Of a stretch of DNA of 64,000 bases, positions 1 through 64,000 are shown one piece after another; positions within the stretch are counted from its first letter, which is position 1; each line of letters starts with the position of its first letter. The notes below the pieces were generated by a model. That model was not told the DNA's origin. It saw nothing but the letters and a program-made list of their open reading frames with translations, and ran no database searches. Origin of the DNA: Treponema primitia ZAS-2 (GTDB lineage: Bacteria; Spirochaetota; Spirochaetia; Treponematales; Breznakiellaceae); assembly GCF_000214375.1 (NCBI RefSeq), contig NC_015578.1:2666001-2730000 (forward strand). The letters are read 5' to 3'. Position numbers and translations under genes: made by a program.

Positions 1-1143
1 CAGACATTCGGAGCCTGTGGCATAGAAGGTCATCTGTTTCAGGAGTTCCAGGTTATGCTGAACCAGCTCATCGTCCCGTTCCTCAGCATCCGCACCGTTG
101 GTGATAAGAAAGGTGTTGATCCGCACATCCTGGCCTGAATAGTAGAGTATGCACTCCGCTTTTTCCCCATCCCGGCCTGCCCTGCCCGCCTCCTGATAGT
201 AGCTTTCGATATTCTTAGGCATATTGTAGTGGATCACAAAGGAAACATTGGACTTATCAATACCCATGCCAAAGGCGTTGGTGGCGACCATGATAGTTTT
301 TCTGTCATAGATAAAATCATCCTGGTTCCCATGGCGTTCCCGGTCTTCCAAGCCCGCATGGTACCGGGCAGCGGCAAAGCCATGGCTGCACAAAAGTTCC
401 GCCACTTCCTCCACCCGCTTCCGGGTGGAACAGTAAACGATGCCACTTTGCCCCCGGTGCTTTGCCAGGTATTCCAGAAGGGCTTCGGATTTATGGCTGG
501 GCCGCTCCACCCCAAAGTAGAGGTTCTGCCGATCAAAGCCTGTGGTCAGGGAAAGGGGCTCTTTCAGATCAAGAAGCCTGAGTATGTCCTCCTTTACCTT
601 TGTGGTGGCGGTGGCGGTACAGGCCGCCACCCGGGGGCGGTCGTGGAGGCTCCGGATAAAGGCGGCGATCTGGAGATAGCTTGGGCGGAAATCGTGACCC
701 CACTGGGAAACGCAGTGAGCCTCGTCCACCACCACCAGGGGTATGGGAATATCCCCAATCTGGGCCAAAAGGTCGTCCCGCAAAAGCCGCTCCGGGGCAA
801 TATAGAGGAGCCGATACTGCCCCTGGGCCAGGCCGCGCAGTGTTTCTGCGTAAGCGGCACCGTCCAGGGAACTGTTCAGGTACGCCGCCTCTATCCCCGC
901 TTCCACCAGGGCGTTCACCTGATCCTTCATCAGGGAAATCAGGGGGGATATCACCACGGTAATCCCCTCCATAAGCACTGCGGGGATTTGGTAGCACAGG
1001 GACTTCCCCGCTCCGGTGGGCATCACCGCCATCACGTCCCGGCCCTCAAGGATGGCGTCGATAAGCTCCTCCTGCCCGGGCCGGAAAGCCGTAAATCCGA
1101 AGTATTCCTTGAGTACCCTCTTTGCATCCTGCTCTCTGTTCAT
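1..1143 (-). CDS. recQ: ATP-dependent DNA helicase RecQ (partial, C-terminus outside window)
   Basis: I translated this frame by hand; it stays open to the window edge, so only the N-terminal part is seen. RecQ unwinds DNA 3'-5' in recombination and repair. Visible motifs in order: FRPGQ motif 0, Walker A MPTGAGKS, SPLISLMKDQ, the DEAH box as VVDEAHCVSQWGHDFRP, TATAT motif III, VATNAFGMGIDK and the QEAGRAGRDG motif VI. The RQC and HRDC regions would lie beyond position 1. I prefer the ATG at 1143 because a GAGGG sits just upstream; an in-frame ATG at 1167 is the alternative and would add eight residues. It is divergent from rdgB, with only 38 bp between the two chosen starts. Identity is certain; the start is not. 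Confidence 0.95.
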   Translation of the reverse strand, partial: MNREQDAKRVLKEYFGFTAFRPGQEELIDAILEGRDVMAVMPTGAGKSLCYQIPAVLMEGITVVISPLISLMKDQVNALVEAGIEAAYLNSSLDGAAYAETLRGLAQGQYRLLYIAPERLLRDDLLAQIGDIPIPLVVVDEAHCVSQWGHDFRPSYLQIAAFIRSLHDRPRVAACTATATTKVKEDILRLLDLKEPLSLTTGFDRQNLYFGVERPSHKSEALLEYLAKHRGQSGIVYCSTRKRVEEVAELLCSHGFAAARYHAGLEDRERHGNQDDFIYDRKTIMVATNAFGMGIDKSNVSFVIHYNMPKNIESYYQEAGRAGRDGEKAECILYYSGQDVRINTFLITNGADAEERDDELVQHNLELLKQMTFYATGSECL

Positions 1144-1181
1144 CCTTCCCTCATCCACGCCGTTCATGCTAGTATACCCCT

Positions 1182-1775
1182 ATGACGATTTGGTTTGCCA
1201 CTGGTAATGCCCATAAAAAGGGAGAACTTTCCGCCATACTCCCCGGCCATACCATACGTATTCCCGCCGATCTGGGTATCCCCTTCGACCCCGACGAAAC
1301 CGGCAGCACCTTCGCAGAAAACGCCCTGATCAAGGCTACTGCGCTCTACACCCTGGTTTCCGCCCGTTTCCCCGGCGAACCGGTGTTAGCCGACGACTCG
1401 GGCCTCTGCGTAGATGCCCTGGACGGCCGCCCGGGCATCTATTCGGCACGATATGGCAGCACCGGCGATAAAAAACTCGAAGCCCACGAGCGTAACGCCC
1501 TGCTTTTACAAGAACTGGGGGATAATCCCCGACGGACCGCCCGCTTTGTCTGCTCCATGGCCCTGATATTGGGTCCGGACCGCTTCTTCATCGCCCAGGA
1601 AACCCTGGAAGGAGAGCTCATCCGCGAAGGCCGGGGCTCCGCAGGCTTCGGCTACGACCCCATCCTCTATATCCCCAGCTATTCCCGTACCGTGGCAGAA
1701 CTCTCCGAGGAGGAGAAGAACCTCATCAGCCACCGGGGAAAGGCAGGAAGGGCCATCGCAAAATTCCTCAATTAG
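1182..1775 (+). CDS. rdgB: XTP/dITP diphosphatase (RdgB/HAM1 family)
   Basis: House-cleaning pyrophosphatase that hydrolyses dITP, XTP and ITP to monophosphates, keeping deaminated purines out of DNA and RNA. The 197-residue length is normal. Family signatures are the N-terminal FATGNAHKKGE nucleotide-binding loop, the STFAENALIKA segment, the LADDSGLCVDALDGRPGIYSARY catalytic region and the C-terminal GSAGFGYDPI and SHRGKA motifs. No Shine-Dalgarno sequence is visible. A TAGTAT that could act as a -10 box ends six bases before the ATG, so the message may be leaderless or nearly so, although no good -35 box accompanies it. It is divergent from recQ. Confidence 0.95.
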   Translation: MTIWFATGNAHKKGELSAILPGHTIRIPADLGIPFDPDETGSTFAENALIKATALYTLVSARFPGEPVLADDSGLCVDALDGRPGIYSARYGSTGDKKLEAHERNALLLQELGDNPRRTARFVCSMALILGPDRFFIAQETLEGELIREGRGSAGFGYDPILYIPSYSRTVAELSEEEKNLISHRGKAGRAIAKFLN

Positions 1776-1845
1776 CCGCTATACTTAGGGGCCCACCCCA
1801 ACAAAACACTTTAATATATCCCGATTTTTTGCTAAACTATTCCCA

Positions 1846-2328
1846 ATGAACACCCCGGGCATACTCCTCTGGACTGCACTATTCTCCTTCCTCCCCATTT
1901 CCGAACTTCGCGGGGGCATCCCCTTTGCCATCCAAAACGGCATCCCCTGGTATTGGGCCTATCTGTATTGTGCGGGCCTCAATGCCCTGGTAGCCCCGGC
2001 CTGCTGGGTCTTCCTCTCCACCCTGCACAAGCTTTTCCTCAAAATGGCCTGGTACCGGAAATTCTTTGACCGCTTCGTGGAACGGGCCCGGGTCAAACTC
2101 CATAGCAAGGTGGAAAAATGGGGCTGGCTGGGCATTGCGGTTTTCGTGGCCATCCCCCTTCCCATAACCGGGGCCTGGACCGGGACCCTGGGCTCCTGGG
2201 TGCTGGGCCTGAGCAAGCGAAAAACCATGATCGCCGTGATCATCGGGGTGTTGGTTTCCGGGGCCATCGTTAGCGCCGTGTGGATCCTGGGGATTCAGGC
2301 TTTTCATCTCTTCATAAAAAAGGTATAG
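1846..2328 (+). CDS. small multi-drug export family membrane protein (PF06695-like)
   Basis: A 160-residue integral membrane protein with the family's early LPISELRGGIPFAI signature (residues about 17-30), a basic loop around residues 68-95, and hydrophobic segments near 30-60, 95-120 and 130-150. The family is called small multi-drug export protein, but the function is poorly established and I infer none. No Shine-Dalgarno is visible; a TAAACT that could be a -10 box lies seven bases before the ATG. The stop lies six bases before the start of the downstream helicase gene, so the two are probably co-transcribed. Confidence 0.8.
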   Translation: MNTPGILLWTALFSFLPISELRGGIPFAIQNGIPWYWAYLYCAGLNALVAPACWVFLSTLHKLFLKMAWYRKFFDRFVERARVKLHSKVEKWGWLGIAVFVAIPLPITGAWTGTLGSWVLGLSKRKTMIAVIIGVLVSGAIVSAVWILGIQAFHLFIKKV

Positions 2329-2333
2329 GCCCC

Positions 2334-4382
2334 ATGCCAAAACTCGACATAGAAGCGAAATTAAACAAAGAGCAGCTCCGGGCGGTAAAAACCATTGACG
2401 GGCCGGTGCTGATCATTGCCGGCGCAGGATCCGGGAAGACCCGGGTCATCACCTACCGCATCGCCCACATGCTGGACCAGGGCATACCCCAGTCGGCGAT
2501 CCTGGCCCTGACCTTTACCAATAAAGCTGCCCGGGAAATGGAAGAGCGGGTAAAGGAACTGACGGGCAAAAAACTCCAGAACCTTACGGTAAGCACCTTT
2601 CATGCCTTTGGGGTAAGGATACTGCGGGACGAAATTGAACGCCTGGGGTACCGGAAGAATTTTTCTATCTACGATGAAACAGACCGGACCCAGGCCATCA
2701 AGGAAAGCCTCAGGGAATGCAGGATTTCTACCGAGGGCACTGATCTCTACGCAGTGGGGCAGCTTTTTTCCAACATCAAGACAGGCCGCTTCAAGTGGGG
2801 AGACGCCTCAGGCGGCATTACCGGAAACCTGGCCAACGATGCCTGGGAGCCAGTGTACAAGGACTACCAGCACAGCCTCAAGGTCTACAATGCCCTGGAC
2901 TTTGACGATCTCCTGGCCCTGCCGATTCAACTCTTTGAACAGTTTCCCGAAGCATTGGAAAAGTACCGCAGCCGTTACCGGTATATCATGGTGGACGAAT
3001 TCCAGGACACCAGTTTTATCCAGTACCGTATCATGCATCTCCTTGCGGATCGCAACGTTTGTGTGGTCGGGGACGATGATCAGTCCATCTATTCCTGGCG
3101 TGGAGCCAGCTATGAAAACATCCTCACCTTTGAAAAGGACTTCCCCGGAGTAACCGAGATCAAGTTGGAACAAAACTACCGTTCCACCAGCACCATCCTA
3201 GAAGCCGCCAACGGGGTCATCTCCAACAATACTAACCGCAAGGAAAAGCAGCTCTGGTCCGGGAACAAGGGGGGCAAGCCGGTGGAGCTTTTCTACCCCC
3301 AAAATGAAAGCGAGGAGGCGGACTTTATCGCCACCCGGATACGGGACCTCATGATGCGGGACCGTCTCAAGTACGATGACTTTGGTGTTCTCCTGCGGAC
3401 CAATTCCATGACCCGCAGCATTGAGGAAGCCTTTCTGGCGGAAAATATCCCCTACCGGGTTTCCGGGGGAACCAGTTTCTTCCAGCGTAAGGAAATTAAG
3501 GACGTGCTCTCCTACCTCCGGGTCATCGCCAACACCAACGATGATGTGAACCTCCTGCGCATCATCAATACACCCCGGCGGGGCATAGGCAAAACGACCA
3601 TAACCATGTTAAACGATCTGGCCCGGAAAAATCACTCCAACATCTGGGACTCCATGGGGAGGATCCGCTATACCCCGGATGTCCTCTTCCAGGAAGCCGC
3701 CAAAGGAAAAGTTGAGCTTGACGAATTTATGCAGCTCATCGAAACCTATAAGGAAGAATTGCTGGGAAAACGGGGGATCTCACAAAAAGTGCGGGCCCTG
3801 GTTGACAGCATTGATTACTGGTCGTACCTGGTGACCGAGTACAGTAAAAATGAAAAGGTCGCCAAGTGGAAATTCCTCAACATAGAAAGCCTAATCCAGT
3901 CCATGGAAACCTGGGAAAAGGACCCTGACAACTTTGACCCCAGCCTCTACGCCTACCTTAACCGGGTAAGCCTTATTACCCGGGACGACGGGGACGATGA
4001 GGCGGGCAAGGGAAAGGTGAACCTCATGACCATCCACGCTTCCAAGGGCCTGGAATTCCCGGTGGTCTTTATCGCAGGCGCCGAAGACGGGATCATCCCC
4101 CATGAACGCGCCATGGAAGACGGGGAAGGCAATTCCGAATTCAGCCCCCTGGAAGAGGAACGCCGCCTGTTCTACGTGGCCATCACCCGGGCCCGGGACA
4201 AACTCTTCATCACCAGCTGCCTGCACCGCCGCCGCCTGCAAAGCAGCACAGATTGTGTCCCCTCGCCTTTTCTGGCGGAAATCCCACCCCACCTGGTAGA
4301 ATACCACGAGCCGGACAAACCTGTAGAAACCCCGGAAGAAGCCGAATCCTACTTCTCCCTCATTAAAAGCAAATTTATCTAA
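2334..4382 (+). CDS. pcrA: PcrA/UvrD/Rep-type superfamily 1 DNA helicase
   Basis: ATP-dependent 3'-5' helicase of the UvrD/Rep/PcrA group, acting in repair and replication restart. The start chosen is the ATG at 2334 (682 residues): an AGG lies nine bases upstream, and a further in-frame ATG at 2280 would overlap the preceding gene by 49 bp. Motifs in order: LNKEQLRAV Q motif, GAGSGKT Walker A (near residue 30), LTFTNKAAREM, VDEFQDTS Walker B, DDDQSIYSWRGA, QNYRS, TIHASKGLEFPVVF, EEERRLFYVAITRA. The C-terminal tail is short. Three hairpins follow its stop. Confidence 0.93.
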   Translation: MPKLDIEAKLNKEQLRAVKTIDGPVLIIAGAGSGKTRVITYRIAHMLDQGIPQSAILALTFTNKAAREMEERVKELTGKKLQNLTVSTFHAFGVRILRDEIERLGYRKNFSIYDETDRTQAIKESLRECRISTEGTDLYAVGQLFSNIKTGRFKWGDASGGITGNLANDAWEPVYKDYQHSLKVYNALDFDDLLALPIQLFEQFPEALEKYRSRYRYIMVDEFQDTSFIQYRIMHLLADRNVCVVGDDDQSIYSWRGASYENILTFEKDFPGVTEIKLEQNYRSTSTILEAANGVISNNTNRKEKQLWSGNKGGKPVELFYPQNESEEADFIATRIRDLMMRDRLKYDDFGVLLRTNSMTRSIEEAFLAENIPYRVSGGTSFFQRKEIKDVLSYLRVIANTNDDVNLLRIINTPRRGIGKTTITMLNDLARKNHSNIWDSMGRIRYTPDVLFQEAAKGKVELDEFMQLIETYKEELLGKRGISQKVRALVDSIDYWSYLVTEYSKNEKVAKWKFLNIESLIQSMETWEKDPDNFDPSLYAYLNRVSLITRDDGDDEAGKGKVNLMTIHASKGLEFPVVFIAGAEDGIIPHERAMEDGEGNSEFSPLEEERRLFYVAITRARDKLFITSCLHRRRLQSSTDCVPSPFLAEIPPHLVEYHEPDKPVETPEEAESYFSLIKSKFI

Positions 4383-4387
4383 TAGGA

Positions 4388-4487
4388 ATTTCTAAAAACT
4401 GAAGTTTTTAGAAATTTACCGCTTAAAAAGCATTTGCTCAATGCAAATGCAAGGGCTCTCAAAAACTAACCGAGTTTTTGAGAGCCC
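4388..4487. repeat. three consecutive perfect hairpins between convergent genes
   Basis: Three adjacent inverted repeats fill the gap between two convergent genes. The first has 12-bp arms at 4388-4399 and 4404-4415 with a TGAA loop. The second has 8-bp arms at 4430-4437 and 4443-4450. The third has 15-bp arms at 4453-4467 and 4473-4487 with an AACCG loop. Read on the minus strand, the second hairpin is followed by TTTTT, so it can end the minus-strand phosphoesterase transcript. The other two lack a clear T-run after the stem. The arms share no sequence with one another. Confidence 0.85.
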
Positions 4488-4488
4488 C

Positions 4489-5610
4489 CTAGTCCCAACC
4501 ACCATCCCCGCTCATCCCGTCAAAGGAAGCGGCGTTTATCTCCGGGGAATTTCCCAACAGTTCTATCCGCGCCTTCACAAACTCGAACCGGTCCTGGTTC
4601 AGCACAGTACGGCAGTATTTGGTACCCGGCAGTATATATACAGGATAACGGCCCCGGTTGACAAATTTTCTTCCCTCTCCCTGGACAAACCAGTAAACCA
4701 GGGAGATCTGATCCATATCCAGTTCAATAGCATTAATGCCCCGTCTGCCTATGGCGCTGCCTGAATTAAAGAGGCAGGGCACAGGCAATTCATCCCCGTA
4801 GAGACTCTGTCTCAGCCCGGACCGTTTTTCCGAGCGTTTCAGCTTCCCCAGCTCCAGGCGCAATGCCCGCACCTCTGAAGCAATACGCTCCCGGTCCTCC
4901 CCCCGTGAAGCAGGATAATCCCGGCAAAGCCGCTCAATTTCAAATTTGATAAATTCAAAACGTCCCAGGGATTCAAAGAGGGCCCGATGGGTGTGGCCGA
5001 TGATGGATATACAGTTATTCTTCAGGGAAAAATCGTAGGCCTTTTTTTCCACAGAAAAACGCCGCAAGGGGCTGCGGGCGGAACTAATATTGCGGATCCC
5101 GAAGGGTTTGAGAAAATAGCGCAGCCCCAGGCGGATAAAGGTATTGTAATCCCTATAGACTTTGGAAGACTGGTGCCCGTGGTACACAAAAATGGGAAGA
5201 ACCCCCGTATCAATGCGTATCGCATTAAACAGGGGATAGGGATACTCCCGCTCAAAGATAAGATCCTCATCGTGGTTCCCCAGGGCCTTGTAGAGCCTGC
5301 CCTCAGCGGCCAGTTTATCAAAGACCCGGTACAAGCCGGGCCACTGTTTCTGTATGTCTCCCAGGGAAAAACGCTGCAGTTCCTCAATATCGCCATTTAA
5401 AATGACCTGCCATCCATCCTGATAGTAATACTGTTCCAGCAATTCTGTAAGGAGGGCCCCGTTCCTGGCAAGATCATCCCGGCGGCCCGCTCCCATATGA
5501 AAATCGCTGATCACCAGGGCCTTGCCTCCCTGTGAAATATCCAGGGACGCCACGGAGTTAAACCGGGGGTTGATTATCTCGGAGAAAAAAGTACCCGCTC
5601 CAGCCATCAC
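4489..5610 (-). CDS. calcineurin-like metallophosphoesterase
   Basis: A 373-residue protein with all the metal-ligand motifs of the calcineurin-like fold: SDFHMG (near residue 35), LNGDIEE, LGNHDED, VYHGHQSS and IGHTHRA. Such enzymes use a two-metal centre to cleave phosphomonoesters or diesters. The substrate is unknown; a resemblance to LpxH/UDP-diacylglucosamine hydrolases is only fold-level. No signal peptide is seen, so it is likely cytoplasmic. The C-terminal 100 residues or so are outside the catalytic core and I do not recognise them. Its ATG overlaps the stop of the upstream DHH/CBS gene by four bases, implying translational coupling and a shared pathway. Confidence 0.85.
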   Translation of the reverse strand: MMAGAGTFFSEIINPRFNSVASLDISQGGKALVISDFHMGAGRRDDLARNGALLTELLEQYYYQDGWQVILNGDIEELQRFSLGDIQKQWPGLYRVFDKLAAEGRLYKALGNHDEDLIFEREYPYPLFNAIRIDTGVLPIFVYHGHQSSKVYRDYNTFIRLGLRYFLKPFGIRNISSARSPLRRFSVEKKAYDFSLKNNCISIIGHTHRALFESLGRFEFIKFEIERLCRDYPASRGEDRERIASEVRALRLELGKLKRSEKRSGLRQSLYGDELPVPCLFNSGSAIGRRGINAIELDMDQISLVYWFVQGEGRKFVNRGRYPVYILPGTKYCRTVLNQDRFEFVKARIELLGNSPEINAASFDGMSGDGGWD

Positions 5611-6923
5611 GCTTCTTCCGCTGGGCTTGTCTGACGTTTTTTATATTGAAGATAATCCCAGCGGGTAACGATCCCAACCAGTTTTTTATCCTCCACAATG
5701 GGAAGATGCCCGATATGGTGTTTGTAAAAAATCCGCTCAATTTCCCGCATAGTAACGTTACTGTCCGCAGTCGCCGCAGGTTTGGACATATAGGCCCGCA
5801 CCGGGGCATTCATCACAGCAGCCTTGCGCCCCTTCATAATATCCCTGAGGCTGATAAACCCCGACACCTCATCTTCGGCATTCAGTACCGGAGCGCCGGT
5901 AAGGTCCGTCTTTTCAAAAAAGATAGACGCCTCCATGAGGCTCATATCCTCTTTCAGGGCCTGAACATTTTTGGTCATAACATCCGCTGCCCTGGTTGCC
6001 GGCGTCAGGGATTGTTCCAGGTAGCTGATAAATTCCTCGTAAAAAGCCGGCCCCTCCCTCCCGCTGATCTTCGCCGAAGCCGCCAACTGATGCCCCCCGC
6101 CGCCATACACATGGAGCAGTTCGTGAAGGTCTATCTTCAGTTTTTGGCTGCGGGCAATGAGGAGTATGGTTTTGCTTTTTGGAATAGAAAAAACCGCAAA
6201 ACAGGCATCCGGGTTATGGATGTCCATGACCTTTTCAACCACCGCCGCCAGGCCGGGGGTATTTTCACTCAGCTCAAGGTACCCCAAAAGGATCTCGTGC
6301 CCCTGAATGGTTTGGGTCTTCATAGCCTGGAGGATCTGGTTAAGGATCTGGATTTGCTCATCCTCCCTGATAGTCTCCAGAAAGGACTTAACCAGTTTTA
6401 AAGAAGCCCCCATATCCATAAGCCAGGCGGAAACCTCAAAATCCACCCTGCCGACATTTTCAAAGATGAGCCGCCCCGTATCGGCATAGATCCCCGTCAG
6501 GGCAATGGTCGCCTCCTCGGGCAGGAGCCGTATCCCCCGTTCCATGGCCATTTTCCCCAACAATGAGGTATTCGCCCCAAATTTCCCCCCCTCAAGGACG
6601 GCGCCCAGGATATTGCACTGTTCAGTATGGTGGTGATCATAGATCCGTATCTGGGGCTCCGAATTCCGTATACAGGCAAAATATTCGCTCACCCGCTCCG
6701 CTTTACAGGTATCCACTATGATGATATTTTCAATGGTTTCCCCCTTGATATCCTTAGGGGTCAAAAAGTCAAAATATTGGGTATAGAAGGTATACAGGTT
6801 CTGGGCCGCCGGATGGATCAGGCCACTCCGCACCAGCCTGAAATCGGGAAACAGTTTTTTTATAAGAATTAGGGATCCCAGGCAATCTAAGTCCATGTTG
6901 GTATGGCCAAAGGCTATGTTCAT
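5607..6923 (-). CDS. DHH-DHHA1 phosphoesterase with two CBS domains
   Basis: A 438-residue protein. The N-terminal DHH domain carries HTNMDLDCLGS, VDTC and YDHHH; a DHHA1 domain follows with GGGGHQLAAS (near residue 275); two CBS domains occupy about residues 310-430. DHH proteins cleave phosphodiesters such as nanoRNA or cyclic dinucleotides, and CBS pairs usually bind adenosine nucleotides. This order matches the N-terminal half of long bacterial A-adding tRNA nucleotidyltransferases, but the polymerase domain is absent here. An AAGGA lies upstream of the ATG. It overlaps the downstream metallophosphoesterase by four bases and diverges from the GntR gene. Confidence 0.85.
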   Translation of the reverse strand: MNIAFGHTNMDLDCLGSLILIKKLFPDFRLVRSGLIHPAAQNLYTFYTQYFDFLTPKDIKGETIENIIIVDTCKAERVSEYFACIRNSEPQIRIYDHHHTEQCNILGAVLEGGKFGANTSLLGKMAMERGIRLLPEEATIALTGIYADTGRLIFENVGRVDFEVSAWLMDMGASLKLVKSFLETIREDEQIQILNQILQAMKTQTIQGHEILLGYLELSENTPGLAAVVEKVMDIHNPDACFAVFSIPKSKTILLIARSQKLKIDLHELLHVYGGGGHQLAASAKISGREGPAFYEEFISYLEQSLTPATRAADVMTKNVQALKEDMSLMEASIFFEKTDLTGAPVLNAEDEVSGFISLRDIMKGRKAAVMNAPVRAYMSKPAATADSNVTMREIERIFYKHHIGHLPIVEDKKLVGIVTRWDYLQYKKRQTSPAEEA

Positions 6924-7064
6924 TATATATCCTTCAGGGCTTACGTTTTTCTTATCATCCGATCACTTTCAGATAAGTAAGCATATCATCTGCGGCCCTC
7001 TATTACAAGAAATTACAATGCAAATTTCATTATTCTGATGATTTGAGGTTTTTCCGAAACCTGA

Positions 7065-7093
7065 TTGATATCATACCCATATACGAATAATAT
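7065..7093 (+). promoter_or_regulatory. sigma-70-type promoter of the GntR gene
   Basis: TTGATA at 7065-7070 and TAATAT at 7088-7093 are separated by 17 bases. The predicted transcription start falls on or next to the ATG at 7100, so the mRNA would be leaderless. A partly matching operator half-site (GATGATTT) lies upstream at 7037-7044, consistent with autoregulation. Confidence 0.6.
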
Positions 7094-7099
7094 GAATGT

Positions 7100-7795
7100 A
7101 TGAAAAAAAATACGGAAATCGGTAAATCCCTGGGGGAACAGGTCTCAGAAGATCTGATTCGGTATATCATCGATAACAATCTTCCCAGAGGGGCAAAACT
7201 CCCCAATGAATTAGAATTAACCCGCCTCCTGGGGGTCGGCCGCAGTACCATCCGTGAAGCGGTCCGGTCTCTGGTGAGCCGCAATGTACTGGAGGTACGC
7301 CAGGGGGCGGGCACCTTTGTGGCGGAGCACCGGCTTGGGGTGCCCGATGATCCCCTGGGCTTTACCTTTATCCGGGACAAAGAAAAGCTCACCATGGACC
7401 TTGTGGAGGTGCGCCTGTCCATAGAACCCCGCATTGCCGCCATGGCTGCCCGGGCTGCATCCGACGAAGACATCAGGGAGCTTAAAGCCCTGGCCCGGGA
7501 AGTGGAGGATCTGATCCATGCCGGAGAGGATCATAGTCATAAGGATGTTGAATTCCATACCCGGATCGCCCAGAGCAGCCGGAATCTGGTGGTGCCTAAC
7601 CTTATGCCAATCATTCAGCAGTCTATTATCCTGTTCGTTAATACCACCCACCGGGTATTGGTAAAGGAAACCATCGACACCCACCGGCTCATTGTAGACG
7701 CCATTGAGGAACACGATTCCATCGGCGCATCGGATGCCATGACCCTGCACATTATTCACAACCGGAATTATCTAAAAACACTTTTTCGGGAATAA
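7100..7795 (+). CDS. GntR-family (FadR/FCD subfamily) transcriptional regulator
   Basis: A 231-residue regulator. The N-terminal winged helix has the GntR signature LPNELELTRLLGVGRSTIREAVRSL (about residues 35-60), and the rest is an all-helical FCD ligand domain with a metal-binding-type pattern (DxxFH with later histidines: VEFHTRI, TTHR, DTHR). FCD regulators typically respond to sugar acids or other carboxylates. It precedes the carbohydrate operon, with a perfect 17-bp palindrome just after its stop and another on the next promoter, so it is most likely the local repressor. It appears to be expressed from a promoter that abuts its start codon. The effector is not deducible; mannonate, gluconate or KDG would fit the neighbouring dehydratase. 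Confidence 0.9.
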   Translation: MKKNTEIGKSLGEQVSEDLIRYIIDNNLPRGAKLPNELELTRLLGVGRSTIREAVRSLVSRNVLEVRQGAGTFVAEHRLGVPDDPLGFTFIRDKEKLTMDLVEVRLSIEPRIAAMAARAASDEDIRELKALAREVEDLIHAGEDHSHKDVEFHTRIAQSSRNLVVPNLMPIIQQSIILFVNTTHRVLVKETIDTHRLIVDAIEEHDSIGASDAMTLHIIHNRNYLKTLFRE

Positions 7796-7803
7796 GTCCC
7801 TGT

Positions 7804-7820
7804 AAATCATCAGATGATTT
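7804..7820. promoter_or_regulatory. perfect 17-bp palindromic operator, probably for the GntR protein
   Basis: AAATCATC-A-GATGATTT is a perfect palindrome of two 8-base half-sites around one central base. It lies nine bases after the regulator's stop. The same half-site recurs at 7929-7936 and 7037-7044. Confidence 0.7.
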
Positions 7821-7885
7821 TTTGGCTTCATCCAGGATGCAAGGTTATTTCTGCAGTTTTTTCCCGTATTTACCCTATATTTTAC

Positions 7886-7914
7886 TTGACTGATTTAATA
7901 TTTGCCTTTATCAT
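7886..7914 (+). promoter_or_regulatory. sigma-70 promoter of the GH130 operon
   Basis: TTGACT at 7886-7891 and TATCAT at 7909-7914 with an exact 17-base spacer. Transcription would start near 7921, inside the operator that follows, giving a leader of about 80 bases. Confidence 0.75.
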
Positions 7915-7919
7915 TACAA

Positions 7920-7936
7920 AATACATCTGATGATTT
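7920..7936. promoter_or_regulatory. operator overlapping the operon transcription start
   Basis: An imperfect version of the 7804 palindrome: ten of sixteen arm positions match it outright and six of eight base pairs of the dyad are kept, with the right half (GATGATTT) identical. Its position over the predicted start site suits repression by the GntR protein. Confidence 0.65.
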
Positions 7937-7999
7937 TAACTGCCCAGCGCAGTCAATGAAAAGCGAATATATGAAATATGGAATACAAGGAGTAATAAA

Positions 8000-9001
8000 A
8001 TGCTGGTAACCCGTTGTCCGGAAAACCCGATTGTAACGCCCGGGATATATCCCTGGCGCCAATCAAATGTGTTTAATCCTGCTGTTATTTTTGAGGACGG
8101 CGCCTTCTATATGATTGAACGCGCAGCCGGCGGCTTGCGGCCCTTCCACTGCTTTTTTGGCCTGCTCAAAAGCACCGACGGTGTGCATTTTACCCATGTG
8201 CAGGACACACCAATTGTTACACCCGCAGATTTAGGATGCCCCTTTGGCTCAATACAGGACCCCCGGATCGTTAAAATCGACGGTATCTTTTACCTCACCT
8301 ATGCCCTACGCCCCTCCTCCTATGGGTATGCCCCTACGGGAGTTGGAAAACCGGATGAAATCCGTTATACCTTCCCCGGCGAGCATGGCAAACCGGAAAG
8401 CTGTATGACCCGCAGCGGTATTATGCAGAGTACCGACCTTATTCATTGGAAACAGGTATGCTATACAACGCCGAAGGAAATCAACGACCGGGACAATATT
8501 CTGTTCCCGGAAAAGATCAACGGCCGTTTTGCGCTCCTCCGCCGGCCAGAAGAGTACATTGGCCCCCAATACGGGGTCGATAAAGCCGGTATCTGGATCT
8601 GCTACTCCGATGATCTGCTTAGCTGGACTGAGCCGGAACTGATCGCTGCAGCCCAGGAAGATTGGGAATACAAGAAAATAGGCGGCTCTACGCCCCCACT
8701 AAAGACCGAACTGGGATGGCTTACCCTGTACCACGGGGTTGATGCGGACAATGTATACCGGTGCGGAGTTATGCTGCTGGATCTGAAAAACCCGGCTAAG
8801 GTAATTGCCCGGGCTAAAAATTTTATACTTGAACCCCAGGAATACTACGAAAAATTCGGGCTCTATATACCAAACGTGGTGTTCCCCACAGGGGCAGTGC
8901 TCAAGGACGGCCTTGTGTATATTTATTACGGCGTTACCGACACAGCCATTTGCCTGGCCACAGTGCCGCTTAAGGATCTGCTTGATTTTGTACGCAAGTA
9001 A
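8000..9001 (+). CDS. GH130 beta-mannoside phosphorylase-family protein
   Basis: A 333-residue five-bladed propeller enzyme of family GH130. Members reversibly phosphorolyse beta-mannosides (mannosyl-glucose, beta-1,4-manno-oligosaccharides, beta-1,2-mannobiose) to alpha-mannose-1-phosphate. Family motifs seen: FNPAVIF, QDPRI with the probable general acid Asp87, RDNILFPEKINGR, GGSTPP, LYHGVD and the C-terminal YIYYGVTDTAI. There is no signal peptide, so it acts in the cytoplasm on imported oligosaccharide. An AAGGAG precedes the ATG. First gene of the operon. The subfamily, and hence the linkage specificity, cannot be set by eye. Confidence 0.88.
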   Translation: MLVTRCPENPIVTPGIYPWRQSNVFNPAVIFEDGAFYMIERAAGGLRPFHCFFGLLKSTDGVHFTHVQDTPIVTPADLGCPFGSIQDPRIVKIDGIFYLTYALRPSSYGYAPTGVGKPDEIRYTFPGEHGKPESCMTRSGIMQSTDLIHWKQVCYTTPKEINDRDNILFPEKINGRFALLRRPEEYIGPQYGVDKAGIWICYSDDLLSWTEPELIAAAQEDWEYKKIGGSTPPLKTELGWLTLYHGVDADNVYRCGVMLLDLKNPAKVIARAKNFILEPQEYYEKFGLYIPNVVFPTGAVLKDGLVYIYYGVTDTAICLATVPLKDLLDFVRK

Positions 9002-9037
9002 TAGTAGTGGATTCTATTTTTTCAAAGGAGCAATAAA

Positions 9038-10420
9038 GTGAAGCGGATTGATTTTCCAAAAGATTTTCTATGGGGAACCGCAACAGCCTCTTTTCAGGTT
9101 GAAGGCAGCCCGGATGGTGACGGCAGGGGAAAAAGTATCTGGGATACCTTTTGTGAAACCCCCGGAAAGGTAGAAAATGGCGATACAGGAAAAGTCGCCT
9201 GTGATCATTACAATCGCTACAAAGAAGATGTGGCTCTCATGTCGGAGCTTGGGGTCAATGCTTACCGCTTTTCCATCTCATGGCCCCGGCTTTTACCGGA
9301 TGGTGCGGGACAGATCAACCAGAAGGGCATTGATTTTTACAATAAGCTGATTGATTCTCTGCTGGAAAAAAATATTACCCCCGCAGCTACCCTTTACCAC
9401 TGGGATTTACCCCAGGCCCTGTTCGATAAAGGCGGGTGGGTCAACCGTGATACTGTGGAACGTTTCCGCGATTATGCTGAATTGGCCTATAGCCATTACG
9501 GTGACCGTGTTAAAAACTGGTTCACCCATAATGAGCCTTGGGTTACCGCTTTTGTAGGAAACCTGCAAGGACGCCATGCTCCCGGTTATAAAGACTTAAA
9601 AACCGCAGTGGCGGTGAGTTTTCACATGGTCTTGTCCCACGCCATGGCGGTTGAAGCTTACAGAAAGAGTCCCGGCGGAAAAGACGGAAAAATCGGTATT
9701 GTCCTGAACCTGTACCCTGCTGTTCCCGCTTCCGACAGTACTGAGGATAAAAATGCCGCCGAACTTTGCGACGCATATCAAAACCGCTGGTTTTTAGACC
9801 CCCTCTACAAAGGAAGCTATCCTGAACCGCTTCGCAGTATTTTTGAAAAAGCCGGAGCGCCTATTCCTGAAAAATCCGGGGATTTATCCTTTATTTCCGG
9901 ACAGAAAACCGACTTTTTAGGGCTTAACTATTACCTTAGAAAGGTGGTACGCGCCGCTACGGATTCTGAAAAATTGGAAGCTAAGACCCCCCACCCCACG
10001 CTGCCCTATGTTGAAATTATTCCCCAGGGTGCACAGGTGACAGCCATGCCCTGGGAAGTGCACCCCGAAAGTTTATACGATGTGCTCAAACGGCTTGATG
10101 TTGATTATGGCAGCCCTAATATACTGGTAACCGAAAACGGGGCGGCATTTCAGGACGATAAACTTGCTGCGGGGGCAAATTACCTTATAGACGATGAAGA
10201 CCGCCGGAGTTTCCTGGAGACCCATTTTGTTGCGGCCCTCAAGGCGATTAAAGCAGGTGTCAACCTGAAAGGCTTTTTTGTGTGGAGTATGATGGATAAC
10301 TTTGAATGGGCCCGGGGATATTCCAAACGGTTTGGAATTTTTCACGTTGATTATGCCACTAAAAAACGGAGTTGGAAAAAGAGCGGGCGTTGGTATCAGT
10401 CTTTTTTAAAAAAAGATTAG
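9038..10420 (+). CDS. GH1 beta-glucosidase-type glycosidase
   Basis: A 460-residue retaining glycosidase. The N-terminal GH1 signature FLWGTATASFQVEG is present, the acid/base is Glu166 in THNEPW, and the nucleophile is Glu366 in VTENGAA. Length is normal for bacterial BglA/BglB. It has no signal peptide and no phospho-sugar context (an ABC, not a PTS, importer lies next door), so it probably hydrolyses unphosphorylated beta-glucosides, beta-mannosides or related disaccharides in the cytoplasm. It starts at GTG 9038 behind AAAGGAG. It is 36 bp downstream of the GH130 gene. Confidence 0.93.
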   Translation: MKRIDFPKDFLWGTATASFQVEGSPDGDGRGKSIWDTFCETPGKVENGDTGKVACDHYNRYKEDVALMSELGVNAYRFSISWPRLLPDGAGQINQKGIDFYNKLIDSLLEKNITPAATLYHWDLPQALFDKGGWVNRDTVERFRDYAELAYSHYGDRVKNWFTHNEPWVTAFVGNLQGRHAPGYKDLKTAVAVSFHMVLSHAMAVEAYRKSPGGKDGKIGIVLNLYPAVPASDSTEDKNAAELCDAYQNRWFLDPLYKGSYPEPLRSIFEKAGAPIPEKSGDLSFISGQKTDFLGLNYYLRKVVRAATDSEKLEAKTPHPTLPYVEIIPQGAQVTAMPWEVHPESLYDVLKRLDVDYGSPNILVTENGAAFQDDKLAAGANYLIDDEDRRSFLETHFVAALKAIKAGVNLKGFFVWSMMDNFEWARGYSKRFGIFHVDYATKKRSWKKSGRWYQSFLKKD

Positions 10421-10442
10421 CATATAGTAATTTGGAGGAAAC

Positions 10443-11741
10443 ATGAAAAACAGTGTAAAAGTGAGCGTTGTTTTTGTAGTAGCGGTTTTGGCGGTCCTTT
10501 CAGGCTGTCAGAAGAATCAGAATGCCGGTAATAACGGCAAGGTCCAGATCACGGTTTGGCATTCCTACGTAGGTTCAGACCAACGTGCACAATATATGGA
10601 AAACCGCATGGCCCAATTCCGTGTGGAAAATCCTGATGTGGTGATTGACGAACAAAAAATGCCCCGGGATCAATATCAAACACGGCTTAAGACTCAGGCC
10701 GCAGCCAACAGCCTTCCTGATGGCTTTATCCTTTGGCCGAACGCAATGACCATTGAATTTGCAAACGCCGGCTTGATTGCCCCCATCAATGATTACCTTG
10801 ATCAGAACCCCGAATGGAGGGATGGGCTGGTTTCATCTGCCTTGGATCAGTTTAATGTTAATGGTAAAATCTATAGTGTTGCCCAGGGAATTTCTTTAAC
10901 ATCAATTTTCTTTTATAACAAAGCATTGTTTGATAAATACAATGTTAAAGTACCCACAACCTATCCCGAATTGAAAACTGCCGTTGATGTCTTTAAGAAA
11001 AATGGCATTATTCCAATAGCCCATGGTGATAAAAACCAATGGCCCACCCAGTCATCGGTGTTTAGCATTGTTGCAAACCGTTCAACCGGCTCTCAATGGC
11101 TTACGGACGCTTTGACAAAGCAAAATGGGGCTAAATTTACCGACAAGGTATTTACCGATGCCCTGGATATTATGAAGGATCTTGCTACATCCGGGGCGCT
11201 TAACAGCGATTGGAGTACCATTGATAACGTGCAGAGCCATGCCTATTTCTACCGTGAAGAAGCGGCGATGATGATTGAAGGTTCATGGCTGCTGCCGGAA
11301 CTGGTTTCCCAGGCGCCTGAAAAGATAAAACCCTTCATTGAAATGTCCGTGTTTCCCGCCCTTCCCGGCGGAAAGGGTGATCCCTCCACAATTTCAGGAG
11401 TTGCCAGTACGGGTTTTGTTATAAACTCAAAGGCGTCTCCGGAACAAAAAGCAGTGCTTTTAAAACTTATCAAATTCCTGACCGACGATGCTTCTCAGAA
11501 AATTTTCATGGAGTATGATATTCCTGTATCGTCAGTCAATGTCACCCCGGATTTGAATAAAGTTACTCCGTTTTATGCAAAGTTAGTAACCCTCATCAAA
11601 GAGCATCCCCTGGTAACTGTTTATGACTCTGCCCTTAATTCTGAGCAGACAGAAATTGTCAACAATGGGCTGCAATCTGTCATGCTGGGAATTCAGACTC
11701 CCGCTGCCATTGCAGCTGAGCTGGACAAAACAGTTAAATAA
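10443..11741 (+). CDS. sugar ABC transporter substrate-binding lipoprotein
   Basis: A 432-residue family 1 (MalE-like) solute-binding protein. It has a lipoprotein signal peptide with hydrophobic core and lipobox LSGC (Cys about residue 22), then the SBP pattern ITVWHSYVGSDQRAQYME, FNVNGKIYSVAQG and an INSKASPEQK C-terminal lobe. It should be anchored in the periplasm and deliver sugar to the two downstream permeases. A GGAGG lies upstream. An intercistronic hairpin after its stop would favour a higher dose of binding protein than of permease. Ligand unknown; a short beta-mannoside or beta-glucoside is inferred from the flanking enzymes. Confidence 0.93.
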   Translation: MKNSVKVSVVFVVAVLAVLSGCQKNQNAGNNGKVQITVWHSYVGSDQRAQYMENRMAQFRVENPDVVIDEQKMPRDQYQTRLKTQAAANSLPDGFILWPNAMTIEFANAGLIAPINDYLDQNPEWRDGLVSSALDQFNVNGKIYSVAQGISLTSIFFYNKALFDKYNVKVPTTYPELKTAVDVFKKNGIIPIAHGDKNQWPTQSSVFSIVANRSTGSQWLTDALTKQNGAKFTDKVFTDALDIMKDLATSGALNSDWSTIDNVQSHAYFYREEAAMMIEGSWLLPELVSQAPEKIKPFIEMSVFPALPGGKGDPSTISGVASTGFVINSKASPEQKAVLLKLIKFLTDDASQKIFMEYDIPVSSVNVTPDLNKVTPFYAKLVTLIKEHPLVTVYDSALNSEQTEIVNNGLQSVMLGIQTPAAIAAELDKTVK

Positions 11742-11751
11742 GTTTTTGGTT

Positions 11752-11787
11752 AAAACCAAGGCGCCCGTATAAAGGGGCCTTGGTTTT
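11752..11787 (+). terminator. intercistronic stem-loop after the binding-protein gene
   Basis: Arms AAAACCAAGGC (11752-11762) and GCCTTGGTTTT (11777-11787) form a perfect 11-bp stem. It ends in TTTT followed by AATT, so it may be a weak terminator, a 3'-end protector, or both, giving more binding protein than permease. Confidence 0.7.
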
Positions 11788-11814
11788 AATTATCCCAATT
11801 GTCAGGGGGTATAT

Positions 11815-12699
11815 ATGACCACAATTTTAAGAAAAAATAATAAATTTATTATTGCGGGGCTTGCTCCCGCATTATTGCTTTATACTGTTTTTGTATTATA
11901 TCCGATAATCCGTTCATTTTTTTATGGATTTTATAATTGGAACGGACTTTCAGCGCCCAGATTCATCGGCATTGAAAATTTTATCACAATTTTGACTGAC
12001 CCTATATTCTGGCTATCTTTTAAAAACAATATCCTTGTGGTAGTTATTTCTGTTTTAGGCCAAATACCATTTGGCATTCTTGCCGCAGTTGCATTGAGCG
12101 GCAAACTAAAAGGGGCGCCATTCTTCCGTACCGCCTTTTTTATCCCTATGATTCTTTCAACCGTTGTTGTCGGTTTGCTGTGGTCTACTATTTTAAACCC
12201 CCAAGTGGGAATTCTTAAAAATTTTCTGTTGATGCTGGGTTTTTCAAAGGCCCCTAATCTGCTGGGTACCCCTGGCATAGCTATTTATACCCTCTGTGGG
12301 GTTATTTTTTGGCAATTTGTCGGCTTATATATGATTATTTTCCTTGCGGCACTGCAAAATATCCCTCCCGACATTATAGAAGCAGCGGATATTGACGGCG
12401 CCAGCGAGGTCACCAAGTTTTTCAGAATCCGGCTCCCCTTATTGTGGGGCACCATTGCCTCCGCCGTGGTTCTTTGTATTTCCGGCAGTATGCGTACATT
12501 TGATCTTATCTATGTTATGACAGGTGGCGGCCCGGCACACTCCACAGAAGTGATGGCAACCTATATGTTTAATAAAACCTTTGCCACCTATCAATACGGA
12601 TATGGAAGCGCCGTATCCCTGGTTATTGCGGTGTTCAGTTTTGTATTTATTTCTGCCAGCCGCGTATTGCTATTAAAGCAAGCTGAGAAAGGAGAATAA
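11815..12699 (+). CDS. sugar ABC transporter permease (MalF/UgpA type)
   Basis: A 294-residue inner-membrane permease with about six hydrophobic segments (the first near residues 12-34) and the EAA loop EAADIDGASEVTKFFRIRLP at about 185-205, which docks the ATPase. GGGGG lies upstream of the ATG. It pairs with the next gene, two bases downstream, as a heterodimeric channel. No ATP-binding subunit is encoded nearby, so an ATPase from elsewhere, possibly shared, is required. Confidence 0.93.
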   Translation: MTTILRKNNKFIIAGLAPALLLYTVFVLYPIIRSFFYGFYNWNGLSAPRFIGIENFITILTDPIFWLSFKNNILVVVISVLGQIPFGILAAVALSGKLKGAPFFRTAFFIPMILSTVVVGLLWSTILNPQVGILKNFLLMLGFSKAPNLLGTPGIAIYTLCGVIFWQFVGLYMIIFLAALQNIPPDIIEAADIDGASEVTKFFRIRLPLLWGTIASAVVLCISGSMRTFDLIYVMTGGGPAHSTEVMATYMFNKTFATYQYGYGSAVSLVIAVFSFVFISASRVLLLKQAEKGE

Positions 12700-12701
12700 A
12701 A

Positions 12702-13550
12702 ATGAAGATTAGCCTATCCGCTTTTATTAAACGCCTGATTACTAATATTTTCCGTTATATCCTGCTTATCGCACTTGCCTTTATTACGATTTTTCCCTTG
12801 ATCTGGATGGTATACAGTTCCTTCAAAACCAACCAACAGTTCACCCTTTCCGCTCTTTCTCTTCCATCAGAACTGCATCTTGAAAACTATGTGAATGCCT
12901 GGAAAACCGCAAATATCGGAACCTATTTTTTTAACAGCGTTTTTGTATGTGTTTTTTCGATTATTCTTACCGTAGTTGTGGGTGCATTAGGGGCGTTTGT
13001 TCTTGCTAAATTCACCTTTCCCGGGCAAAAGATTGTATCATCATTATTTGTGATTGGGATGTTAATACCCCTACAGGCTGTACTTGTACCGCTTTTTTCC
13101 CTGATGAAAAATATCCATCTGCTTGATACCCCATGGTCTCTTATTTTGGTTTATACAGCCTTTGGCCTTCCTATAACGATATTCCTGATGGAAAGTTTTA
13201 TTTCGTCCTTCCCTGATTCCATCCTGGAAGCGGCGATTATTGACGGCGCCACAATGCTGCGCATCTTTTTCACGGTAATACTTCCCATGACCCGCCCGGT
13301 TATCGCTACTGTGGCCATCCTTAACTTCTTGAACAATTGGAAAGAATTCAGCTTTGCCCTGGTATTTATAAACTCGGAAAGTAAAAAAACACTGCCCCTG
13401 GGATTGTATAACTTCCTGGGCGCCTATACTGCCGATTATGTAGGGCTTATGGCTGCCCTGGTTATCGCTACCTTACCGGTATTCATTACATATCTGTTAT
13501 TGCAGGAACAAATTATCAATGGCATGACGGCTGGCGCCGTAAAAGGATGA
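12702..13550 (+). CDS. sugar ABC transporter permease (MalG/UgpE type)
   Basis: A 282-residue partner permease. It opens with a membrane helix (residues 13-38), keeps the EAAIIDGATMLRIFFTVILP ATPase-docking loop near 175-195, and ends with the family-typical GMTAGAVKG tail. An AAAGGAG overlaps the end of the upstream permease gene, showing tight coupling. Same import complex as the two preceding genes. Confidence 0.93.
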   Translation: MKISLSAFIKRLITNIFRYILLIALAFITIFPLIWMVYSSFKTNQQFTLSALSLPSELHLENYVNAWKTANIGTYFFNSVFVCVFSIILTVVVGALGAFVLAKFTFPGQKIVSSLFVIGMLIPLQAVLVPLFSLMKNIHLLDTPWSLILVYTAFGLPITIFLMESFISSFPDSILEAAIIDGATMLRIFFTVILPMTRPVIATVAILNFLNNWKEFSFALVFINSESKKTLPLGLYNFLGAYTADYVGLMAALVIATLPVFITYLLLQEQIINGMTAGAVKG

Positions 13551-13553
13551 TCT

Positions 13554-14471
13554 ATGAAAACTATTAACTTGGGAAATTCCGGCTTTATAACACCGGCAAT
13601 TGCAGTTGGCTGTATGCGGATTAATAAAATTGAAAAAAAAGAAGCCGAGTCTTTTATAAAGACCGCTCTTGATTTGGGTGCCAATTTTTTTGACCATGCG
13701 GATCGCTACGGCAATGGTGCCTGTGAATCGATTTTTGCGGATGCCATAGGCATGAGCTCTTCGGTTCGCGAAAATATTCTACTTCAGTCAAAATGCGGTA
13801 TCCGGCAGGGTTATTTTGATTTTTCAAAGGAACACATTCTTAAATCCGTGGACGAAAGCCTGAAAAAACTTAAAACAAGCTACCTTGATGTGCTGCTCCT
13901 GCACAGGCCGGATGCACTTATGGAATGCGAAGAGGTGGCCGAAGCGTTTAGCGAGCTCCACACAAAAGGAAAGGTGCGGCATTTCGGCGTGTCAAACCAG
14001 AATCCCTCACAGATCCAGCTCCTGCAAAAATTTGTAAAACAGCCCCTCATTATTAATCAGCTCCAATTAAGCATTACCAATGCTACGATGATTTCGGAAG
14101 GCCTTCATGTAAATATGAATGACGATGCAGCGGTAAACCGGAACGGCGGAGTATTGGATTTCTGCCGCTTGCATGATATTACCATACAGGCCTGGTCGCC
14201 CTTTCAATATGGCACCTTTGAGGGAGTGTTTTTAGGCAATGAAAAATTTCCCACCCTTAACGCAGAAATTGACAAACTTGCCGAAAAATACGGTGTATCA
14301 AACACCAGCATTGCCTTAGCCTGGATATTTCGCCATCCGGCGAAAATTCAGCCCATCACCGGTACGATGAACAGCGGACGCCTGCGGGACTGTATCGCCG
14401 GGTCAGAGATAACGCTTACCCGGGAAGAATGGTATGGCATCTACAAAGCGGCAGGAAATACGTTGCCCTGA
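13554..14471 (+). CDS. aldo/keto reductase family oxidoreductase
   Basis: A 305-residue NAD(P)H-linked (alpha/beta)8 barrel. Visible catalytic landmarks: FFDHADRYGNG with the family Asp-Tyr pair (FDxADxYG), LLQSKCGIR with the conserved Lys, LDVLLLHRPD with the conserved His, and VRHFGVSNQ. It resembles the YdhF/YcsN subgroup. It probably interconverts a sugar aldehyde or ketone and its alcohol; the substrate is unknown. It lies three bases after the permease gene, so it belongs to the carbohydrate operon, and a dehydratase gene follows. Confidence 0.9.
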   Translation: MKTINLGNSGFITPAIAVGCMRINKIEKKEAESFIKTALDLGANFFDHADRYGNGACESIFADAIGMSSSVRENILLQSKCGIRQGYFDFSKEHILKSVDESLKKLKTSYLDVLLLHRPDALMECEEVAEAFSELHTKGKVRHFGVSNQNPSQIQLLQKFVKQPLIINQLQLSITNATMISEGLHVNMNDDAAVNRNGGVLDFCRLHDITIQAWSPFQYGTFEGVFLGNEKFPTLNAEIDKLAEKYGVSNTSIALAWIFRHPAKIQPITGTMNSGRLRDCIAGSEITLTREEWYGIYKAAGNTLP

Positions 14472-14490
14472 TGATTTTGGAGTAGCAGAT

Positions 14491-16209
14491 ATGTTGAACA
14501 GCCAGAAAATACGGGCCCTTGCCCCCGAAATGGACCCCCTGCGTTTAGGAATGGGATGGACAGCGGAGGACCTTGAAAAGCCGCAAATCATCGTAGAAAG
14601 TACCTTCGGGGACAGCCATCCCGGCAGCGCCCATCTCTTTGAACTGGTTGAAGAAGCCAGCCGGTCGGTTTCCGCGTCCGGGGGCAAGGCCGCCCGCTAT
14701 TTTGCCACAGATATCTGTGACGGCATGGCCCAAGGGCATGACGGGATCAACTATTCCCTGGCCAGCCGGTCCATTATAGCGGACATGATAGAAATCCATG
14801 CCAATGCTACTAGCTTTGACGCCGGTGTCTTTATCGCCAGTTGCGACAAGGGTATGCCCGCTCACCTGATGGCCATAGGCCGCATTAATATTCCCAGCAT
14901 CGTTATTACCGGTGGGGTTATGGACGCCGGCCCTGAGCTTTTGACCCTGGAACAGATAGGGAAGTACAGCGCCATGGAAAAACGGGGGGAAATAAGCAGC
15001 GAACAGCTTAACTATTATAAACACCACGCCTGTCCTTCCTGCGGGGCCTGCAGCTTCATGGGCACCGCTTCTACCATGCAGGTTATGGCGGAAGCCCTGG
15101 GCTTAATGCTCCCGGGAACCGCCCTGATGCCCGCCACCAGTGCTGATCTGAAGGAAGCGGCGCACCGGGCCGGCGCCCAGGCAGTAAAGCTGGCGGAGAT
15201 GGGGCTTAAAGCCCGGGATATAGTTACCATGAAAAGTTTTGAAAACGCCATTCTGGTTCATGCAGCTATTTCCGGAAGCACCAATAGCCTCCTGCACATC
15301 CCCGCCATTGCCCATGAATTCGCCCTGAATGTGGACGGGGACCTCTTTGACCGCCTGCACCGGGACGCCCATTATCTTCTGGATATACGCCCAACCGGAC
15401 GCTGGCCTGCGCAATTTTTCTACTACGCTGGTGGGGTTCCTGCAATCATGGAAGAAATAAAGGAGCACCTTCACTTGGATGTCCTTACGGTAACCGGCAA
15501 AACCTTGGGTGAAAACCTTGAGGATATTAAGAAAGAAGGTTTTTTTGAAAAATGCGAAACCTACCTTGTCCCCTGGAATATAAAACGGACCGATATCATA
15601 CGGCCCTATGACAAAGCCATTGATACCAATGGGGCCATAGGGATACTGAAGGGAAACCTTGCCCCAGGCGGCGCGGTGGTAAAACATTCCGCAGTTCCCA
15701 AAGAGATGTTCACCGCCCTGCTCCACGCCCGCCCCTTTGACAGCGAAGAAGAAGCCCTGGCCGCAGTATTGGCCCATGACATAAAGCCCGGGGATGCGGT
15801 ATTTATCCGCTACGAAGGCCCCAAAGGCAGCGGAATGCCCGAAATGTTTTACACCACTGAGGCTATAAGCTCCGACGCAGAATTGGGCAAGACCATTGCC
15901 CTGATCACCGATGGCCGTTTTTCCGGGGCCAGCAAAGGTCCTGCTATCGGCCATGTCTCCCCCGAAGCAGCCGAGGGCGGGCCAATTGCCCTGGTGGAAG
16001 AAGGGGACCTGATTCAGATCGATATCCCAAACCGCATTCTGGCAATTGTGGGGATCAAGGGAGAGCGGAAGACCCCAGAAGAAATAGATGCAGTGCTGAG
16101 GGAACGGAAAACCCGATGGCACCCGCACTCCCCACGGTATTCCGGCGGGGTATTGAAATTATTTTCTGAACGCGCGGTGGAGCCCATGAAGGGCGGATAT
16201 ATGGAATAA
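14491..16209 (+). CDS. IlvD/Edd family dehydratase (sugar-acid or dihydroxy-acid)
   Basis: A 572-residue iron-sulfur dehydratase. I start it at ATG 14491, behind TTTTGGAG, rather than at an in-frame ATG 38 bp inside the upstream gene. Cluster-type cysteines are seen in SCDKGMP (Cys118) and CPSCGAC (Cys181, 184, 187). At the place where [2Fe-2S] members have Pro-Cys, this one reads HPGSAHL, as in E. coli IlvD, so a [4Fe-4S] cluster is more likely. The sugar-operon setting and GntR/FCD control favour an aldonate (for example mannonate or gluconate to 2-keto-3-deoxy acid) over branched-chain amino acid synthesis, but this is inference. Confidence 0.87.
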
Positions 16210-16281
16210 CAAGTGCCGACAGGATAACTATCTCCTGGGATGAGGATGGAGCTGCCCTGGTTATTGAATCAGCTTAGGGTT

Positions 16282-17631
16282 TCAGAGATCCTTCCCGTTA
16301 GACCGAATTATATCCCGGTACCAGTATGCAGAATCCTTGAGTATCCGTTCCTGGGTTTCAAAATCGCAGTATACCATGCCGAAACGATCGGTATAACCTT
16401 TTGCCCATTCAAAGTTATCCGTAACGCACCAATGGAAGTAACCCCGTATATCAACGCCATCCTCACTAGCCCTGCGCAGTTCTCTGAGGTAGCGGCGGAG
16501 AAAGTCGATGCGGGCCGGATCGTGGACCTTACCGTCCACAGAAACCGTGTCCTGGCAGGAAAGACCGTTTTCGGTGATGTAGAGGGGCATTCCGTACCGT
16601 TCCTGTAGGAATTTCGGGCCCCAGTACAGGGCTTCGGGGGTGACCGGCCACTTGGCTGCTGTAAAGGCATATCCGGTTTTTCGCTTGGGGTACTCATAGC
16701 CGCCCTTTCCATCGGAGCGCACCGGGGAGCCGTTATAAATATTCTGGCCCAGAAAATCTAATTTTTCACTGATGATCTTCATATCGTCCTGCCCTATGGG
16801 GGGCATGTACTGTCCGTACTTTTTCAGAAGCTCCTCCGGGTAGCGGCCCAGAAAAATCGGATCACTCCACACCGATACTGACCAGAAAGGCCGTTCCTCC
16901 ACAGCGAAGTAAGCTTTCCGCGCCGCCTCCCTATCCGCAGCGCTATCCGTGGCGGGATAGTGGGCGCTTCCCGTAGGGGCGTAGCCAATCTGCGTTTTGG
17001 GAGCAATACTGCGCAAAGCCTGAACCGCAAGGCCGTGCCCCAAAAGGGCATGGTGCAGCATGTGCAGGGTATCCCAGATGGGAAAGTGTATCCCCGGGGC
17101 ATGTTCGGTGTTATCGTAAGAAAGGCCGATAAAACACTGGGGCTCATTGTAGGTGAAGATATAGGGAAGCCGATCCCCCAGCCGTTTTGCTACCACCGAA
17201 ACATAATCGGCAAACCATTTGGGACTGTCAGGGTTGAGCCAGCCGCCCCTGCGAAAAAGGGCATAGGGATAATCCCAATGGAAGAGCGTAGCATAGGGGG
17301 TGATATCCGCCGCAGCAAGACTGTCCAGGAGGCGGTCATAAAAATCAAGCCCCTTTTCATTAAGCTTCCCGTCTCCCCCGGGTATGATCCGGGGCCAGGC
17401 AATGGAGAACCGGTAAGCTTTGTAATCTATCTCTTTCATAAGATTTACATCTTTCTGATAAAGATGATAGTGATCGCAGGCGGTATCCCCGCTGGATCCG
17501 TCAAGAATGCGGCCCGGCTCCCTGCAAAACATATCCCATACCGAAGGGCCGCGCCCGTCTTCAGCGGCGGCCCCCTCTACCTGATACGAGGCGGACGCGC
17601 CGCCCCACACAAAATCATCCCGAAATCCCAT
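16282..17631 (-). CDS. GH1 beta-glucosidase-type glycosidase (second copy)
   Basis: A 449-residue GH1 enzyme, only moderately similar to the one at 9.0 kb. N-terminal FVWGGASASYQVEG signature, acid/base Glu163 in TYNEPQ (NEPQ rather than NEPW), nucleophile Glu354 in ITENGLS. Cytoplasmic by lack of a signal. It is the last gene of the minus-strand operon, 17 bp after the beta-mannosidase, with AAGGAT before its ATG. Specificity unknown; beta-glucosidase, beta-mannosidase or beta-galactosidase activity all occur in GH1. It converges on the dehydratase gene across a 72-bp gap in which I see no clear terminator. Confidence 0.92.
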   Translation of the reverse strand: MGFRDDFVWGGASASYQVEGAAAEDGRGPSVWDMFCREPGRILDGSSGDTACDHYHLYQKDVNLMKEIDYKAYRFSIAWPRIIPGGDGKLNEKGLDFYDRLLDSLAAADITPYATLFHWDYPYALFRRGGWLNPDSPKWFADYVSVVAKRLGDRLPYIFTYNEPQCFIGLSYDNTEHAPGIHFPIWDTLHMLHHALLGHGLAVQALRSIAPKTQIGYAPTGSAHYPATDSAADREAARKAYFAVEERPFWSVSVWSDPIFLGRYPEELLKKYGQYMPPIGQDDMKIISEKLDFLGQNIYNGSPVRSDGKGGYEYPKRKTGYAFTAAKWPVTPEALYWGPKFLQERYGMPLYITENGLSCQDTVSVDGKVHDPARIDFLRRYLRELRRASEDGVDIRGYFHWCVTDNFEWAKGYTDRFGMVYCDFETQERILKDSAYWYRDIIRSNGKDL

Positions 17632-17648
17632 ATATCCTTCCTTACCGT

Positions 17649-20153
17649 TCAGTACGTGTCGCCCACACTGAGAATTTCCACCTTGCCCTTGAGGGTTTCC
17701 GCAGTATAACTATCCTTCAGATCCGATTTTAGAACCAGAATCTCCCGCCCTTCACTATTTACAATATCGAAGTAGTTATCCTGAAAGACCACATCCTCAC
17801 CCGAAATTTTAAGCTGCACAAACCGGCAGAAAGTATCGGCCTTTAACCTTATAACAAAGGCATCCCCGGTTTCGATCAGGTCCAGGGTATACCGGGGCCG
17901 CTTGAAAGAAAAAGCTTTGGGAGCAGCAAAAAAGGCGGTCTGCCGGGAAACAACCCTGCGATCAATCAGTAATTCTGCTTCAACAAAAACACTCCGCTCC
18001 AGCTCCGCCGTATTGACCAGTTCCGCATAGTCCCTGGCAAACACCTCAGCGGCGCTGAGGGCAGGAATCCCAACCTGTACTTCGTCGGATGCCAAAGCCC
18101 GGAAATCCCGATCCCGCAGGGTAAGCCGCACCAGGCCGTTTACAGCCTCCGGGGTTTCGTTGTGGGTAAAGAGGCGTATATTTTTCACTTCGTTAAAGAT
18201 ACTCACCATCAGGGGGGCAAAAAAACGCCGCGCGCCATAATGAAGGGCTTTCCAGCGGCCGTAATAATCAATACTGGCCCAGGAGATCACCGGCCAGCAA
18301 TCGTTGAGCTGCCAGTAGATAGCGCCCATGCAGCGGCCCCGGTAACGCCGCCAATGTTCCACCCCGTACTGGATACTTTCCATCTGTAATATCTGGGAAA
18401 TATACACCAGGGAAGCAAAGTCCTTAGGATACCGGTAGGTCTCGGAGATATAGTAAAGAATTTTGCCATTACCACTGGGGCATTTTTGGTGGGCTTCCAT
18501 TACCGGAGAAAAGAGGTTGTGGTCTTCGGGGGCAGAAAAAGAAGCGATAGTATCCAGCTCGGGAAGGGCCTCAAAACCGAATTCCGAACAGTACCGGAAG
18601 TAATGCTTGCGGTACTCGGCAAAGGACTTAAGGCCGTGCCATACTTCCCAGTAGTGCACATCACCCCGGTCATCGGCATTGGGTTCATCAAAGCTGCCCC
18701 CCGAAGAGGGAGAAGCCAGCCAGTAGAATGTGTTTGGGTCCGTCTCCCGGGCCAATTGAGGCAGCAGTACTTCAAACAATTTGATGTAATCCGCCTTAAC
18801 TGCCTTGGGATGATCCCTTACCGTTTCCCAGTCAACCCAGGCTACTTCCATTTCGTTATTACCGCACCAGAGGCCCAGGGAGGCATGGTGACGGATACGC
18901 CTGATATTCTGCCGTACCTCTTCCGCTACATTGGCGGTAAAATCTTCGGTGAACACATAAATATTACATGCAAACATCAGATCCTGCCAGACCACAAGGC
19001 CCAGCTCATCGCAAAGATCATAGAAAAAATCATCCGGATAGTATCCGCCGCCCCACACACGGATAGTGTTGAAATTCGCCTTAACGCAGTCTTCCAGAAG
19101 CTTTCGGGTACGGTCCGCATTTACCCGCGGAATAATACTGTCTTCGGGGATATAGTCTGCCCCCATGGAGAAGACCTTTAGCCCATTCACCATAAGGGCA
19201 AATTCTCTGCCCCACTGGTCCGCTTCGGTACTGATAGTCATGGTCCGCAATCCTATTTTGCAGCGGTATATATCAAGAGGGGAACCAGGGTCTTCCGATC
19301 CGGGGCTTAAGAGTTCCAGTTCCACCCCATAGAGGGGATGGGCGCCCAAACCGTTGGGCCACCAAAGCTGAGGATTTTCTATGGTAATGCTAAAAGTGTT
19401 TTCATCAAGATCAAGATCCACCTGCTGCTCTATCAGCGATCCTGAGGGCGGACTTATCCTAATCCTTCCGCAGAGGCGGCGATCTTCCGCCCAGAAATGC
19501 CGGCGATCCGGGGTATCGATCCGTACCTTAAGCCGAAGATCGACCCTTCCCTTCTCATGTTTCTGGGTAATGTACACATCACCAATCCGCGCAGTACCGG
19601 AGGCTTCCAAAAAAATACTCCGCCAGATTCCGACGTCCGGCAGCTGGGGACCCCAGTCCCAGCCAAACTGGCTGTGGGCTTTACGGAGATATCCCGAACC
19701 GGCCATATTCCCAAGATTAACATAGGTAATATTCCCGTTTTCAAACGCCTGCCTGATAAAAGCATTGGGAGAATGAAAACGGATCATAATTTCGTTTTCC
19801 CCTTTTTTAAGCAGAGACTTTACGCCGAAACGCCAGGCACGGTGCATATTGTTCACCGAAGCTATTTTCTGCCCATTCAGGATTATATCCCCCAGGGTGT
19901 CCAGGCCGAGGCATACCAGATCCACCGTATCTTCCGCAAGCAATTCTTCAGCAACCGTAAAACTACGGCGATATTCAAATTCCTTCTCAAATAGAGAAGT
20001 TATGTTTTTTTCGTTCTCCCCATAATAGGGATCCGGCAGCAATCCTGCCTTAGTATACGCCTCCAGCACACTCCCGGGGATCATGACAGAAAGTTCTTTA
20101 TCTGTCCCCGCCTCCCGTAAATGCCATTCGCCATCCAATAAATATTTTTGCAC
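17649..20153 (-). CDS. GH2 beta-mannosidase
   Basis: An 834-residue enzyme releasing mannose from the non-reducing end of beta-mannosides. The layout is GH2 sugar-binding domain (residues 1-180, with the SQFGWDWGPQLPDVGIW stretch typical of beta-mannosidases), immunoglobulin-like domain, then the TIM barrel from about 300. Acid/base Glu434 in CGNNEM, nucleophile Glu524 in CSEFGF, and later YWQLNDCWP, all characteristic of the beta-mannosidase branch. There is no signal peptide. It starts at GTG 20153 behind AAAGGAT, four bases after the permease gene. It is the clearest substrate clue for this operon: beta-mannosides taken up and hydrolysed inside. Confidence 0.92.
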   Translation of the reverse strand: MQKYLLDGEWHLREAGTDKELSVMIPGSVLEAYTKAGLLPDPYYGENEKNITSLFEKEFEYRRSFTVAEELLAEDTVDLVCLGLDTLGDIILNGQKIASVNNMHRAWRFGVKSLLKKGENEIMIRFHSPNAFIRQAFENGNITYVNLGNMAGSGYLRKAHSQFGWDWGPQLPDVGIWRSIFLEASGTARIGDVYITQKHEKGRVDLRLKVRIDTPDRRHFWAEDRRLCGRIRISPPSGSLIEQQVDLDLDENTFSITIENPQLWWPNGLGAHPLYGVELELLSPGSEDPGSPLDIYRCKIGLRTMTISTEADQWGREFALMVNGLKVFSMGADYIPEDSIIPRVNADRTRKLLEDCVKANFNTIRVWGGGYYPDDFFYDLCDELGLVVWQDLMFACNIYVFTEDFTANVAEEVRQNIRRIRHHASLGLWCGNNEMEVAWVDWETVRDHPKAVKADYIKLFEVLLPQLARETDPNTFYWLASPSSGGSFDEPNADDRGDVHYWEVWHGLKSFAEYRKHYFRYCSEFGFEALPELDTIASFSAPEDHNLFSPVMEAHQKCPSGNGKILYYISETYRYPKDFASLVYISQILQMESIQYGVEHWRRYRGRCMGAIYWQLNDCWPVISWASIDYYGRWKALHYGARRFFAPLMVSIFNEVKNIRLFTHNETPEAVNGLVRLTLRDRDFRALASDEVQVGIPALSAAEVFARDYAELVNTAELERSVFVEAELLIDRRVVSRQTAFFAAPKAFSFKRPRYTLDLIETGDAFVIRLKADTFCRFVQLKISGEDVVFQDNYFDIVNSEGREILVLKSDLKDSYTAETLKGKVEILSVGDTY

Positions 20154-20156
20154 AAG

Positions 20157-20996
20157 CTATCCTTTTACCGCACCTGCCGCGACACCCTTGGTTATCTGTC
20201 TACGGAAGATAAGATAGAACAGGAGCATGGGGATCAAGCCGATAACCAGAGCGGAAAACTGCTTGCCGTAATCCGAAGCCAGGGCGCCGGAGAAACGCCC
20301 AACCCCCACAGGAATTGATTTAATAGTATCGCTGGCAGCAAGGATATTGATCAGCATAAATTCGTTCCAGGTTCCGGTAAAGGTCAGAATCCCCACGGTC
20401 ATTGCCACCGGGGCAGACATGGGAAAAATGATAAAGAAAAAAGTTTTGAGATACCCGGTACCGTCCAGCCGAGCCGATTCAATAAGCGCTTCTGGAATAT
20501 GGCGGATATACTCAGTACTCAGGTATACCCCCATGGGAAGACCTATGCCGATATAGGGAATAAGTATTCCCAGCCTGGTATCGTAGAGATGCACCGTATT
20601 TACCATAAGGAAGAGGGGCACCATAATAGACTGGAGGGTGATAAGGATACCAACGATAAACATTCCGTGGAGCAATGGAGTTGCCTTGTTTTTGATTTTT
20701 GCAAAGGCAAAACCCGCCATAAACCCAAAAACAACTACCCCCATAACAGTAACGATGGTATAAAATAAACTGTTTAGCAACAACATGCCGAATTTACCAA
20801 GCTTCCAGGCATAGGGGTAATTACCAGGAAACCACAACTTGGGAAGGGCAAGCTTACTGGTAGTAAGATATTCCTGAGTGGTCTTAAAGGATTGTATTAC
20901 CAGCCACAGAATGGGATATATCGCCAACACGGTAAAAATAAACATTACCAGATAGATCAAAATCTTGACGCCCCAGGGGCTTTTTCGTACATCCAT
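20157..20996 (-). CDS. sugar ABC transporter permease (MalG type)
   Basis: A 279-residue inner-membrane permease. It has a first membrane helix at residues 13-35, the EAA-type loop ESARLDGTGYLKTFFFIIFP near 170-190, and a GVAAGAVKG tail like the 12.7-kb permease. AAAGGAG precedes its ATG. Second permease of the minus-strand importer; the two permease genes are three bases apart. Confidence 0.93.
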   Translation of the reverse strand: MDVRKSPWGVKILIYLVMFIFTVLAIYPILWLVIQSFKTTQEYLTTSKLALPKLWFPGNYPYAWKLGKFGMLLLNSLFYTIVTVMGVVVFGFMAGFAFAKIKNKATPLLHGMFIVGILITLQSIMVPLFLMVNTVHLYDTRLGILIPYIGIGLPMGVYLSTEYIRHIPEALIESARLDGTGYLKTFFFIIFPMSAPVAMTVGILTFTGTWNEFMLINILAASDTIKSIPVGVGRFSGALASDYGKQFSALVIGLIPMLLFYLIFRRQITKGVAAGAVKG

Positions 20997-20999
20997 GAC

Positions 21000-21899
21000 C
21001 TACTCCTTTCCGCCGAAGCGTTTTTCCATACCCTGGGTAAGGCCTATCAGAATAAAACTGATAATCACCATTACTGTTGAGATGGCATTTGCCAGAGGAT
21101 AATTCGGTGCGCCCACAAAAGCTTTACTGTACATATAGAGGGAAAGCACACTGGTTTGCTTTGCCGGCCCACCGCCGGTCATAACAAACAAAAGATCAAA
21201 GGATTTCAGGGAACCGGAAATCGCCAGGATAGCGCAGGTAACAATAACCCCTGAAAGAGCCGGCAGCAGGATATACCACAGAGTCTGGGCTTCGCTGGCG
21301 CCGTCGATCTTGGCCGCCTCAATGACGGATGTATCAATCCGCTGCAGGTTTGCCAGGAAGATGATCACATACATTCCGGTATACATCCAAAGCATCACCA
21401 CCAACACGGGAATCATGGGGTGATTACTCAGGGTGAATTCCGCTGCAGGGTTTAGCTTTCTCAGAAGTTCCATGTATACGCTGTCCTGGTTCAGATAAAA
21501 GCTCTTAAACAAAATACCGATGATAACCGGAGAAATAACATTGGGCAGGTAAATCATGGTTTGAAAAAAATCAACACCCTTTACCAGGCGGCGGGATAAA
21601 ATATAAGCCAGGCCAAAACCCAGGGGAATCTGCCCGAACACGGATATGAGCACAATAAAAAGATTATTCTTCAGGGCAAGGTAAAAATCAGGGTCCTGAA
21701 ATATTCTGAGGTAACTGGAAAATCCCGTAAAGACAAGCTTGGGGTTGCCGAAGATCTTACCGCCATTATAGTTGGTCAGGCTTAACCCTATGGAAAATAT
21801 GGTCGGAAAGGCCATAACAGAAAAATATATTAGCGCTGCAGGCACAACCAGAATAAGATAAGCCTTCCACTGTTCTCTTTTGGCGCTTATTTTGTACAT
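21000..21899 (-). CDS. sugar ABC transporter permease (MalF type)
   Basis: A 299-residue permease with an initial membrane helix (residues 12-36) and the EAAKIDGASEAQTLWYILLP docking loop near 200-220. I start it at ATG 21899 because AAGGAG lies just upstream; an in-frame ATG at 21989 would add 30 Arg/Cys-rich residues read through an intercistronic hairpin and is not credible. It forms a heterodimer with the following permease. Confidence 0.93.
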   Translation of the reverse strand: MYKISAKREQWKAYLILVVPAALIYFSVMAFPTIFSIGLSLTNYNGGKIFGNPKLVFTGFSSYLRIFQDPDFYLALKNNLFIVLISVFGQIPLGFGLAYILSRRLVKGVDFFQTMIYLPNVISPVIIGILFKSFYLNQDSVYMELLRKLNPAAEFTLSNHPMIPVLVVMLWMYTGMYVIIFLANLQRIDTSVIEAAKIDGASEAQTLWYILLPALSGVIVTCAILAISGSLKSFDLLFVMTGGGPAKQTSVLSLYMYSKAFVGAPNYPLANAISTVMVIISFILIGLTQGMEKRFGGKE

Positions 21900-21919
21900 C
21901 AGCTTTCTCCTTACAAAAA

Positions 21920-21972
21920 GAGGCTGTTCGTACTCTGCCGCAGACCTGCGGCGAAAACACGGACAGCCCCTC
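21920..21972 (-). terminator. intercistronic terminator-like hairpin after the second binding-protein gene
   Basis: On the minus strand an outer stem (21959-21972 with 21920-21931, one bulge and one G-U) encloses an inner GC stem (GCCGCAG/CTGCGGC around 21937-21952) and is followed by TTTTTG. It lies between the binding-protein stop and the permease ribosome-binding site. It should let part of the transcripts end here, as in the 11.75-kb operon. Confidence 0.65.
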
Positions 21973-21995
21973 CTCTTCGATCTATGCAACCCTCG

Positions 21996-23345
21996 CTATT
22001 GGCTTGCCTTCCAGGTATCAAAGGCCCGCTGAGCTGCCTCGGCAACCTGCCGGGGTGTCCTGGTTCCCGCACCGATCTGCTGTAAGCCATCGTTGATAGG
22101 AGTATAGACATCGCTGTGGAAAGCGCCGTCAATAACCACCGTACCGGTGGTATACTGGGTACCCAGAGCGCCGCCGCCCTTCTGCATGGGTTCCAGGGCG
22201 AGGGATCCGGTATCAATGTCCGTCCGGGTCGGGGTAACGGTACCGCCGGTCTCAAGAAGCCAGGACTGGACTTCTTTGCCCGAAAGCCACTTTATCAGCC
22301 GCCATGCCGCATCTTCCTTAGCAGAGCCCGCAGGAATATTGGCGTTCATGCCCCAGCCGGTGCCAAGGATGGTGGAGGTAGATTTATTAAGCTTTGCGCC
22401 GGAAATATCGGGGAATACGGTTATATCAATACTGTTCTGCCGCGCGGGGCTAATCAGGGCCTGCCCGGTGGATTTATCGGTGATAAAGGCGGCAATACGC
22501 CAGTCGCCATCGATAAGATAGGCGCCCTTGTTGGTGGAAAACTGCCCAATAACACTACCGTAGTCAGTAGTAAGGGTCGCCTTGGTAAGGACCCCGTCAT
22601 CATACATGGTCTTGATAAACTCCAGGGCTGACACAAAATCACTGTCCGTGAATTTCGCCTGCCCCGAAAGTATCTTCTTTTCCCAGCCCTCGCCGCCGAA
22701 ACGGCCCGCCACCAGGGAGAAGAAACAGGACTGCATAACCCAAGTATCCTGCTGGGCTATTAAAACAGTATCATAGCCCTTGGCCCGGAGCACAGGGACC
22801 TGTGCCTTGAGTTCCGCATAGGTCTTGGCCGGGCTAAGACCCGCATCCTTCAGAACTTCGTTATTGACATAGAAGGTATGGCTTGAGGTGATAGCCCGGG
22901 GAAGGATACCAATGTACCCTGCTCCCTGAGCAGTGGGATCAAGAGATGCCGGCACATAGATTGAGGCAAGCCCATCTCTCTGAATAAGGGGGGCCAGATC
23001 CTTCAATAAATGCTGGGTATGGAGGGTTGAGGACCTTCCCGATGGCCATGCATATACCACATCCGGCAGCTGTCCCGCCGCCGCATAGGCCTCGACCTTG
23101 TTATGGAAGGGTTCGTTAAACAGATCTTCCCGGATTAGTTTGATATCCGGATTCGCCTTCTCAAAGGCCTCCCATACCGTAGGGATCTCATCGGCAGCGC
23201 TGGCGGCGGTCATATCATAATAATTTAATACCCGTAGCTCAACCTGGCCCCCGTTTTGACTATCCTTTTTACCCGTACAGGCAACACAGAGTATTACCAA
23301 TACCGAGGCAAAAGAAATTAATAAAAAACGTTTTAGATTTTTCAC
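21996..23345 (-). CDS. sugar ABC transporter substrate-binding lipoprotein
   Basis: A 449-residue family 1 binding protein. The lipoprotein signal has a core LLISFASVLVILC and lipobox CVAC (Cys about residue 23). The mature part shows the LRVLNYYDM first strand, an AYAAAGQLPDVVYAWPSG segment and a WRLIKWLSGKEVQSWL helix typical of sugar SBPs. It starts at GTG 23345 behind AGGAGG. First gene of the minus-strand beta-mannosidase operon, with its own promoter at 23377-23404. It differs strongly from the 10.4-kb SBP, so the two importers probably take different oligosaccharides. Confidence 0.93.
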   Translation of the reverse strand: MKNLKRFLLISFASVLVILCVACTGKKDSQNGGQVELRVLNYYDMTAASAADEIPTVWEAFEKANPDIKLIREDLFNEPFHNKVEAYAAAGQLPDVVYAWPSGRSSTLHTQHLLKDLAPLIQRDGLASIYVPASLDPTAQGAGYIGILPRAITSSHTFYVNNEVLKDAGLSPAKTYAELKAQVPVLRAKGYDTVLIAQQDTWVMQSCFFSLVAGRFGGEGWEKKILSGQAKFTDSDFVSALEFIKTMYDDGVLTKATLTTDYGSVIGQFSTNKGAYLIDGDWRIAAFITDKSTGQALISPARQNSIDITVFPDISGAKLNKSTSTILGTGWGMNANIPAGSAKEDAAWRLIKWLSGKEVQSWLLETGGTVTPTRTDIDTGSLALEPMQKGGGALGTQYTTGTVVIDGAFHSDVYTPINDGLQQIGAGTRTPRQVAEAAQRAFDTWKASQ

Positions 23346-23376
23346 TCATCCTCCTAAAAAATAAGCATTTTATAAA

Positions 23377-23404
23377 AGTATATTCTGAATTTCTGTCTTG
23401 TCAA
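23377..23404 (-). promoter_or_regulatory. sigma-70 promoter of the beta-mannosidase operon
   Basis: On the minus strand, TTGACA (23404-23399) and TATACT (23382-23377) with a 16-base spacer, close to consensus. The -35 box overlaps that of a plus-strand promoter for the GH94 gene. Confidence 0.8.
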
Positions 23405-23426
23405 TATACACTAATAATTCGATAAT
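23398..23426 (+). promoter_or_regulatory. probable promoter of the GH94 gene
   Basis: TTGTCA (23398-23403) and GATAAT (23421-23426) with a 17-base spacer. It shares its -35 bases with the opposite promoter. A near-palindrome ATAATTCGATAATTAT spans the -10 box and may be an operator. Confidence 0.5.
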
Positions 23427-23479
23427 TATATTTACCTCTTTTAAATGAAACACTGTACGATAAGGGTAAGGAGCCTGGC

Positions 23480-26044
23480 ATGCGATATGGACATTTTGAC
23501 GAACAACATCGGGAATATGTGATTGATCGGGTGGATGTACCTGTCTCCTGGACCAATTATATCGGCCTGCGGGACCTCTGCGGTGTGTTTAACCATACCG
23601 CCGGGGGCTATCTTTTCTATAAAACCCCGGAATATCACCGGATTACCCGGTTCAGGCCCAATGGTGTGCCTATGGACCGCCCCGGCCACTATATTTATGT
23701 CCGGGATGACGATACTGGGGAATACTGGACCCTCTCCTGGCAGCCGGTGGGTAAAAAATTCGCCCTCCCCTTAGGAGATCCTTCAGGGGACCCCTCCGAG
23801 GCCCCTTCTACCGCCGCAGTACCCGGCCCTGACGAGGCGGTATACACCTGCCGGCACGGCCTCTCCTACAGCACCTACCAGTGCCAATACCAGGGTATCT
23901 CCGGGGAGCAGACCCTTTTTATTCCCCTGGACGACCCGGCTGAACTCTGGGATCTACGGCTAACCAACAATTCCCCCCGGAAACGGAAGCTCAGTATCTT
24001 CGGCTATGCGGAATTTTCCTTCCACCACATCGAATTTGATAACCAGAATTTTCAGATGAGCCTCTATTCATCGGGCTCTTCATACCAGGATGGAATCATC
24101 GAAGTAGAGCTCTTCTACGAGGACGGGGGGTTCCAGTTTTTCACCCTGGCTGATAATGCAGCAGGGTCCGATGAGGCAGACTCCTACGACTGTCTCCGGG
24201 ACCGCTTCATTGGCCCCTACCGCAGCGAGTCAAATCCCCTGGCGGTGGAGCGGGGTTACTGTTCCGGTTCCAGCGAACTTGGGGGAAACCACTGCGGAGC
24301 CCTACAACGAAAGATCACCCTGGAACCGGGGGAAGCCTATCGGACGATTTTCATTTTGGGCGAAGGCAGCCGGAAGACAGGGGCAGCGATCCGGAAAAAA
24401 TACCGGGACTTTAAGGCTGTGGACGCCGCCTTTGCCGCTATAGGAAAGTTCTGGACAGAAAAACTGGAAAAGCTCCAGGTTTCCACCCCCAATGCGGGGA
24501 TGAACGCCATGCTCAATACCTGGAATCTCTACCAGGCGGAAATTAATGTTATGTTCTCCCGCTTCGCTTCCTTTATCGAAGTGGGCGGCCGTACCGGCCT
24601 TGGGTACCGGGACACCGCTCAGGATTCCATGTGCGTCCCCCACTCCAACCCGGAAAAATGCCGGGAGCGGATCATCCAACTCCTCCGGGGTTTGACTTCC
24701 CAAGGTTACGGCCTCCACCTTTTCAGGCCCGAATGGTTTGATGAACAGCCAAAGCCCGCTTTCAAGTCCCCCACGGTGGTACCGACCCCGGACAAGAATA
24801 GCATAGTCCACGGCCTAAAGGATGCCTGCGCCGATGATGCCCTCTGGCTCATACCCTCTATTACGGAATACATCAAGGAAACCGGGGACTTTGGCTTTAC
24901 CGATGAAGTCTATACCTACGCCGACGGATCATCCGTGCCCAGCGGCGGGCCCGCAGATCCCGGGAGTGTGTATGAACACATGAAACGTATCCTTGACTTC
25001 TCTGCGAAACAGGTGGGGGAACATGGAATCTGCCTGGGCCTCCGGGCAGACTGGAACGACTGCCTTAACCTGGGAGGCGGCGAGAGCGCCATGGTTTCCT
25101 TCCTCCATCATTGGGCTCTCAGCAATTTTATTGATCTGGCCCAACGACTCGGTAGAAAAGCTGATGTGGAGAAATATTCCGCCATGAAGGAGCAGGTCAG
25201 GGCGGTATGCGAAAGGGAACTGTGGAACGGGTCCTGGTACACCCGGGGCATTACCGCCACAGGCAGAAAAATCGGCGTAAGCGAAAATACCGAAGGCCGG
25301 GTATTTATGGAGTCCAACACCTGGGCGGTCCTCTCGGGCGCCGCGGACCTCAAAAGGGGACAGGCAGCCATGGACGCAGTGGATCAGTATCTCTACACTC
25401 CCTACGGCCTCAAGCTCTGTGATCCAGCATATTCAGCGCCGGATGATGAAATTGGTTTTATAACCCGGGTTTATAAGGGAGTCAAGGAAAACGCCGCCAT
25501 CTTCAGCCATCCCAATCCCTGGGCCTGGGCTGCGGAGGCAATCCTCGGCCGGGGGGATCGGGCCGTCAAATTTTACAACGCCCTCTGTCCCTATTTTCAG
25601 AATGACAAAATTGAAATCCGGGAAGCGGAACCCTACTCATATTGCCAATTTATCATGGGCCCGGATCACAGCGGCTATGGCCGGGCCCGGCACCCCTTCA
25701 TGACCGGTTCTGCCGGCTGGAGCTACTTCGCCGCCACCCGGTACATTCTGGGCATACAGCCCGGTTTCGACACCCTGGCAATCGATCCCTGCATCCCCCC
25801 GGACTGGAAGGGCTTTACGGCCCACCGGATCTGGCGCAACGCAAGCTACGAAATTACCGTGGAGAACCCCCATGGGGTGAGCAAGGGCATAAAGGAATGC
25901 TGGCATAACGGAACCCTGCTGCCCGGAACAGGCGCAACTTGCAACGCCGACTTTAGTCGAACAGTTCCCCGCGCAGGAAGCGCAATGGCGATCCCCGTCC
26001 AGCCCCAGGGCAGCGTGAACCGCATACGGGCAGTAATGGGCTGA
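23480..26044 (+). CDS. GH94 disaccharide phosphorylase, closest by motif to N,N'-diacetylchitobiose phosphorylase
   Basis: An 854-residue cytoplasmic phosphorylase that splits a beta-1,4 disaccharide with phosphate into a sugar 1-phosphate and a free sugar. N-terminal MRYGHFDEQHREYVI and RPGHYIYVRDDDTG, then EVGGRTGLGYRDTAQDS, RADWNDCLNLGGGESAM (catalytic Asp region, residues about 524-527) and FSHPNPWAW. As recalled from the characterised enzymes, GGRTGLGYRDTAQD and NLGGGESAM follow the Vibrio chitobiose phosphorylase more than the cellobiose phosphorylases, whose equivalent reads GIGRGMGFRDSNQD. Substrate could still be cellobiose-like. An AAGGAG precedes the ATG. Divergent from the beta-mannosidase operon. 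Confidence 0.85.
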   Translation: MRYGHFDEQHREYVIDRVDVPVSWTNYIGLRDLCGVFNHTAGGYLFYKTPEYHRITRFRPNGVPMDRPGHYIYVRDDDTGEYWTLSWQPVGKKFALPLGDPSGDPSEAPSTAAVPGPDEAVYTCRHGLSYSTYQCQYQGISGEQTLFIPLDDPAELWDLRLTNNSPRKRKLSIFGYAEFSFHHIEFDNQNFQMSLYSSGSSYQDGIIEVELFYEDGGFQFFTLADNAAGSDEADSYDCLRDRFIGPYRSESNPLAVERGYCSGSSELGGNHCGALQRKITLEPGEAYRTIFILGEGSRKTGAAIRKKYRDFKAVDAAFAAIGKFWTEKLEKLQVSTPNAGMNAMLNTWNLYQAEINVMFSRFASFIEVGGRTGLGYRDTAQDSMCVPHSNPEKCRERIIQLLRGLTSQGYGLHLFRPEWFDEQPKPAFKSPTVVPTPDKNSIVHGLKDACADDALWLIPSITEYIKETGDFGFTDEVYTYADGSSVPSGGPADPGSVYEHMKRILDFSAKQVGEHGICLGLRADWNDCLNLGGGESAMVSFLHHWALSNFIDLAQRLGRKADVEKYSAMKEQVRAVCERELWNGSWYTRGITATGRKIGVSENTEGRVFMESNTWAVLSGAADLKRGQAAMDAVDQYLYTPYGLKLCDPAYSAPDDEIGFITRVYKGVKENAAIFSHPNPWAWAAEAILGRGDRAVKFYNALCPYFQNDKIEIREAEPYSYCQFIMGPDHSGYGRARHPFMTGSAGWSYFAATRYILGIQPGFDTLAIDPCIPPDWKGFTAHRIWRNASYEITVENPHGVSKGIKECWHNGTLLPGTGATCNADFSRTVPRAGSAMAIPVQPQGSVNRIRAVMG

Positions 26045-26061
26045 GGGCGGGGCCCAAAGAA

Positions 26062-26198
26062 CCCGCTTTCGCGGGGGAAATGGCGCATATATCCGTTAAC
26101 ACGCTCATCGAATCGTGGACAATTTTATGATTATTTAGATACTGTCTATGTTTGAAAGAAGGGAGGCTGTCCTTTCGTTTGGGACAGCCCCCTTTTTT
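26062..26198. terminator. terminator region between convergent GH94 and esterase genes
   Basis: CCCGC-TTTC-GCGGG at 26062-26075 is a short hairpin 17 bases after the GH94 stop. A second stem, GGCTGTCC (26165-26172) with GGACAGCC (26182-26189), is followed on the plus strand by TTTTTT and can end transcription of the GH94 gene. The rest of the 170-bp gap shows no gene. Confidence 0.7.
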
Positions 26199-26215
26199 GG
26201 GATTAAGCCAAATGG

Positions 26216-27931
26216 CTATTTATTCAGCTTAATATTCCATTTTGTAAGTACCGCATCACGCATCAACTGGTCGATTTTTTCCATCTCGTTACGGCTTGCA
26301 ACCGTGTCGCCGATTTCCAGGTATTGGTATCCTGCGTCCGCTTCGGGCCATACGGTCAGCCCCGGGCCGTTCGGATTACCGGTCTTAATAAAGTTCACCC
26401 AATAATTGCTCACGGTTTCCGCAAGCTCAAAGTCGTAAGCGGTCCAGGGACGTGCGGGGGGTACACCCTGCCTGAGGGTATCAAAGGCATACCACATTTC
26501 GCTTGAATGCCAGGCCCAAAAGTTCTTGACGTCACGAATGGTACCCGCTTCTTCGGGTCTGGAGGGGGTAAAGTGGCTGAATAAATAGCTGTAATAGGTT
26601 CCGGCGCTGGTTCCGTACACCTGTTTCATGTATGCGCCAAAGACCCTATTTACCATCAGACAGCGGCTGTAGGAACCGCCGATATTGACGTTGAGCCCAT
26701 AGGTCGCAAAGGTCCGAAAGGTATCAGCCGCATTCGCATCGGTTACCTTTACCAGGTTTTGGAAGTCGTATTGGTCGTACAGGGGTCCAAGACCTTTTTT
26801 GTAGGCGTCGTAGAATTCGGCGGAGGTCATCTTTAGAGCATCAATCGCTTCGCCAAGATTGGTACCGGAAAGGATATTGATACCCTTCCATTCGCCCGCA
26901 TCAACTGCATCGGCCATGATAGAATATTTGAGAGAATAGCCGTCATTTATCATATTCGTGGGAGTGTTGCTAACATAGTCGTCAGTATCCTTGCCCAGGA
27001 AAACCTTGAAGTCCATTGCGCGGAGCGATTCCAAGCTTGCATTCGTGTCGATACCGAGATGGGTAAGGTATTTCTGTCCGTCCGCTTCTCCCCCCGCCTG
27101 GTCCTTGAATACATCAAACCATTTTACACCGCTTTCAAGGATCATGTTTTTGATTCCATGCTGAGGCCCTGTGGCAAGTGGCGAACTGACAATCCCCGCA
27201 GCTTTGGTTGTACCGCCGGATTGACCGCCCAGGGTGATATTATTCGGGTCACCGCCAAAGGCCGCGATATTCGCTTTAACCCACGCCACGGCTTTGATCG
27301 TATCCATTAAGCCGTAGTTTCCGCTATGCCCCTGTTCTTTTGTCAACTGCGGCAGGGACATATAACCGAAAACGCCCAGACGCTGACCGACGGAGACCAC
27401 TATAACGCCTTTTTTTGCCAGGGTATCACCATCAAATTCGGGTTCATAGGACCAGCCATGACGTAGGCCGCCCCCATGAAACCATATGTACACCGGGCGT
27501 TTTTCATTTGAGGATTTCGCACCGGTGGTGATATTCACATACAGGCAGTCCTCACTAACCGGCGGAAATTCTCCCCAATTATAGAAATCCGTCTTCCAGG
27601 GCTCGGAACCGGCACCCTGATCCGCATACTGTGGAGAAATTGCCGCATAGGTATCACAGGCTCGTACCCCAGTCCAGGGTTTGGGATCCTGCGGAGCCTG
27701 CCACCGCAAATCCCCTACAGGAGGCGCCGCATAGGGAACGCCCTTGAATATGGTTACATCAGGATACAAAGCGCTTACCACGCCGCTAACACTGCCATAG
27801 GCAGTCTTGACTATACCAATACCGGTTCCCGCCGCCGTTCCGGTATCACTCGGCTCTGAGTTGCCCTTGGCAAACGCAAAGGTACCCACCGCTACGAGAA
27901 TTACACATGCGGTTAGCAATTTTTTCATCAT
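26216..27931 (-). CDS. exported type-B carboxylesterase
   Basis: A 572-residue alpha/beta hydrolase of the carboxylesterase type-B/para-nitrobenzyl esterase family. I start it at ATG 27931, giving a clean signal peptide (KKLLTACVILVAVGTFAFA), with GAGGAGG nearby; an in-frame ATG at 27982 would only add a charged leader. Motifs: FKGVPYAAPPVGDLRW, EDCLYVNI, the oxyanion-hole HGGG, nucleophile Ser238 in GGQSGG, and the probable catalytic His in WAWHSSEMWY. Active in the periplasm or outside, possibly on acetylated or phenolic esters of plant polysaccharide. It is a paralogue of the C-terminal domain of the 39-43.8 kb protein. Its own promoter lies at 27955-27982. Confidence 0.9.
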   Translation of the reverse strand: MMKKLLTACVILVAVGTFAFAKGNSEPSDTGTAAGTGIGIVKTAYGSVSGVVSALYPDVTIFKGVPYAAPPVGDLRWQAPQDPKPWTGVRACDTYAAISPQYADQGAGSEPWKTDFYNWGEFPPVSEDCLYVNITTGAKSSNEKRPVYIWFHGGGLRHGWSYEPEFDGDTLAKKGVIVVSVGQRLGVFGYMSLPQLTKEQGHSGNYGLMDTIKAVAWVKANIAAFGGDPNNITLGGQSGGTTKAAGIVSSPLATGPQHGIKNMILESGVKWFDVFKDQAGGEADGQKYLTHLGIDTNASLESLRAMDFKVFLGKDTDDYVSNTPTNMINDGYSLKYSIMADAVDAGEWKGINILSGTNLGEAIDALKMTSAEFYDAYKKGLGPLYDQYDFQNLVKVTDANAADTFRTFATYGLNVNIGGSYSRCLMVNRVFGAYMKQVYGTSAGTYYSYLFSHFTPSRPEEAGTIRDVKNFWAWHSSEMWYAFDTLRQGVPPARPWTAYDFELAETVSNYWVNFIKTGNPNGPGLTVWPEADAGYQYLEIGDTVASRNEMEKIDQLMRDAVLTKWNIKLNK

Positions 27932-27954
27932 TATACCATCCTCCTCTAGAATAT

Positions 27955-27982
27955 ATGTTACCATTTTCTCATCGTTTTTCAA
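27955..27982 (-). promoter_or_regulatory. promoter of the carboxylesterase gene
   Basis: On the minus strand TTGAAA (27982-27977) and TAACAT (27960-27955) with a 16-base spacer, followed by GAGGAGG and the ATG. Confidence 0.6.
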
Positions 27983-28113
27983 TTTCTGATACAGTAAAAT
28001 ATTTACTAAAAAGGGGAATAATCTATTCTGCGGGCATTATGTTCCCAAAAAGAGGAATATTTTGATATTCTTATTTTCCTCTAATATGGCTAGGGAATTA
28101 CCTTTTAATCTCC

Positions 28114-28236
28114 CTATTCCGTCAGAGCCCCTACGGCGGCGCCGAAAAGGCTGGCCTGTTCCACCGGAAATATCACATAGGACCTGGGCTTTCCGGCATT
28201 CAGCATGACATGTGGGTACACACCCTGCGGGTGCTG
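28114..28236 (-). pseudogene. truncated C-terminal coding remnant of unknown gene
   Basis: A 40-codon open frame ending in TAG reads as a plausible protein C-terminus (…KPRSYVIFPVEQASLFGAAVGALTE). It is cut on its 5' side by an in-frame TAG at 28237-28239, next to a stray 13-base piece of 5S rRNA at 28247. The GAAVGAL ending resembles the last helix of ROK or other sugar-kinase-like ATPases, but that is too short to assign. It looks like the tail of a gene severed by a rearrangement at the end of the rRNA operon. It has no evident start or ribosome-binding site. The remaining bases 27983-28113 show no gene. Confidence 0.45.
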
Positions 28237-28246
28237 CTACGGGGCG

Positions 28247-28296
28247 CCTACTTTCCCACGAAACATCATTCCAAAGCTGAGGGGTGGAAAAGTAGG
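28247..28296. repeat. scattered 5S rRNA 3'-end fragments (one direct, one inverted)
   Basis: The 20 bases at 28277-28296 match the reverse complement of 5S positions 28332-28351 at 19 of 20 sites. The 13 bases at 28247-28259 repeat 28332-28344 exactly in direct orientation. The two pieces can pair with each other as a 13-bp stem, and the inverted piece could pair with the 5S 3' half. Confidence 0.8.
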
Positions 28297-28312
28297 CATG
28301 GGGTCTAAAATA

Positions 28313-28436
<124 letters not shown>

Positions 28437-28474
28437 AATTAATTACATCGCTATGCGGGAACAGGGTATGTGGA

Positions 28475-28553
28475 CAAACACCCCTAGCGGGCTGTTTGCC
28501 GTGGAGTTTCCGGAACGGAAACTCCTTAAGGAAAACGCTGTAAGCGTTTTCCT
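28475..28553. repeat. tandem hairpins in the 23S-5S spacer
   Basis: Three hairpins in a row: an imperfect one at 28475-28498 (CAAACA/TGTTTG arms), a perfect 10-bp stem with loop GAA at 28503-28525, and a perfect 11-bp stem with loop GTA at 28529-28553. They lie inside the rRNA precursor between 23S and 5S. Confidence 0.8.
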
Positions 28554-28568
28554 CAGGAACAATAATAT

Positions 28569-31528
<2,960 letters not shown>

Positions 31529-31543
31529 ATATTATTGTTCCCG

Positions 31544-31625
31544 GGAACATATGCTTCCGCATATGTTCCTTTGAGTTTGGGCTCCGCCCAAACTCATTAA
31601 TTAAAAATCCCTCAGGATTTTTAAT
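31544..31625. repeat. three tandem perfect hairpins in the tRNA-Ala/23S spacer
   Basis: Perfect stems follow one another: 11 bp with loop TTCC at 31544-31569, 11 bp with loop TCC at 31572-31596, and 11 bp with loop CTCA at 31600-31625. Gaps between them are two or three bases. The arm sequences differ completely. They sit directly outside the pre-23S processing stem. Confidence 0.85.
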
Positions 31626-31664
31626 CCATACCCCTTCCCTATGTTGAGACCCTAAGGCCTCTTT

Positions 31665-31673
31665 CAAAGAACC
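31665..31673 (-). promoter_or_regulatory. boxA-like antitermination site before 23S
   Basis: Minus-strand GGTTCTTTG followed by AAA resembles the boxA consensus bound by NusB/S10. The same TTCTTTG core appears twice in the 16S leader. Confidence 0.55.
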
Positions 31674-31726
31674 TGCCGTTTTACAACGACTTTTCAGATA
31701 AAGATAACTTCTTATCCCTTATCTTT

Positions 31727-31800
31727 TGGAGATAAGGGGAATTGAACCCCTGACCTACGGCTTGCAAAGCCGCCGCTCTAGCCAGCTGAGCTATATCCCC
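31727..31800 (-). tRNA. tRNA-Ala (UGC)
   Basis: A 74-base cloverleaf in the 16S-23S spacer. Acceptor GGGGATA pairs with TATCTCC, followed by discriminator A; the D arm starts AGCTCAGCTGG, the anticodon loop is TTTGCAA (anticodon TGC), and the T arm is CAGGGGTTCAATTCCCCTT. The 3' CCA is not encoded. No tRNA-Ile accompanies it. Confidence 0.95.
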
Positions 31801-31998
31801 TTATCTGTATCCATATATGTTTCGTTCGATATAGGAACGTTACATTCAAAAAAAAGGGAAAGGGAGGAGGAAGAACGAAGAGGGATTGTGGGCCATACGG
31901 CCCGATTTGGGACAAGCGGCGGTTAGGCCGTCTGCCCCGCCGGAGCGCTCGCACTCCGACTGTGCGGGATTCTCAGAACCCCGCGCCCTTTCAGTGTG

Positions 31999-33541
<1,543 letters not shown>

Positions 33542-33775
33542 ATTTTCCAACGACCCGAAGGCCGCAAGAAATATCACTTTGAACCATGGCACACGGGCTC
33601 CCGTTTACCATGGCTGACAACGCCCTTCCGGACATTGTCGGTCCCTCTCTTATACGCTCACTTCTGCACCGCGGTTCCCCGCGATGCTTCTGCTGGCTGG
33701 GCAAGACTTCCGTCCTGCCCCGTTCTTCCCAACGGCAGGCTTCCGCCTACCGTCTTCTCCCCTTCCCTATATTGC

Positions 33776-33784
33776 CAAAGAACA
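33776..33784 (-). promoter_or_regulatory. boxA-like site in the 16S leader, proximal
   Basis: Minus-strand TGTTCTTTG followed by GCA, about 90 bases downstream of the inner rRNA promoter. Confidence 0.5.
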
Positions 33785-33870
33785 TGGGCCAAAAACGCCT
33801 TCCGGCAGTTTCACACCCTTACACCGCTCTGATGCCGCAAAAACGGCGGTCTTTTATGGCGGTGAAGCAG

Positions 33871-33900
33871 ACAGTACTACACTTGCCCGCTTTTCGTCAA
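33871..33900 (-). promoter_or_regulatory. rRNA promoter P2 (inner)
   Basis: Minus-strand TTGACG (33900-33895) and TACTGT (33876-33871), 18-base spacer. It would give a 16S leader of about 320 bases. The 33545-34150 stretch holds no gene: only leader, promoters and boxA-like sites. Confidence 0.55.
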
Positions 33901-34050
33901 GACCCTCAGGCCGATTTATTACGCACAAAATATTAATTTTGTGAAAATCCACGTTATGTTGTTTTTTTAAGCATCTCTCAAAACTCACCGAATAACCGGT
34001 GAACAATCTGCGGTAAAAAACTCTAAAAATCACCCAGATATGCTATCTTA

Positions 34051-34059
34051 CAAAGAACA
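34051..34059 (-). promoter_or_regulatory. boxA-like site in the 16S leader, distal
   Basis: Minus-strand TGTTCTTTG, 18 bases downstream of the predicted P1 start site, identical to the site at 33776. Confidence 0.5.
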
Positions 34060-34083
34060 ACCCTTTTTTAAGGGGCGAGGAAC

Positions 34084-34112
34084 ACAATACCACCCTTTTA
34101 AAATAAGTGCAA
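34084..34112 (-). promoter_or_regulatory. rRNA promoter P1 (outer)
   Basis: Minus-strand TTGCAC (34112-34107) and TATTGT (34089-34084) with an exact 17-base spacer, preceded by an A/T-rich run that could act as an UP element. A GC-rich CCTCGCCCC discriminator region follows the -10 box, as in stringently controlled promoters. Confidence 0.7.
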
Positions 34113-34153
34113 GCCCTTTTTTGATTTTTTTCGTGTTTTTTTGAAAATATTCC

Positions 34154-34537
34154 TCAGCCCTTCCGGTTCTGAATCTCATTCTCCCGCTTCTCAATGGCCG
34201 CCTTGACCGAGGCTATTTCGGCCAGTATGGCCTTGATCGCCGTGTCTTCCCGGGAAAGGGTTTCGGCGTCCTCTTCGGAAAGGCGCTTATAGGCTTCGGT
34301 CCCAAGCCGCCCGATGAGCTTCTGGGCCTGCCACTCGTATTGTTTGATTTCAAACTTGAGGACCCCGATCTCCCCCATTTCCTGGGCCTTGGCCCCCGCC
34401 TTGGAGGCAAATTCCTTGGAAGCCTGCAATCCCTTGCCACCCAGATCCTGGGCCACTTCCCCGGCTTTCAGGGCAAAATCCTTGGACGCATGGGCGCCCT
34501 GCTCAAACAGCTCCTTCATTCTATCGCCAAAAGTCAT
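34154..34537 (-). CDS. small helical, phasin-like protein of unknown function
   Basis: A 127-residue soluble protein with no signal peptide or membrane segment. The N-terminal half has an 11- to 15-residue amphipathic periodicity (KDFALKAGEVAQDLGGKG… KEFASKAGAKAQEMG), and the C-terminal half (residues 60-125) looks like a coiled coil rich in Glu and Lys. I start it at ATG 34537 because GGAGG lies upstream; an in-frame ATG at 34549 would fall on that site. It resembles phasins or apolipoprotein-like helical proteins only in pattern. Divergent from the H2-sensor gene. Function not inferred. Confidence 0.7.
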   Translation of the reverse strand: MTFGDRMKELFEQGAHASKDFALKAGEVAQDLGGKGLQASKEFASKAGAKAQEMGEIGVLKFEIKQYEWQAQKLIGRLGTEAYKRLSEEDAETLSREDTAIKAILAEIASVKAAIEKRENEIQNRKG

Positions 34538-34673
34538 CGGTTCCTCCATATAATGGTCTTTACTTTAAGGATACTACAATTAGGGCCCAGCGGGAAAGCT
34601 ATTTTTGCTTGGTTGCATTTTTTTGTACTATCTTCTAGTTTTAAGGCCTATTCTTATAAATTTGCGGGGATTT

Positions 34674-36755
34674 ATGGAAAACGTCACTATGCGGCCTATT
34701 ATCAAAGTTCTGGAAGACAAATGTATCAACTGCCACCGTTGTATCATGGTGTGCCCGGTCAAGATGTGCAACAACGGGTCCGGAGCCATTGTAGACCACC
34801 ACAGCGACCTCTGCATAGGCTGCGGGGAATGTATCACCGTCTGTTCCCATGGGGCGCGGATAGGGATCGATGACTTTGATGCATTTATGGCGGATCTGAA
34901 AAAGGGCGTCAAAATCGTCGCCATCGTGGCCCCGGCGGCGGCGGCCAGTTTTGAGGGCAAGTACCTGGAACTGAACGGGCTCCTGAAATCCCTGGGGGTC
35001 AAGGCGGTTTTTGACGTCAGTTTTGGGGCGGAACTCACGGTCAAGTCCTATCTGGACTATATGAAAAAGAAAAACCCCCTCACGGTTATTTCCCAGCCCT
35101 GCCCTACCCTGGTTTCCTTCATTGAAATGTACCGCCCCGAGCTCATCCCCTACCTGGCTCCGGCGGACAGCCCCATGATGCACATGATGAAGGCTATCAA
35201 GAAATATTATCCTCAATACGCGGACTGTAAGATCGCCGCCATAAGCCCCTGCTATTCCAAGCGGCGGGAATTTGACGCCTGCGGCATCGGGGACTACAAC
35301 GTCACCTTCAACTCCCTCCAAGATTGGCTGGACCGCACTAGGGATACCATCACCCATTACAAGGCGGAGGATTACGATAATCCTCCGGCGGAACGGGCGG
35401 TGCTGTTTTCATCCCCCGGGGGGCTCATGCGGACGGTCCAGCGCTATGACAAGGACATCAACAGCAAAACCCGGAAGATCGAAGGGTCCCCGGAGGTCTA
35501 CCATTACATGGCCTACCTTTCGGAGGCCATCAGAAAGTCCAACGGCCCGGTGTTCAAGCTCATCGACTGCCTGAACTGCGCCATGGGCTGCAACGGCGGG
35601 CCCGGCACGGGGAACCGGGGGAAGCACCTGGACGACGTGGAATACCTCATAGAACAGCGCCAGATGGAGACCCGGAAAAAATACCAGCCCAAAAACATCT
35701 TTCAGAAACTCTTTGCCCGGAACAAACTGGAAAAGCTACTGGACAAATACTGGGAGGAGGGCCTGTACAGCCGGTCCTACACCGACCGGTCAGCAATCTT
35801 CAAACAGATGGTCATCGACCCCGCCCCCCAGCAAATCCAGGCAGTCTTTACCAGGATGCACAAAACCGGCGACAGCGACATCCTCAACTGCGGCGCCTGC
35901 GGGTACCGGAACTGCGAGCAGATGGCGGTGGCCATCATCAACGGGTTGAATAAGATGGAAAACTGCCGGCACTATGTGGAGATTGAAAAAAGCCTGCAGA
36001 ACGAAGAAGCGGTCAAAAAACAGCTCAACACGGTCTACGATCACACCCTGGAGGAAATGAACAAAAACCTGGGAGGCATCAGCGCCTTGTCGGAAAACAT
36101 CGGCGAAACCGCGAACCACGTGCTTTCCTCCTCCACCGCCATCGAGCAGATGGTGGAGAACACCCGGTCCATCCACGAAACCCTGGAACAGAACGCCCAG
36201 ACCGTTCTTCAGCTCAACGAGTCCTCCACGGAGGGGAAGAACCGGCTGCACCACATCGCCGAACTGATAGCGGACGTCTCCGCCCAGTCCGACACCCTCA
36301 TCGAAGCCTGCAGCGTCATTGGTGACATAGCGGAGCAGACCAGCATCCTGGGGATGAACGCCGCCATTGAGGCGGCCCACGCCGGGGAAGCGGTAGGCAG
36401 AGGCTTTGCAGTAGTCGCCTCGGAAATCCGCAAACTCGCGGACATTTCCAACAAACAGGCCGCAGAAATCGCCGGCAGCCTGAAAAACATCAAGATACTC
36501 ATCGACAATTCCAAAGAATCCTCCGGCCATGCGGAACAGCAATTTGACACCATGGTAAGCCTCATCAACACCGTGAAGAACGAGGAGCTGCACATCAACA
36601 ACGCCATGGAGGTGCAGAGCAACGGGGGGAACCAGGTTATCCAGTCCCTGAACGAAATCAATAGCCTGATCCGCAAGGTTAAGGAAGAATCCGCCTCCCT
36701 CCTGTCCAGCAGCGAACTAATAATAGAAGATATCCGCGGCCTGAAGGCTATGTAG
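34674..36755 (+). CDS. soluble chemoreceptor with FeFe-hydrogenase-like sensor domain
   Basis: A 693-residue fusion. Order: two [4Fe-4S] ferredoxin motifs (CxxCxxCxxxC at 17-27 and 47-57), an iron-hydrogenase large-subunit-like domain (about 75-370), a CGACGYRNC Fe-S motif (near 405), then a methyl-accepting chemotaxis signalling domain with the hairpin [20 protein letters not shown]. The three H-cluster loops are changed: SQPCPTL for [16 protein letters not shown] for MPCxxKxxE, and [14 protein letters not shown] for the third. No membrane segment follows the chosen ATG (GGGG upstream). Probably a cytoplasmic redox or H2 sensor feeding CheA. It could instead sense redox state without binding H2. 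Confidence 0.85.
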
Positions 36756-36756
36756 G

Positions 36757-36809
36757 GCAAGTTCCCGTAGGGAACTTGCTTGGAGTTTCGGCAGCGCCAA
36801 AACTCCAAG
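36757..36809. repeat. two tandem hairpins between the chemoreceptor and EF-G genes
   Basis: A perfect 10-bp stem with loop GTA (36757-36779) is followed immediately by a second stem, 10 bp plus a C-A mismatch and 3 bp more around loop AGC (36779-36809). They begin two bases after the chemoreceptor stop. Neither is followed by a T-run. Confidence 0.8.
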
Positions 36810-36895
36810 GCGAAGGCTTGCGGAAGATATGGCGCCAAGCACGGGAATTGCCCCGGCGACCTTCTTTCGGGTACAATCGGTACAGGAGTCCCCCT

Positions 36896-38938
36896 ATGCT
36901 TAAATTTATGCGCAATATCGGCATCATGGCCCATATCGACGCCGGAAAGACCACTACCACCGAACGGATCCTCTACTACACCGGCAAAAGCCATAAAATT
37001 GGCGAGGTGGACGATGGCGAAGCTATCATGGACTGGATGGAACAGGAGCAGGAGCGGGGTATCACCATCCAGAGCGCCGCCACTACCACCTACTGGCAGC
37101 GGAACGGGACCCAGTTTCAGATAAATATCATCGATACCCCGGGGCACGTGGACTTTACCGCCGAGGTGGAGCGGTCCCTGCGGGTGCTGGACGGGGCGGT
37201 GGCGATTTTTGACGCGGTCCGGGGGGTGGAGCCCCAGACCGAGACGGTGTGGCGACAGGCGGAGCATTACAAGGTGCCCTGCATCGGCTATGTGAACAAG
37301 ATGGACCGGGTGGGGGCGGATTTTTTCCGGGTCCTGGAGGATGTAGCGGCCAAGCTGGGGGCCAAAACCGTGGCGGTCCAAATCCCCATTGGCACGGAAA
37401 GCAGCTTTGAGGGGGTTATCGACCTCCTGGAGATGCGGGAAATCCGCTGGGACGCCGGCACCGAGGGGGAAACCCTGGTCCCCTCCCCTATCGCGGCGGA
37501 GCGGCAGGCCCTGGCGGCGGAATGGCGGGAAAAGCTCATCGATGCCCTGTCTGCGGTTTCGGACCCTATCACGGAAAAGTACCTTGCCGGGGAGGAGATT
37601 CCCGCGGAGCTTATCCGGGGGGAACTGCGCCGGGCGACATTGGACCGAACCCTGCTCCCCATACTTGCCGGGGCTTCCCGGCGCAATATGGGGGTCCAGC
37701 CGCTGATCGACGCGGTGGTGGATTACCTGCCCGCGCCGGACGAGGTGAAGCCTGCTTTGGGGCACCACCTGAAAAAGGAAGAGGATATCCAGGTCCCCTG
37801 CGATCCCGCAGGGCTGCCCCTGGGGCTGGTTTTTAAGATACAGAACGATAAGGAGGCCGGGGGCCTCTGTTATGTGCGCATGTACTCCGGGTCCCTCAAG
37901 CCTGGGGCCGCGGTGTTCAATGTGGGCAAAAAGAAGCGGGAACGGGCAAACCGGATCCTCAGGATGCACTCCAACAAGTCGGAGCCCATAGACGAATTGA
38001 GCGCCGGGGACATCGGGGTGATCATCGGGATGAAGCTGGCCCAGACCGGGGATACCGTGGGCAGCGAGGGCTGGCCGGTGGTGCTGGAGAAGATGCAGTT
38101 TCCTGAACCGGTCATCTCGGTTTCCATTGAGCCCCGAACCATGTCGGAGCTGGACAAGCTGCGGGAAATCCTGGCCCTGCTTTCCCGGGAGGACCCCACC
38201 TTTACCACCCGGGACAACCCGGAGACCGGGCAGCTCATCATTTCCGGCATGGGGGAACTTCACCTGGACGTGCTGGTCACCCGAATCACCAAGGAATACA
38301 AACTCGTCGCCCATATCGGGAACCCCCAGGTTACCTACCGGGAGTCCATCACAAAAACTGTGGAACGGGAAGAGAGGTTCTCCAAACTGATAGCGGGCAA
38401 AGAAAACGCAGCAATACTGCGCTTTAAGGTAGAGCCCCTGCCATCAGGCTCCGGCAACCGCTACACCAATGCTGCAAAAAAACGGGATGCCCCGGACAGT
38501 ATCTTTGACGCAGTGGACCGGGGGGTTAACGGGGCTTTTTCGTCGGGGCTGGTCCTGGGCTATCCCTGCACCGATGTGGGGGTTACCCTGCAGGAAATGG
38601 AATACTCGGAGCTCACCGCCTCAGAATTCGCCTTTGAGGCCTGCGCCAACCACGGGGTCTACGAGGCTTGCCTGGAAGGGAACCCCATACTGCTAGAGCC
38701 TATCATGGCGGTGGATTTGGTGTCCCCGAAAGAATTTGTGGGGGAAGTGATGAGCCTGGTTACCCAGCGGGGAGGCCAGGTGTTAAGCATGGATTCCAAG
38801 CTTTCAGGGGACGAGGTGAAGGCCCTGGCCCCCATGGCGAAGATGTTCGGCTTCATGACCGCCCTCCGCTCGGTGAGCCAAGGAAGGGCTTCATTCACCA
38901 TGCTGTTTTCACATTTCGAGAAGAAGTCGGAGCGGTAA
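36896..38938 (+). CDS. EF-G paralogue (translation elongation/recycling GTPase)
   Basis: A 680-residue GTPase of the EF-G family. The chosen ATG at 36896 follows CAGGAG; upstream in-frame codons read through the hairpins and are not coding. G domain motifs: AHIDAGKTTTT (G1), GITIQSAA (G2), DTPGH (G3), NKMD (G4). Domains II, III (ISGMGELHLDV), IV and V are complete. Spirochaetes commonly carry two EF-Gs, one for translocation and one for ribosome recycling; the DWMEQEQERGITIQ effector region and lack of neighbouring rpsL/rpsG suggest the second, non-str-operon copy, but which role it has is inference. It converges on the large esterase gene over a bidirectional terminator. Confidence 0.88.
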   Translation: MLKFMRNIGIMAHIDAGKTTTTERILYYTGKSHKIGEVDDGEAIMDWMEQEQERGITIQSAATTTYWQRNGTQFQINIIDTPGHVDFTAEVERSLRVLDGAVAIFDAVRGVEPQTETVWRQAEHYKVPCIGYVNKMDRVGADFFRVLEDVAAKLGAKTVAVQIPIGTESSFEGVIDLLEMREIRWDAGTEGETLVPSPIAAERQALAAEWREKLIDALSAVSDPITEKYLAGEEIPAELIRGELRRATLDRTLLPILAGASRRNMGVQPLIDAVVDYLPAPDEVKPALGHHLKKEEDIQVPCDPAGLPLGLVFKIQNDKEAGGLCYVRMYSGSLKPGAAVFNVGKKKRERANRILRMHSNKSEPIDELSAGDIGVIIGMKLAQTGDTVGSEGWPVVLEKMQFPEPVISVSIEPRTMSELDKLREILALLSREDPTFTTRDNPETGQLIISGMGELHLDVLVTRITKEYKLVAHIGNPQVTYRESITKTVEREERFSKLIAGKENAAILRFKVEPLPSGSGNRYTNAAKKRDAPDSIFDAVDRGVNGAFSSGLVLGYPCTDVGVTLQEMEYSELTASEFAFEACANHGVYEACLEGNPILLEPIMAVDLVSPKEFVGEVMSLVTQRGGQVLSMDSKLSGDEVKALAPMAKMFGFMTALRSVSQGRASFTMLFSHFEKKSER

Positions 38939-38960
38939 ATAAACACTGCGACTGAAGAAG

Positions 38961-38995
38961 AAAAGGGCTGCCGGGTTATTTCCGACAGCCCTTTT
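38961..38995. terminator. bidirectional terminator between convergent genes
   Basis: AAAAGGGCTGCCGG (38961-38974) and CCGACAGCCCTTTT (38982-38995) form a 14-bp stem with one mismatch and a 7-base loop, with A and T tracts on both strands. It serves EF-G on the plus strand and the large esterase on the minus strand. Confidence 0.85.
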
Positions 38996-39004
38996 CAGGT
39001 CAGC

Positions 39005-42000
39005 CTACCTGCCTCCGAGAATCCCTTCAAGACCATATTCAGTGATGACCTTTTCCCGCAGGAGTGCGTCCCGGTTTGCCAGGGTTCCGGTATACAGGGA
39101 AGTCTTTGCCTCCACCTTATACTCCAGCCCCTTACCCAGCTCCATAAAGGTTTTGGAGCTTGCGCTGAAACTAGGCCAGTTGGGCAGCCCGGCTCCGTTT
39201 GGATTACCGGTTTTAATGAAGTTTGCCCAGTAGGAGGATAGGGTTTCGGCCATCTGCCTGTCCGCGGGGGTCCATGCTCTCTGCTGCGGGATGTTCCTCA
39301 TGGAATTGAACACATACCAGAGTTCGCTGGAATGCCAGGACTTGTCCCGCGCGGGATCCCGTCCTGGGCGGCTGCTGTTGCTCGGCCAGTGGTCAAAGTA
39401 GTACACATAGGTATTCTTCCCGTTGATGGCAAACAGCTCCGCGGCAATACGGCTCCTCATAAAGGTCAGTTCAGCGCTGGCATAATCGTTTGAATCATTA
39501 GCAGTATTGATGTCCGTCAGGGGGTATAGGGATTCAAAATTGTACTTGCCATAGAGATCCCCATAGGTCCGCTGGAGAGAAGTTCTGATTGTATCAATAG
39601 GCCGCGGTGTTCCATAACCCCAGGCGCTGCTTTCCCCGTCGTTTGAACCGTACAGCAGATCAATTCCATCCAGTACGCCGGGTTGCAGGAAAAAGTCTTT
39701 TGGCTGCTGTACCAGAGCATATCCGTCAATACATTGCGCCAAACCCTGGTAATATTCGTCCTTTGTGGTTGTGCTGTTGATAAAGAATTCAGGGGGAATC
39801 GCCCGGAGTTCCGCAAGGGATTTACCTTCCAGCCCTTTCAGCTTGAGGTAATTAGCGGATCGGGTCTTCACATCATCCAGGGTAACTAACGTGGCGAAAG
39901 CACTGATGCTGCTTTCCATGATAGCCCGTTTGAAAAGCCCTTTTGCAAGGGGGGATGTTATCAGGTTCCGCGATGCCTGAGCGCCTGCGGACTGCCCACC
40001 TATGGTGACCTGATCAGGGTCCCCCCCAAAGGCCGCGATATTTTCCTTTACCCATTTAAGCGCCGCAATCTGGTCCAGCAGACCGTAGTTGCCCGAGGCA
40101 TGGTAGGAAGTTTCGGCGTCCAGCTGGTCATTCGCATAGTATCCGAAAAATCCCACCCGGTAGGCTGCTGTTACAACAATTATACCTTTGGCGGCCAGTG
40201 CGGCGGGGTTCATTTCAGCTTCATAGCTGAACCCGTGATAGGAAGCGCCGCCGTGGAAGAACACGTACACAGGCCGCTTGTCAGTTCTGACCGAAGTATC
40301 CGTCGAGGCGGTGGTAACATTGAGGTACAGGCAATCTTCGCTCATAAGCGGGGCATCCCCGGTGTTGATATAATCGTAATAGAATTCCCCGCCCCAACTG
40401 TCGTCCACGCTAAGTATCTGCCAGGCCATGGGGGCGTATGTATCGCAGGCCCGTACGCCGGACCATCTGGCGGGGGGCTGCGGCGCTTTCCACCGGTTCA
40501 CCCCAACCGGCGGGGCGGCGAAGGGAATGCCCTTAAAGGTGGTGACCGTATCGTTATCCGCCATCACCCCTGTCACCAGTCCTCCTTGGGTCGTAAGCTG
40601 CCCCGAAAGCGCAGGGCGTGTTAAATTAACAGTATAGGTGCGTTCCCCGGCCCCCTTCTTGACAGTAATGGCGATCGCACTCAAACCTGTTACATCAATC
40701 TCCCGGACAATTTCTGTGGATGGATGATTGATGGACGGCAGTATAGCCCGGTTACCTGATCCAGCAACTGTGCCATTGACACTAATACTGTCGGGAATCC
40801 CGTGCAGGTTGTACAGCCGCATGGTCAATTTGAGGGTATTTTCATTATCCGCGAGCCTGGCGGTATAACTTGTGTTGTAGGGGGCAAAATTACCTCTCAC
40901 CAGGCTGCGATTCTGGGTATTTGAATAAATTTCCAGATTTTCAAGGGCTGGATTTTCTTCGATGGCCGCCCAGCCGTTGTACCAGAACCCTGCCGCCCGC
41001 ATTTTAAGCTGCCTGAGTTCTTCAACATTACTGCCCATAGCCCTGGTGGTAAGCTTGCCCCGCATGGCGCCGGAGAGAACACTTTCAGCCGCAAAGCGCA
41101 TATCGGAGATCATCTGCTTTCCGGCCAGCCCCTGGAGCGGCACAGGCTGCTCCTGCCAGGAATGGCCGCTCAGGACATACAGGCTATCGATGTCCTTTAT
41201 AGCGTTTTCCAGCTTGACCAGATCCCTGTAGAACACTTCAACCGGTTCCTTCCCGTTACCAAAGTTGAATACATAGCTCCCGGACCCGACGGCATCACCC
41301 ACCGCCAGGTAGCGGTTGGCCGCGTCAAGATAGGTCATGGCGCCGATGGTGTGACAGGAAACCTCAATACACCGGAAGTTGAAGGCCTTCCCATGGATAG
41401 TCGGACCGGCGATCAGGTCCCCGTCGGAGATGGCGGCATACCGGCTGGTAGTATAGGTAACCGGAATGGCGGACCAATCTTTTTTCGGCCAGTACACTTT
41501 GGCATCCCGGAACTGTTCGACTTTTCCGTAATGATCGCCGTGGGCATGGGTGATGGCGATCTCGATTGGAAGCGTATCACTGCCCCCTTCCAGCTTGATT
41601 AAGCGCTTGATCTCCGCGCGAAGATCCCCTTCGCCCATGCCGGTGTCAAACATCAATGCCTTGTCGGAACCGACAAAGAGATAGATGTCGTCATTGGTGG
41701 TAAAGCCGCTTGCGTCCTGGACACGCCAAATGCCGTCATCGATCTTCACTGAGTTGTAGCCGGCCCAAAGGGGCTTGGCATCAATGATAAGAGTATAAAT
41801 CATAACCGACTGCCCGTTTCCCGATTGTACTTCTATTGAATATTTGTTCTCCCCCTCCTTGATCCGCACAGGATAAGGCTGGTTAAAGTCGCAGGGCACA
41901 CCGTCTATTTTATAGGTACTCCGTTCCGAATAGGTCACCGGCTGGATGTACATGGTGGTACTGGTTCGGGAACCCCAGTCAACGGTTACCCGGTACTGGG

Positions 42001-43777
42001 TCTGTTGGGGATCAAAATCCCTGTCCTTGAAATCATCAAGCCCGATGTTGTACGGTTCCAGACGGCCGCCCTTGAAGGAACTCACCTTGATGTCAATGAG
42101 CGAGGGGTTTGTGAGGTTGTCTTTCCTGTTGGCCGGCCATGGCGTTGCTTCAGGGAGCGTTCCCCCCTCACCTCTTTTCACCGCGATCTGGTATACCTTG
42201 ACCGCATCCCGGTTTGTTACCTCCACAGAATAATTCGTCACCGCGTTCAGGGGAGGCGACACTTTCAGCGACCCGCCGTTTGCCACGCTGAGGCCGTTGA
42301 TTTTTACGGTACTGCCGGGGTACTGCACAACCGGGGTAAACTCAATACTGTCCACCGATGCGTCGATTGTTGCGGTATACTGGGTCACGTAGGCATTGAA
42401 GGATGGCCGGATGACATCACGGCGGAGGGATTCCGCAAAGCCGCCGAGGAACTCAAGAGCCGCCGCATCCGGATAGACATTCAGATGGTCATACCAATAT
42501 CCTGCCAGACCGTACTGAAACTGACGAAGCACGCTGAGGGTTTCGTTTCCCGTACTGCGGGTGGTGAAATACCCGGCGCTTGGTTTTTCAAGCACCGTGT
42601 CGGTGGCGATCCTCATATCCGTGATAAGCTGGTTCACCGGGTATCCCCGAAGCGGGAATACGCTTTCCTGCCACGCATGTCCCGGCAGCATATAGATGTC
42701 GGTGAAGGGTTTTACCTTTTCTTCCAGTTTTTTTAATTCTTTATTGTAAGTGACCACGGTCGGCGTATTGGGCAGCATGTCCCAAACATAACTGCACGAG
42801 CTAATCGCATCGCCTGTAATCAGATACTTGCCGCTTGTATCCAAGTATACCATGGAACCCGCAGTATGGCTGATCACAGAAACACACTCAAAGATACGGC
42901 CATCCGGGCCGTTGATAAAATCCCCATCCCTGGTGAATACAAATTTACTCAGGGCATCCTGGGTGTAGGTGGCCGGGATCGCATGGGCATCCTTCAGGGG
43001 CCAATACACCGTACTATCGGCAAACAGGGGGGCACGCCCGAAGTGGTCTCCATGACCGTGGGTAATTACCACCTCAATGGGCAGGTCCGCGCTCCGGCCT
43101 TCCAGGGCGATTATCCGATTTACTTCGGCGCGAAGATCCCCTTCACCCATACCGGCATCGAACAACATGGCCTTATCCTTGCCCACAAAAAGGTACATGC
43201 TGTCGTTGGTGACAAATCCGCTGGCATCCCCGATATGCCATAACCCTGTGGCAATCTGGTCCGATTTGTACCCGGACCAGAGGTTTTTGGCGTCAATGGT
43301 GAGGGTATACCTTTTCCTGACCGCCCCGTCCGGCGCCGTCACTTCAATGGATAGGGTATTTTTCCCTTCTACAATGTTTTTCCTGAAGGGAACATTGAAC
43401 TCGCTTGGGGCGCCGTCTATGACAAAGGTACTGTTCGGCGAATAGGCAACGGGCTTTACATACATAACCGTGCTGGTCCTGGAGCTGTAGTCAACCGTGA
43501 CCGTATAATCCGTTTTGGTTCTGTCAAATTCCCCGCCCGGAAGCTGAGACAGGCCGTCCAGGGGGATCCGGTAGGGCTCCAGCCTGCCGCCCTTGAAGGA
43601 GCTTACCTCTATGTCGATAAGCGTCGCGTCTTTGCTGCCATCCACAAGTACATACTCAGGGTCCCATCTGGGCCCTTCGGCAGAACCACCGGCCATGACC
43701 GCAAATGCGGGAAGTATCAAAAACATCAAACATAATACCTGGACAATACCAGCCCGTATAACCCTTGTTACCTTCAT
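39005..43777 (-). CDS. exported double metallo-beta-lactamase-fold/carboxylesterase fusion protein
   Basis: A 1590-residue protein with an N-terminal signal peptide (residues 1-29) and GGAGGAGG upstream. It holds two tandem modules about 504 residues apart. Each has a cadherin-like beta-sandwich (starting VSSFKGGRLEPY) and an MBL-fold hydrolase with a full metal site: HGHGDH (240-245), SHTAG, TGDA, LPGHAW in the first; HAHGDH (744-749), CHTIG, VGDA, LSGHSW in the second. Another beta-sandwich (about 1000-1090) leads into a type-B carboxylesterase (about 1095-1590) with HGG, nucleophile Ser1263 in GGQSAG and WHSSELWY. All three catalytic centres look intact. It should act outside the cytoplasm; the substrate is unknown, but lactones and esters are plausible. 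Confidence 0.88.
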   Translation of the reverse strand: MKVTRVIRAGIVQVLCLMFLILPAFAVMAGGSAEGPRWDPEYVLVDGSKDATLIDIEVSSFKGGRLEPYRIPLDGLSQLPGGEFDRTKTDYTVTVDYSSRTSTVMYVKPVAYSPNSTFVIDGAPSEFNVPFRKNIVEGKNTLSIEVTAPDGAVRKRYTLTIDAKNLWSGYKSDQIATGLWHIGDASGFVTNDSMYLFVGKDKAMLFDAGMGEGDLRAEVNRIIALEGRSADLPIEVVITHGHGDHFGRAPLFADSTVYWPLKDAHAIPATYTQDALSKFVFTRDGDFINGPDGRIFECVSVISHTAGSMVYLDTSGKYLITGDAISSCSYVWDMLPNTPTVVTYNKELKKLEEKVKPFTDIYMLPGHAWQESVFPLRGYPVNQLITDMRIATDTVLEKPSAGYFTTRSTGNETLSVLRQFQYGLAGYWYDHLNVYPDAAALEFLGGFAESLRRDVIRPSFNAYVTQYTATIDASVDSIEFTPVVQYPGSTVKINGLSVANGGSLKVSPPLNAVTNYSVEVTNRDAVKVYQIAVKRGEGGTLPEATPWPANRKDNLTNPSLIDIKVSSFKGGRLEPYNIGLDDFKDRDFDPQQTQYRVTVDWGSRTSTTMYIQPVTYSERSTYKIDGVPCDFNQPYPVRIKEGENKYSIEVQSGNGQSVMIYTLIIDAKPLWAGYNSVKIDDGIWRVQDASGFTTNDDIYLFVGSDKALMFDTGMGEGDLRAEIKRLIKLEGGSDTLPIEIAITHAHGDHYGKVEQFRDAKVYWPKKDWSAIPVTYTTSRYAAISDGDLIAGPTIHGKAFNFRCIEVSCHTIGAMTYLDAANRYLAVGDAVGSGSYVFNFGNGKEPVEVFYRDLVKLENAIKDIDSLYVLSGHSWQEQPVPLQGLAGKQMISDMRFAAESVLSGAMRGKLTTRAMGSNVEELRQLKMRAAGFWYNGWAAIEENPALENLEIYSNTQNRSLVRGNFAPYNTSYTARLADNENTLKLTMRLYNLHGIPDSISVNGTVAGSGNRAILPSINHPSTEIVREIDVTGLSAIAITVKKGAGERTYTVNLTRPALSGQLTTQGGLVTGVMADNDTVTTFKGIPFAAPPVGVNRWKAPQPPARWSGVRACDTYAPMAWQILSVDDSWGGEFYYDYINTGDAPLMSEDCLYLNVTTASTDTSVRTDKRPVYVFFHGGASYHGFSYEAEMNPAALAAKGIIVVTAAYRVGFFGYYANDQLDAETSYHASGNYGLLDQIAALKWVKENIAAFGGDPDQVTIGGQSAGAQASRNLITSPLAKGLFKRAIMESSISAFATLVTLDDVKTRSANYLKLKGLEGKSLAELRAIPPEFFINSTTTKDEYYQGLAQCIDGYALVQQPKDFFLQPGVLDGIDLLYGSNDGESSAWGYGTPRPIDTIRTSLQRTYGDLYGKYNFESLYPLTDINTANDSNDYASAELTFMRSRIAAELFAINGKNTYVYYFDHWPSNSSRPGRDPARDKSWHSSELWYVFNSMRNIPQQRAWTPADRQMAETLSSYWANFIKTGNPNGAGLPNWPSFSASSKTFMELGKGLEYKVEAKTSLYTGTLANRDALLREKVITEYGLEGILGGR

Positions 43778-43807
43778 CTTTTCGCCTCCTCCGTAAAACG
43801 GTTATTC

Positions 43808-43837
43808 AGTATAAACCCTGTTTTTACTATGGCGCAA
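43808..43837 (-). promoter_or_regulatory. promoter of the MBL/esterase gene
   Basis: Minus-strand TTGCGC (43837-43832) and TATACT (43813-43808), 18-base spacer, about 25 bases before GGAGGAGG. Confidence 0.55.
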
Positions 43838-43860
43838 TGTTAAAAGTGCACAAAATTCCC

Positions 43861-43895
43861 CTATGCCTATTGTGCAATATGCACAATAGGCATAG
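43861..43895. repeat. perfect 16-bp inverted repeat with 3-base loop
   Basis: CTATGCCTATTGTGCA (43861-43876) and its exact reverse complement (43880-43895) around ATA. It lies between the histidine kinase stop and the MBL/esterase promoter. With no T-run it is not a standard terminator; it may be an operator, an mRNA 3'-end stem, or one of the hairpin elements. Confidence 0.85.
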
Positions 43896-43933
43896 TAAGG
43901 AAGGTGATGATAATGATGAAAATCCTGAAAACC

Positions 43934-46900
43934 TTAGCCTCTAATCCCCAGCAGCTTAAAACTCACTTCGGTAAACTTGTCCAGTTCCAGGGGCTTTGCC
44001 AGGTGGGCGTTCATGCCGCTGGCTATGGCACGGTCGATGTCGTCCTTGAAGGCATTGGCGGTCAGTGCCACAATGGGGACGGTTTTGGCATCAGCACGGT
44101 CCAGGGCGCGGATGGCGGTGGTAGCTTCGTAGCCGTCCATGTTGGGCATCTGCACATCCATGTAGATGATGTCGTAGAAATGCTCCGCAGATTCATTGAA
44201 TTTTTTTACCGCCATAATGCCGTCCTCAGCTTCGTCAAATTCAATGCCGGTAAATTCCAACAGATTTACTGCGATGAGACGGTTGATTTCCACATCATCC
44301 ACCAGGAGGGCCTTCTTACCCGCCAGACGGTTCTCGGTATTTTGCGGGCTTAGTTCCTCTACCTGTTCGGCGGCTTCATCACTAAACCAAAGGCTGAAAC
44401 TGAAGGCGCTGCCCTTGCCCTCCTCGCTTTCCAGGGCGATGTCCCCGCCGAAAAGCTGGACAATGTTTTTACTGATCGCCAGCCCCAGGCCGGTGCCGCC
44501 GTAGGTTTTTGCGGTCTGGGCCGAGGCTTGCTCAAAGGGCTTAAAGAGAAATTCCTGGGCGCCTTTGGGAATGCCTATCCCGTTATCCCGCACCAAAAAA
44601 CCTACCAAGGTTTTTCCATCCCGCTTCTCCTGCTCAGTAATACTGAACTCTATCCTGCCGCATTCGGGGGTGAATTTAACCGCATTGCCCAGGAGGTTGA
44701 TCAGCACCTGGCGTAAGCGCAGGGGATCCAGTTTGAAGGATCCGGGCGGGGAAATTTCCAGGTTCATATCAAAGATAATATTTTTTTCATCACACCGGGG
44801 CTTGATGATGGTTTCCACGGTGCGGGCAAGTTTTTTCATGTCCACGGTTTCGTCGGAGAGCTCTATTTTACCGGCCTCTATTTTTGAAATATCCAGGATG
44901 TCATTGAGAAGCCCCAGGAGGTGCTGGGAGGAAGTCTCTATCTGCCGTAGATTAGCCTGCATGTCTTCCATGTCTGCATCGCCTGAGGCAAGTTTCTTCT
45001 TTACAATCCCTGTCATGCCGATGATGGCGTTCATGGGGGTGCGGATCTCGTGGCTCATCCGGGCCAGGAAATCCCCCTTATGACGGTTAGCGTTGTTCGC
45101 GTCGGTCACGGCTTTTTCCAGATCTATTTGGGTTTTGCGCAGTTCATTTTCCATGTTCACCCGGACAGAAACATCCCGGGCAAAACCCAGGACACCCACA
45201 GGGTTATTATCACTGTCAAAGATGGGAGTACGCACCATGTCGAGCACTTCCTCATGGCCGTCCGCAAAGACCAGCCGTTCTTCGGAATACAGGGGCTTGC
45301 GTGATTCGATAACCCCCAGGTCCCGCTGCATGGAGAGGTTTGTGTTTTCAGGCGAGAAGACATCCTCCGCAAGGGACCCCACTATTTCGTCGGCCTCCCT
45401 GCCCGCAGCCGAAGCAAACCGGGGATTTACCGTGAGGTAGCGCCCTGCAATATCCTTGTACCAAATAAGATCCGGGGATGCGGAGAAGATCGTGTCCAGC
45501 AGGGTTTTCTGTTCCTCGATTTTTTTCTGTTCCTCCACAATCTCCGTAAGATCCGTGGTGGTGACAATATAACCGATATTTTTTCCTTCCTTGTCGGTCA
45601 GATACGCTGCACTGCCCCGGACATAACGCTTGGTATCAGAGAGGTACAGTACATCTGCTTCCCGGCCTTCGTGGAGGGCGGTGAGGGGATCAAAGTTTGA
45701 GTCCTCAGGATAGATGCTGATCTCCCCATAGGGTTTCCCCTGGATCTCAGAGAATTCTTTTTTTATCGCCACCAGGGCCTCATGGTTCGCATAGATGATG
45801 GCGCCGTCCATGCGGGTAATAACCAGGGCATCCTTTTCAACTGCCACCAGGCTATCTGCCATTTCGTCAAAGGAATCCATCAGGGTACCGATTTCATCCT
45901 TAACCGGGGCGTTAAAACGGAACTGCCGTTCACCGGAACGGAAGTGGGATATGCCGCTTATAATATTAGTAATACTGCCGGTAAAGGCCGAGGCTATCCA
46001 GATGGCGATAAATACTACCAGGATGATCATGAGCCCCGCGGAGACCACGAGTTTTATGGTGGTCTCCAGAAGGTTCGCCTTGATGGCACTGCTGGTCTCA
46101 AATGCGGCGTTGGTCAGGTTCCGGTCAGCATCACCGATAAGCCCGTCCAGCACTTCTTTGGTTTCCAGGGCGGGGTGCTGAAAATCCTCAAACCCTGCGC
46201 CTATGGCTACGAAACCGAATCCCCGTTTGGATTCGCCGTAGTGGCCTGTATAATAGGGGATGGTGGCAGCAGTGGTGAGTTTCCAGAGACCGCTCCAAAG
46301 TATCAGGAAGGAACCGGAACCGCCTTCACTGGTCAGGTCGAACCAGCCTGTACATTGGGGAGCGTTGTTCAGGTAACGGCCGTCCAGCCCCACCAGTCCC
46401 GCTGCGGTTAGTTCCGCTGAGGGCTTCTTGAGCCGGGACTGTTCGACAAAGGTAGCCTGGCCCTTGATAAATTCCGTATAGGGTTTGCCGCTGGCCTGCC
46501 AAGACTGGTAGATACTTTCCTCAAGCCAGGGCACCTCCGCCTCCCCGGTTTCCGGGTTGAAGCCTACGATGGAGTGGTGCCGGGGGTGGGCGATGCTGCG
46601 GCATTTGTAGTCCCAGATAAAGGCGTAGTTCCCCTCAAAGGCGCTGGGCAGTTCCATGTACCGCTCGCTCATGGGGGTGGTGTGGTCCGTAAATTCCATG
46701 ATGTGATCGTGGTCCAGGGCCAGGGTTACATACCCGGTAATGCGGCCGTTCTGTACCACCGGGGTAGCCCAGCGTATGAGCCCCTGGAAGCGTTTGCCCC
46801 AGGGGTTTTCTTTCCCCGCGTAGGCCTCTTCTTCGGGCCGGTATTCCAGGCCCCGGGCGGCGGTGTTTTCCGGGGTATACATGCCGATCAGATGAGAGGG

Positions 46901-47692
46901 GACATAGGCGCCTATCACATCGGAAACGTAGATTTCCCCGGGCTTAAGGTTTTTCAGTTCCCCAAAATAAGTTTCCGCCTTTACATAGGTGTTCCGGCGA
47001 TCCGCCACATTTTTCAGGGCCCTATCCATCCGGGGGGAACCGGTGACTTTGATAAGCTCATTGCCCTGGAGATCCACATAGGTCATTTCCAGGTACAGGG
47101 GGCGGTTTTCGTAAGCAAAATTGTCCGGCGGCCGGTAGCGGAAACTGTAGTCATTTTCCCGGTTTGAGGAACCCACCGGATTTGTTTCCGATTCCACTAC
47201 TTGCAACGCAGTTCCCCGGGGTACCCAGGACCTGCCATCTGCGGCCAGTTCCCATTCCCCGCTTTTGATCAGGGTCCCCAGTTTGTTTTCAACGAAGCGG
47301 CGGTAGGCGCCCTGGCCGGGTTCCAGGGCGGCAACGTAGAGAATATCCCGGTCCCGCTCATAGAGAAAGTCCGCCACCCGGCGGGCCATATCGGTACTGG
47401 TCCGTTCTATATCTTCTGTAGCCAGATTGTTCAGAGCGGTCACCGAATCGCTCACCGCCATATCCCCGGTTTTTATCAGCGCCTCATTGGCCTGGACGGT
47501 TAATTCCTGGGTGCGCCGGTTCAGTTCCTTCCCTAAATTTACCGACTGCCCCCATGCCATAATGGTGAGCAGAACCAGGGGAATTACCTTGATAACGACA
47601 AAGAGAAGGATCAGCTTTGCCCGCATTCCCAAGCCAAGCCTGGAAAAAACATTACCGATGACTATACTAAGACGGTCAAATAGTTTTTTCAC
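43934..47692 (-). CDS. hybrid sensor histidine kinase with receiver domain
   Basis: About 1252 residues. A membrane helix near the N-terminus (LILLFVVIKVIPLVLLTIMAW), a large extracytoplasmic sensor region (about 490 residues), a second helix (about residues 550-572), HAMP, two PAS domains, a HisKA domain with the phospho-accepting His in MSHEIRTPMN, an HATPase with NAVKF, DNGIGI and GGTGLGL, and a C-terminal receiver (LLVDDVE, MDVQMPNMDG with the acceptor Asp). It should sense an external signal and pass phosphate along an internal relay; no partner is adjacent. GTG 47692 is chosen because AAAGGG precedes it; TTG 47716, overlapping the upstream gene, is the alternative. Confidence 0.92.
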   Translation of the reverse strand: MKKLFDRLSIVIGNVFSRLGLGMRAKLILLFVVIKVIPLVLLTIMAWGQSVNLGKELNRRTQELTVQANEALIKTGDMAVSDSVTALNNLATEDIERTSTDMARRVADFLYERDRDILYVAALEPGQGAYRRFVENKLGTLIKSGEWELAADGRSWVPRGTALQVVESETNPVGSSNRENDYSFRYRPPDNFAYENRPLYLEMTYVDLQGNELIKVTGSPRMDRALKNVADRRNTYVKAETYFGELKNLKPGEIYVSDVIGAYVPSHLIGMYTPENTAARGLEYRPEEEAYAGKENPWGKRFQGLIRWATPVVQNGRITGYVTLALDHDHIMEFTDHTTPMSERYMELPSAFEGNYAFIWDYKCRSIAHPRHHSIVGFNPETGEAEVPWLEESIYQSWQASGKPYTEFIKGQATFVEQSRLKKPSAELTAAGLVGLDGRYLNNAPQCTGWFDLTSEGGSGSFLILWSGLWKLTTAATIPYYTGHYGESKRGFGFVAIGAGFEDFQHPALETKEVLDGLIGDADRNLTNAAFETSSAIKANLLETTIKLVVSAGLMIILVVFIAIWIASAFTGSITNIISGISHFRSGERQFRFNAPVKDEIGTLMDSFDEMADSLVAVEKDALVITRMDGAIIYANHEALVAIKKEFSEIQGKPYGEISIYPEDSNFDPLTALHEGREADVLYLSDTKRYVRGSAAYLTDKEGKNIGYIVTTTDLTEIVEEQKKIEEQKTLLDTIFSASPDLIWYKDIAGRYLTVNPRFASAAGREADEIVGSLAEDVFSPENTNLSMQRDLGVIESRKPLYSEERLVFADGHEEVLDMVRTPIFDSDNNPVGVLGFARDVSVRVNMENELRKTQIDLEKAVTDANNANRHKGDFLARMSHEIRTPMNAIIGMTGIVKKKLASGDADMEDMQANLRQIETSSQHLLGLLNDILDISKIEAGKIELSDETVDMKKLARTVETIIKPRCDEKNIIFDMNLEISPPGSFKLDPLRLRQVLINLLGNAVKFTPECGRIEFSITEQEKRDGKTLVGFLVRDNGIGIPKGAQEFLFKPFEQASAQTAKTYGGTGLGLAISKNIVQLFGGDIALESEEGKGSAFSFSLWFSDEAAEQVEELSPQNTENRLAGKKALLVDDVEINRLIAVNLLEFTGIEFDEAEDGIMAVKKFNESAEHFYDIIYMDVQMPNMDGYEATTAIRALDRADAKTVPIVALTANAFKDDIDRAIASGMNAHLAKPLELDKFTEVSFKLLGIRG

Positions 47693-47705
47693 CTCTTGCC
47701 CTTTT

Positions 47706-48098
47706 TCAATCTTCAATCTTAAACAGGCGCTTGAAAAACTTTACCACCGCATTCCAGATGCGGCGGAAAAACTTGGGGTTGCGGAGTCTGTTGATCCGCT
47801 CGCTGGCCAGGGCAATTTCATCGGGGGTAAAATCCCGGCGCTGAAGGTTTTCCTCAACCTCGTACTCCAGCTTTGAAAGCTTATCGTTGATGTCCATCAC
47901 CACGGCATTGATGGTACGCCAGCCCAGATACCGGGCTGCCTCAAGCCGCCGGCCCCCGGCAATGAGTACGTTCTTATTGTTTAAGACGATGGGGCTCATC
48001 TGACCGAAGCGTTTCATGCTTTCCGCCAGGGCGGCAATATCCCCCAGATCCTTGCGGATCCGCTTTTTTACAATAATATCATCCAATGGTATCTGCAC
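47706..48098 (-). CDS. ParB/Srx-fold N-terminal domain protein
   Basis: A 130-residue protein whose first 100 residues follow the ParB N-terminal domain: IPLDDIIVKKRIRKDLGDI, then MSPIVLNNKNVLIAGGRRLEAARYLGW (the GGRRxxAA nucleotide-binding box as in ParB GERRxRA) and VEENLQRRDFTPDEIA. It lacks the central helix-turn-helix DNA-binding domain; instead the tail is short and basic (FFRRIWNAVVKFFKRLFK). So it is not a chromosome-partitioning ParB, and may be a small CTP/ATP-binding switch. It starts at GTG 48098 with AAGG upstream and a promoter at 48143. It is co-transcribed with the kinase that follows it by 13 bases. Confidence 0.8.
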   Translation of the reverse strand: MQIPLDDIIVKKRIRKDLGDIAALAESMKRFGQMSPIVLNNKNVLIAGGRRLEAARYLGWRTINAVVMDINDKLSKLEYEVEENLQRRDFTPDEIALASERINRLRNPKFFRRIWNAVVKFFKRLFKIED

Positions 48099-48142
48099 TT
48101 TGCGCCTTATCTCTAAAAAAGTTTTTGGGACTCCCTATGTTA

Positions 48143-48171
48143 TTAATATACCATTTTTACAGAGAATTCAA
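48143..48171 (-). promoter_or_regulatory. promoter of the ParB-like/histidine kinase operon
   Basis: Minus-strand TTGAAT (48171-48166) and TATTAA (48148-48143), 17-base spacer. Confidence 0.6.
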
Positions 48172-48192
48172 TATTAAGCCCTGTTTTGTCTC

Positions 48193-50913
48193 TTAATCAA
48201 GCAGGGGGTTATAAGACGGAAGTTCCAGGGCAAATTCATCGTCGGGAATTACCGGGTTACCCCGGGTGTTTCTGGACGGAGTCTGGGAAGCTGCTGGTGA
48301 AGTTCCGGTGGAGCGCCCTGGGCTTGGTGCTTCTTGCGACGAAGTTCCCCGCGCTGTCCGGGTGGTGGTGGAATTTGCGGTACCCTGAGAAGTATTGCCG
48401 GAAGTACGGGTTCCCGGGCGGGGGGCGTTCCGATTCGGCGCTGCCGGACGCTGGAGTTCCGGGGGCAAAAGGTCCATCCGCAGTTCGGGCATCTTTATTT
48501 CCCCTAACAGACTATTGCTGTCTATGAGCATGGTGTCAAAGCGCATTTCCTGGTAAAGGGGGGAAGAATTATTCCCGGCGCCGTTATGCATATCGCAGTA
48601 CCGGGTGGGCTGGGTGCCTTCCAGGAAGGGCATGGTGACATCGGCGGGGCAATTCGGCGTTTTCAGCAGCCCCGATTTGGTACAGACCGTTACATCCACA
48701 ATGCCCGTGGAGGGTTTAACAAAGTCCTTAAAGGGCAGGCCCTGGTGGATTTCCCGCATAAAATCAGCCCAGACCGGGCCGGCCAGGGTGGAACCCGTAA
48801 GATTGACCCCCAGGGAATTGCCGGGCTTGTCAAAGCCGAACCAGATGGCGGTGGTGTAATAAGGGGAATAGCCCACGGTCCAGGCGTCGGACCAGTTCTG
48901 AGGGGTGCCGGTTTTCCCCGCCATGGGCATACGGAAACGATTGCCCTGTTCGTCCCGGAAGGTAAACTTTGCCCCCCATTCAGAGGGGTTGTAGAGGGTG
49001 CCCATTTCCACGGTTTTTTTCAGCATACTGGTCATCACATAGGCGTTCTGGGGGCTGATAACCTGTATGTCGCTGCCCAGGCGCCGCTGCCGGAGCCGCA
49101 CTTCCCGCTCTGTATCCAGCACCACCCGGCCATTCCGGTCCTCCACGGCCCGTATGGCGATGGGGCTCACATCCCGCCCCTGGTTGGCGAAGACCGCAAA
49201 GGCCCGGGCCATTTGCAAAGGCGCAGCAGAGATAATGCCCAGCCCCAGGGGATAGACCCGGGGGAAGGTCCGCCGTATGGTCGCAGGATCCGTGATCCCC
49301 AGGAGGGTTGCGGCCCGGTCAATGGCGGCATCAAAGCCTATAGCATCCAGTACTTTAAGGGAAGGAACGTTCATGGAGTTTGCCAGGGCATCGTAGAGCA
49401 GCACCGTGCCCTTCCATTCGCCCCGGAAATTCAGGGGTATATAGGGGGTTCCATCCTCGTTATGGAACACGATGGGCAGATCGTAGATCATTGAGGTGGG
49501 GGTAAAAATCCGGGAATCAATAGCTGCCGAATAGTACAGGGGCTTAAAGGAACTGCCCGGCTGGATATTGCCCTGGGTTGCCCGGATGAGCTGATTGGAC
49601 TCATCGTACTTGGACCCCCCGATCAGGGCAGTGATATATCCGGTTTCATTTTCAATGGAGACCAGGGCCCCCTCGACCACGTTCTTTTCGGTGCTAGTCT
49701 TGAGATCCGCAAAAGCGCTGCCGGTTATGACCTTGAGGTCCTGGATGCCGAAGATCAGGGAGGCCATATCCACCACGGGGTTGATGGTCTTGGTATACCG
49801 GGAAAAAGCCTTCTGCTTGCCCTGGGCTTCAGAAGAGGCGTGGATGTCCGACAGATCGAAAAACAGGGAAAGCATATCGATCACCGGCACATAGGTACGC
49901 TCCGCTTCGGTAAGCCGGTTCCCGCTGGACCGGGTATATTCCTTATTGGCCTTATCCAGCCCCTGTTCCATAAATTTCGCCGCCGCCTGCTGGTGGTTCA
50001 GATCCAGGGTGGTGAGCACCGTAAAGCCGTCCCGGTAGTAGTCCATGGTCCCGTACATCATGGAATCCAATTCCCGGCGCACATACTCGCTGAACCAGGG
50101 GGCGGCGTCCTCCCGATTGTAGTAGGCCGAGGTCGAAGCCCGGGTATAGTCGTAATTATCCCAATATGCGGCAAAAGAGGCCTCTGCTTCCGCCGGGGTG
50201 GTATAGCCGAACTCGATCATCCGGTCCAGCACTGAGCGCTGCCGGTCCCGGGCGATATTGGGGTTATCCAGGGGGTTGTACCGGGAAGGGCTGGACAGCT
50301 GGACCGCCAGGATCGCCGCCTCAGCCAGGGTGATCTCCCGGGCGGAATGGCCGAAAAAGTATTTGCTTGCCGCTTCCACTCCGTAGGTTCCAGGGCCCAT
50401 ATACATATAATTCAGGTAGATTTCCAGGATTTCGTTTTTCGTGTAACGCCGTTCCATCTGGAAGGACCACCAAAGTTCCCGGATTTTCCGGGAATAGGAA
50501 TATTCGGTACGGTCCGTATAGAGGGTCCCTGCCACCTGCTGAGTAATGGTGGAGCCCCCGCCCAGGGACTTGCCGATGAGCTTCCCCAGGGCTGCCCGGG
50601 AAATACCCCGGATACTGAAGCCCTTATGGTTGTAAAAGTCCGGGTCTTCCCGGGCCAGGACCGCGTAAATCAGGTGCCGAGGCAGTTCGTTCAAGGAGAC
50701 CATTTCCCGCTTTTCATCCGCAGAAAATTCGGTGATCAGGGTACCGTTAATATCCACGATTTTTGTGGGCAAGGCCGGAGCGAACTCGATAAAATTTTCC
50801 TGGTTTTTGATATTATTTGTTTCCGCCAGGGACAGGCCAAGCCCAACGCCAATAATCACCGCCACAAGAACGGTGATAGCTGCAAATATACGGATTAAAA
50901 CAGAACCTTTCAT
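48193..50913 (-). CDS. class A penicillin-binding protein (PBP1A-type)
   Basis: A 906-residue bifunctional peptidoglycan synthase. One N-terminal membrane helix (residues 7-29), a GT51 transglycosylase domain (about 55-235) with REDPDFYNHKGFSIRG (catalytic Glu), GGSTITQQ and LNYMYMG, then a transpeptidase domain with active-site Ser in GSSFKP, the SMN motif and KTGT. The last 100 residues are a low-complexity Pro/Thr/Ser/Arg tail, probably a flexible periplasmic linker. Length is at the upper end for the family. It follows the flavoprotein gene by 11 bp; upstream Shine-Dalgarno is weak. Confidence 0.94.
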   Translation of the reverse strand: MKGSVLIRIFAAITVLVAVIIGVGLGLSLAETNNIKNQENFIEFAPALPTKIVDINGTLITEFSADEKREMVSLNELPRHLIYAVLAREDPDFYNHKGFSIRGISRAALGKLIGKSLGGGSTITQQVAGTLYTDRTEYSYSRKIRELWWSFQMERRYTKNEILEIYLNYMYMGPGTYGVEAASKYFFGHSAREITLAEAAILAVQLSSPSRYNPLDNPNIARDRQRSVLDRMIEFGYTTPAEAEASFAAYWDNYDYTRASTSAYYNREDAAPWFSEYVRRELDSMMYGTMDYYRDGFTVLTTLDLNHQQAAAKFMEQGLDKANKEYTRSSGNRLTEAERTYVPVIDMLSLFFDLSDIHASSEAQGKQKAFSRYTKTINPVVDMASLIFGIQDLKVITGSAFADLKTSTEKNVVEGALVSIENETGYITALIGGSKYDESNQLIRATQGNIQPGSSFKPLYYSAAIDSRIFTPTSMIYDLPIVFHNEDGTPYIPLNFRGEWKGTVLLYDALANSMNVPSLKVLDAIGFDAAIDRAATLLGITDPATIRRTFPRVYPLGLGIISAAPLQMARAFAVFANQGRDVSPIAIRAVEDRNGRVVLDTEREVRLRQRRLGSDIQVISPQNAYVMTSMLKKTVEMGTLYNPSEWGAKFTFRDEQGNRFRMPMAGKTGTPQNWSDAWTVGYSPYYTTAIWFGFDKPGNSLGVNLTGSTLAGPVWADFMREIHQGLPFKDFVKPSTGIVDVTVCTKSGLLKTPNCPADVTMPFLEGTQPTRYCDMHNGAGNNSSPLYQEMRFDTMLIDSNSLLGEIKMPELRMDLLPPELQRPAAPNRNAPRPGTRTSGNTSQGTANSTTTRTARGTSSQEAPSPGRSTGTSPAASQTPSRNTRGNPVIPDDEFALELPSYNPLLD

Positions 50914-50924
50914 CAGTGTTAAGC

Positions 50925-51548
50925 CTATGGAAGCGGGGGCGTTTTGTCAATGCCGCAGATTGATTGGTCCAAAAGCAGGGCCAGGGCTTTTTTTATCTCT
51001 TCCCCCAGGCTGTTAAAATCAACATCTCCACTATCCGTGTTATGGGCTGCTATGGTCCCTTTAAGCTCAGCGTTAAAAACCTTAAAAACAAGTTTAAGCT
51101 GCTCCTCCATATAGTGAACGCCCCGGGCATCAGCGGACCCATAGGCGCTTAAGAAAAGAGCGCTTTTAGGTTTTTTGATTGGAATGATCCCCAAAGAAGC
51201 CCGCGCTTCAAAATACTGTTGGCTCCTGTCCAAAAGGGCTTTCAAGGGCGCAGGAAACCCCAGCACATACACGGGGCTTGCGATAACCAACAAATCCGCC
51301 CTTTGCAGGGCTGCGTCCACAGGAAGAAAGTCGCTTTGCACACAGCCCGATTTTTTTTGACAATACCCGCAGTGGGTACAGGGCTTTAAGCCCAGAGCAT
51401 AGGAATCAATAATTGTACTCTGTATGTTTTTATCCAAAAGCGCCGCTTCCCGGAGGAGCATATCCGCAAGGGCAGCAGTAACGCCCTTTTTTCTGGGGGA
51501 CCCTTTGATCAGCAGCAATTCTCTTCCGCCGGATTTCTGTTCGTCCAT
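50925..51548 (-). CDS. iron-sulfur flavoprotein / NAD(P)H-dependent FMN reductase family
   Basis: A 207-residue flavodoxin-like protein. LLIKGSPRKKGVTAALAD is the FMN phosphate loop; PCTHCGYCQKKSGC is a cysteine motif of iron-sulfur flavoproteins and may bind [4Fe-4S]; SPVYVLGFPAPLKALLDRS is the isoalloxazine-side loop. A role in redox or oxidative-stress chemistry is known for such proteins in anaerobes, but the partner is unknown. I start it at ATG 51548 (GGGAG upstream); a longer in-frame start at 51596 has no ribosome-binding site. Same strand as the PBP gene, 11 bp ahead of it. Confidence 0.85.
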   Translation of the reverse strand: MDEQKSGGRELLLIKGSPRKKGVTAALADMLLREAALLDKNIQSTIIDSYALGLKPCTHCGYCQKKSGCVQSDFLPVDAALQRADLLVIASPVYVLGFPAPLKALLDRSQQYFEARASLGIIPIKKPKSALFLSAYGSADARGVHYMEEQLKLVFKVFNAELKGTIAAHNTDSGDVDFNSLGEEIKKALALLLDQSICGIDKTPPLP

Positions 51549-51575
51549 GACACTCCCGGTAACACTAGGTATAAA

Positions 51576-51882
51576 AAAAGGGTCCGCCCAAAACAAGCAC
51601 GCGATACATTGAGCGTGTCCCTCGTACCCCGGCTACACGGTACGCCTCAGTAAAGGCGTGCGCCAGCACGCCTATGGAAACAGGCGACACGGCGAGAGGC
51701 CCAACAAAGTTCTGCCCCCGAGCAAAAGCAACAGGCCGAGGCCCCAATGAAGGTAACACCCTCTAATAAAGTAAAAGGGCCCGCCCAAAACAAGCACGCG
51801 AAATATTGAGCGTGTCCCTCGTATCCAAGTAACATGGCGTAGGCCCCAATGAAGGTAACACCCTCTACTAAAGTAAAAGGGC
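51576..51882. repeat. two interleaved direct-repeat families
   Basis: Unit A (about 50 bp) occurs at 51576-51629 and 51773-51825 with three mismatches over 47 bases. Unit B (42 bp) occurs at 51739-51780 and 51841-51882 with one mismatch. The order is A1-B1-A2-B2, B1 running into A2. A 7-bp hairpin (GGCGTGC/GCACGCC) sits between A1 and B1 at 51655-51672. Reading frames here are broken, short and repeated in different phases, so I call no gene. Confidence 0.85.
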
Positions 51883-51916
51883 CGGCGGAAACCGCCGACC
51901 CCTGCCCTTGAGGCAT

Positions 51917-51960
51917 GTCGGAAATATAGTGATTTGGGAGGGGAACTATAGGTCCGACAT
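51917..51960. repeat. two-tier stem-loop
   Basis: TGTCGGA and TCCGACA form the outer stem, TATAGT and ACTATA the inner one, after a GGCGG-AAA-CCGCC hairpin at about 51885-51897. No T-run follows. Function unknown. 51961-52081 shows nothing recognisable. Confidence 0.6.
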
Positions 51961-52081
51961 CTTTAATATCGGTCCTTTCTCCCAAGACTTAACAGCTTGC
52001 TACAAAAAACCGGGAAACAGCTCTTAGTTTAACCAACGACGGCGTCTATTCTCCCTGGAAAAAAAGTATCCCCCACCGTTG

Positions 52082-52396
52082 TGTATATCAGCTATTTTAA
52101 GGTAACTATATGGGATAAAGGCAGGGGTGGGCGGGCAAGGCCCCCCGGCCCGTCTCTGGACGCCTGGAAATGCAACCGCCAGGTTGTTAAATAACAAAGG
52201 CCGCATGGCGTGGGGCTCAATAAAGGCCGCTACTTGGGATAAGGCATCAAGCCCCCTTCTCTGCTGGAGGAGACCGCGTAAAAGAATGTTGCGGGCTCCG
52301 TAAGCAGGCTCTACAGGTTAGGGCCGGGAGGCCTTGCCCGCCCACCCCGGTCACTACCCAGTATAATCACCTTAAACAGAGTATAGCTGATATACA
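52082..52396. repeat. 315-bp inverted-repeat (MITE-like) element
   Basis: The left arm (52082-52151) and right arm (52321-52396) are inverted copies. Outer ends share TGTATATCAGCTA, then a diverged middle, then a nearly exact 26-base GC-rich core (GGGGTGGGCGGGCAAGGCC…CGGCCC). The 169-bp interior has no convincing gene. Gaps in the middle of the arms make the total about 70 and 76 bases. There is no transposase, and I see no clear target duplication. It could be a non-autonomous transposable element or a very large structured RNA. Confidence 0.75.
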
Positions 52397-52402
52397 AAAC
52401 CC

Positions 52403-53404
52403 TCAATCACTTTCCGAAACATTCACATCCACTGCCAGGACAACCCGGTAGGTTTTTCCCCTTTGGACGGTCAGGGGCTTTACCAGGGAGTAGTCACTCA
52501 TTTGGAACCGGACCTCGTGGAGACCCGGTTCCGTTGCCAGGGGTAGACGGCTGTTTTCCACGACCTCGTTGTCAAAGAAGACAAGGGCGTTTTCCGGGGC
52601 CTCGAAGATAACCAAGGGGGTAGTGTCCTGGAGGGTGATGTCCAGATCCAGGATCTTGCCCCGTTCAATGAGGAAACGGCGGCTTTCATTCCGGTAATCA
52701 TTGGAGAGGATCATCAGATGGTGTTCCCCCTCCTTCAAAAGCCGCGCTTCCTGGGGCCGTTCCACCACCTCATCGTCGATGAGCACCGTAAAGGGTCTGC
52801 CGACAGGTTGTTCCGGGTAGTGGGTGGAGATGCGGACCGCCCCCTCGTCGGAGAGTATGGGCCGCACAATGAGCTGGAAATTCATGGTTTCCACCTCTTC
52901 GCTTAAGCCCTTTATAACCGGCATGATCCTGAAGAGGATCGGGAAAGAGGAAGGGGGTATTAGCCTTGTCGGAATCGATACATAGGGGGTGGGCCGCAGG
53001 CCATGCCCGGAACGAATAGGTATCTGATAGATGGTCTGAATTTTATTGGGGATGGGCTCGATGCTAAGCTGCAGGGCTTCCAAATCCGCTACTCCCGGCT
53101 CGGGAAGGTGGTCAAGGTCCGCGTAAATGACCAGGGCCAGGCTGCCCCGGTGAGGAAGGTAGCTTTGGGGGGCGGTAAATTCCAGCTCAATGCCCTTGAA
53201 AAAACGGGTTTCCTGATCCAGGACTATCACCGTTGAGTCTATATAGGAAAGGGTTATGCTTGCTCCCCCAGGGTTGTTCAGAGATACCAAAATATTGCCG
53301 GCATTCATCACCCGCAGGGGTTCCGCTTCCAGGGGAAGGGTAAGCAAAACCAGGAAAAAAAACACCCAATAGGGACTGCCGGGCAGTTTGACCGCCCTTT
53401 TCAT
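52403..53404 (-). CDS. exported protein with PEGA-like C-terminal repeats, function unknown
   Basis: A 333-residue protein with a signal peptide (hydrophobic VFFFLVLLTLP, cleavage after about residue 27). The body is beta-rich. Residues about 205-255 and 260-325 look like two PEGA-type segments: FTVLIDDEVVERPQEARLLKEGEHHL and LVFFDNEVVENSRLPLATEPGLHEV have the short-strand/turn pattern of that domain. I do not recognise the N-terminal half. Its start overlaps the upstream M23 peptidase stop by four bases, so the two probably work together at the cell wall. Its stop lies seven bases from the inverted-repeat element. Confidence 0.75.
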   Translation of the reverse strand: MKRAVKLPGSPYWVFFFLVLLTLPLEAEPLRVMNAGNILVSLNNPGGASITLSYIDSTVIVLDQETRFFKGIELEFTAPQSYLPHRGSLALVIYADLDHLPEPGVADLEALQLSIEPIPNKIQTIYQIPIRSGHGLRPTPYVSIPTRLIPPSSFPILFRIMPVIKGLSEEVETMNFQLIVRPILSDEGAVRISTHYPEQPVGRPFTVLIDDEVVERPQEARLLKEGEHHLMILSNDYRNESRRFLIERGKILDLDITLQDTTPLVIFEAPENALVFFDNEVVENSRLPLATEPGLHEVRFQMSDYSLVKPLTVQRGKTYRVVLAVDVNVSESD

Positions 53405-54330
53405 TTTGTAAATAAAAGTCTCCCGGGATCCTGAGCTCTCCCATTCTGCCGCAATTCAAAGTGCAGGTGAGGTCCTGTTGACTGACCGGTTGATCCAACT
53501 CGTCCTATAAGACTACCGGATCTGACATTGTTTCGCAAGGCCGTTTCGAATTTAGACAGGTGGCCGTAGAGGCTGGCCCAGTTTTCCCCATGCCGGATGA
53601 TGATGTAGTTGCCGTATACCGGATCGGTGCCAAGCTCGACCACGGTCCCCTCCCGGACGGCGAATACCTCGGTTCCCTCAGGGGCGGCCAGATCCAGACC
53701 CTGGTGGACGGCGAAGTTTCCGGTCACCGGGTTTACTCTGGGGCCGAAGGGGCTGGTCAGACGATAATTCCGCAGGGGATAGCGGAAACCCGTGTTGAGG
53801 AAGAAGGCCCGCTCGGTAGGGGAAAAATCATCCCCCGGGATAAAAAGAAAACGTTCCCTCTTTCCGGCTCGGTTTATGGTAACCGGAACCCCATCCAGGC
53901 TTGCCCTGCCGGTAAAGATCAGGAGTTCCAGGTCTGATTCGGGGTTTTCGGGGATAAAAACACCCGGCATGGAGGGGAGGATCAACTGGGGCGCCCCGGC
54001 AAACCCATCCTTATGAGCCAGCCGGTTCAGGGTGGCCAGGGCCGCATAGGGAATGTTGCACCGCGCTGCCAGGGTAAACACATCCTCACCCGCCCCGAGT
54101 TGGTAGGCATATATAGTCAAATCCCCCGCCAGGAGTTCCGCCGTGTCCCCGGTACGGTCCCGGTTAAAGATACGCCGCCGGGCAGCCTCCACATCGGCGA
54201 TATACTGCCGGAACACCATATCCCCCGGATCCAACCGGGAAATCACCGGAAGGTTGGGCAGACTTTCTTGGGCAGACAGGGAAAGGGCAAAAAAAATCCC
54301 GAATACCATCCGGAGGACCCTTTTTTTCAT
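53401..54330 (-). CDS. exported M23 peptidase with LysM-like domain
   Basis: About 309 residues from ATG 54330, chosen because it gives a proper signal peptide (KKRVLRMVFGIFFALSLSAQ); an in-frame ATG at 54381 would put 17 basic residues first and lies inside the terminator stem. A LysM-like region (TIYAYQLGAGEDVFTLAARCNIPYAALATLN) is followed by the LytM/M23 domain with zinc ligands in HQGLDLAAP and HLHFE. It cleaves peptidoglycan cross-bridges or activates amidases. The N-terminal half holds one beta-rich domain of unknown type. Translationally coupled to the PEGA-like gene. Confidence 0.88.
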   Translation of the reverse strand: MKKRVLRMVFGIFFALSLSAQESLPNLPVISRLDPGDMVFRQYIADVEAARRRIFNRDRTGDTAELLAGDLTIYAYQLGAGEDVFTLAARCNIPYAALATLNRLAHKDGFAGAPQLILPSMPGVFIPENPESDLELLIFTGRASLDGVPVTINRAGKRERFLFIPGDDFSPTERAFFLNTGFRYPLRNYRLTSPFGPRVNPVTGNFAVHQGLDLAAPEGTEVFAVREGTVVELGTDPVYGNYIIIRHGENWASLYGHLSKFETALRNNVRSGSLIGRVGSTGQSTGPHLHFELRQNGRAQDPGRLLFTK

Positions 54331-54370
54331 TTTTCGCCCAGGTTCCCGGGCCTGTCCGGGTTTAGACCTA

Positions 54371-54402
54371 AAAAAAGGCAAGGGTTACCCCTTGCCTTTT
54401 TT
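54371..54402 (-). terminator. rho-independent terminator of the ferredoxin gene
   Basis: AAAAAAGGCAAGGG (54371-54384) and its exact complement (54389-54402) around TTAC: a perfect 14-bp stem ending in T6 on either strand. It lies after the ferredoxin stop and before the M23 start. Confidence 0.9.
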
Positions 54403-54417
54403 GCAGTTTCCTGCCGA

Positions 54418-54588
54418 TTAAGCCTCGGAGATTGCATCGGAAGGACAGGCATCAACACAGGTGCCGCAGTCCGCGCATTTGGCGGGGTCGATCCAGCGGA
54501 AATTGTCCTTTTCGGAAATAGCTTCCGAAGGGCACTCACTTTCGCAGGATCCGCAATTGATACACTCTTCACTGATCTTGTACGCCAT
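54418..54588 (-). CDS. 2[4Fe-4S] ferredoxin
   Basis: A 56-residue clostridial-type ferredoxin: CINCGSCESECP and CADCGTCVDACP supply four cysteines each for two [4Fe-4S] clusters. It carries low-potential electrons, for example to hydrogenase, PFOR or flavoproteins. The start at ATG 54588 follows GAGAGAGG; longer in-frame starts lack support. Single gene with its own strong terminator. Partner unknown; the H2-sensor protein is not adjacent. Confidence 0.93.
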   Translation of the reverse strand: MAYKISEECINCGSCESECPSEAISEKDNFRWIDPAKCADCGTCVDACPSDAISEA

Positions 54589-54700
54589 AAAAACCTCTCT
54601 CAATAGTATGGTAATTATAAAATAGCATAAAGATTCCAAATATTCAAGATAAACTTTTACCGATTTTGTGCTACCAAGGGACTTTACGGATCCCTGGGGC

Positions 54701-56281
54701 TCAGTGTTTGCGACGGAAAACCCGGTAATTAATGGTGGGGAAGATATTGTGCCGCCGTTCCAGGGTGGTTAGCCATTCGGTGCTGATATAGCTGCTGCCT
54801 AAGGCTTCGTAGATAGTGGTAAAATTCCGCAGCGCCGTTTCAATCTGGTTCCGGGCATAGGCGGAATTTTTCTGTTCATAGAGCATTTTAGGCCAGTCCG
54901 AGCTCTGAACCAGGAGTATTTCCCGGGCAGCCTGGTTCAGGGCCCGCTCTTTTAGCCCCGAGTCATCGGGAAACCGTTCCGCCAGCTCAATCATCCGATC
55001 CAGGGAACGGATGGCATGGCGGTACAGCCAATCATTGGAGGCGTCCAACCACATTTCGGCATAGCCGTTGGTTCCCCAGGATGAAAATTCCGGCATCATG
55101 GTTTCGAAACCTAGGGCATCCTGCTTGTAGAGGTATTCCACAGGGGTCATAAATTGAAGCCCCTCCTGCTTTGCGCCTTCCCTGAACAGGGCTTCAAGGA
55201 AATCCGGCCCTTCGTACCAGAAACGACCGAAGCTATCCCCGTCATAGGCGCAGAGGCTCAGGGGTATCCCATCCTGATGTTCCCCGGCGGCTGTGAGCCG
55301 GGACATGCGGGAGTCCAGGAAGCTCCGGGCATGCTCCCTAGCCCGTTCCCGGGCTAGTGCAGGATCGTAGAGCTGTTTATTTTTGGATTTGTCCCCCACG
55401 GCCCAATATTTATACCCCGTCGCTTTCCGGGCGCCCGAGGGTTCCAGAAAAGATTTTACTGATTCGGCGGGAAGATCGTATCCCGCATCCCGGTAATAAT
55501 CCCGGTAAAGGGGATCCTGAAGCCCTTCCAACTCCCGGCGGGCATAAAAATCCCTGGCCAGGGCAAATACCCCGGTAGGGGTACTTACGGGGTAAAAACT
55601 TCCCCGGGATGCCCCGGGTTCCCCAAGCAGGAGGCTGTGGGAATCAACAATGGTATAGCTGAAATTATAAGAGCGCAGGTATCGGTCTATTTCCGGAGAC
55701 CAGCCCAGTTCGGGCAGCCAGAATCCGTGGGGAGTACGGCCAAATAGTATGCGGTGGGAGGCTATGGCCACCTCCATCTGGGCTTGGATAGCCTCGGGGT
55801 AGCCCGTATAGAGGGGCAAAAAGGCGTAGGTAGCGGCGGTGGTAAGCAGCTCCAAGCGGCCTTTCCGCTGGTAATAATCAAAAATCTTAAGGATATTCCC
55901 CTCATAGCGCTCAGTAAAAAGAACCCGTTTATCCACCGCCCTATCGTAAAATTCCAAGGCCAGCCGGTGCAATTCAGGATCAGAGGAGCTGCGATCCAGT
56001 TCCTGAACCCCAAATTCGATCTGCCGGTCCACGAATTGCAGGTACCGTTCCAGGAGCAGCTCGTCCCGCAGGAGATGACAGAGGGTGGGGGACAAGGCTA
56101 AGGCCATTCTAAAGGGAATATGTTCAGCATCCAAACGGTCAAAGAGTTCCAACAGGGGCAGACAGGTATCCGAGAGGGTTTCAAAAAACCACTGTTCCTC
56201 CAGGGCTTGACTGGCTTCGGGATGCCGCACAAAGGGTTTATGAAGGTTCAGAAGGATTGAAATGACCCGGGGCTTACTCAA
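54701..56281 (-). CDS. GH57 family glucan enzyme, probably branching-type
   Basis: A 526-residue protein. Known GH57 alpha-1,4-glucan branching enzymes have about this length. The nucleophile-type Glu lies in HGFWLPELGWSPE and the acid-type Asp in AYDGDSFGRFW; other GH57 features are NLHKPFV and QSSDWPKML near the C-terminus. Members make or cut alpha-glucans such as glycogen. It starts at TTG 56281, directly after the TAA of the DUF4912 gene, with AAGGGGC upstream, so the two are translationally coupled. Amylase or 4-alpha-glucanotransferase activity is the alternative reading. Confidence 0.87.
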   Translation of the reverse strand: MSKPRVISILLNLHKPFVRHPEASQALEEQWFFETLSDTCLPLLELFDRLDAEHIPFRMALALSPTLCHLLRDELLLERYLQFVDRQIEFGVQELDRSSSDPELHRLALEFYDRAVDKRVLFTERYEGNILKIFDYYQRKGRLELLTTAATYAFLPLYTGYPEAIQAQMEVAIASHRILFGRTPHGFWLPELGWSPEIDRYLRSYNFSYTIVDSHSLLLGEPGASRGSFYPVSTPTGVFALARDFYARRELEGLQDPLYRDYYRDAGYDLPAESVKSFLEPSGARKATGYKYWAVGDKSKNKQLYDPALARERAREHARSFLDSRMSRLTAAGEHQDGIPLSLCAYDGDSFGRFWYEGPDFLEALFREGAKQEGLQFMTPVEYLYKQDALGFETMMPEFSSWGTNGYAEMWLDASNDWLYRHAIRSLDRMIELAERFPDDSGLKERALNQAAREILLVQSSDWPKMLYEQKNSAYARNQIETALRNFTTIYEALGSSYISTEWLTTLERRHNIFPTINYRVFRRKH

Positions 56282-56974
56282 TTACTGCCCCTTGGCATTG
56301 GAATGTTTTGGCAGACGGGATAATCGCTGGGTATTGCGGAGTATGGGAAAGTCATCAATACCTGAAAGACGCTGCAAGGGCAGGGGCGCCGGGGATTCAC
56401 GGTACCGGATTTCCGGCAGCTTCGGCAGCCGGAACAGCCGGGAGACCGCTAAAACATAGGATCCGCTCCCCCGCATAACGCAGAGTTCCACCGTAAAGGA
56501 CCCACCCTCGGGGGGGAAGCCCAGGTACCAGGCTGAATCTCCGGGGCCTACCGGAATGGTAAAAGAACTTTCTGAGGGAAGCGTAGACGGAACTTTTCCG
56601 GCGGCTGTTACCGGAACCACCCTGAGGCAATACCCCCCGAAATCCGGGGCTTTTTCATTGATTTCCTTATCGTGGGCATTAATTTCCCAAAAGGCGAAAG
56701 CCCACAGGGGATCCCGAAGTAACACTTCGATAAAAGTTATGTTGTACTGCCTGGGAAGAGGCGCCGAAGCCATTTGACGCCTTTCCACCAGGGGAACCGG
56801 GGCTTTTGTATTTTCCCCGCCCTCGGTTTCGGAGAGGGCCTCCAGTAATTCCTCAATGATTATGGCCCGATCCAGGCCAGGGGGAATTTCAATCCCGTGG
56901 GTATCCGCAAGCTTGATCAATTCATTAGTTGTTAAACTTTCTAGAGAAGAGCGGTCAGCGTACAGTTCATCCAT
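56282..56974 (-). CDS. DUF4912 domain protein
   Basis: A 230-residue cytoplasmic protein. Residues 1-50 form a SAP/Rho-N-like helical segment (LESLTTNELIKLADTHGIEIP); residues about 78-200 follow the DUF4912 pattern (LLRDPLWAFAFWEI, CLRVV, WYLGFPPEGGSFTVELC). Such proteins are often found next to GH57 glucan enzymes, as here, and may recruit or regulate them; the function is not established. Its stop is adjacent to the GH57 start. 56975-57072 shows no gene. Confidence 0.8.
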   Translation of the reverse strand: MDELYADRSSLESLTTNELIKLADTHGIEIPPGLDRAIIIEELLEALSETEGGENTKAPVPLVERRQMASAPLPRQYNITFIEVLLRDPLWAFAFWEINAHDKEINEKAPDFGGYCLRVVPVTAAGKVPSTLPSESSFTIPVGPGDSAWYLGFPPEGGSFTVELCVMRGSGSYVLAVSRLFRLPKLPEIRYRESPAPLPLQRLSGIDDFPILRNTQRLSRLPKHSNAKGQ

Positions 56975-57072
56975 ATCAAGTGATCATGAGAAAAAGACGG
57001 CCATGTGTCAATAGATGCACAAATGCTTACGAGTCTCAGTTCCCGGTCAGTAAGCTAGCATAAACCAAGTTG

Positions 57073-57690
57073 CTAATGTATAAAATTAGTCATAATCCGT
57101 TTTTCCGGCTCCGGGGGACTTACGGCTTTTTTTCCTGCTTCCAGGGCTTTGAGGAGCCAGGCCATGTTTCTTCCGGTTACCCGCATGATCTGCATCCCCT
57201 CCCCATCCTGCTCCAGTTCTTCCGGGCTGTTCCCGTGGATTACATCCCAGTAAAAGGTGGGGGTGATGATCATCTGGGCCAGGTTCAGGTAGTTGTTGAG
57301 CTGGTGAAACACCGCTATGCCCCCGCTGCGCCTGAGGGAAACCACGGTTGCCCCGACCTTATAGCGTAGATCCGCGTGGGGGAAGAAAAGCCGGTCCAGA
57401 AAGGACTTAAAGGTCCCGGCCACCCCGCCGTAGTAAACCGGGGAACCCAGGATGAGCCCGTCGGCCTGGATCAGCTTATCCCGGCATTGGTTTACCAGGT
57501 CATTGTCAAAGGCGCATCTCCCGGTCTCCCGGCACTTCTTACAGTCTATGCAGCCCCTTATTTCCTTGTTCCCCACATGGATATGCTCTATGGAGATCCC
57601 TTCTTTCTCCAGTTCCCCGGTGAGAATCTCCAGGCCCCGGTATATGGTCCCCCCGGAATGGGGGCTTCCATTTAACGCGATTACTTTCAT
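57073..57690 (-). CDS. iron-sulfur flavoprotein / flavodoxin family reductase
   Basis: A 205-residue protein with the FMN-binding loop LNGSPHSGGTIYRGL, the cysteine motif CIDCKKCRETGRC and the flavin-side loop SPVYYGGVAGTFKSFLDRLFF. It is a family mate of the 50.9-kb flavoprotein but clearly diverged. Likely a cytoplasmic NAD(P)H:flavin or quinone reductase; electron donor and acceptor are unknown. Single gene, facing away from the phosphatase gene downstream on the plus strand. Confidence 0.87.
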   Translation of the reverse strand: MKVIALNGSPHSGGTIYRGLEILTGELEKEGISIEHIHVGNKEIRGCIDCKKCRETGRCAFDNDLVNQCRDKLIQADGLILGSPVYYGGVAGTFKSFLDRLFFPHADLRYKVGATVVSLRRSGGIAVFHQLNNYLNLAQMIITPTFYWDVIHGNSPEELEQDGEGMQIMRVTGRNMAWLLKALEAGKKAVSPPEPEKRIMTNFIH

Positions 57691-57787
57691 TGTGTACCTC
57701 TCTTTACCATACTAATAGTTACAGTTTCTTATCTATATTGTATAGTGTGATTATCGGCCTTCCGATATATTGAAGATAGGTATCGCA

Positions 57788-60391
57788 ATGAATTTTACAA
57801 GCCACCATAGGTGGCACCATCCTTTGGTTTTGTGGGTGATTTTCTCTTTATTGGTAGCGGCTTTACCTGTCTATGGTGACGGCGATCCTGGGGCGGACAG
57901 GCTGAATCCTGCCACAGCCAGGATTTTCGAAAACCCCCAGCCCGACCAATCCGCCCGGATACTGACGGAGCTTGAGCAGGCCGGGACCGGCAAAATCGGG
58001 AATTTCCCCCGGCCCTGGAAACCATCCTGGACCGGACAGGGTAATTGGCACTACCCTTTTGATATGACCCTCTGGATTGTTATTGGAATAGCGATACTGT
58101 GCGGAATAGGCATGGTGGCCTCCATACGGGGCATAGCCTCGGTGTTGGCGGACGAGGCAGCGATACGGCTTGAGACCATGGCCCTTATTACAGGAGACCT
58201 TATGCCCGGAGAAAAAAACAAACGGCTGAAAAAAATCAAAAGAAAGGGCATGGGCCTGCGGCTTAAGCTGGCTTCCTTTACCATAGCCCTGGTGCTTGCG
58301 GTGGTGGTCATTGTGGCGAACCCGTTGTATGTGCTCATGACCAGAACCCAGGAAGAAACCCTTCTCCAGGGCCTCTGGGACCGTTCCACCGTACTAATGG
58401 AAGGCCTCGCTTCCAATGCCCGGGCCCATCTTTCCTCCAGGAATATCCTGGAAATGGCGCTGCTCCCGGACCAAATCTCCTCAGTTCCCGAAACCAACTA
58501 TGTGACCATCTCAGGCTTCAGTCCCGGGGGAACCATTTTTGATGACCATATCTGGGCGACCAATGATCCTGACATTAAGAGCAAGATCAACACCGCCGAT
58601 TTCCAGCCCGGAGTTTCCCTTATCACCGATGTCCTTACCCCCAAACTGGCGGCATTTACCAGTGAAATGGACGATTCAGCCCTGAAAGCGGTGGGGAATA
58701 TTCATTACAGTATAACCAGTCTGATCGAGGAAGAGCGCTTTCTGGCCCCCCGTACCGACACCGCAAGCCTCCGCCATATCCAGGACATTCAGGTCAGCGT
58801 CAGGGAACTGGAAATCCGCCTGGCCGAACGGCTCACCGAAGTTGCCCGGGATATCCGCTCGGAACCCCATTTCTCCACCAAACACGTTGACCGGTCAAAG
58901 GGGACCACCTTTATCTTCTACAGGGCAATCCTGTTCCGCCAGGGTGCGGAAAACGTGTATTTCCGGGGCCTCATCCGGCTGGAAGTTTCCATTGATTCCA
59001 TCATCGCCCAGATCGCAGAGGGCAAGCGCTCCCTGCTCAGGATCATCCAGGTGGTCGCCCTTACGGCGATCCTCATCGGCATCCTGGGGGCCTTCACCCT
59101 GGCAACCCTGATCATCCGGCCCATCAAAAAACTGCTCGCCCATGTGGAGCGGATCAGGGATACAGATGACAAGGCCAAACTCGCCGGGGTTGATATAGAC
59201 ATAAAAACCCATGACGAAATCGCCGTTTTGGGAAACACCATCAATGACATGACCCACGGCCTGGTCAATGCCGCCCTGGCCTCCCAGGACCTGACCATCG
59301 GTAAGGAAGTGCAGAAAAAGTTCATCCCCCTGGAAATTGACCATGAGGGGAACAAACTCAGCTCGGGCTTTAAGGATACCAGAAATGTTCAGTTCTTCGG
59401 TTACTACGAAGGGGCCCAGGGAGTGTCCGGGGACTATTTTGATTACCAGGATCTGGACGGCCGCTATTTTGCCATCATCAAATGCGATGTGGCCGGCAAG
59501 GGAATCCCCGCAGCGCTGATCATGATCCAGGTAGCCACCATGTTCCTCAATTACTGTAAGCAATGGAAACCCACTGAAAAGGGTTTCCACATAGAGGAAG
59601 TAGTGTACCAGATCAACGGCTTTATCGAAACCTTGGCCTTTAAGGGCCGTTTTGCCGCCTTTACCCTGGCCCTGTTCGATTCCGAAACCGGAATCATCCG
59701 CTTCTGCAATGCCGGGGACAATATCATTCACATCTACGATGCGTCGGCAAAGAAAATGAAAACTATTACCCTTCCCCAGACCCCCGCCACCGGGGTACTT
59801 CCCAACTTCGTTGTGGAATCCAAGGGTGGTTATACGGTACAAACCCTGACAATAGGCCGGGGTGATATGCTCCTGCTCTACACCGATGGTATTGAGGAGG
59901 CTAAACGCAAATTCCGGGACGCAAGCTTCAAGGAAATACTCTGCACCGAAGGACCCAATGACAGCCCCCACACAAACCATGTCTCAGGCCAGGGCAACGA
60001 AGCGCTGGGCGCCGACCGTGTGGAAGCCATCATCAATGCGGTGATGAACAGGGAGCTCTACACCCTCTCCAAATACCACACTGGCGAGGGTGAAGGGGTA
60101 CTACAGTTCGACTTCTCCAGCTGCAAAGGTACGGTTGAAGAAACCATCATGGCCCTGGTCTCGGTAGAAAAAATGTTCCGCCTGTACAAGTCCCCCCAGG
60201 CTGATGAAAATTCCCGAATCCCGGTGGATAAAAAGGTAGACAGTTTTCTGAAACTTCACTTCCGCCAGTACCGTAACTACTGCTCCCAGACCAGGGAAAA
60301 CCCGGGCAATGATGCGTACATGTACTATACCCATGTCCAGGAGGATGAGCAGTACGATGATCTGACCATTGTTGGTATATACCGGAAATAA
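57788..60391 (+). CDS. membrane-bound SpoIIE-type PP2C phosphatase with HAMP domain
   Basis: About 867 residues from ATG 57788, chosen over TTG 57770. It has an N-terminal signal-like helix, a membrane helix at about 90-112, another at about 165-190, an extracytoplasmic segment, a further helix at about 425-447, a HAMP domain, and a SpoIIE-like PP2C domain with metal Asp residues in GVSGDYFDY and KCDVAGKG and later LYTDGIEEA and DDLTIV. It should dephosphorylate a Ser/Thr-phosphorylated anti-sigma antagonist in response to an external signal; no such partner is encoded alongside. The C-terminal 100 residues include a spacer before the final DDLTI motif. Confidence 0.88.
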   Translation: MNFTSHHRWHHPLVLWVIFSLLVAALPVYGDGDPGADRLNPATARIFENPQPDQSARILTELEQAGTGKIGNFPRPWKPSWTGQGNWHYPFDMTLWIVIGIAILCGIGMVASIRGIASVLADEAAIRLETMALITGDLMPGEKNKRLKKIKRKGMGLRLKLASFTIALVLAVVVIVANPLYVLMTRTQEETLLQGLWDRSTVLMEGLASNARAHLSSRNILEMALLPDQISSVPETNYVTISGFSPGGTIFDDHIWATNDPDIKSKINTADFQPGVSLITDVLTPKLAAFTSEMDDSALKAVGNIHYSITSLIEEERFLAPRTDTASLRHIQDIQVSVRELEIRLAERLTEVARDIRSEPHFSTKHVDRSKGTTFIFYRAILFRQGAENVYFRGLIRLEVSIDSIIAQIAEGKRSLLRIIQVVALTAILIGILGAFTLATLIIRPIKKLLAHVERIRDTDDKAKLAGVDIDIKTHDEIAVLGNTINDMTHGLVNAALASQDLTIGKEVQKKFIPLEIDHEGNKLSSGFKDTRNVQFFGYYEGAQGVSGDYFDYQDLDGRYFAIIKCDVAGKGIPAALIMIQVATMFLNYCKQWKPTEKGFHIEEVVYQINGFIETLAFKGRFAAFTLALFDSETGIIRFCNAGDNIIHIYDASAKKMKTITLPQTPATGVLPNFVVESKGGYTVQTLTIGRGDMLLLYTDGIEEAKRKFRDASFKEILCTEGPNDSPHTNHVSGQGNEALGADRVEAIINAVMNRELYTLSKYHTGEGEGVLQFDFSSCKGTVEETIMALVSVEKMFRLYKSPQADENSRIPVDKKVDSFLKLHFRQYRNYCSQTRENPGNDAYMYYTHVQEDEQYDDLTIVGIYRK

Positions 60392-60476
60392 CCAGCCGTA
60401 GTTAATCCTAATTCAGAACCGGACGCACACTGGATTACTTCCATTGTTCCCATTAAACTTGATCTCGGAGGGTGCC

Positions 60477-61634
60477 ATGCATCTGGTTTTTCCCTATTTT
60501 ACCACCTTCGTTGTCTACGCAGTTATTACCCCCTATCTGCCCATCTTGATACGGGGCCAGGGGTACAGCCCCACCATGGTAGGCATTTTGCTGGGCATCT
60601 TTGAAGGCGCCGGAATTGCGGGGCCCTTTTTCTTCGGATACTTCGCCGATAAGATGGGGCAGTACAAGCCGGGCCTCATCCTGGTCTATGTCCTTTTGAT
60701 AGCAGCGGGAATACCCCTGGCCCTGGTTCATCAGCCCTTGATCAGCGCCCTCCTGATCGCGGTCCTGGGCATGGGGTTCCGTTCAACCACCCCCCTTTTG
60801 GACGCCGTGGCTACCATCAATCTGGGAAAAACGGGGAACTATGGCAAAATCAGGGCCGTGGGCTCCCTAAGTTTTATTGTGATGGTCCTTTTTCTCCAGC
60901 TGAGCCTCTTTCTTCCGGTGGATACTCCGGTCAATATCGGAATATGGATAGTCCTTTCCTCGGTCTTGGCCCTGTTTTCCATGATCATCATCCCCGGAAA
61001 GTACACCGGGGCCAGCAAGTCCGGAACGCCTACTCCGCAGGGGACCGCCTTAGGCCGCAAAACCGGCTTACCCCTGCTTGCGGCAGGGTTGCTCATCATT
61101 GCCCTGAACCGCCTGGCCATGGCCCCGGTAAACGGGTTTTTGTCCCTCTATGTGACAGAATCCCTGCACTGGAATGCCGTGGGCCTGGTGTGGGCCCTGG
61201 CAACCCTGGCGGAGCTTCCTTTTATGTTCATTTCCAACCGCTTTATCCGCCGTTTCGGCGCCCTTCCCCTGCTGGCAGTCACCACCGCCGCAGTGGGGAT
61301 CCGGCTGGGTATCTATGTCCTGTTCCCGACCAAGGGGGGCATCATTGTTGCCCAGTTGCTTCACTCTTTCTGCTATGGTATTTTTCATCCTGCGGCGGTG
61401 GCCTTTATCGCAAGCTGCGTGCCCCCGGAACGCCGGGCCCTGGGGATGTCCCTGTACCTTTCCCTGGGAACCGGACTCCCCACCCTGGTGGGCAATATCT
61501 TAGGCGGTATAATCGTGGAACACCTGGGGTACCGGGCTCTGTTCGGGTCATTTATTTCCTTTGCAGTGCTGGCCCTGATTCTGTATTGCTTTATTCACCT
61601 TAAGATCCGGCGCTCCGTGGCCGGCAATTCTTAA
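60477..61634 (+). CDS. MFS transporter, MFS_1-like (HcaT/nucleoside-type)
   Basis: A 385-residue permease with about 12 hydrophobic segments. The start at ATG 60477 follows GGAGGG; an in-frame start at 60444 is less supported. The loop between helices 2 and 3 (GYFADKMGQYKPGL) matches the MFS D-R/K loop, and RSTTPLLDAVATINLG is typical of the MFS_1-like branch with HcaT and LacY relatives. Substrate unknown; sugars or aromatic acids are possible. It lies 85 bp after the phosphatase, same strand. Confidence 0.85.
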   Translation: MHLVFPYFTTFVVYAVITPYLPILIRGQGYSPTMVGILLGIFEGAGIAGPFFFGYFADKMGQYKPGLILVYVLLIAAGIPLALVHQPLISALLIAVLGMGFRSTTPLLDAVATINLGKTGNYGKIRAVGSLSFIVMVLFLQLSLFLPVDTPVNIGIWIVLSSVLALFSMIIIPGKYTGASKSGTPTPQGTALGRKTGLPLLAAGLLIIALNRLAMAPVNGFLSLYVTESLHWNAVGLVWALATLAELPFMFISNRFIRRFGALPLLAVTTAAVGIRLGIYVLFPTKGGIIVAQLLHSFCYGIFHPAAVAFIASCVPPERRALGMSLYLSLGTGLPTLVGNILGGIIVEHLGYRALFGSFISFAVLALILYCFIHLKIRRSVAGNS

Positions 61635-61683
61635 GTAACCCTGATAGTTAGTTACCATAAACAGAATTACTACATTACGGATG

Positions 61684-62559
61684 CTACTGGCTATTCTCCC
61701 ACTCATGGATAAACTGCAATGCGTACTGCTGTATCCCGTCAAAATAGGTGTCGATAAAAAAAGCCAGTTCCGGCCCCACATAGCGGTAGTGCCAGCTTTC
61801 CCAAACATAGCCTGTGACCGCCTCGTAGCCCTGGGGGAAGGACAGGGACCAGCCATAACGGCTGCCGTTTGTCAGGATCCAGCGACCAGAGCGGGTTTCA
61901 GCAAAACTGTCGTCGATGGAGCCAAAGTCTACCACCAGGCCGGTCTGGTGCTGGCTGTAGCCAGGCCGGGCGGAAAAGCGGTCTGCCGCCTCCTGACCGT
62001 CTTCCCGGACATACCGGGCATATAACTCTTCCTGGTAATCGTAGGACCGGTAGCTTGAGGAAGCCAGGAGTATCGCTCCATCGACCTGGGCAGCGGCGGC
62101 CATGGTTTCCAGGGCCCGGGCGGCTTCCCGGCGGAGCATGAGGCTCCGGCGGTTTATCTGGTAGGCGCCCCCCCTAAGCTCCTCAAGGTCCGCAGGCTCA
62201 TAGTGGTCCGGCAGGGGGTGGGTCTTGTCCACCAGGCGGCGGAGAAAGGGGTCCCCTTCCATACAGGCTAAAAGGTCCAGGATAAAATCCGGGCCCTCCG
62301 TTGCGGCGGCCAGGACACGCCGGGAAAGATCCCCGGGAATCAATGCATCCGACAGGGCTCGCTGGAGTTTGTCAAAAAAAACCAGTTCCTCCTCCCCGCC
62401 AGCCTGACCGGTTCCGGCAGTATCCCCGCCAAGGGCGGCACTGTTTCTGCCGGCAGAGCCCGCCGTGTTTTCAGCGGATGCCTGTGAAGCAGCCCGAGAA
62501 CAGGAACACAGCATTACTAACAGGAACACCGGCAATATCCTGGAGGGTATACTCGTCAT
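61684..62559 (-). CDS. VanY-type D-alanyl-D-alanine carboxypeptidase lipoprotein
   Basis: A 291-residue lipoprotein (lipobox LCSC, Cys about residue 20) with a low-complexity Ala/Gly/Ser linker, then an M15B peptidase domain: SSSYRSYDYQ, SQHQTGLVVDFG with the zinc His/Asp, and ESWHYRYVG with the second zinc His. It trims the terminal D-Ala of peptidoglycan stem peptides in the periplasm. Its ATG overlaps the stop of the upstream HD-domain gene by four bases. It converges on the MFS gene; the 49-bp gap shows no clear terminator. Confidence 0.9.
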   Translation of the reverse strand: MTSIPSRILPVFLLVMLCSCSRAASQASAENTAGSAGRNSAALGGDTAGTGQAGGEEELVFFDKLQRALSDALIPGDLSRRVLAAATEGPDFILDLLACMEGDPFLRRLVDKTHPLPDHYEPADLEELRGGAYQINRRSLMLRREAARALETMAAAAQVDGAILLASSSYRSYDYQEELYARYVREDGQEAADRFSARPGYSQHQTGLVVDFGSIDDSFAETRSGRWILTNGSRYGWSLSFPQGYEAVTGYVWESWHYRYVGPELAFFIDTYFDGIQQYALQFIHEWENSQ

Positions 62560-63125
62560 AAGACCGATGGCTCTTGGGTTGAAAAAATGGACACATATTT
62601 ACGCCGGGATTCTACCAGGGAATGGAGCTCATTCAACATAGCCTTATCCACCTCTTCGGCGATGGGGATGATATATTTGACCGTCTCTTCGGTGTAACGG
62701 CTGATAAATTCACAGTTGATCACAAAGCCCAGGGATATCATGTTGGAAATACGATCCGCCACCTTGAGTATCTTAGCCTGCCGGGAGCCGCTTTCCCTGA
62801 TCCGGGTGAGAAATTCCGGCTTGGTCTCATTGGGAAAGCGGGTTACCTCCATCACCAGATCGTACACCTGGGGGCCCTCAAAGTCGATGGACAGCAGAAG
62901 GTTGTGATTGAAGTCGGGAACGTCCTCGATCAGATCGTGGACTATGGATGCCTTCAGGAGCACCGAGTCGATGTACCCATAATCAATCAGGGTCGCCATG
63001 GTATCAAGCTGATGCCGGAACATATTGCCCCCCCCATCCCTCACCTTTCCAATAAGAGCGGTGGCAAGCTGCATATAGGGGGCGAGAAAGGTTCCTTTTA
63101 GGCGAAGCATCTCCTCGGTGGTCAT
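62556..63125 (-). CDS. HD-domain phosphohydrolase, small alarmone hydrolase-like
   Basis: A 189-residue protein with the HD metal-binding pattern of RelA/SpoT-type hydrolases: FRHQLDTMATLIDYG, IVHDLIEDVPDF (HDxxED) and KVADRISNMISL, which corresponds to the ADRLHNM-type signature. There is no synthetase, TGS or ACT domain, so if it acts on (p)ppGpp it would be a stand-alone hydrolase. The YVSIFS tail is short. Another nucleotide could be the substrate. Upstream valS ends 10 bases before its start, and it overlaps vanY by four bases, forming a three-gene unit. Confidence 0.8.
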   Translation of the reverse strand: MTTEEMLRLKGTFLAPYMQLATALIGKVRDGGGNMFRHQLDTMATLIDYGYIDSVLLKASIVHDLIEDVPDFNHNLLLSIDFEGPQVYDLVMEVTRFPNETKPEFLTRIRESGSRQAKILKVADRISNMISLGFVINCEFISRYTEETVKYIIPIAEEVDKAMLNELHSLVESRRKYVSIFSTQEPSVL

Positions 63126-63134
63126 GGTTGTTCC

Positions 63135-64000
63135 TTACGCCATATCACGAATATAGACTTCCAGTTTGCCCATACGCTGCTGGGCCTCCCGGAGCTTGAG
63201 TTTTTCCCCAGCCACCAGTTCAGGCGGCGCGTTCTTCAAAAAATTTTCATTACCCAGCTTCGATTCCAGGGAAGCAATAAACTTGCGATCCTTTTCGATA
63301 TCTCTGGTAAATTTCTGTTTAAGCTGGGCCAGGTCGGCTGCTTCTGCGATAAACACAAAGGCCTCAAATCCGACACCCACAACGGCTATGGAACCCCGGG
63401 GCCTCTCGGTACCGTGGGAAGTACCGGGATCATCCCCTTCCGCCACGGCTATTTCCAGGTTTCCTATTCCCCCCAGAAGCTTTACCAGATCGGTGTTTTC
63501 CCCAAGAATTTTTCCCTTAGCGCCCCCCAGCCGTACTAGGACCCGCACTTTTTTCTCCGGGCTAATCGTACATTCGCTGCGGAGGGTCCTGACCAGGGTG
63601 ACTAATTCCTGAAGGAAAGCAAAATCCTCCTCAGCCTTGGGGTCATTCCGCTTTTCAGAAAAAGCAGGATAGGAAGCGGTAGTTAGAAGTTCTGTATTGC
63701 TCCCGGTGGAAACACCATCACCTTTTGCAGCATTGAGTTTGCCGTAGATTTCCTCGGTAACAAAGGGCAGCAGGGGGTGGAGCAGCTTGATCGACTCCCC
63801 CAGCACATCCAGGAGCACCGTAGTAGCCCGGTCCTTTTCATGGTCATCTTCGCTTTTAAGGGAAAGCTTGGTGGCTTCCACATACCAGTCGCAGAAATCG
63901 TTCCAGAAGAATTCGTAGGCTTTCTGTGCGGCATCGTTATAGCGGTAGGAGAGGAAGGCCTCCCGCATGGCTGCCGCAGCCCCGTTAAGCCGGGAGTAGA
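63135..64000 (-). CDS. valS: valyl-tRNA synthetase (partial, N-terminus outside window)
   Basis: The C-terminal 289 residues of ValS; the frame continues past 64000 (SRLNGAAAAMREAF…). Visible: the anticodon-binding domain (YEFFWNDFCDWYVE, LLHPLLPFVTEEIY) and the C-terminal coiled-coil arm (DLAQLKQKFTRDIEKDRKFIASLESKLGNENFLKNAPPELV) that contacts tRNA-Val and is characteristic of ValS. It charges tRNA-Val. First visible member of the valS-HD-vanY unit. Confidence 0.95.
   Translation of the reverse strand, partial: YSRLNGAAAAMREAFLSYRYNDAAQKAYEFFWNDFCDWYVEATKLSLKSEDDHEKDRATTVLLDVLGESIKLLHPLLPFVTEEIYGKLNAAKGDGVSTGSNTELLTTASYPAFSEKRNDPKAEEDFAFLQELVTLVRTLRSECTISPEKKVRVLVRLGGAKGKILGENTDLVKLLGGIGNLEIAVAEGDDPGTSHGTERPRGSIAVVGVGFEAFVFIAEAADLAQLKQKFTRDIEKDRKFIASLESKLGNENFLKNAPPELVAGEKLKLREAQQRMGKLEVYIRDMA

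Follow-up and report, generated by a model that had tools for sequence, protein, structure and literature searches.

A type-B carboxylesterase fused to two metallo-β-lactamase modules in Treponema primitia ZAS-2, with a counterpart of the same domain order in Oscillospirales

Treponema primitia, a spirochaete of the termite hindgut, encodes a 1590-residue protein in which two modules, each built from a metallo-β-lactamase (MBL) domain flanked by cadherin-like domains, precede a type-B carboxylesterase domain. The catalytic residues are complete at all three sites, and the same domain order occurs in a second phylum, in an independent genome of the Oscillospirales (Bacillota). We would give roughly even chances to the reading that the gene product is an extracytoplasmic, multi-catalytic hydrolase that cleaves ester bonds in conjugates derived from plants or the diet. 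Each domain belongs to a known family, and the novelty lies in the architecture assembled from them. A published description or a characterised enzyme with this combination was not found in the openly licensed papers searched, in keeping with the original prediction; one may exist elsewhere.

The window, that is, the whole stretch of DNA that was analysed, comprises 64,000 nucleotides at positions 2666001-2730000 of a genome represented by a single contig of 4,059,867 bases. The family Breznakiellaceae now includes most spirochaetes of termite guts (PMC13067680). The gene is a single uninterrupted frame with an ATG start, just 5′ of which lies a Shine-Dalgarno sequence, GGAGGAGG, at about 43785-43792. 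Its features, together with related chains in other genomes, are listed in Table 1.

Table 1. Features of the T. primitia gene (positions in the window unless stated) and loci referred to in the text.
Feature	Position	Strand	Description	Basis
Whole gene, 1590 aa	39005..43777	-	signal-like N-terminus, 2 × (cadherin-like, MBL, cadherin-like), carboxylesterase	ORF, Pfam
Signal-peptide-like N-terminus, residues 1-29	43691..43777	-	basic start, hydrophobic core, AFA/VMA end	by eye from sequence
Cadherin-like domain 1, residues 83-161	43295..43531	-		PF12733
MBL domain 1, residues 193-367	42677..43201	-		PF00753; aligned ligands; model with MBL fold
Cadherin-like domain 2, about residues 457-535	42173..42409	-	end of module 1 (genome 2708173-2708409)	PF12733
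Cadherin-like domain 3	41786..42019	-	start of module 2 (genome 2707786-2708019)	PF12733
MBL domain 2, residues 666-885	41123..41782	-		PF00753 at 41264-41686, extended by alignment to the last His
Cadherin-like domain 4, about residues 959-1054	40616..40903	-	end of module 2 (genome 2706616-2706903)	PF12733
Type-B carboxylesterase domain, residues 1060-1552	39122..40600	-		PF00135; aligned to 1c7i
L091, G679 (Oscillospirales)	893-9145	+	secreted-looking chain of ~2650 aa	
L092, G744 (Oscillospirales)	2945-10990	-	secreted-looking chain of ~2650 aa	
L104, G643	3-7217	-	at least 2405 aa, runs off contig	
Examples of cadherin-like domains elsewhere in the genome	G000:C1:3011028-3012680, 984382-985899, 991152-992291			PF12733

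The Pfam matches all lie far above the curated cut-offs and are thus not due to chance. Cadherin-like (PF12733) recognized four stretches (2.8e-34, 117.9 bits against a cut-off of 24.2), Lactamase_B (PF00753) two, each separately over the cut-off (6.1e-25, 88.8 bits against 22.7), and COesterase (PF00135) was matched over profile positions 4-501 of 515 (1.7e-95, 321 bits). The N-terminal 1000 residues of the protein consist of two repeats; in the repeat alignment, identity between residues 48-552 and residues 552-1055 is 45%, rising to 52% in the MBL part. The original prediction had named the two MBL domains and the carboxylesterase, and the open reading frame, the Pfam matches and the alignments bear out its coordinates, its two complete MBL motifs with their spacing and its catalytic Ser1263. 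It had overlooked the second cadherin-like domain that closes each module, and the number of these domains is four. Its placement of the protein outside the cytoplasm agrees with the signal-like N-terminus. Export can be expected because of this N-terminus and because a homolog, described below, carries SLH domains. The N-terminus of the T. primitia protein contains no lipobox pattern, and a Pfam search revealed no SLH domains (PF00395) in the chain, which sets it apart from the S-layer-anchored class.

Concerning the catalytic sites, HGHGDH begins at residue 240 and HAHGDH at residue 744, 504 residues apart. By alignment, the predicted metal ligands are H240, H242, D244, H245, H304, D323 and H367 in module 1 and H744, H746, D748, H749, H809, D828 and H872 in module 2. 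With HxHxDH followed by His, Asp and His complete, both copies belong, judged by their aligned residues, to the MBL-fold metallohydrolase superfamily. The Asp in the bridging position corresponds to that of glyoxalase II, PqsE and LACTB2, unlike the B1/B2 β-lactamases. In the aligned modules of three genomes, six in number, the seven ligands and a GHxWQE motif around the last His are invariant, which points to selection on both MBL sites. In the C-terminal domain, S1263, E1382 and H1482 occupy the positions of the triad in p-nitrobenzyl esterase (1c7i) in a nearly full-length alignment. The domain is a type-B carboxylesterase with a complete Ser-Glu-His triad and a predicted esterase activity. 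Whereas the carboxylesterases compared (1c7i, 1qe3) are free-standing, here the domain is the last part of a chain with two MBL modules.

The chemistry of the MBL domains is the weakest link in the functional reading, as none of the family models compared assigned them a specific one. Class B β-lactamases (bla_class_B_core) gave 35.1 bits against a cut-off of 100, and the subclasses B1 and B3 gave 18.6 against 200 and 14.7 against 240, respectively. The hydroxyacylglutathione hydrolase model (glyoxalase II, GloB; TIGR03413) scored 40.2 bits against an equivalog cut-off of 200.8, and acylhomoserine lactone (AHL) lactonases of the AidB and AiiA types scored 18 bits against 360 and 11.3 against 375, also equivalog cut-offs. 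The domains share the HxHxDH, His, Asp and His ligand set with the bridging-Asp hydrolases (glyoxalase II/GloB-like proteins, LACTB2 and PqsE), but differ from them in being fused, duplicated and combined with cadherin-like domains and in carrying GHxWQE. A structural model of module 1 was of fair quality (mean pLDDT 78), and its residues 118-391 matched MBL folds at Z 19-20. LACTB2 and PqsE were among these matches, but the β-lactamases BcII and IMP and a flavodiiron protein lay within about 1 Z, so that no functional class was singled out; the model gives a fold, not a substrate. An AlphaFold model of module 2 with the esterase, computed with two sequences, was unusable (pLDDT 33).

Relatives were sought by scanning one genome per species, 84,980 species in all, with two short peptide patterns. 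This led to two metagenome-assembled genomes (MAGs) of Bacillota. In Gx485_bin168 (Clostridiales Family XIII; L063), a protein of 1106 residues with a signal-like start carries two cadherin-like/MBL modules in tandem, both metal motifs included, as in T. primitia, and an Ig-like Big_2 tail replaces the carboxylesterase. This MAG probably originates from a termite gut, since another bin labelled Gx485 derives from the termite Glyptotermes (PMC11707648). The copy in Cd354_bin102 (Oscillospiraceae; L064) is broken by the contig end. At L064:3507-4532 (+), its module 1 stops before HxHxDH and continues directly into the start of a second cadherin-like domain, either because sequence has truly been deleted or because the assembly collapsed where the contig ends. 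A GH2 β-galactosidase gene with an NPCBM domain lies upstream.

Searching the family of the latter MAG revealed the closest counterpart, a protein of 1793 residues (L071) in a genome of the Oscillospirales (G643). It contains two cadherin-like/MBL modules, a carboxylesterase and then three C-terminal SLH domains. The domain order is that of the spirochaete chain, and the esterases are 71% identical; module 2 is 54% identical, and its MBL part 61%. The counterpart differs in having the three SLH domains, in passing from MBL 2 to the esterase without an intervening cadherin-like domain, and in the divergence of its modules (34-54% identical). An original expectation, that a conserved architecture in other genomes would support the prediction, is thus borne out. 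The same protein bears on whether separate genes were falsely joined during sequencing or assembly, an artefact that the original prediction had named as its refutation. Among the sampled spirochaetes the fusion is found in one genome only, which such an artefact would explain, but that genome is a single contig, the frame is unbroken and the GC3 values are alike across the parts of the gene (0.65, 0.63 and 0.63) and similar in the neighbouring kinase gene. Because an unrelated bacterium has the same layout in an independent, diverged homolog, the fusion is real, and the chance of an artefact is practically negligible.

The distribution was examined in overlapping sets of genomes: 393 from Spirochaetota, 150 from the family of T. 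primitia including 5 of the same genus, 247 from the order of the Family XIII MAG, 18 from the family of the Oscillospiraceae MAG, and 295 from the order and 196 from the class of G643. These are samples with many incomplete genomes, and absences from them are provisional. Among the Spirochaetota and own-family sets, the full module was not found beyond T. primitia ZAS-2. In all sets searched, it occurred outside this strain only in the Family XIII and G643 genomes, in addition to the cut-off Oscillospiraceae copy. In the 295 Oscillospirales genomes, the next-best esterase after the 71% counterpart was 45% identical. The best esterase matches in other spirochaete genomes were 42-46% identical, the upper end of this range being reached over short parts only. 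No relatives were found among viral contigs, and plasmids provided only distant MBLs and esterases of around 41% identity.

Phylogenetic analysis of 43 esterases paired the fused domain with that of the G643 counterpart (100/100). They fell in a clade of 12 sequences (96/95) together with a free-standing esterase of the T. primitia window, all other members being from Oscillospirales. The sequences were the best matches from two groups only, so that a third source is possible. On this grouping, Bacillota are the probable source of at least the form that carries the esterase, a direction that we infer, and a large fused gene has probably passed between the phyla. Base composition gave no signal of a recent transfer. 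In the MBL tree, all six modules formed one clade (99/100). Module 2 of T. primitia was closest to the second modules of the Family XIII and G643 proteins, and module 1 grouped weakly with their first modules (89/68). A topology with the two T. primitia modules as one clade, corresponding to a duplication of its own, was neither favoured nor rejected (p-AU 0.11). Identity is higher between the esterases (71%) than between the modules (46-54%), so that parts of the gene may have been exchanged separately. The free-standing esterase (26216-27982, minus strand) has 588 residues, is 42-43% identical to the fused one, clusters with Oscillospirales esterases (100/99) and adjoins a GH94 gene.

Longer chains in Oscillospirales combine similar activities. 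Those of L091 and L092 begin with a COesterase domain, followed by three repeats of an EstA_Ig_like domain, an α/β hydrolase and an MBL domain with intact HxHxDH, and then FIVAR, giving up to seven catalytic domains per protein. They resemble the T. primitia chain in uniting a COesterase and several intact MBL domains behind a signal-like start, and differ in that the esterase comes first, three extra EstA-like esterases are present, the spacers are other β-sandwiches and the MBL domains are 23-27% identical to module 1. The chain of L104 consists of a GH3 glycosidase, an EstA-like esterase, a COesterase and a second EstA-like esterase.

Taken at its fullest, our reading is that Sec export would deliver a chain with three active sites carried on β-sandwich spacers. 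Two would be dinuclear-metal MBL sites, copies of one ancestral module with the bridging-Asp ligand set of glyoxalase II and PqsE, and the third a serine carboxylesterase cutting carboxylic esters. The MBL sites would attack additional bonds of the ester, lactone or a similar type, and the chain would serve in the gut for the parallel de-esterification of acylated or aryl-ester glycosides and phenolics. The spirochaete protein would be released or periplasmic; in the Bacillota relative, the SLH domains would anchor the chain to the cell wall. This extracytoplasmic ester-stripping role is suggested by the GH94 (cellobiose-phosphorylase-type), GH2, GH1 and sugar ABC-transport genes in the window, which do not adjoin the gene, and by the Bacillota chains that join esterases to GH3 or to MBL and EstA-like domains. 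Methoxylated aromatics are among the compounds usable by T. primitia, and a release of ferulate- or sinapate-like acids would be consistent with this. The ester- and lactone-degrading activity originally proposed is reasonable for the serine esterase; for the MBL domains, to which the family models assigned no specific chemistry, it is one option among several. Concerning the proposal that the enzyme is processive, nothing in the sequence indicates that one substrate passes from site to site.

The MBL modules might act instead on unrelated bonds, such as phosphoesters, sulfate esters, cell-wall phosphocholine-like groups or β-lactams, and the chain would then simply bundle separate secreted hydrolases. 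MBL chemistry is broad, the profile matches include an alkylsulfatase (4nur), β-lactamases, GloB-like proteins and AHL lactonase, all weakly, and the Family XIII protein has the tandem MBL part without an esterase. On the other hand, the β-lactamase models fall far under their cut-offs, the bridging Asp sets the modules apart from B1/B2 enzymes, and the recurrence of esterase and MBL domains in the differently ordered chains of L091 and L092 suggests related roles; we regard unrelated bonds as possible, with a probability clearly below that of the ester-cleaving role. Improbable, in our estimation, is a mainly structural or binding role of the modules, for example in adhesion to substrate or mucus, with incidental MBL catalysis and the esterase as the sole working enzyme. 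The four cadherin-like domains, of a kind numerous in this genome, would be in accordance with such a role, but seven ligands invariant in six diverged modules would not be expected if catalysis were dispensable.

Should the MBL sites act on the conjugates that the esterase cuts, the chain would put the MBL fold to a new use outside the cell and would be a naturally occurring enzyme with several de-esterifying sites. That Bacillota and a spirochaete have apparently exchanged so large a fusion is also relevant to the sharing of digestive capacity within gut communities. A bolder extension, which we put forward only tentatively, is that these proteins form a previously undescribed, horizontally mobile class of extracellular hydrolases with several catalytic sites in gut bacteria, that their metal-dependent MBL domains work together with serine esterases, that the modules constitute a new family of extracellular ester/lactone hydrolases acting on plant conjugates, and that the intact chain outperforms its separated parts.

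PF12733 has 22 matches in the T. primitia genome, mostly in long open frames, and none in 14 control genomes. In a genome of the same family (G1018), a frame of 767 residues with a signal-like start (L108:544 onward, plus strand) contains two other tandem MBL domains (HNHGDH and HAHGDH) and, by eye, neither cadherin-like nor esterase parts. The neighbours of the T. primitia gene itself encode a hybrid kinase and an EF-G-like protein; it does not lie in a sugar operon, which counts against the ester-stripping role. A promoter and terminator scan gave matches no more frequent than in shuffled sequences. Between the stop of the hybrid kinase and the gene, a perfect 14-bp inverted repeat is present at 43863-43893 (ATGCCTATTGTGCA tat TGCACAATAGGCAT, read on the minus strand); it has no T-run and is a candidate for a terminator of the kinase gene or an operator.
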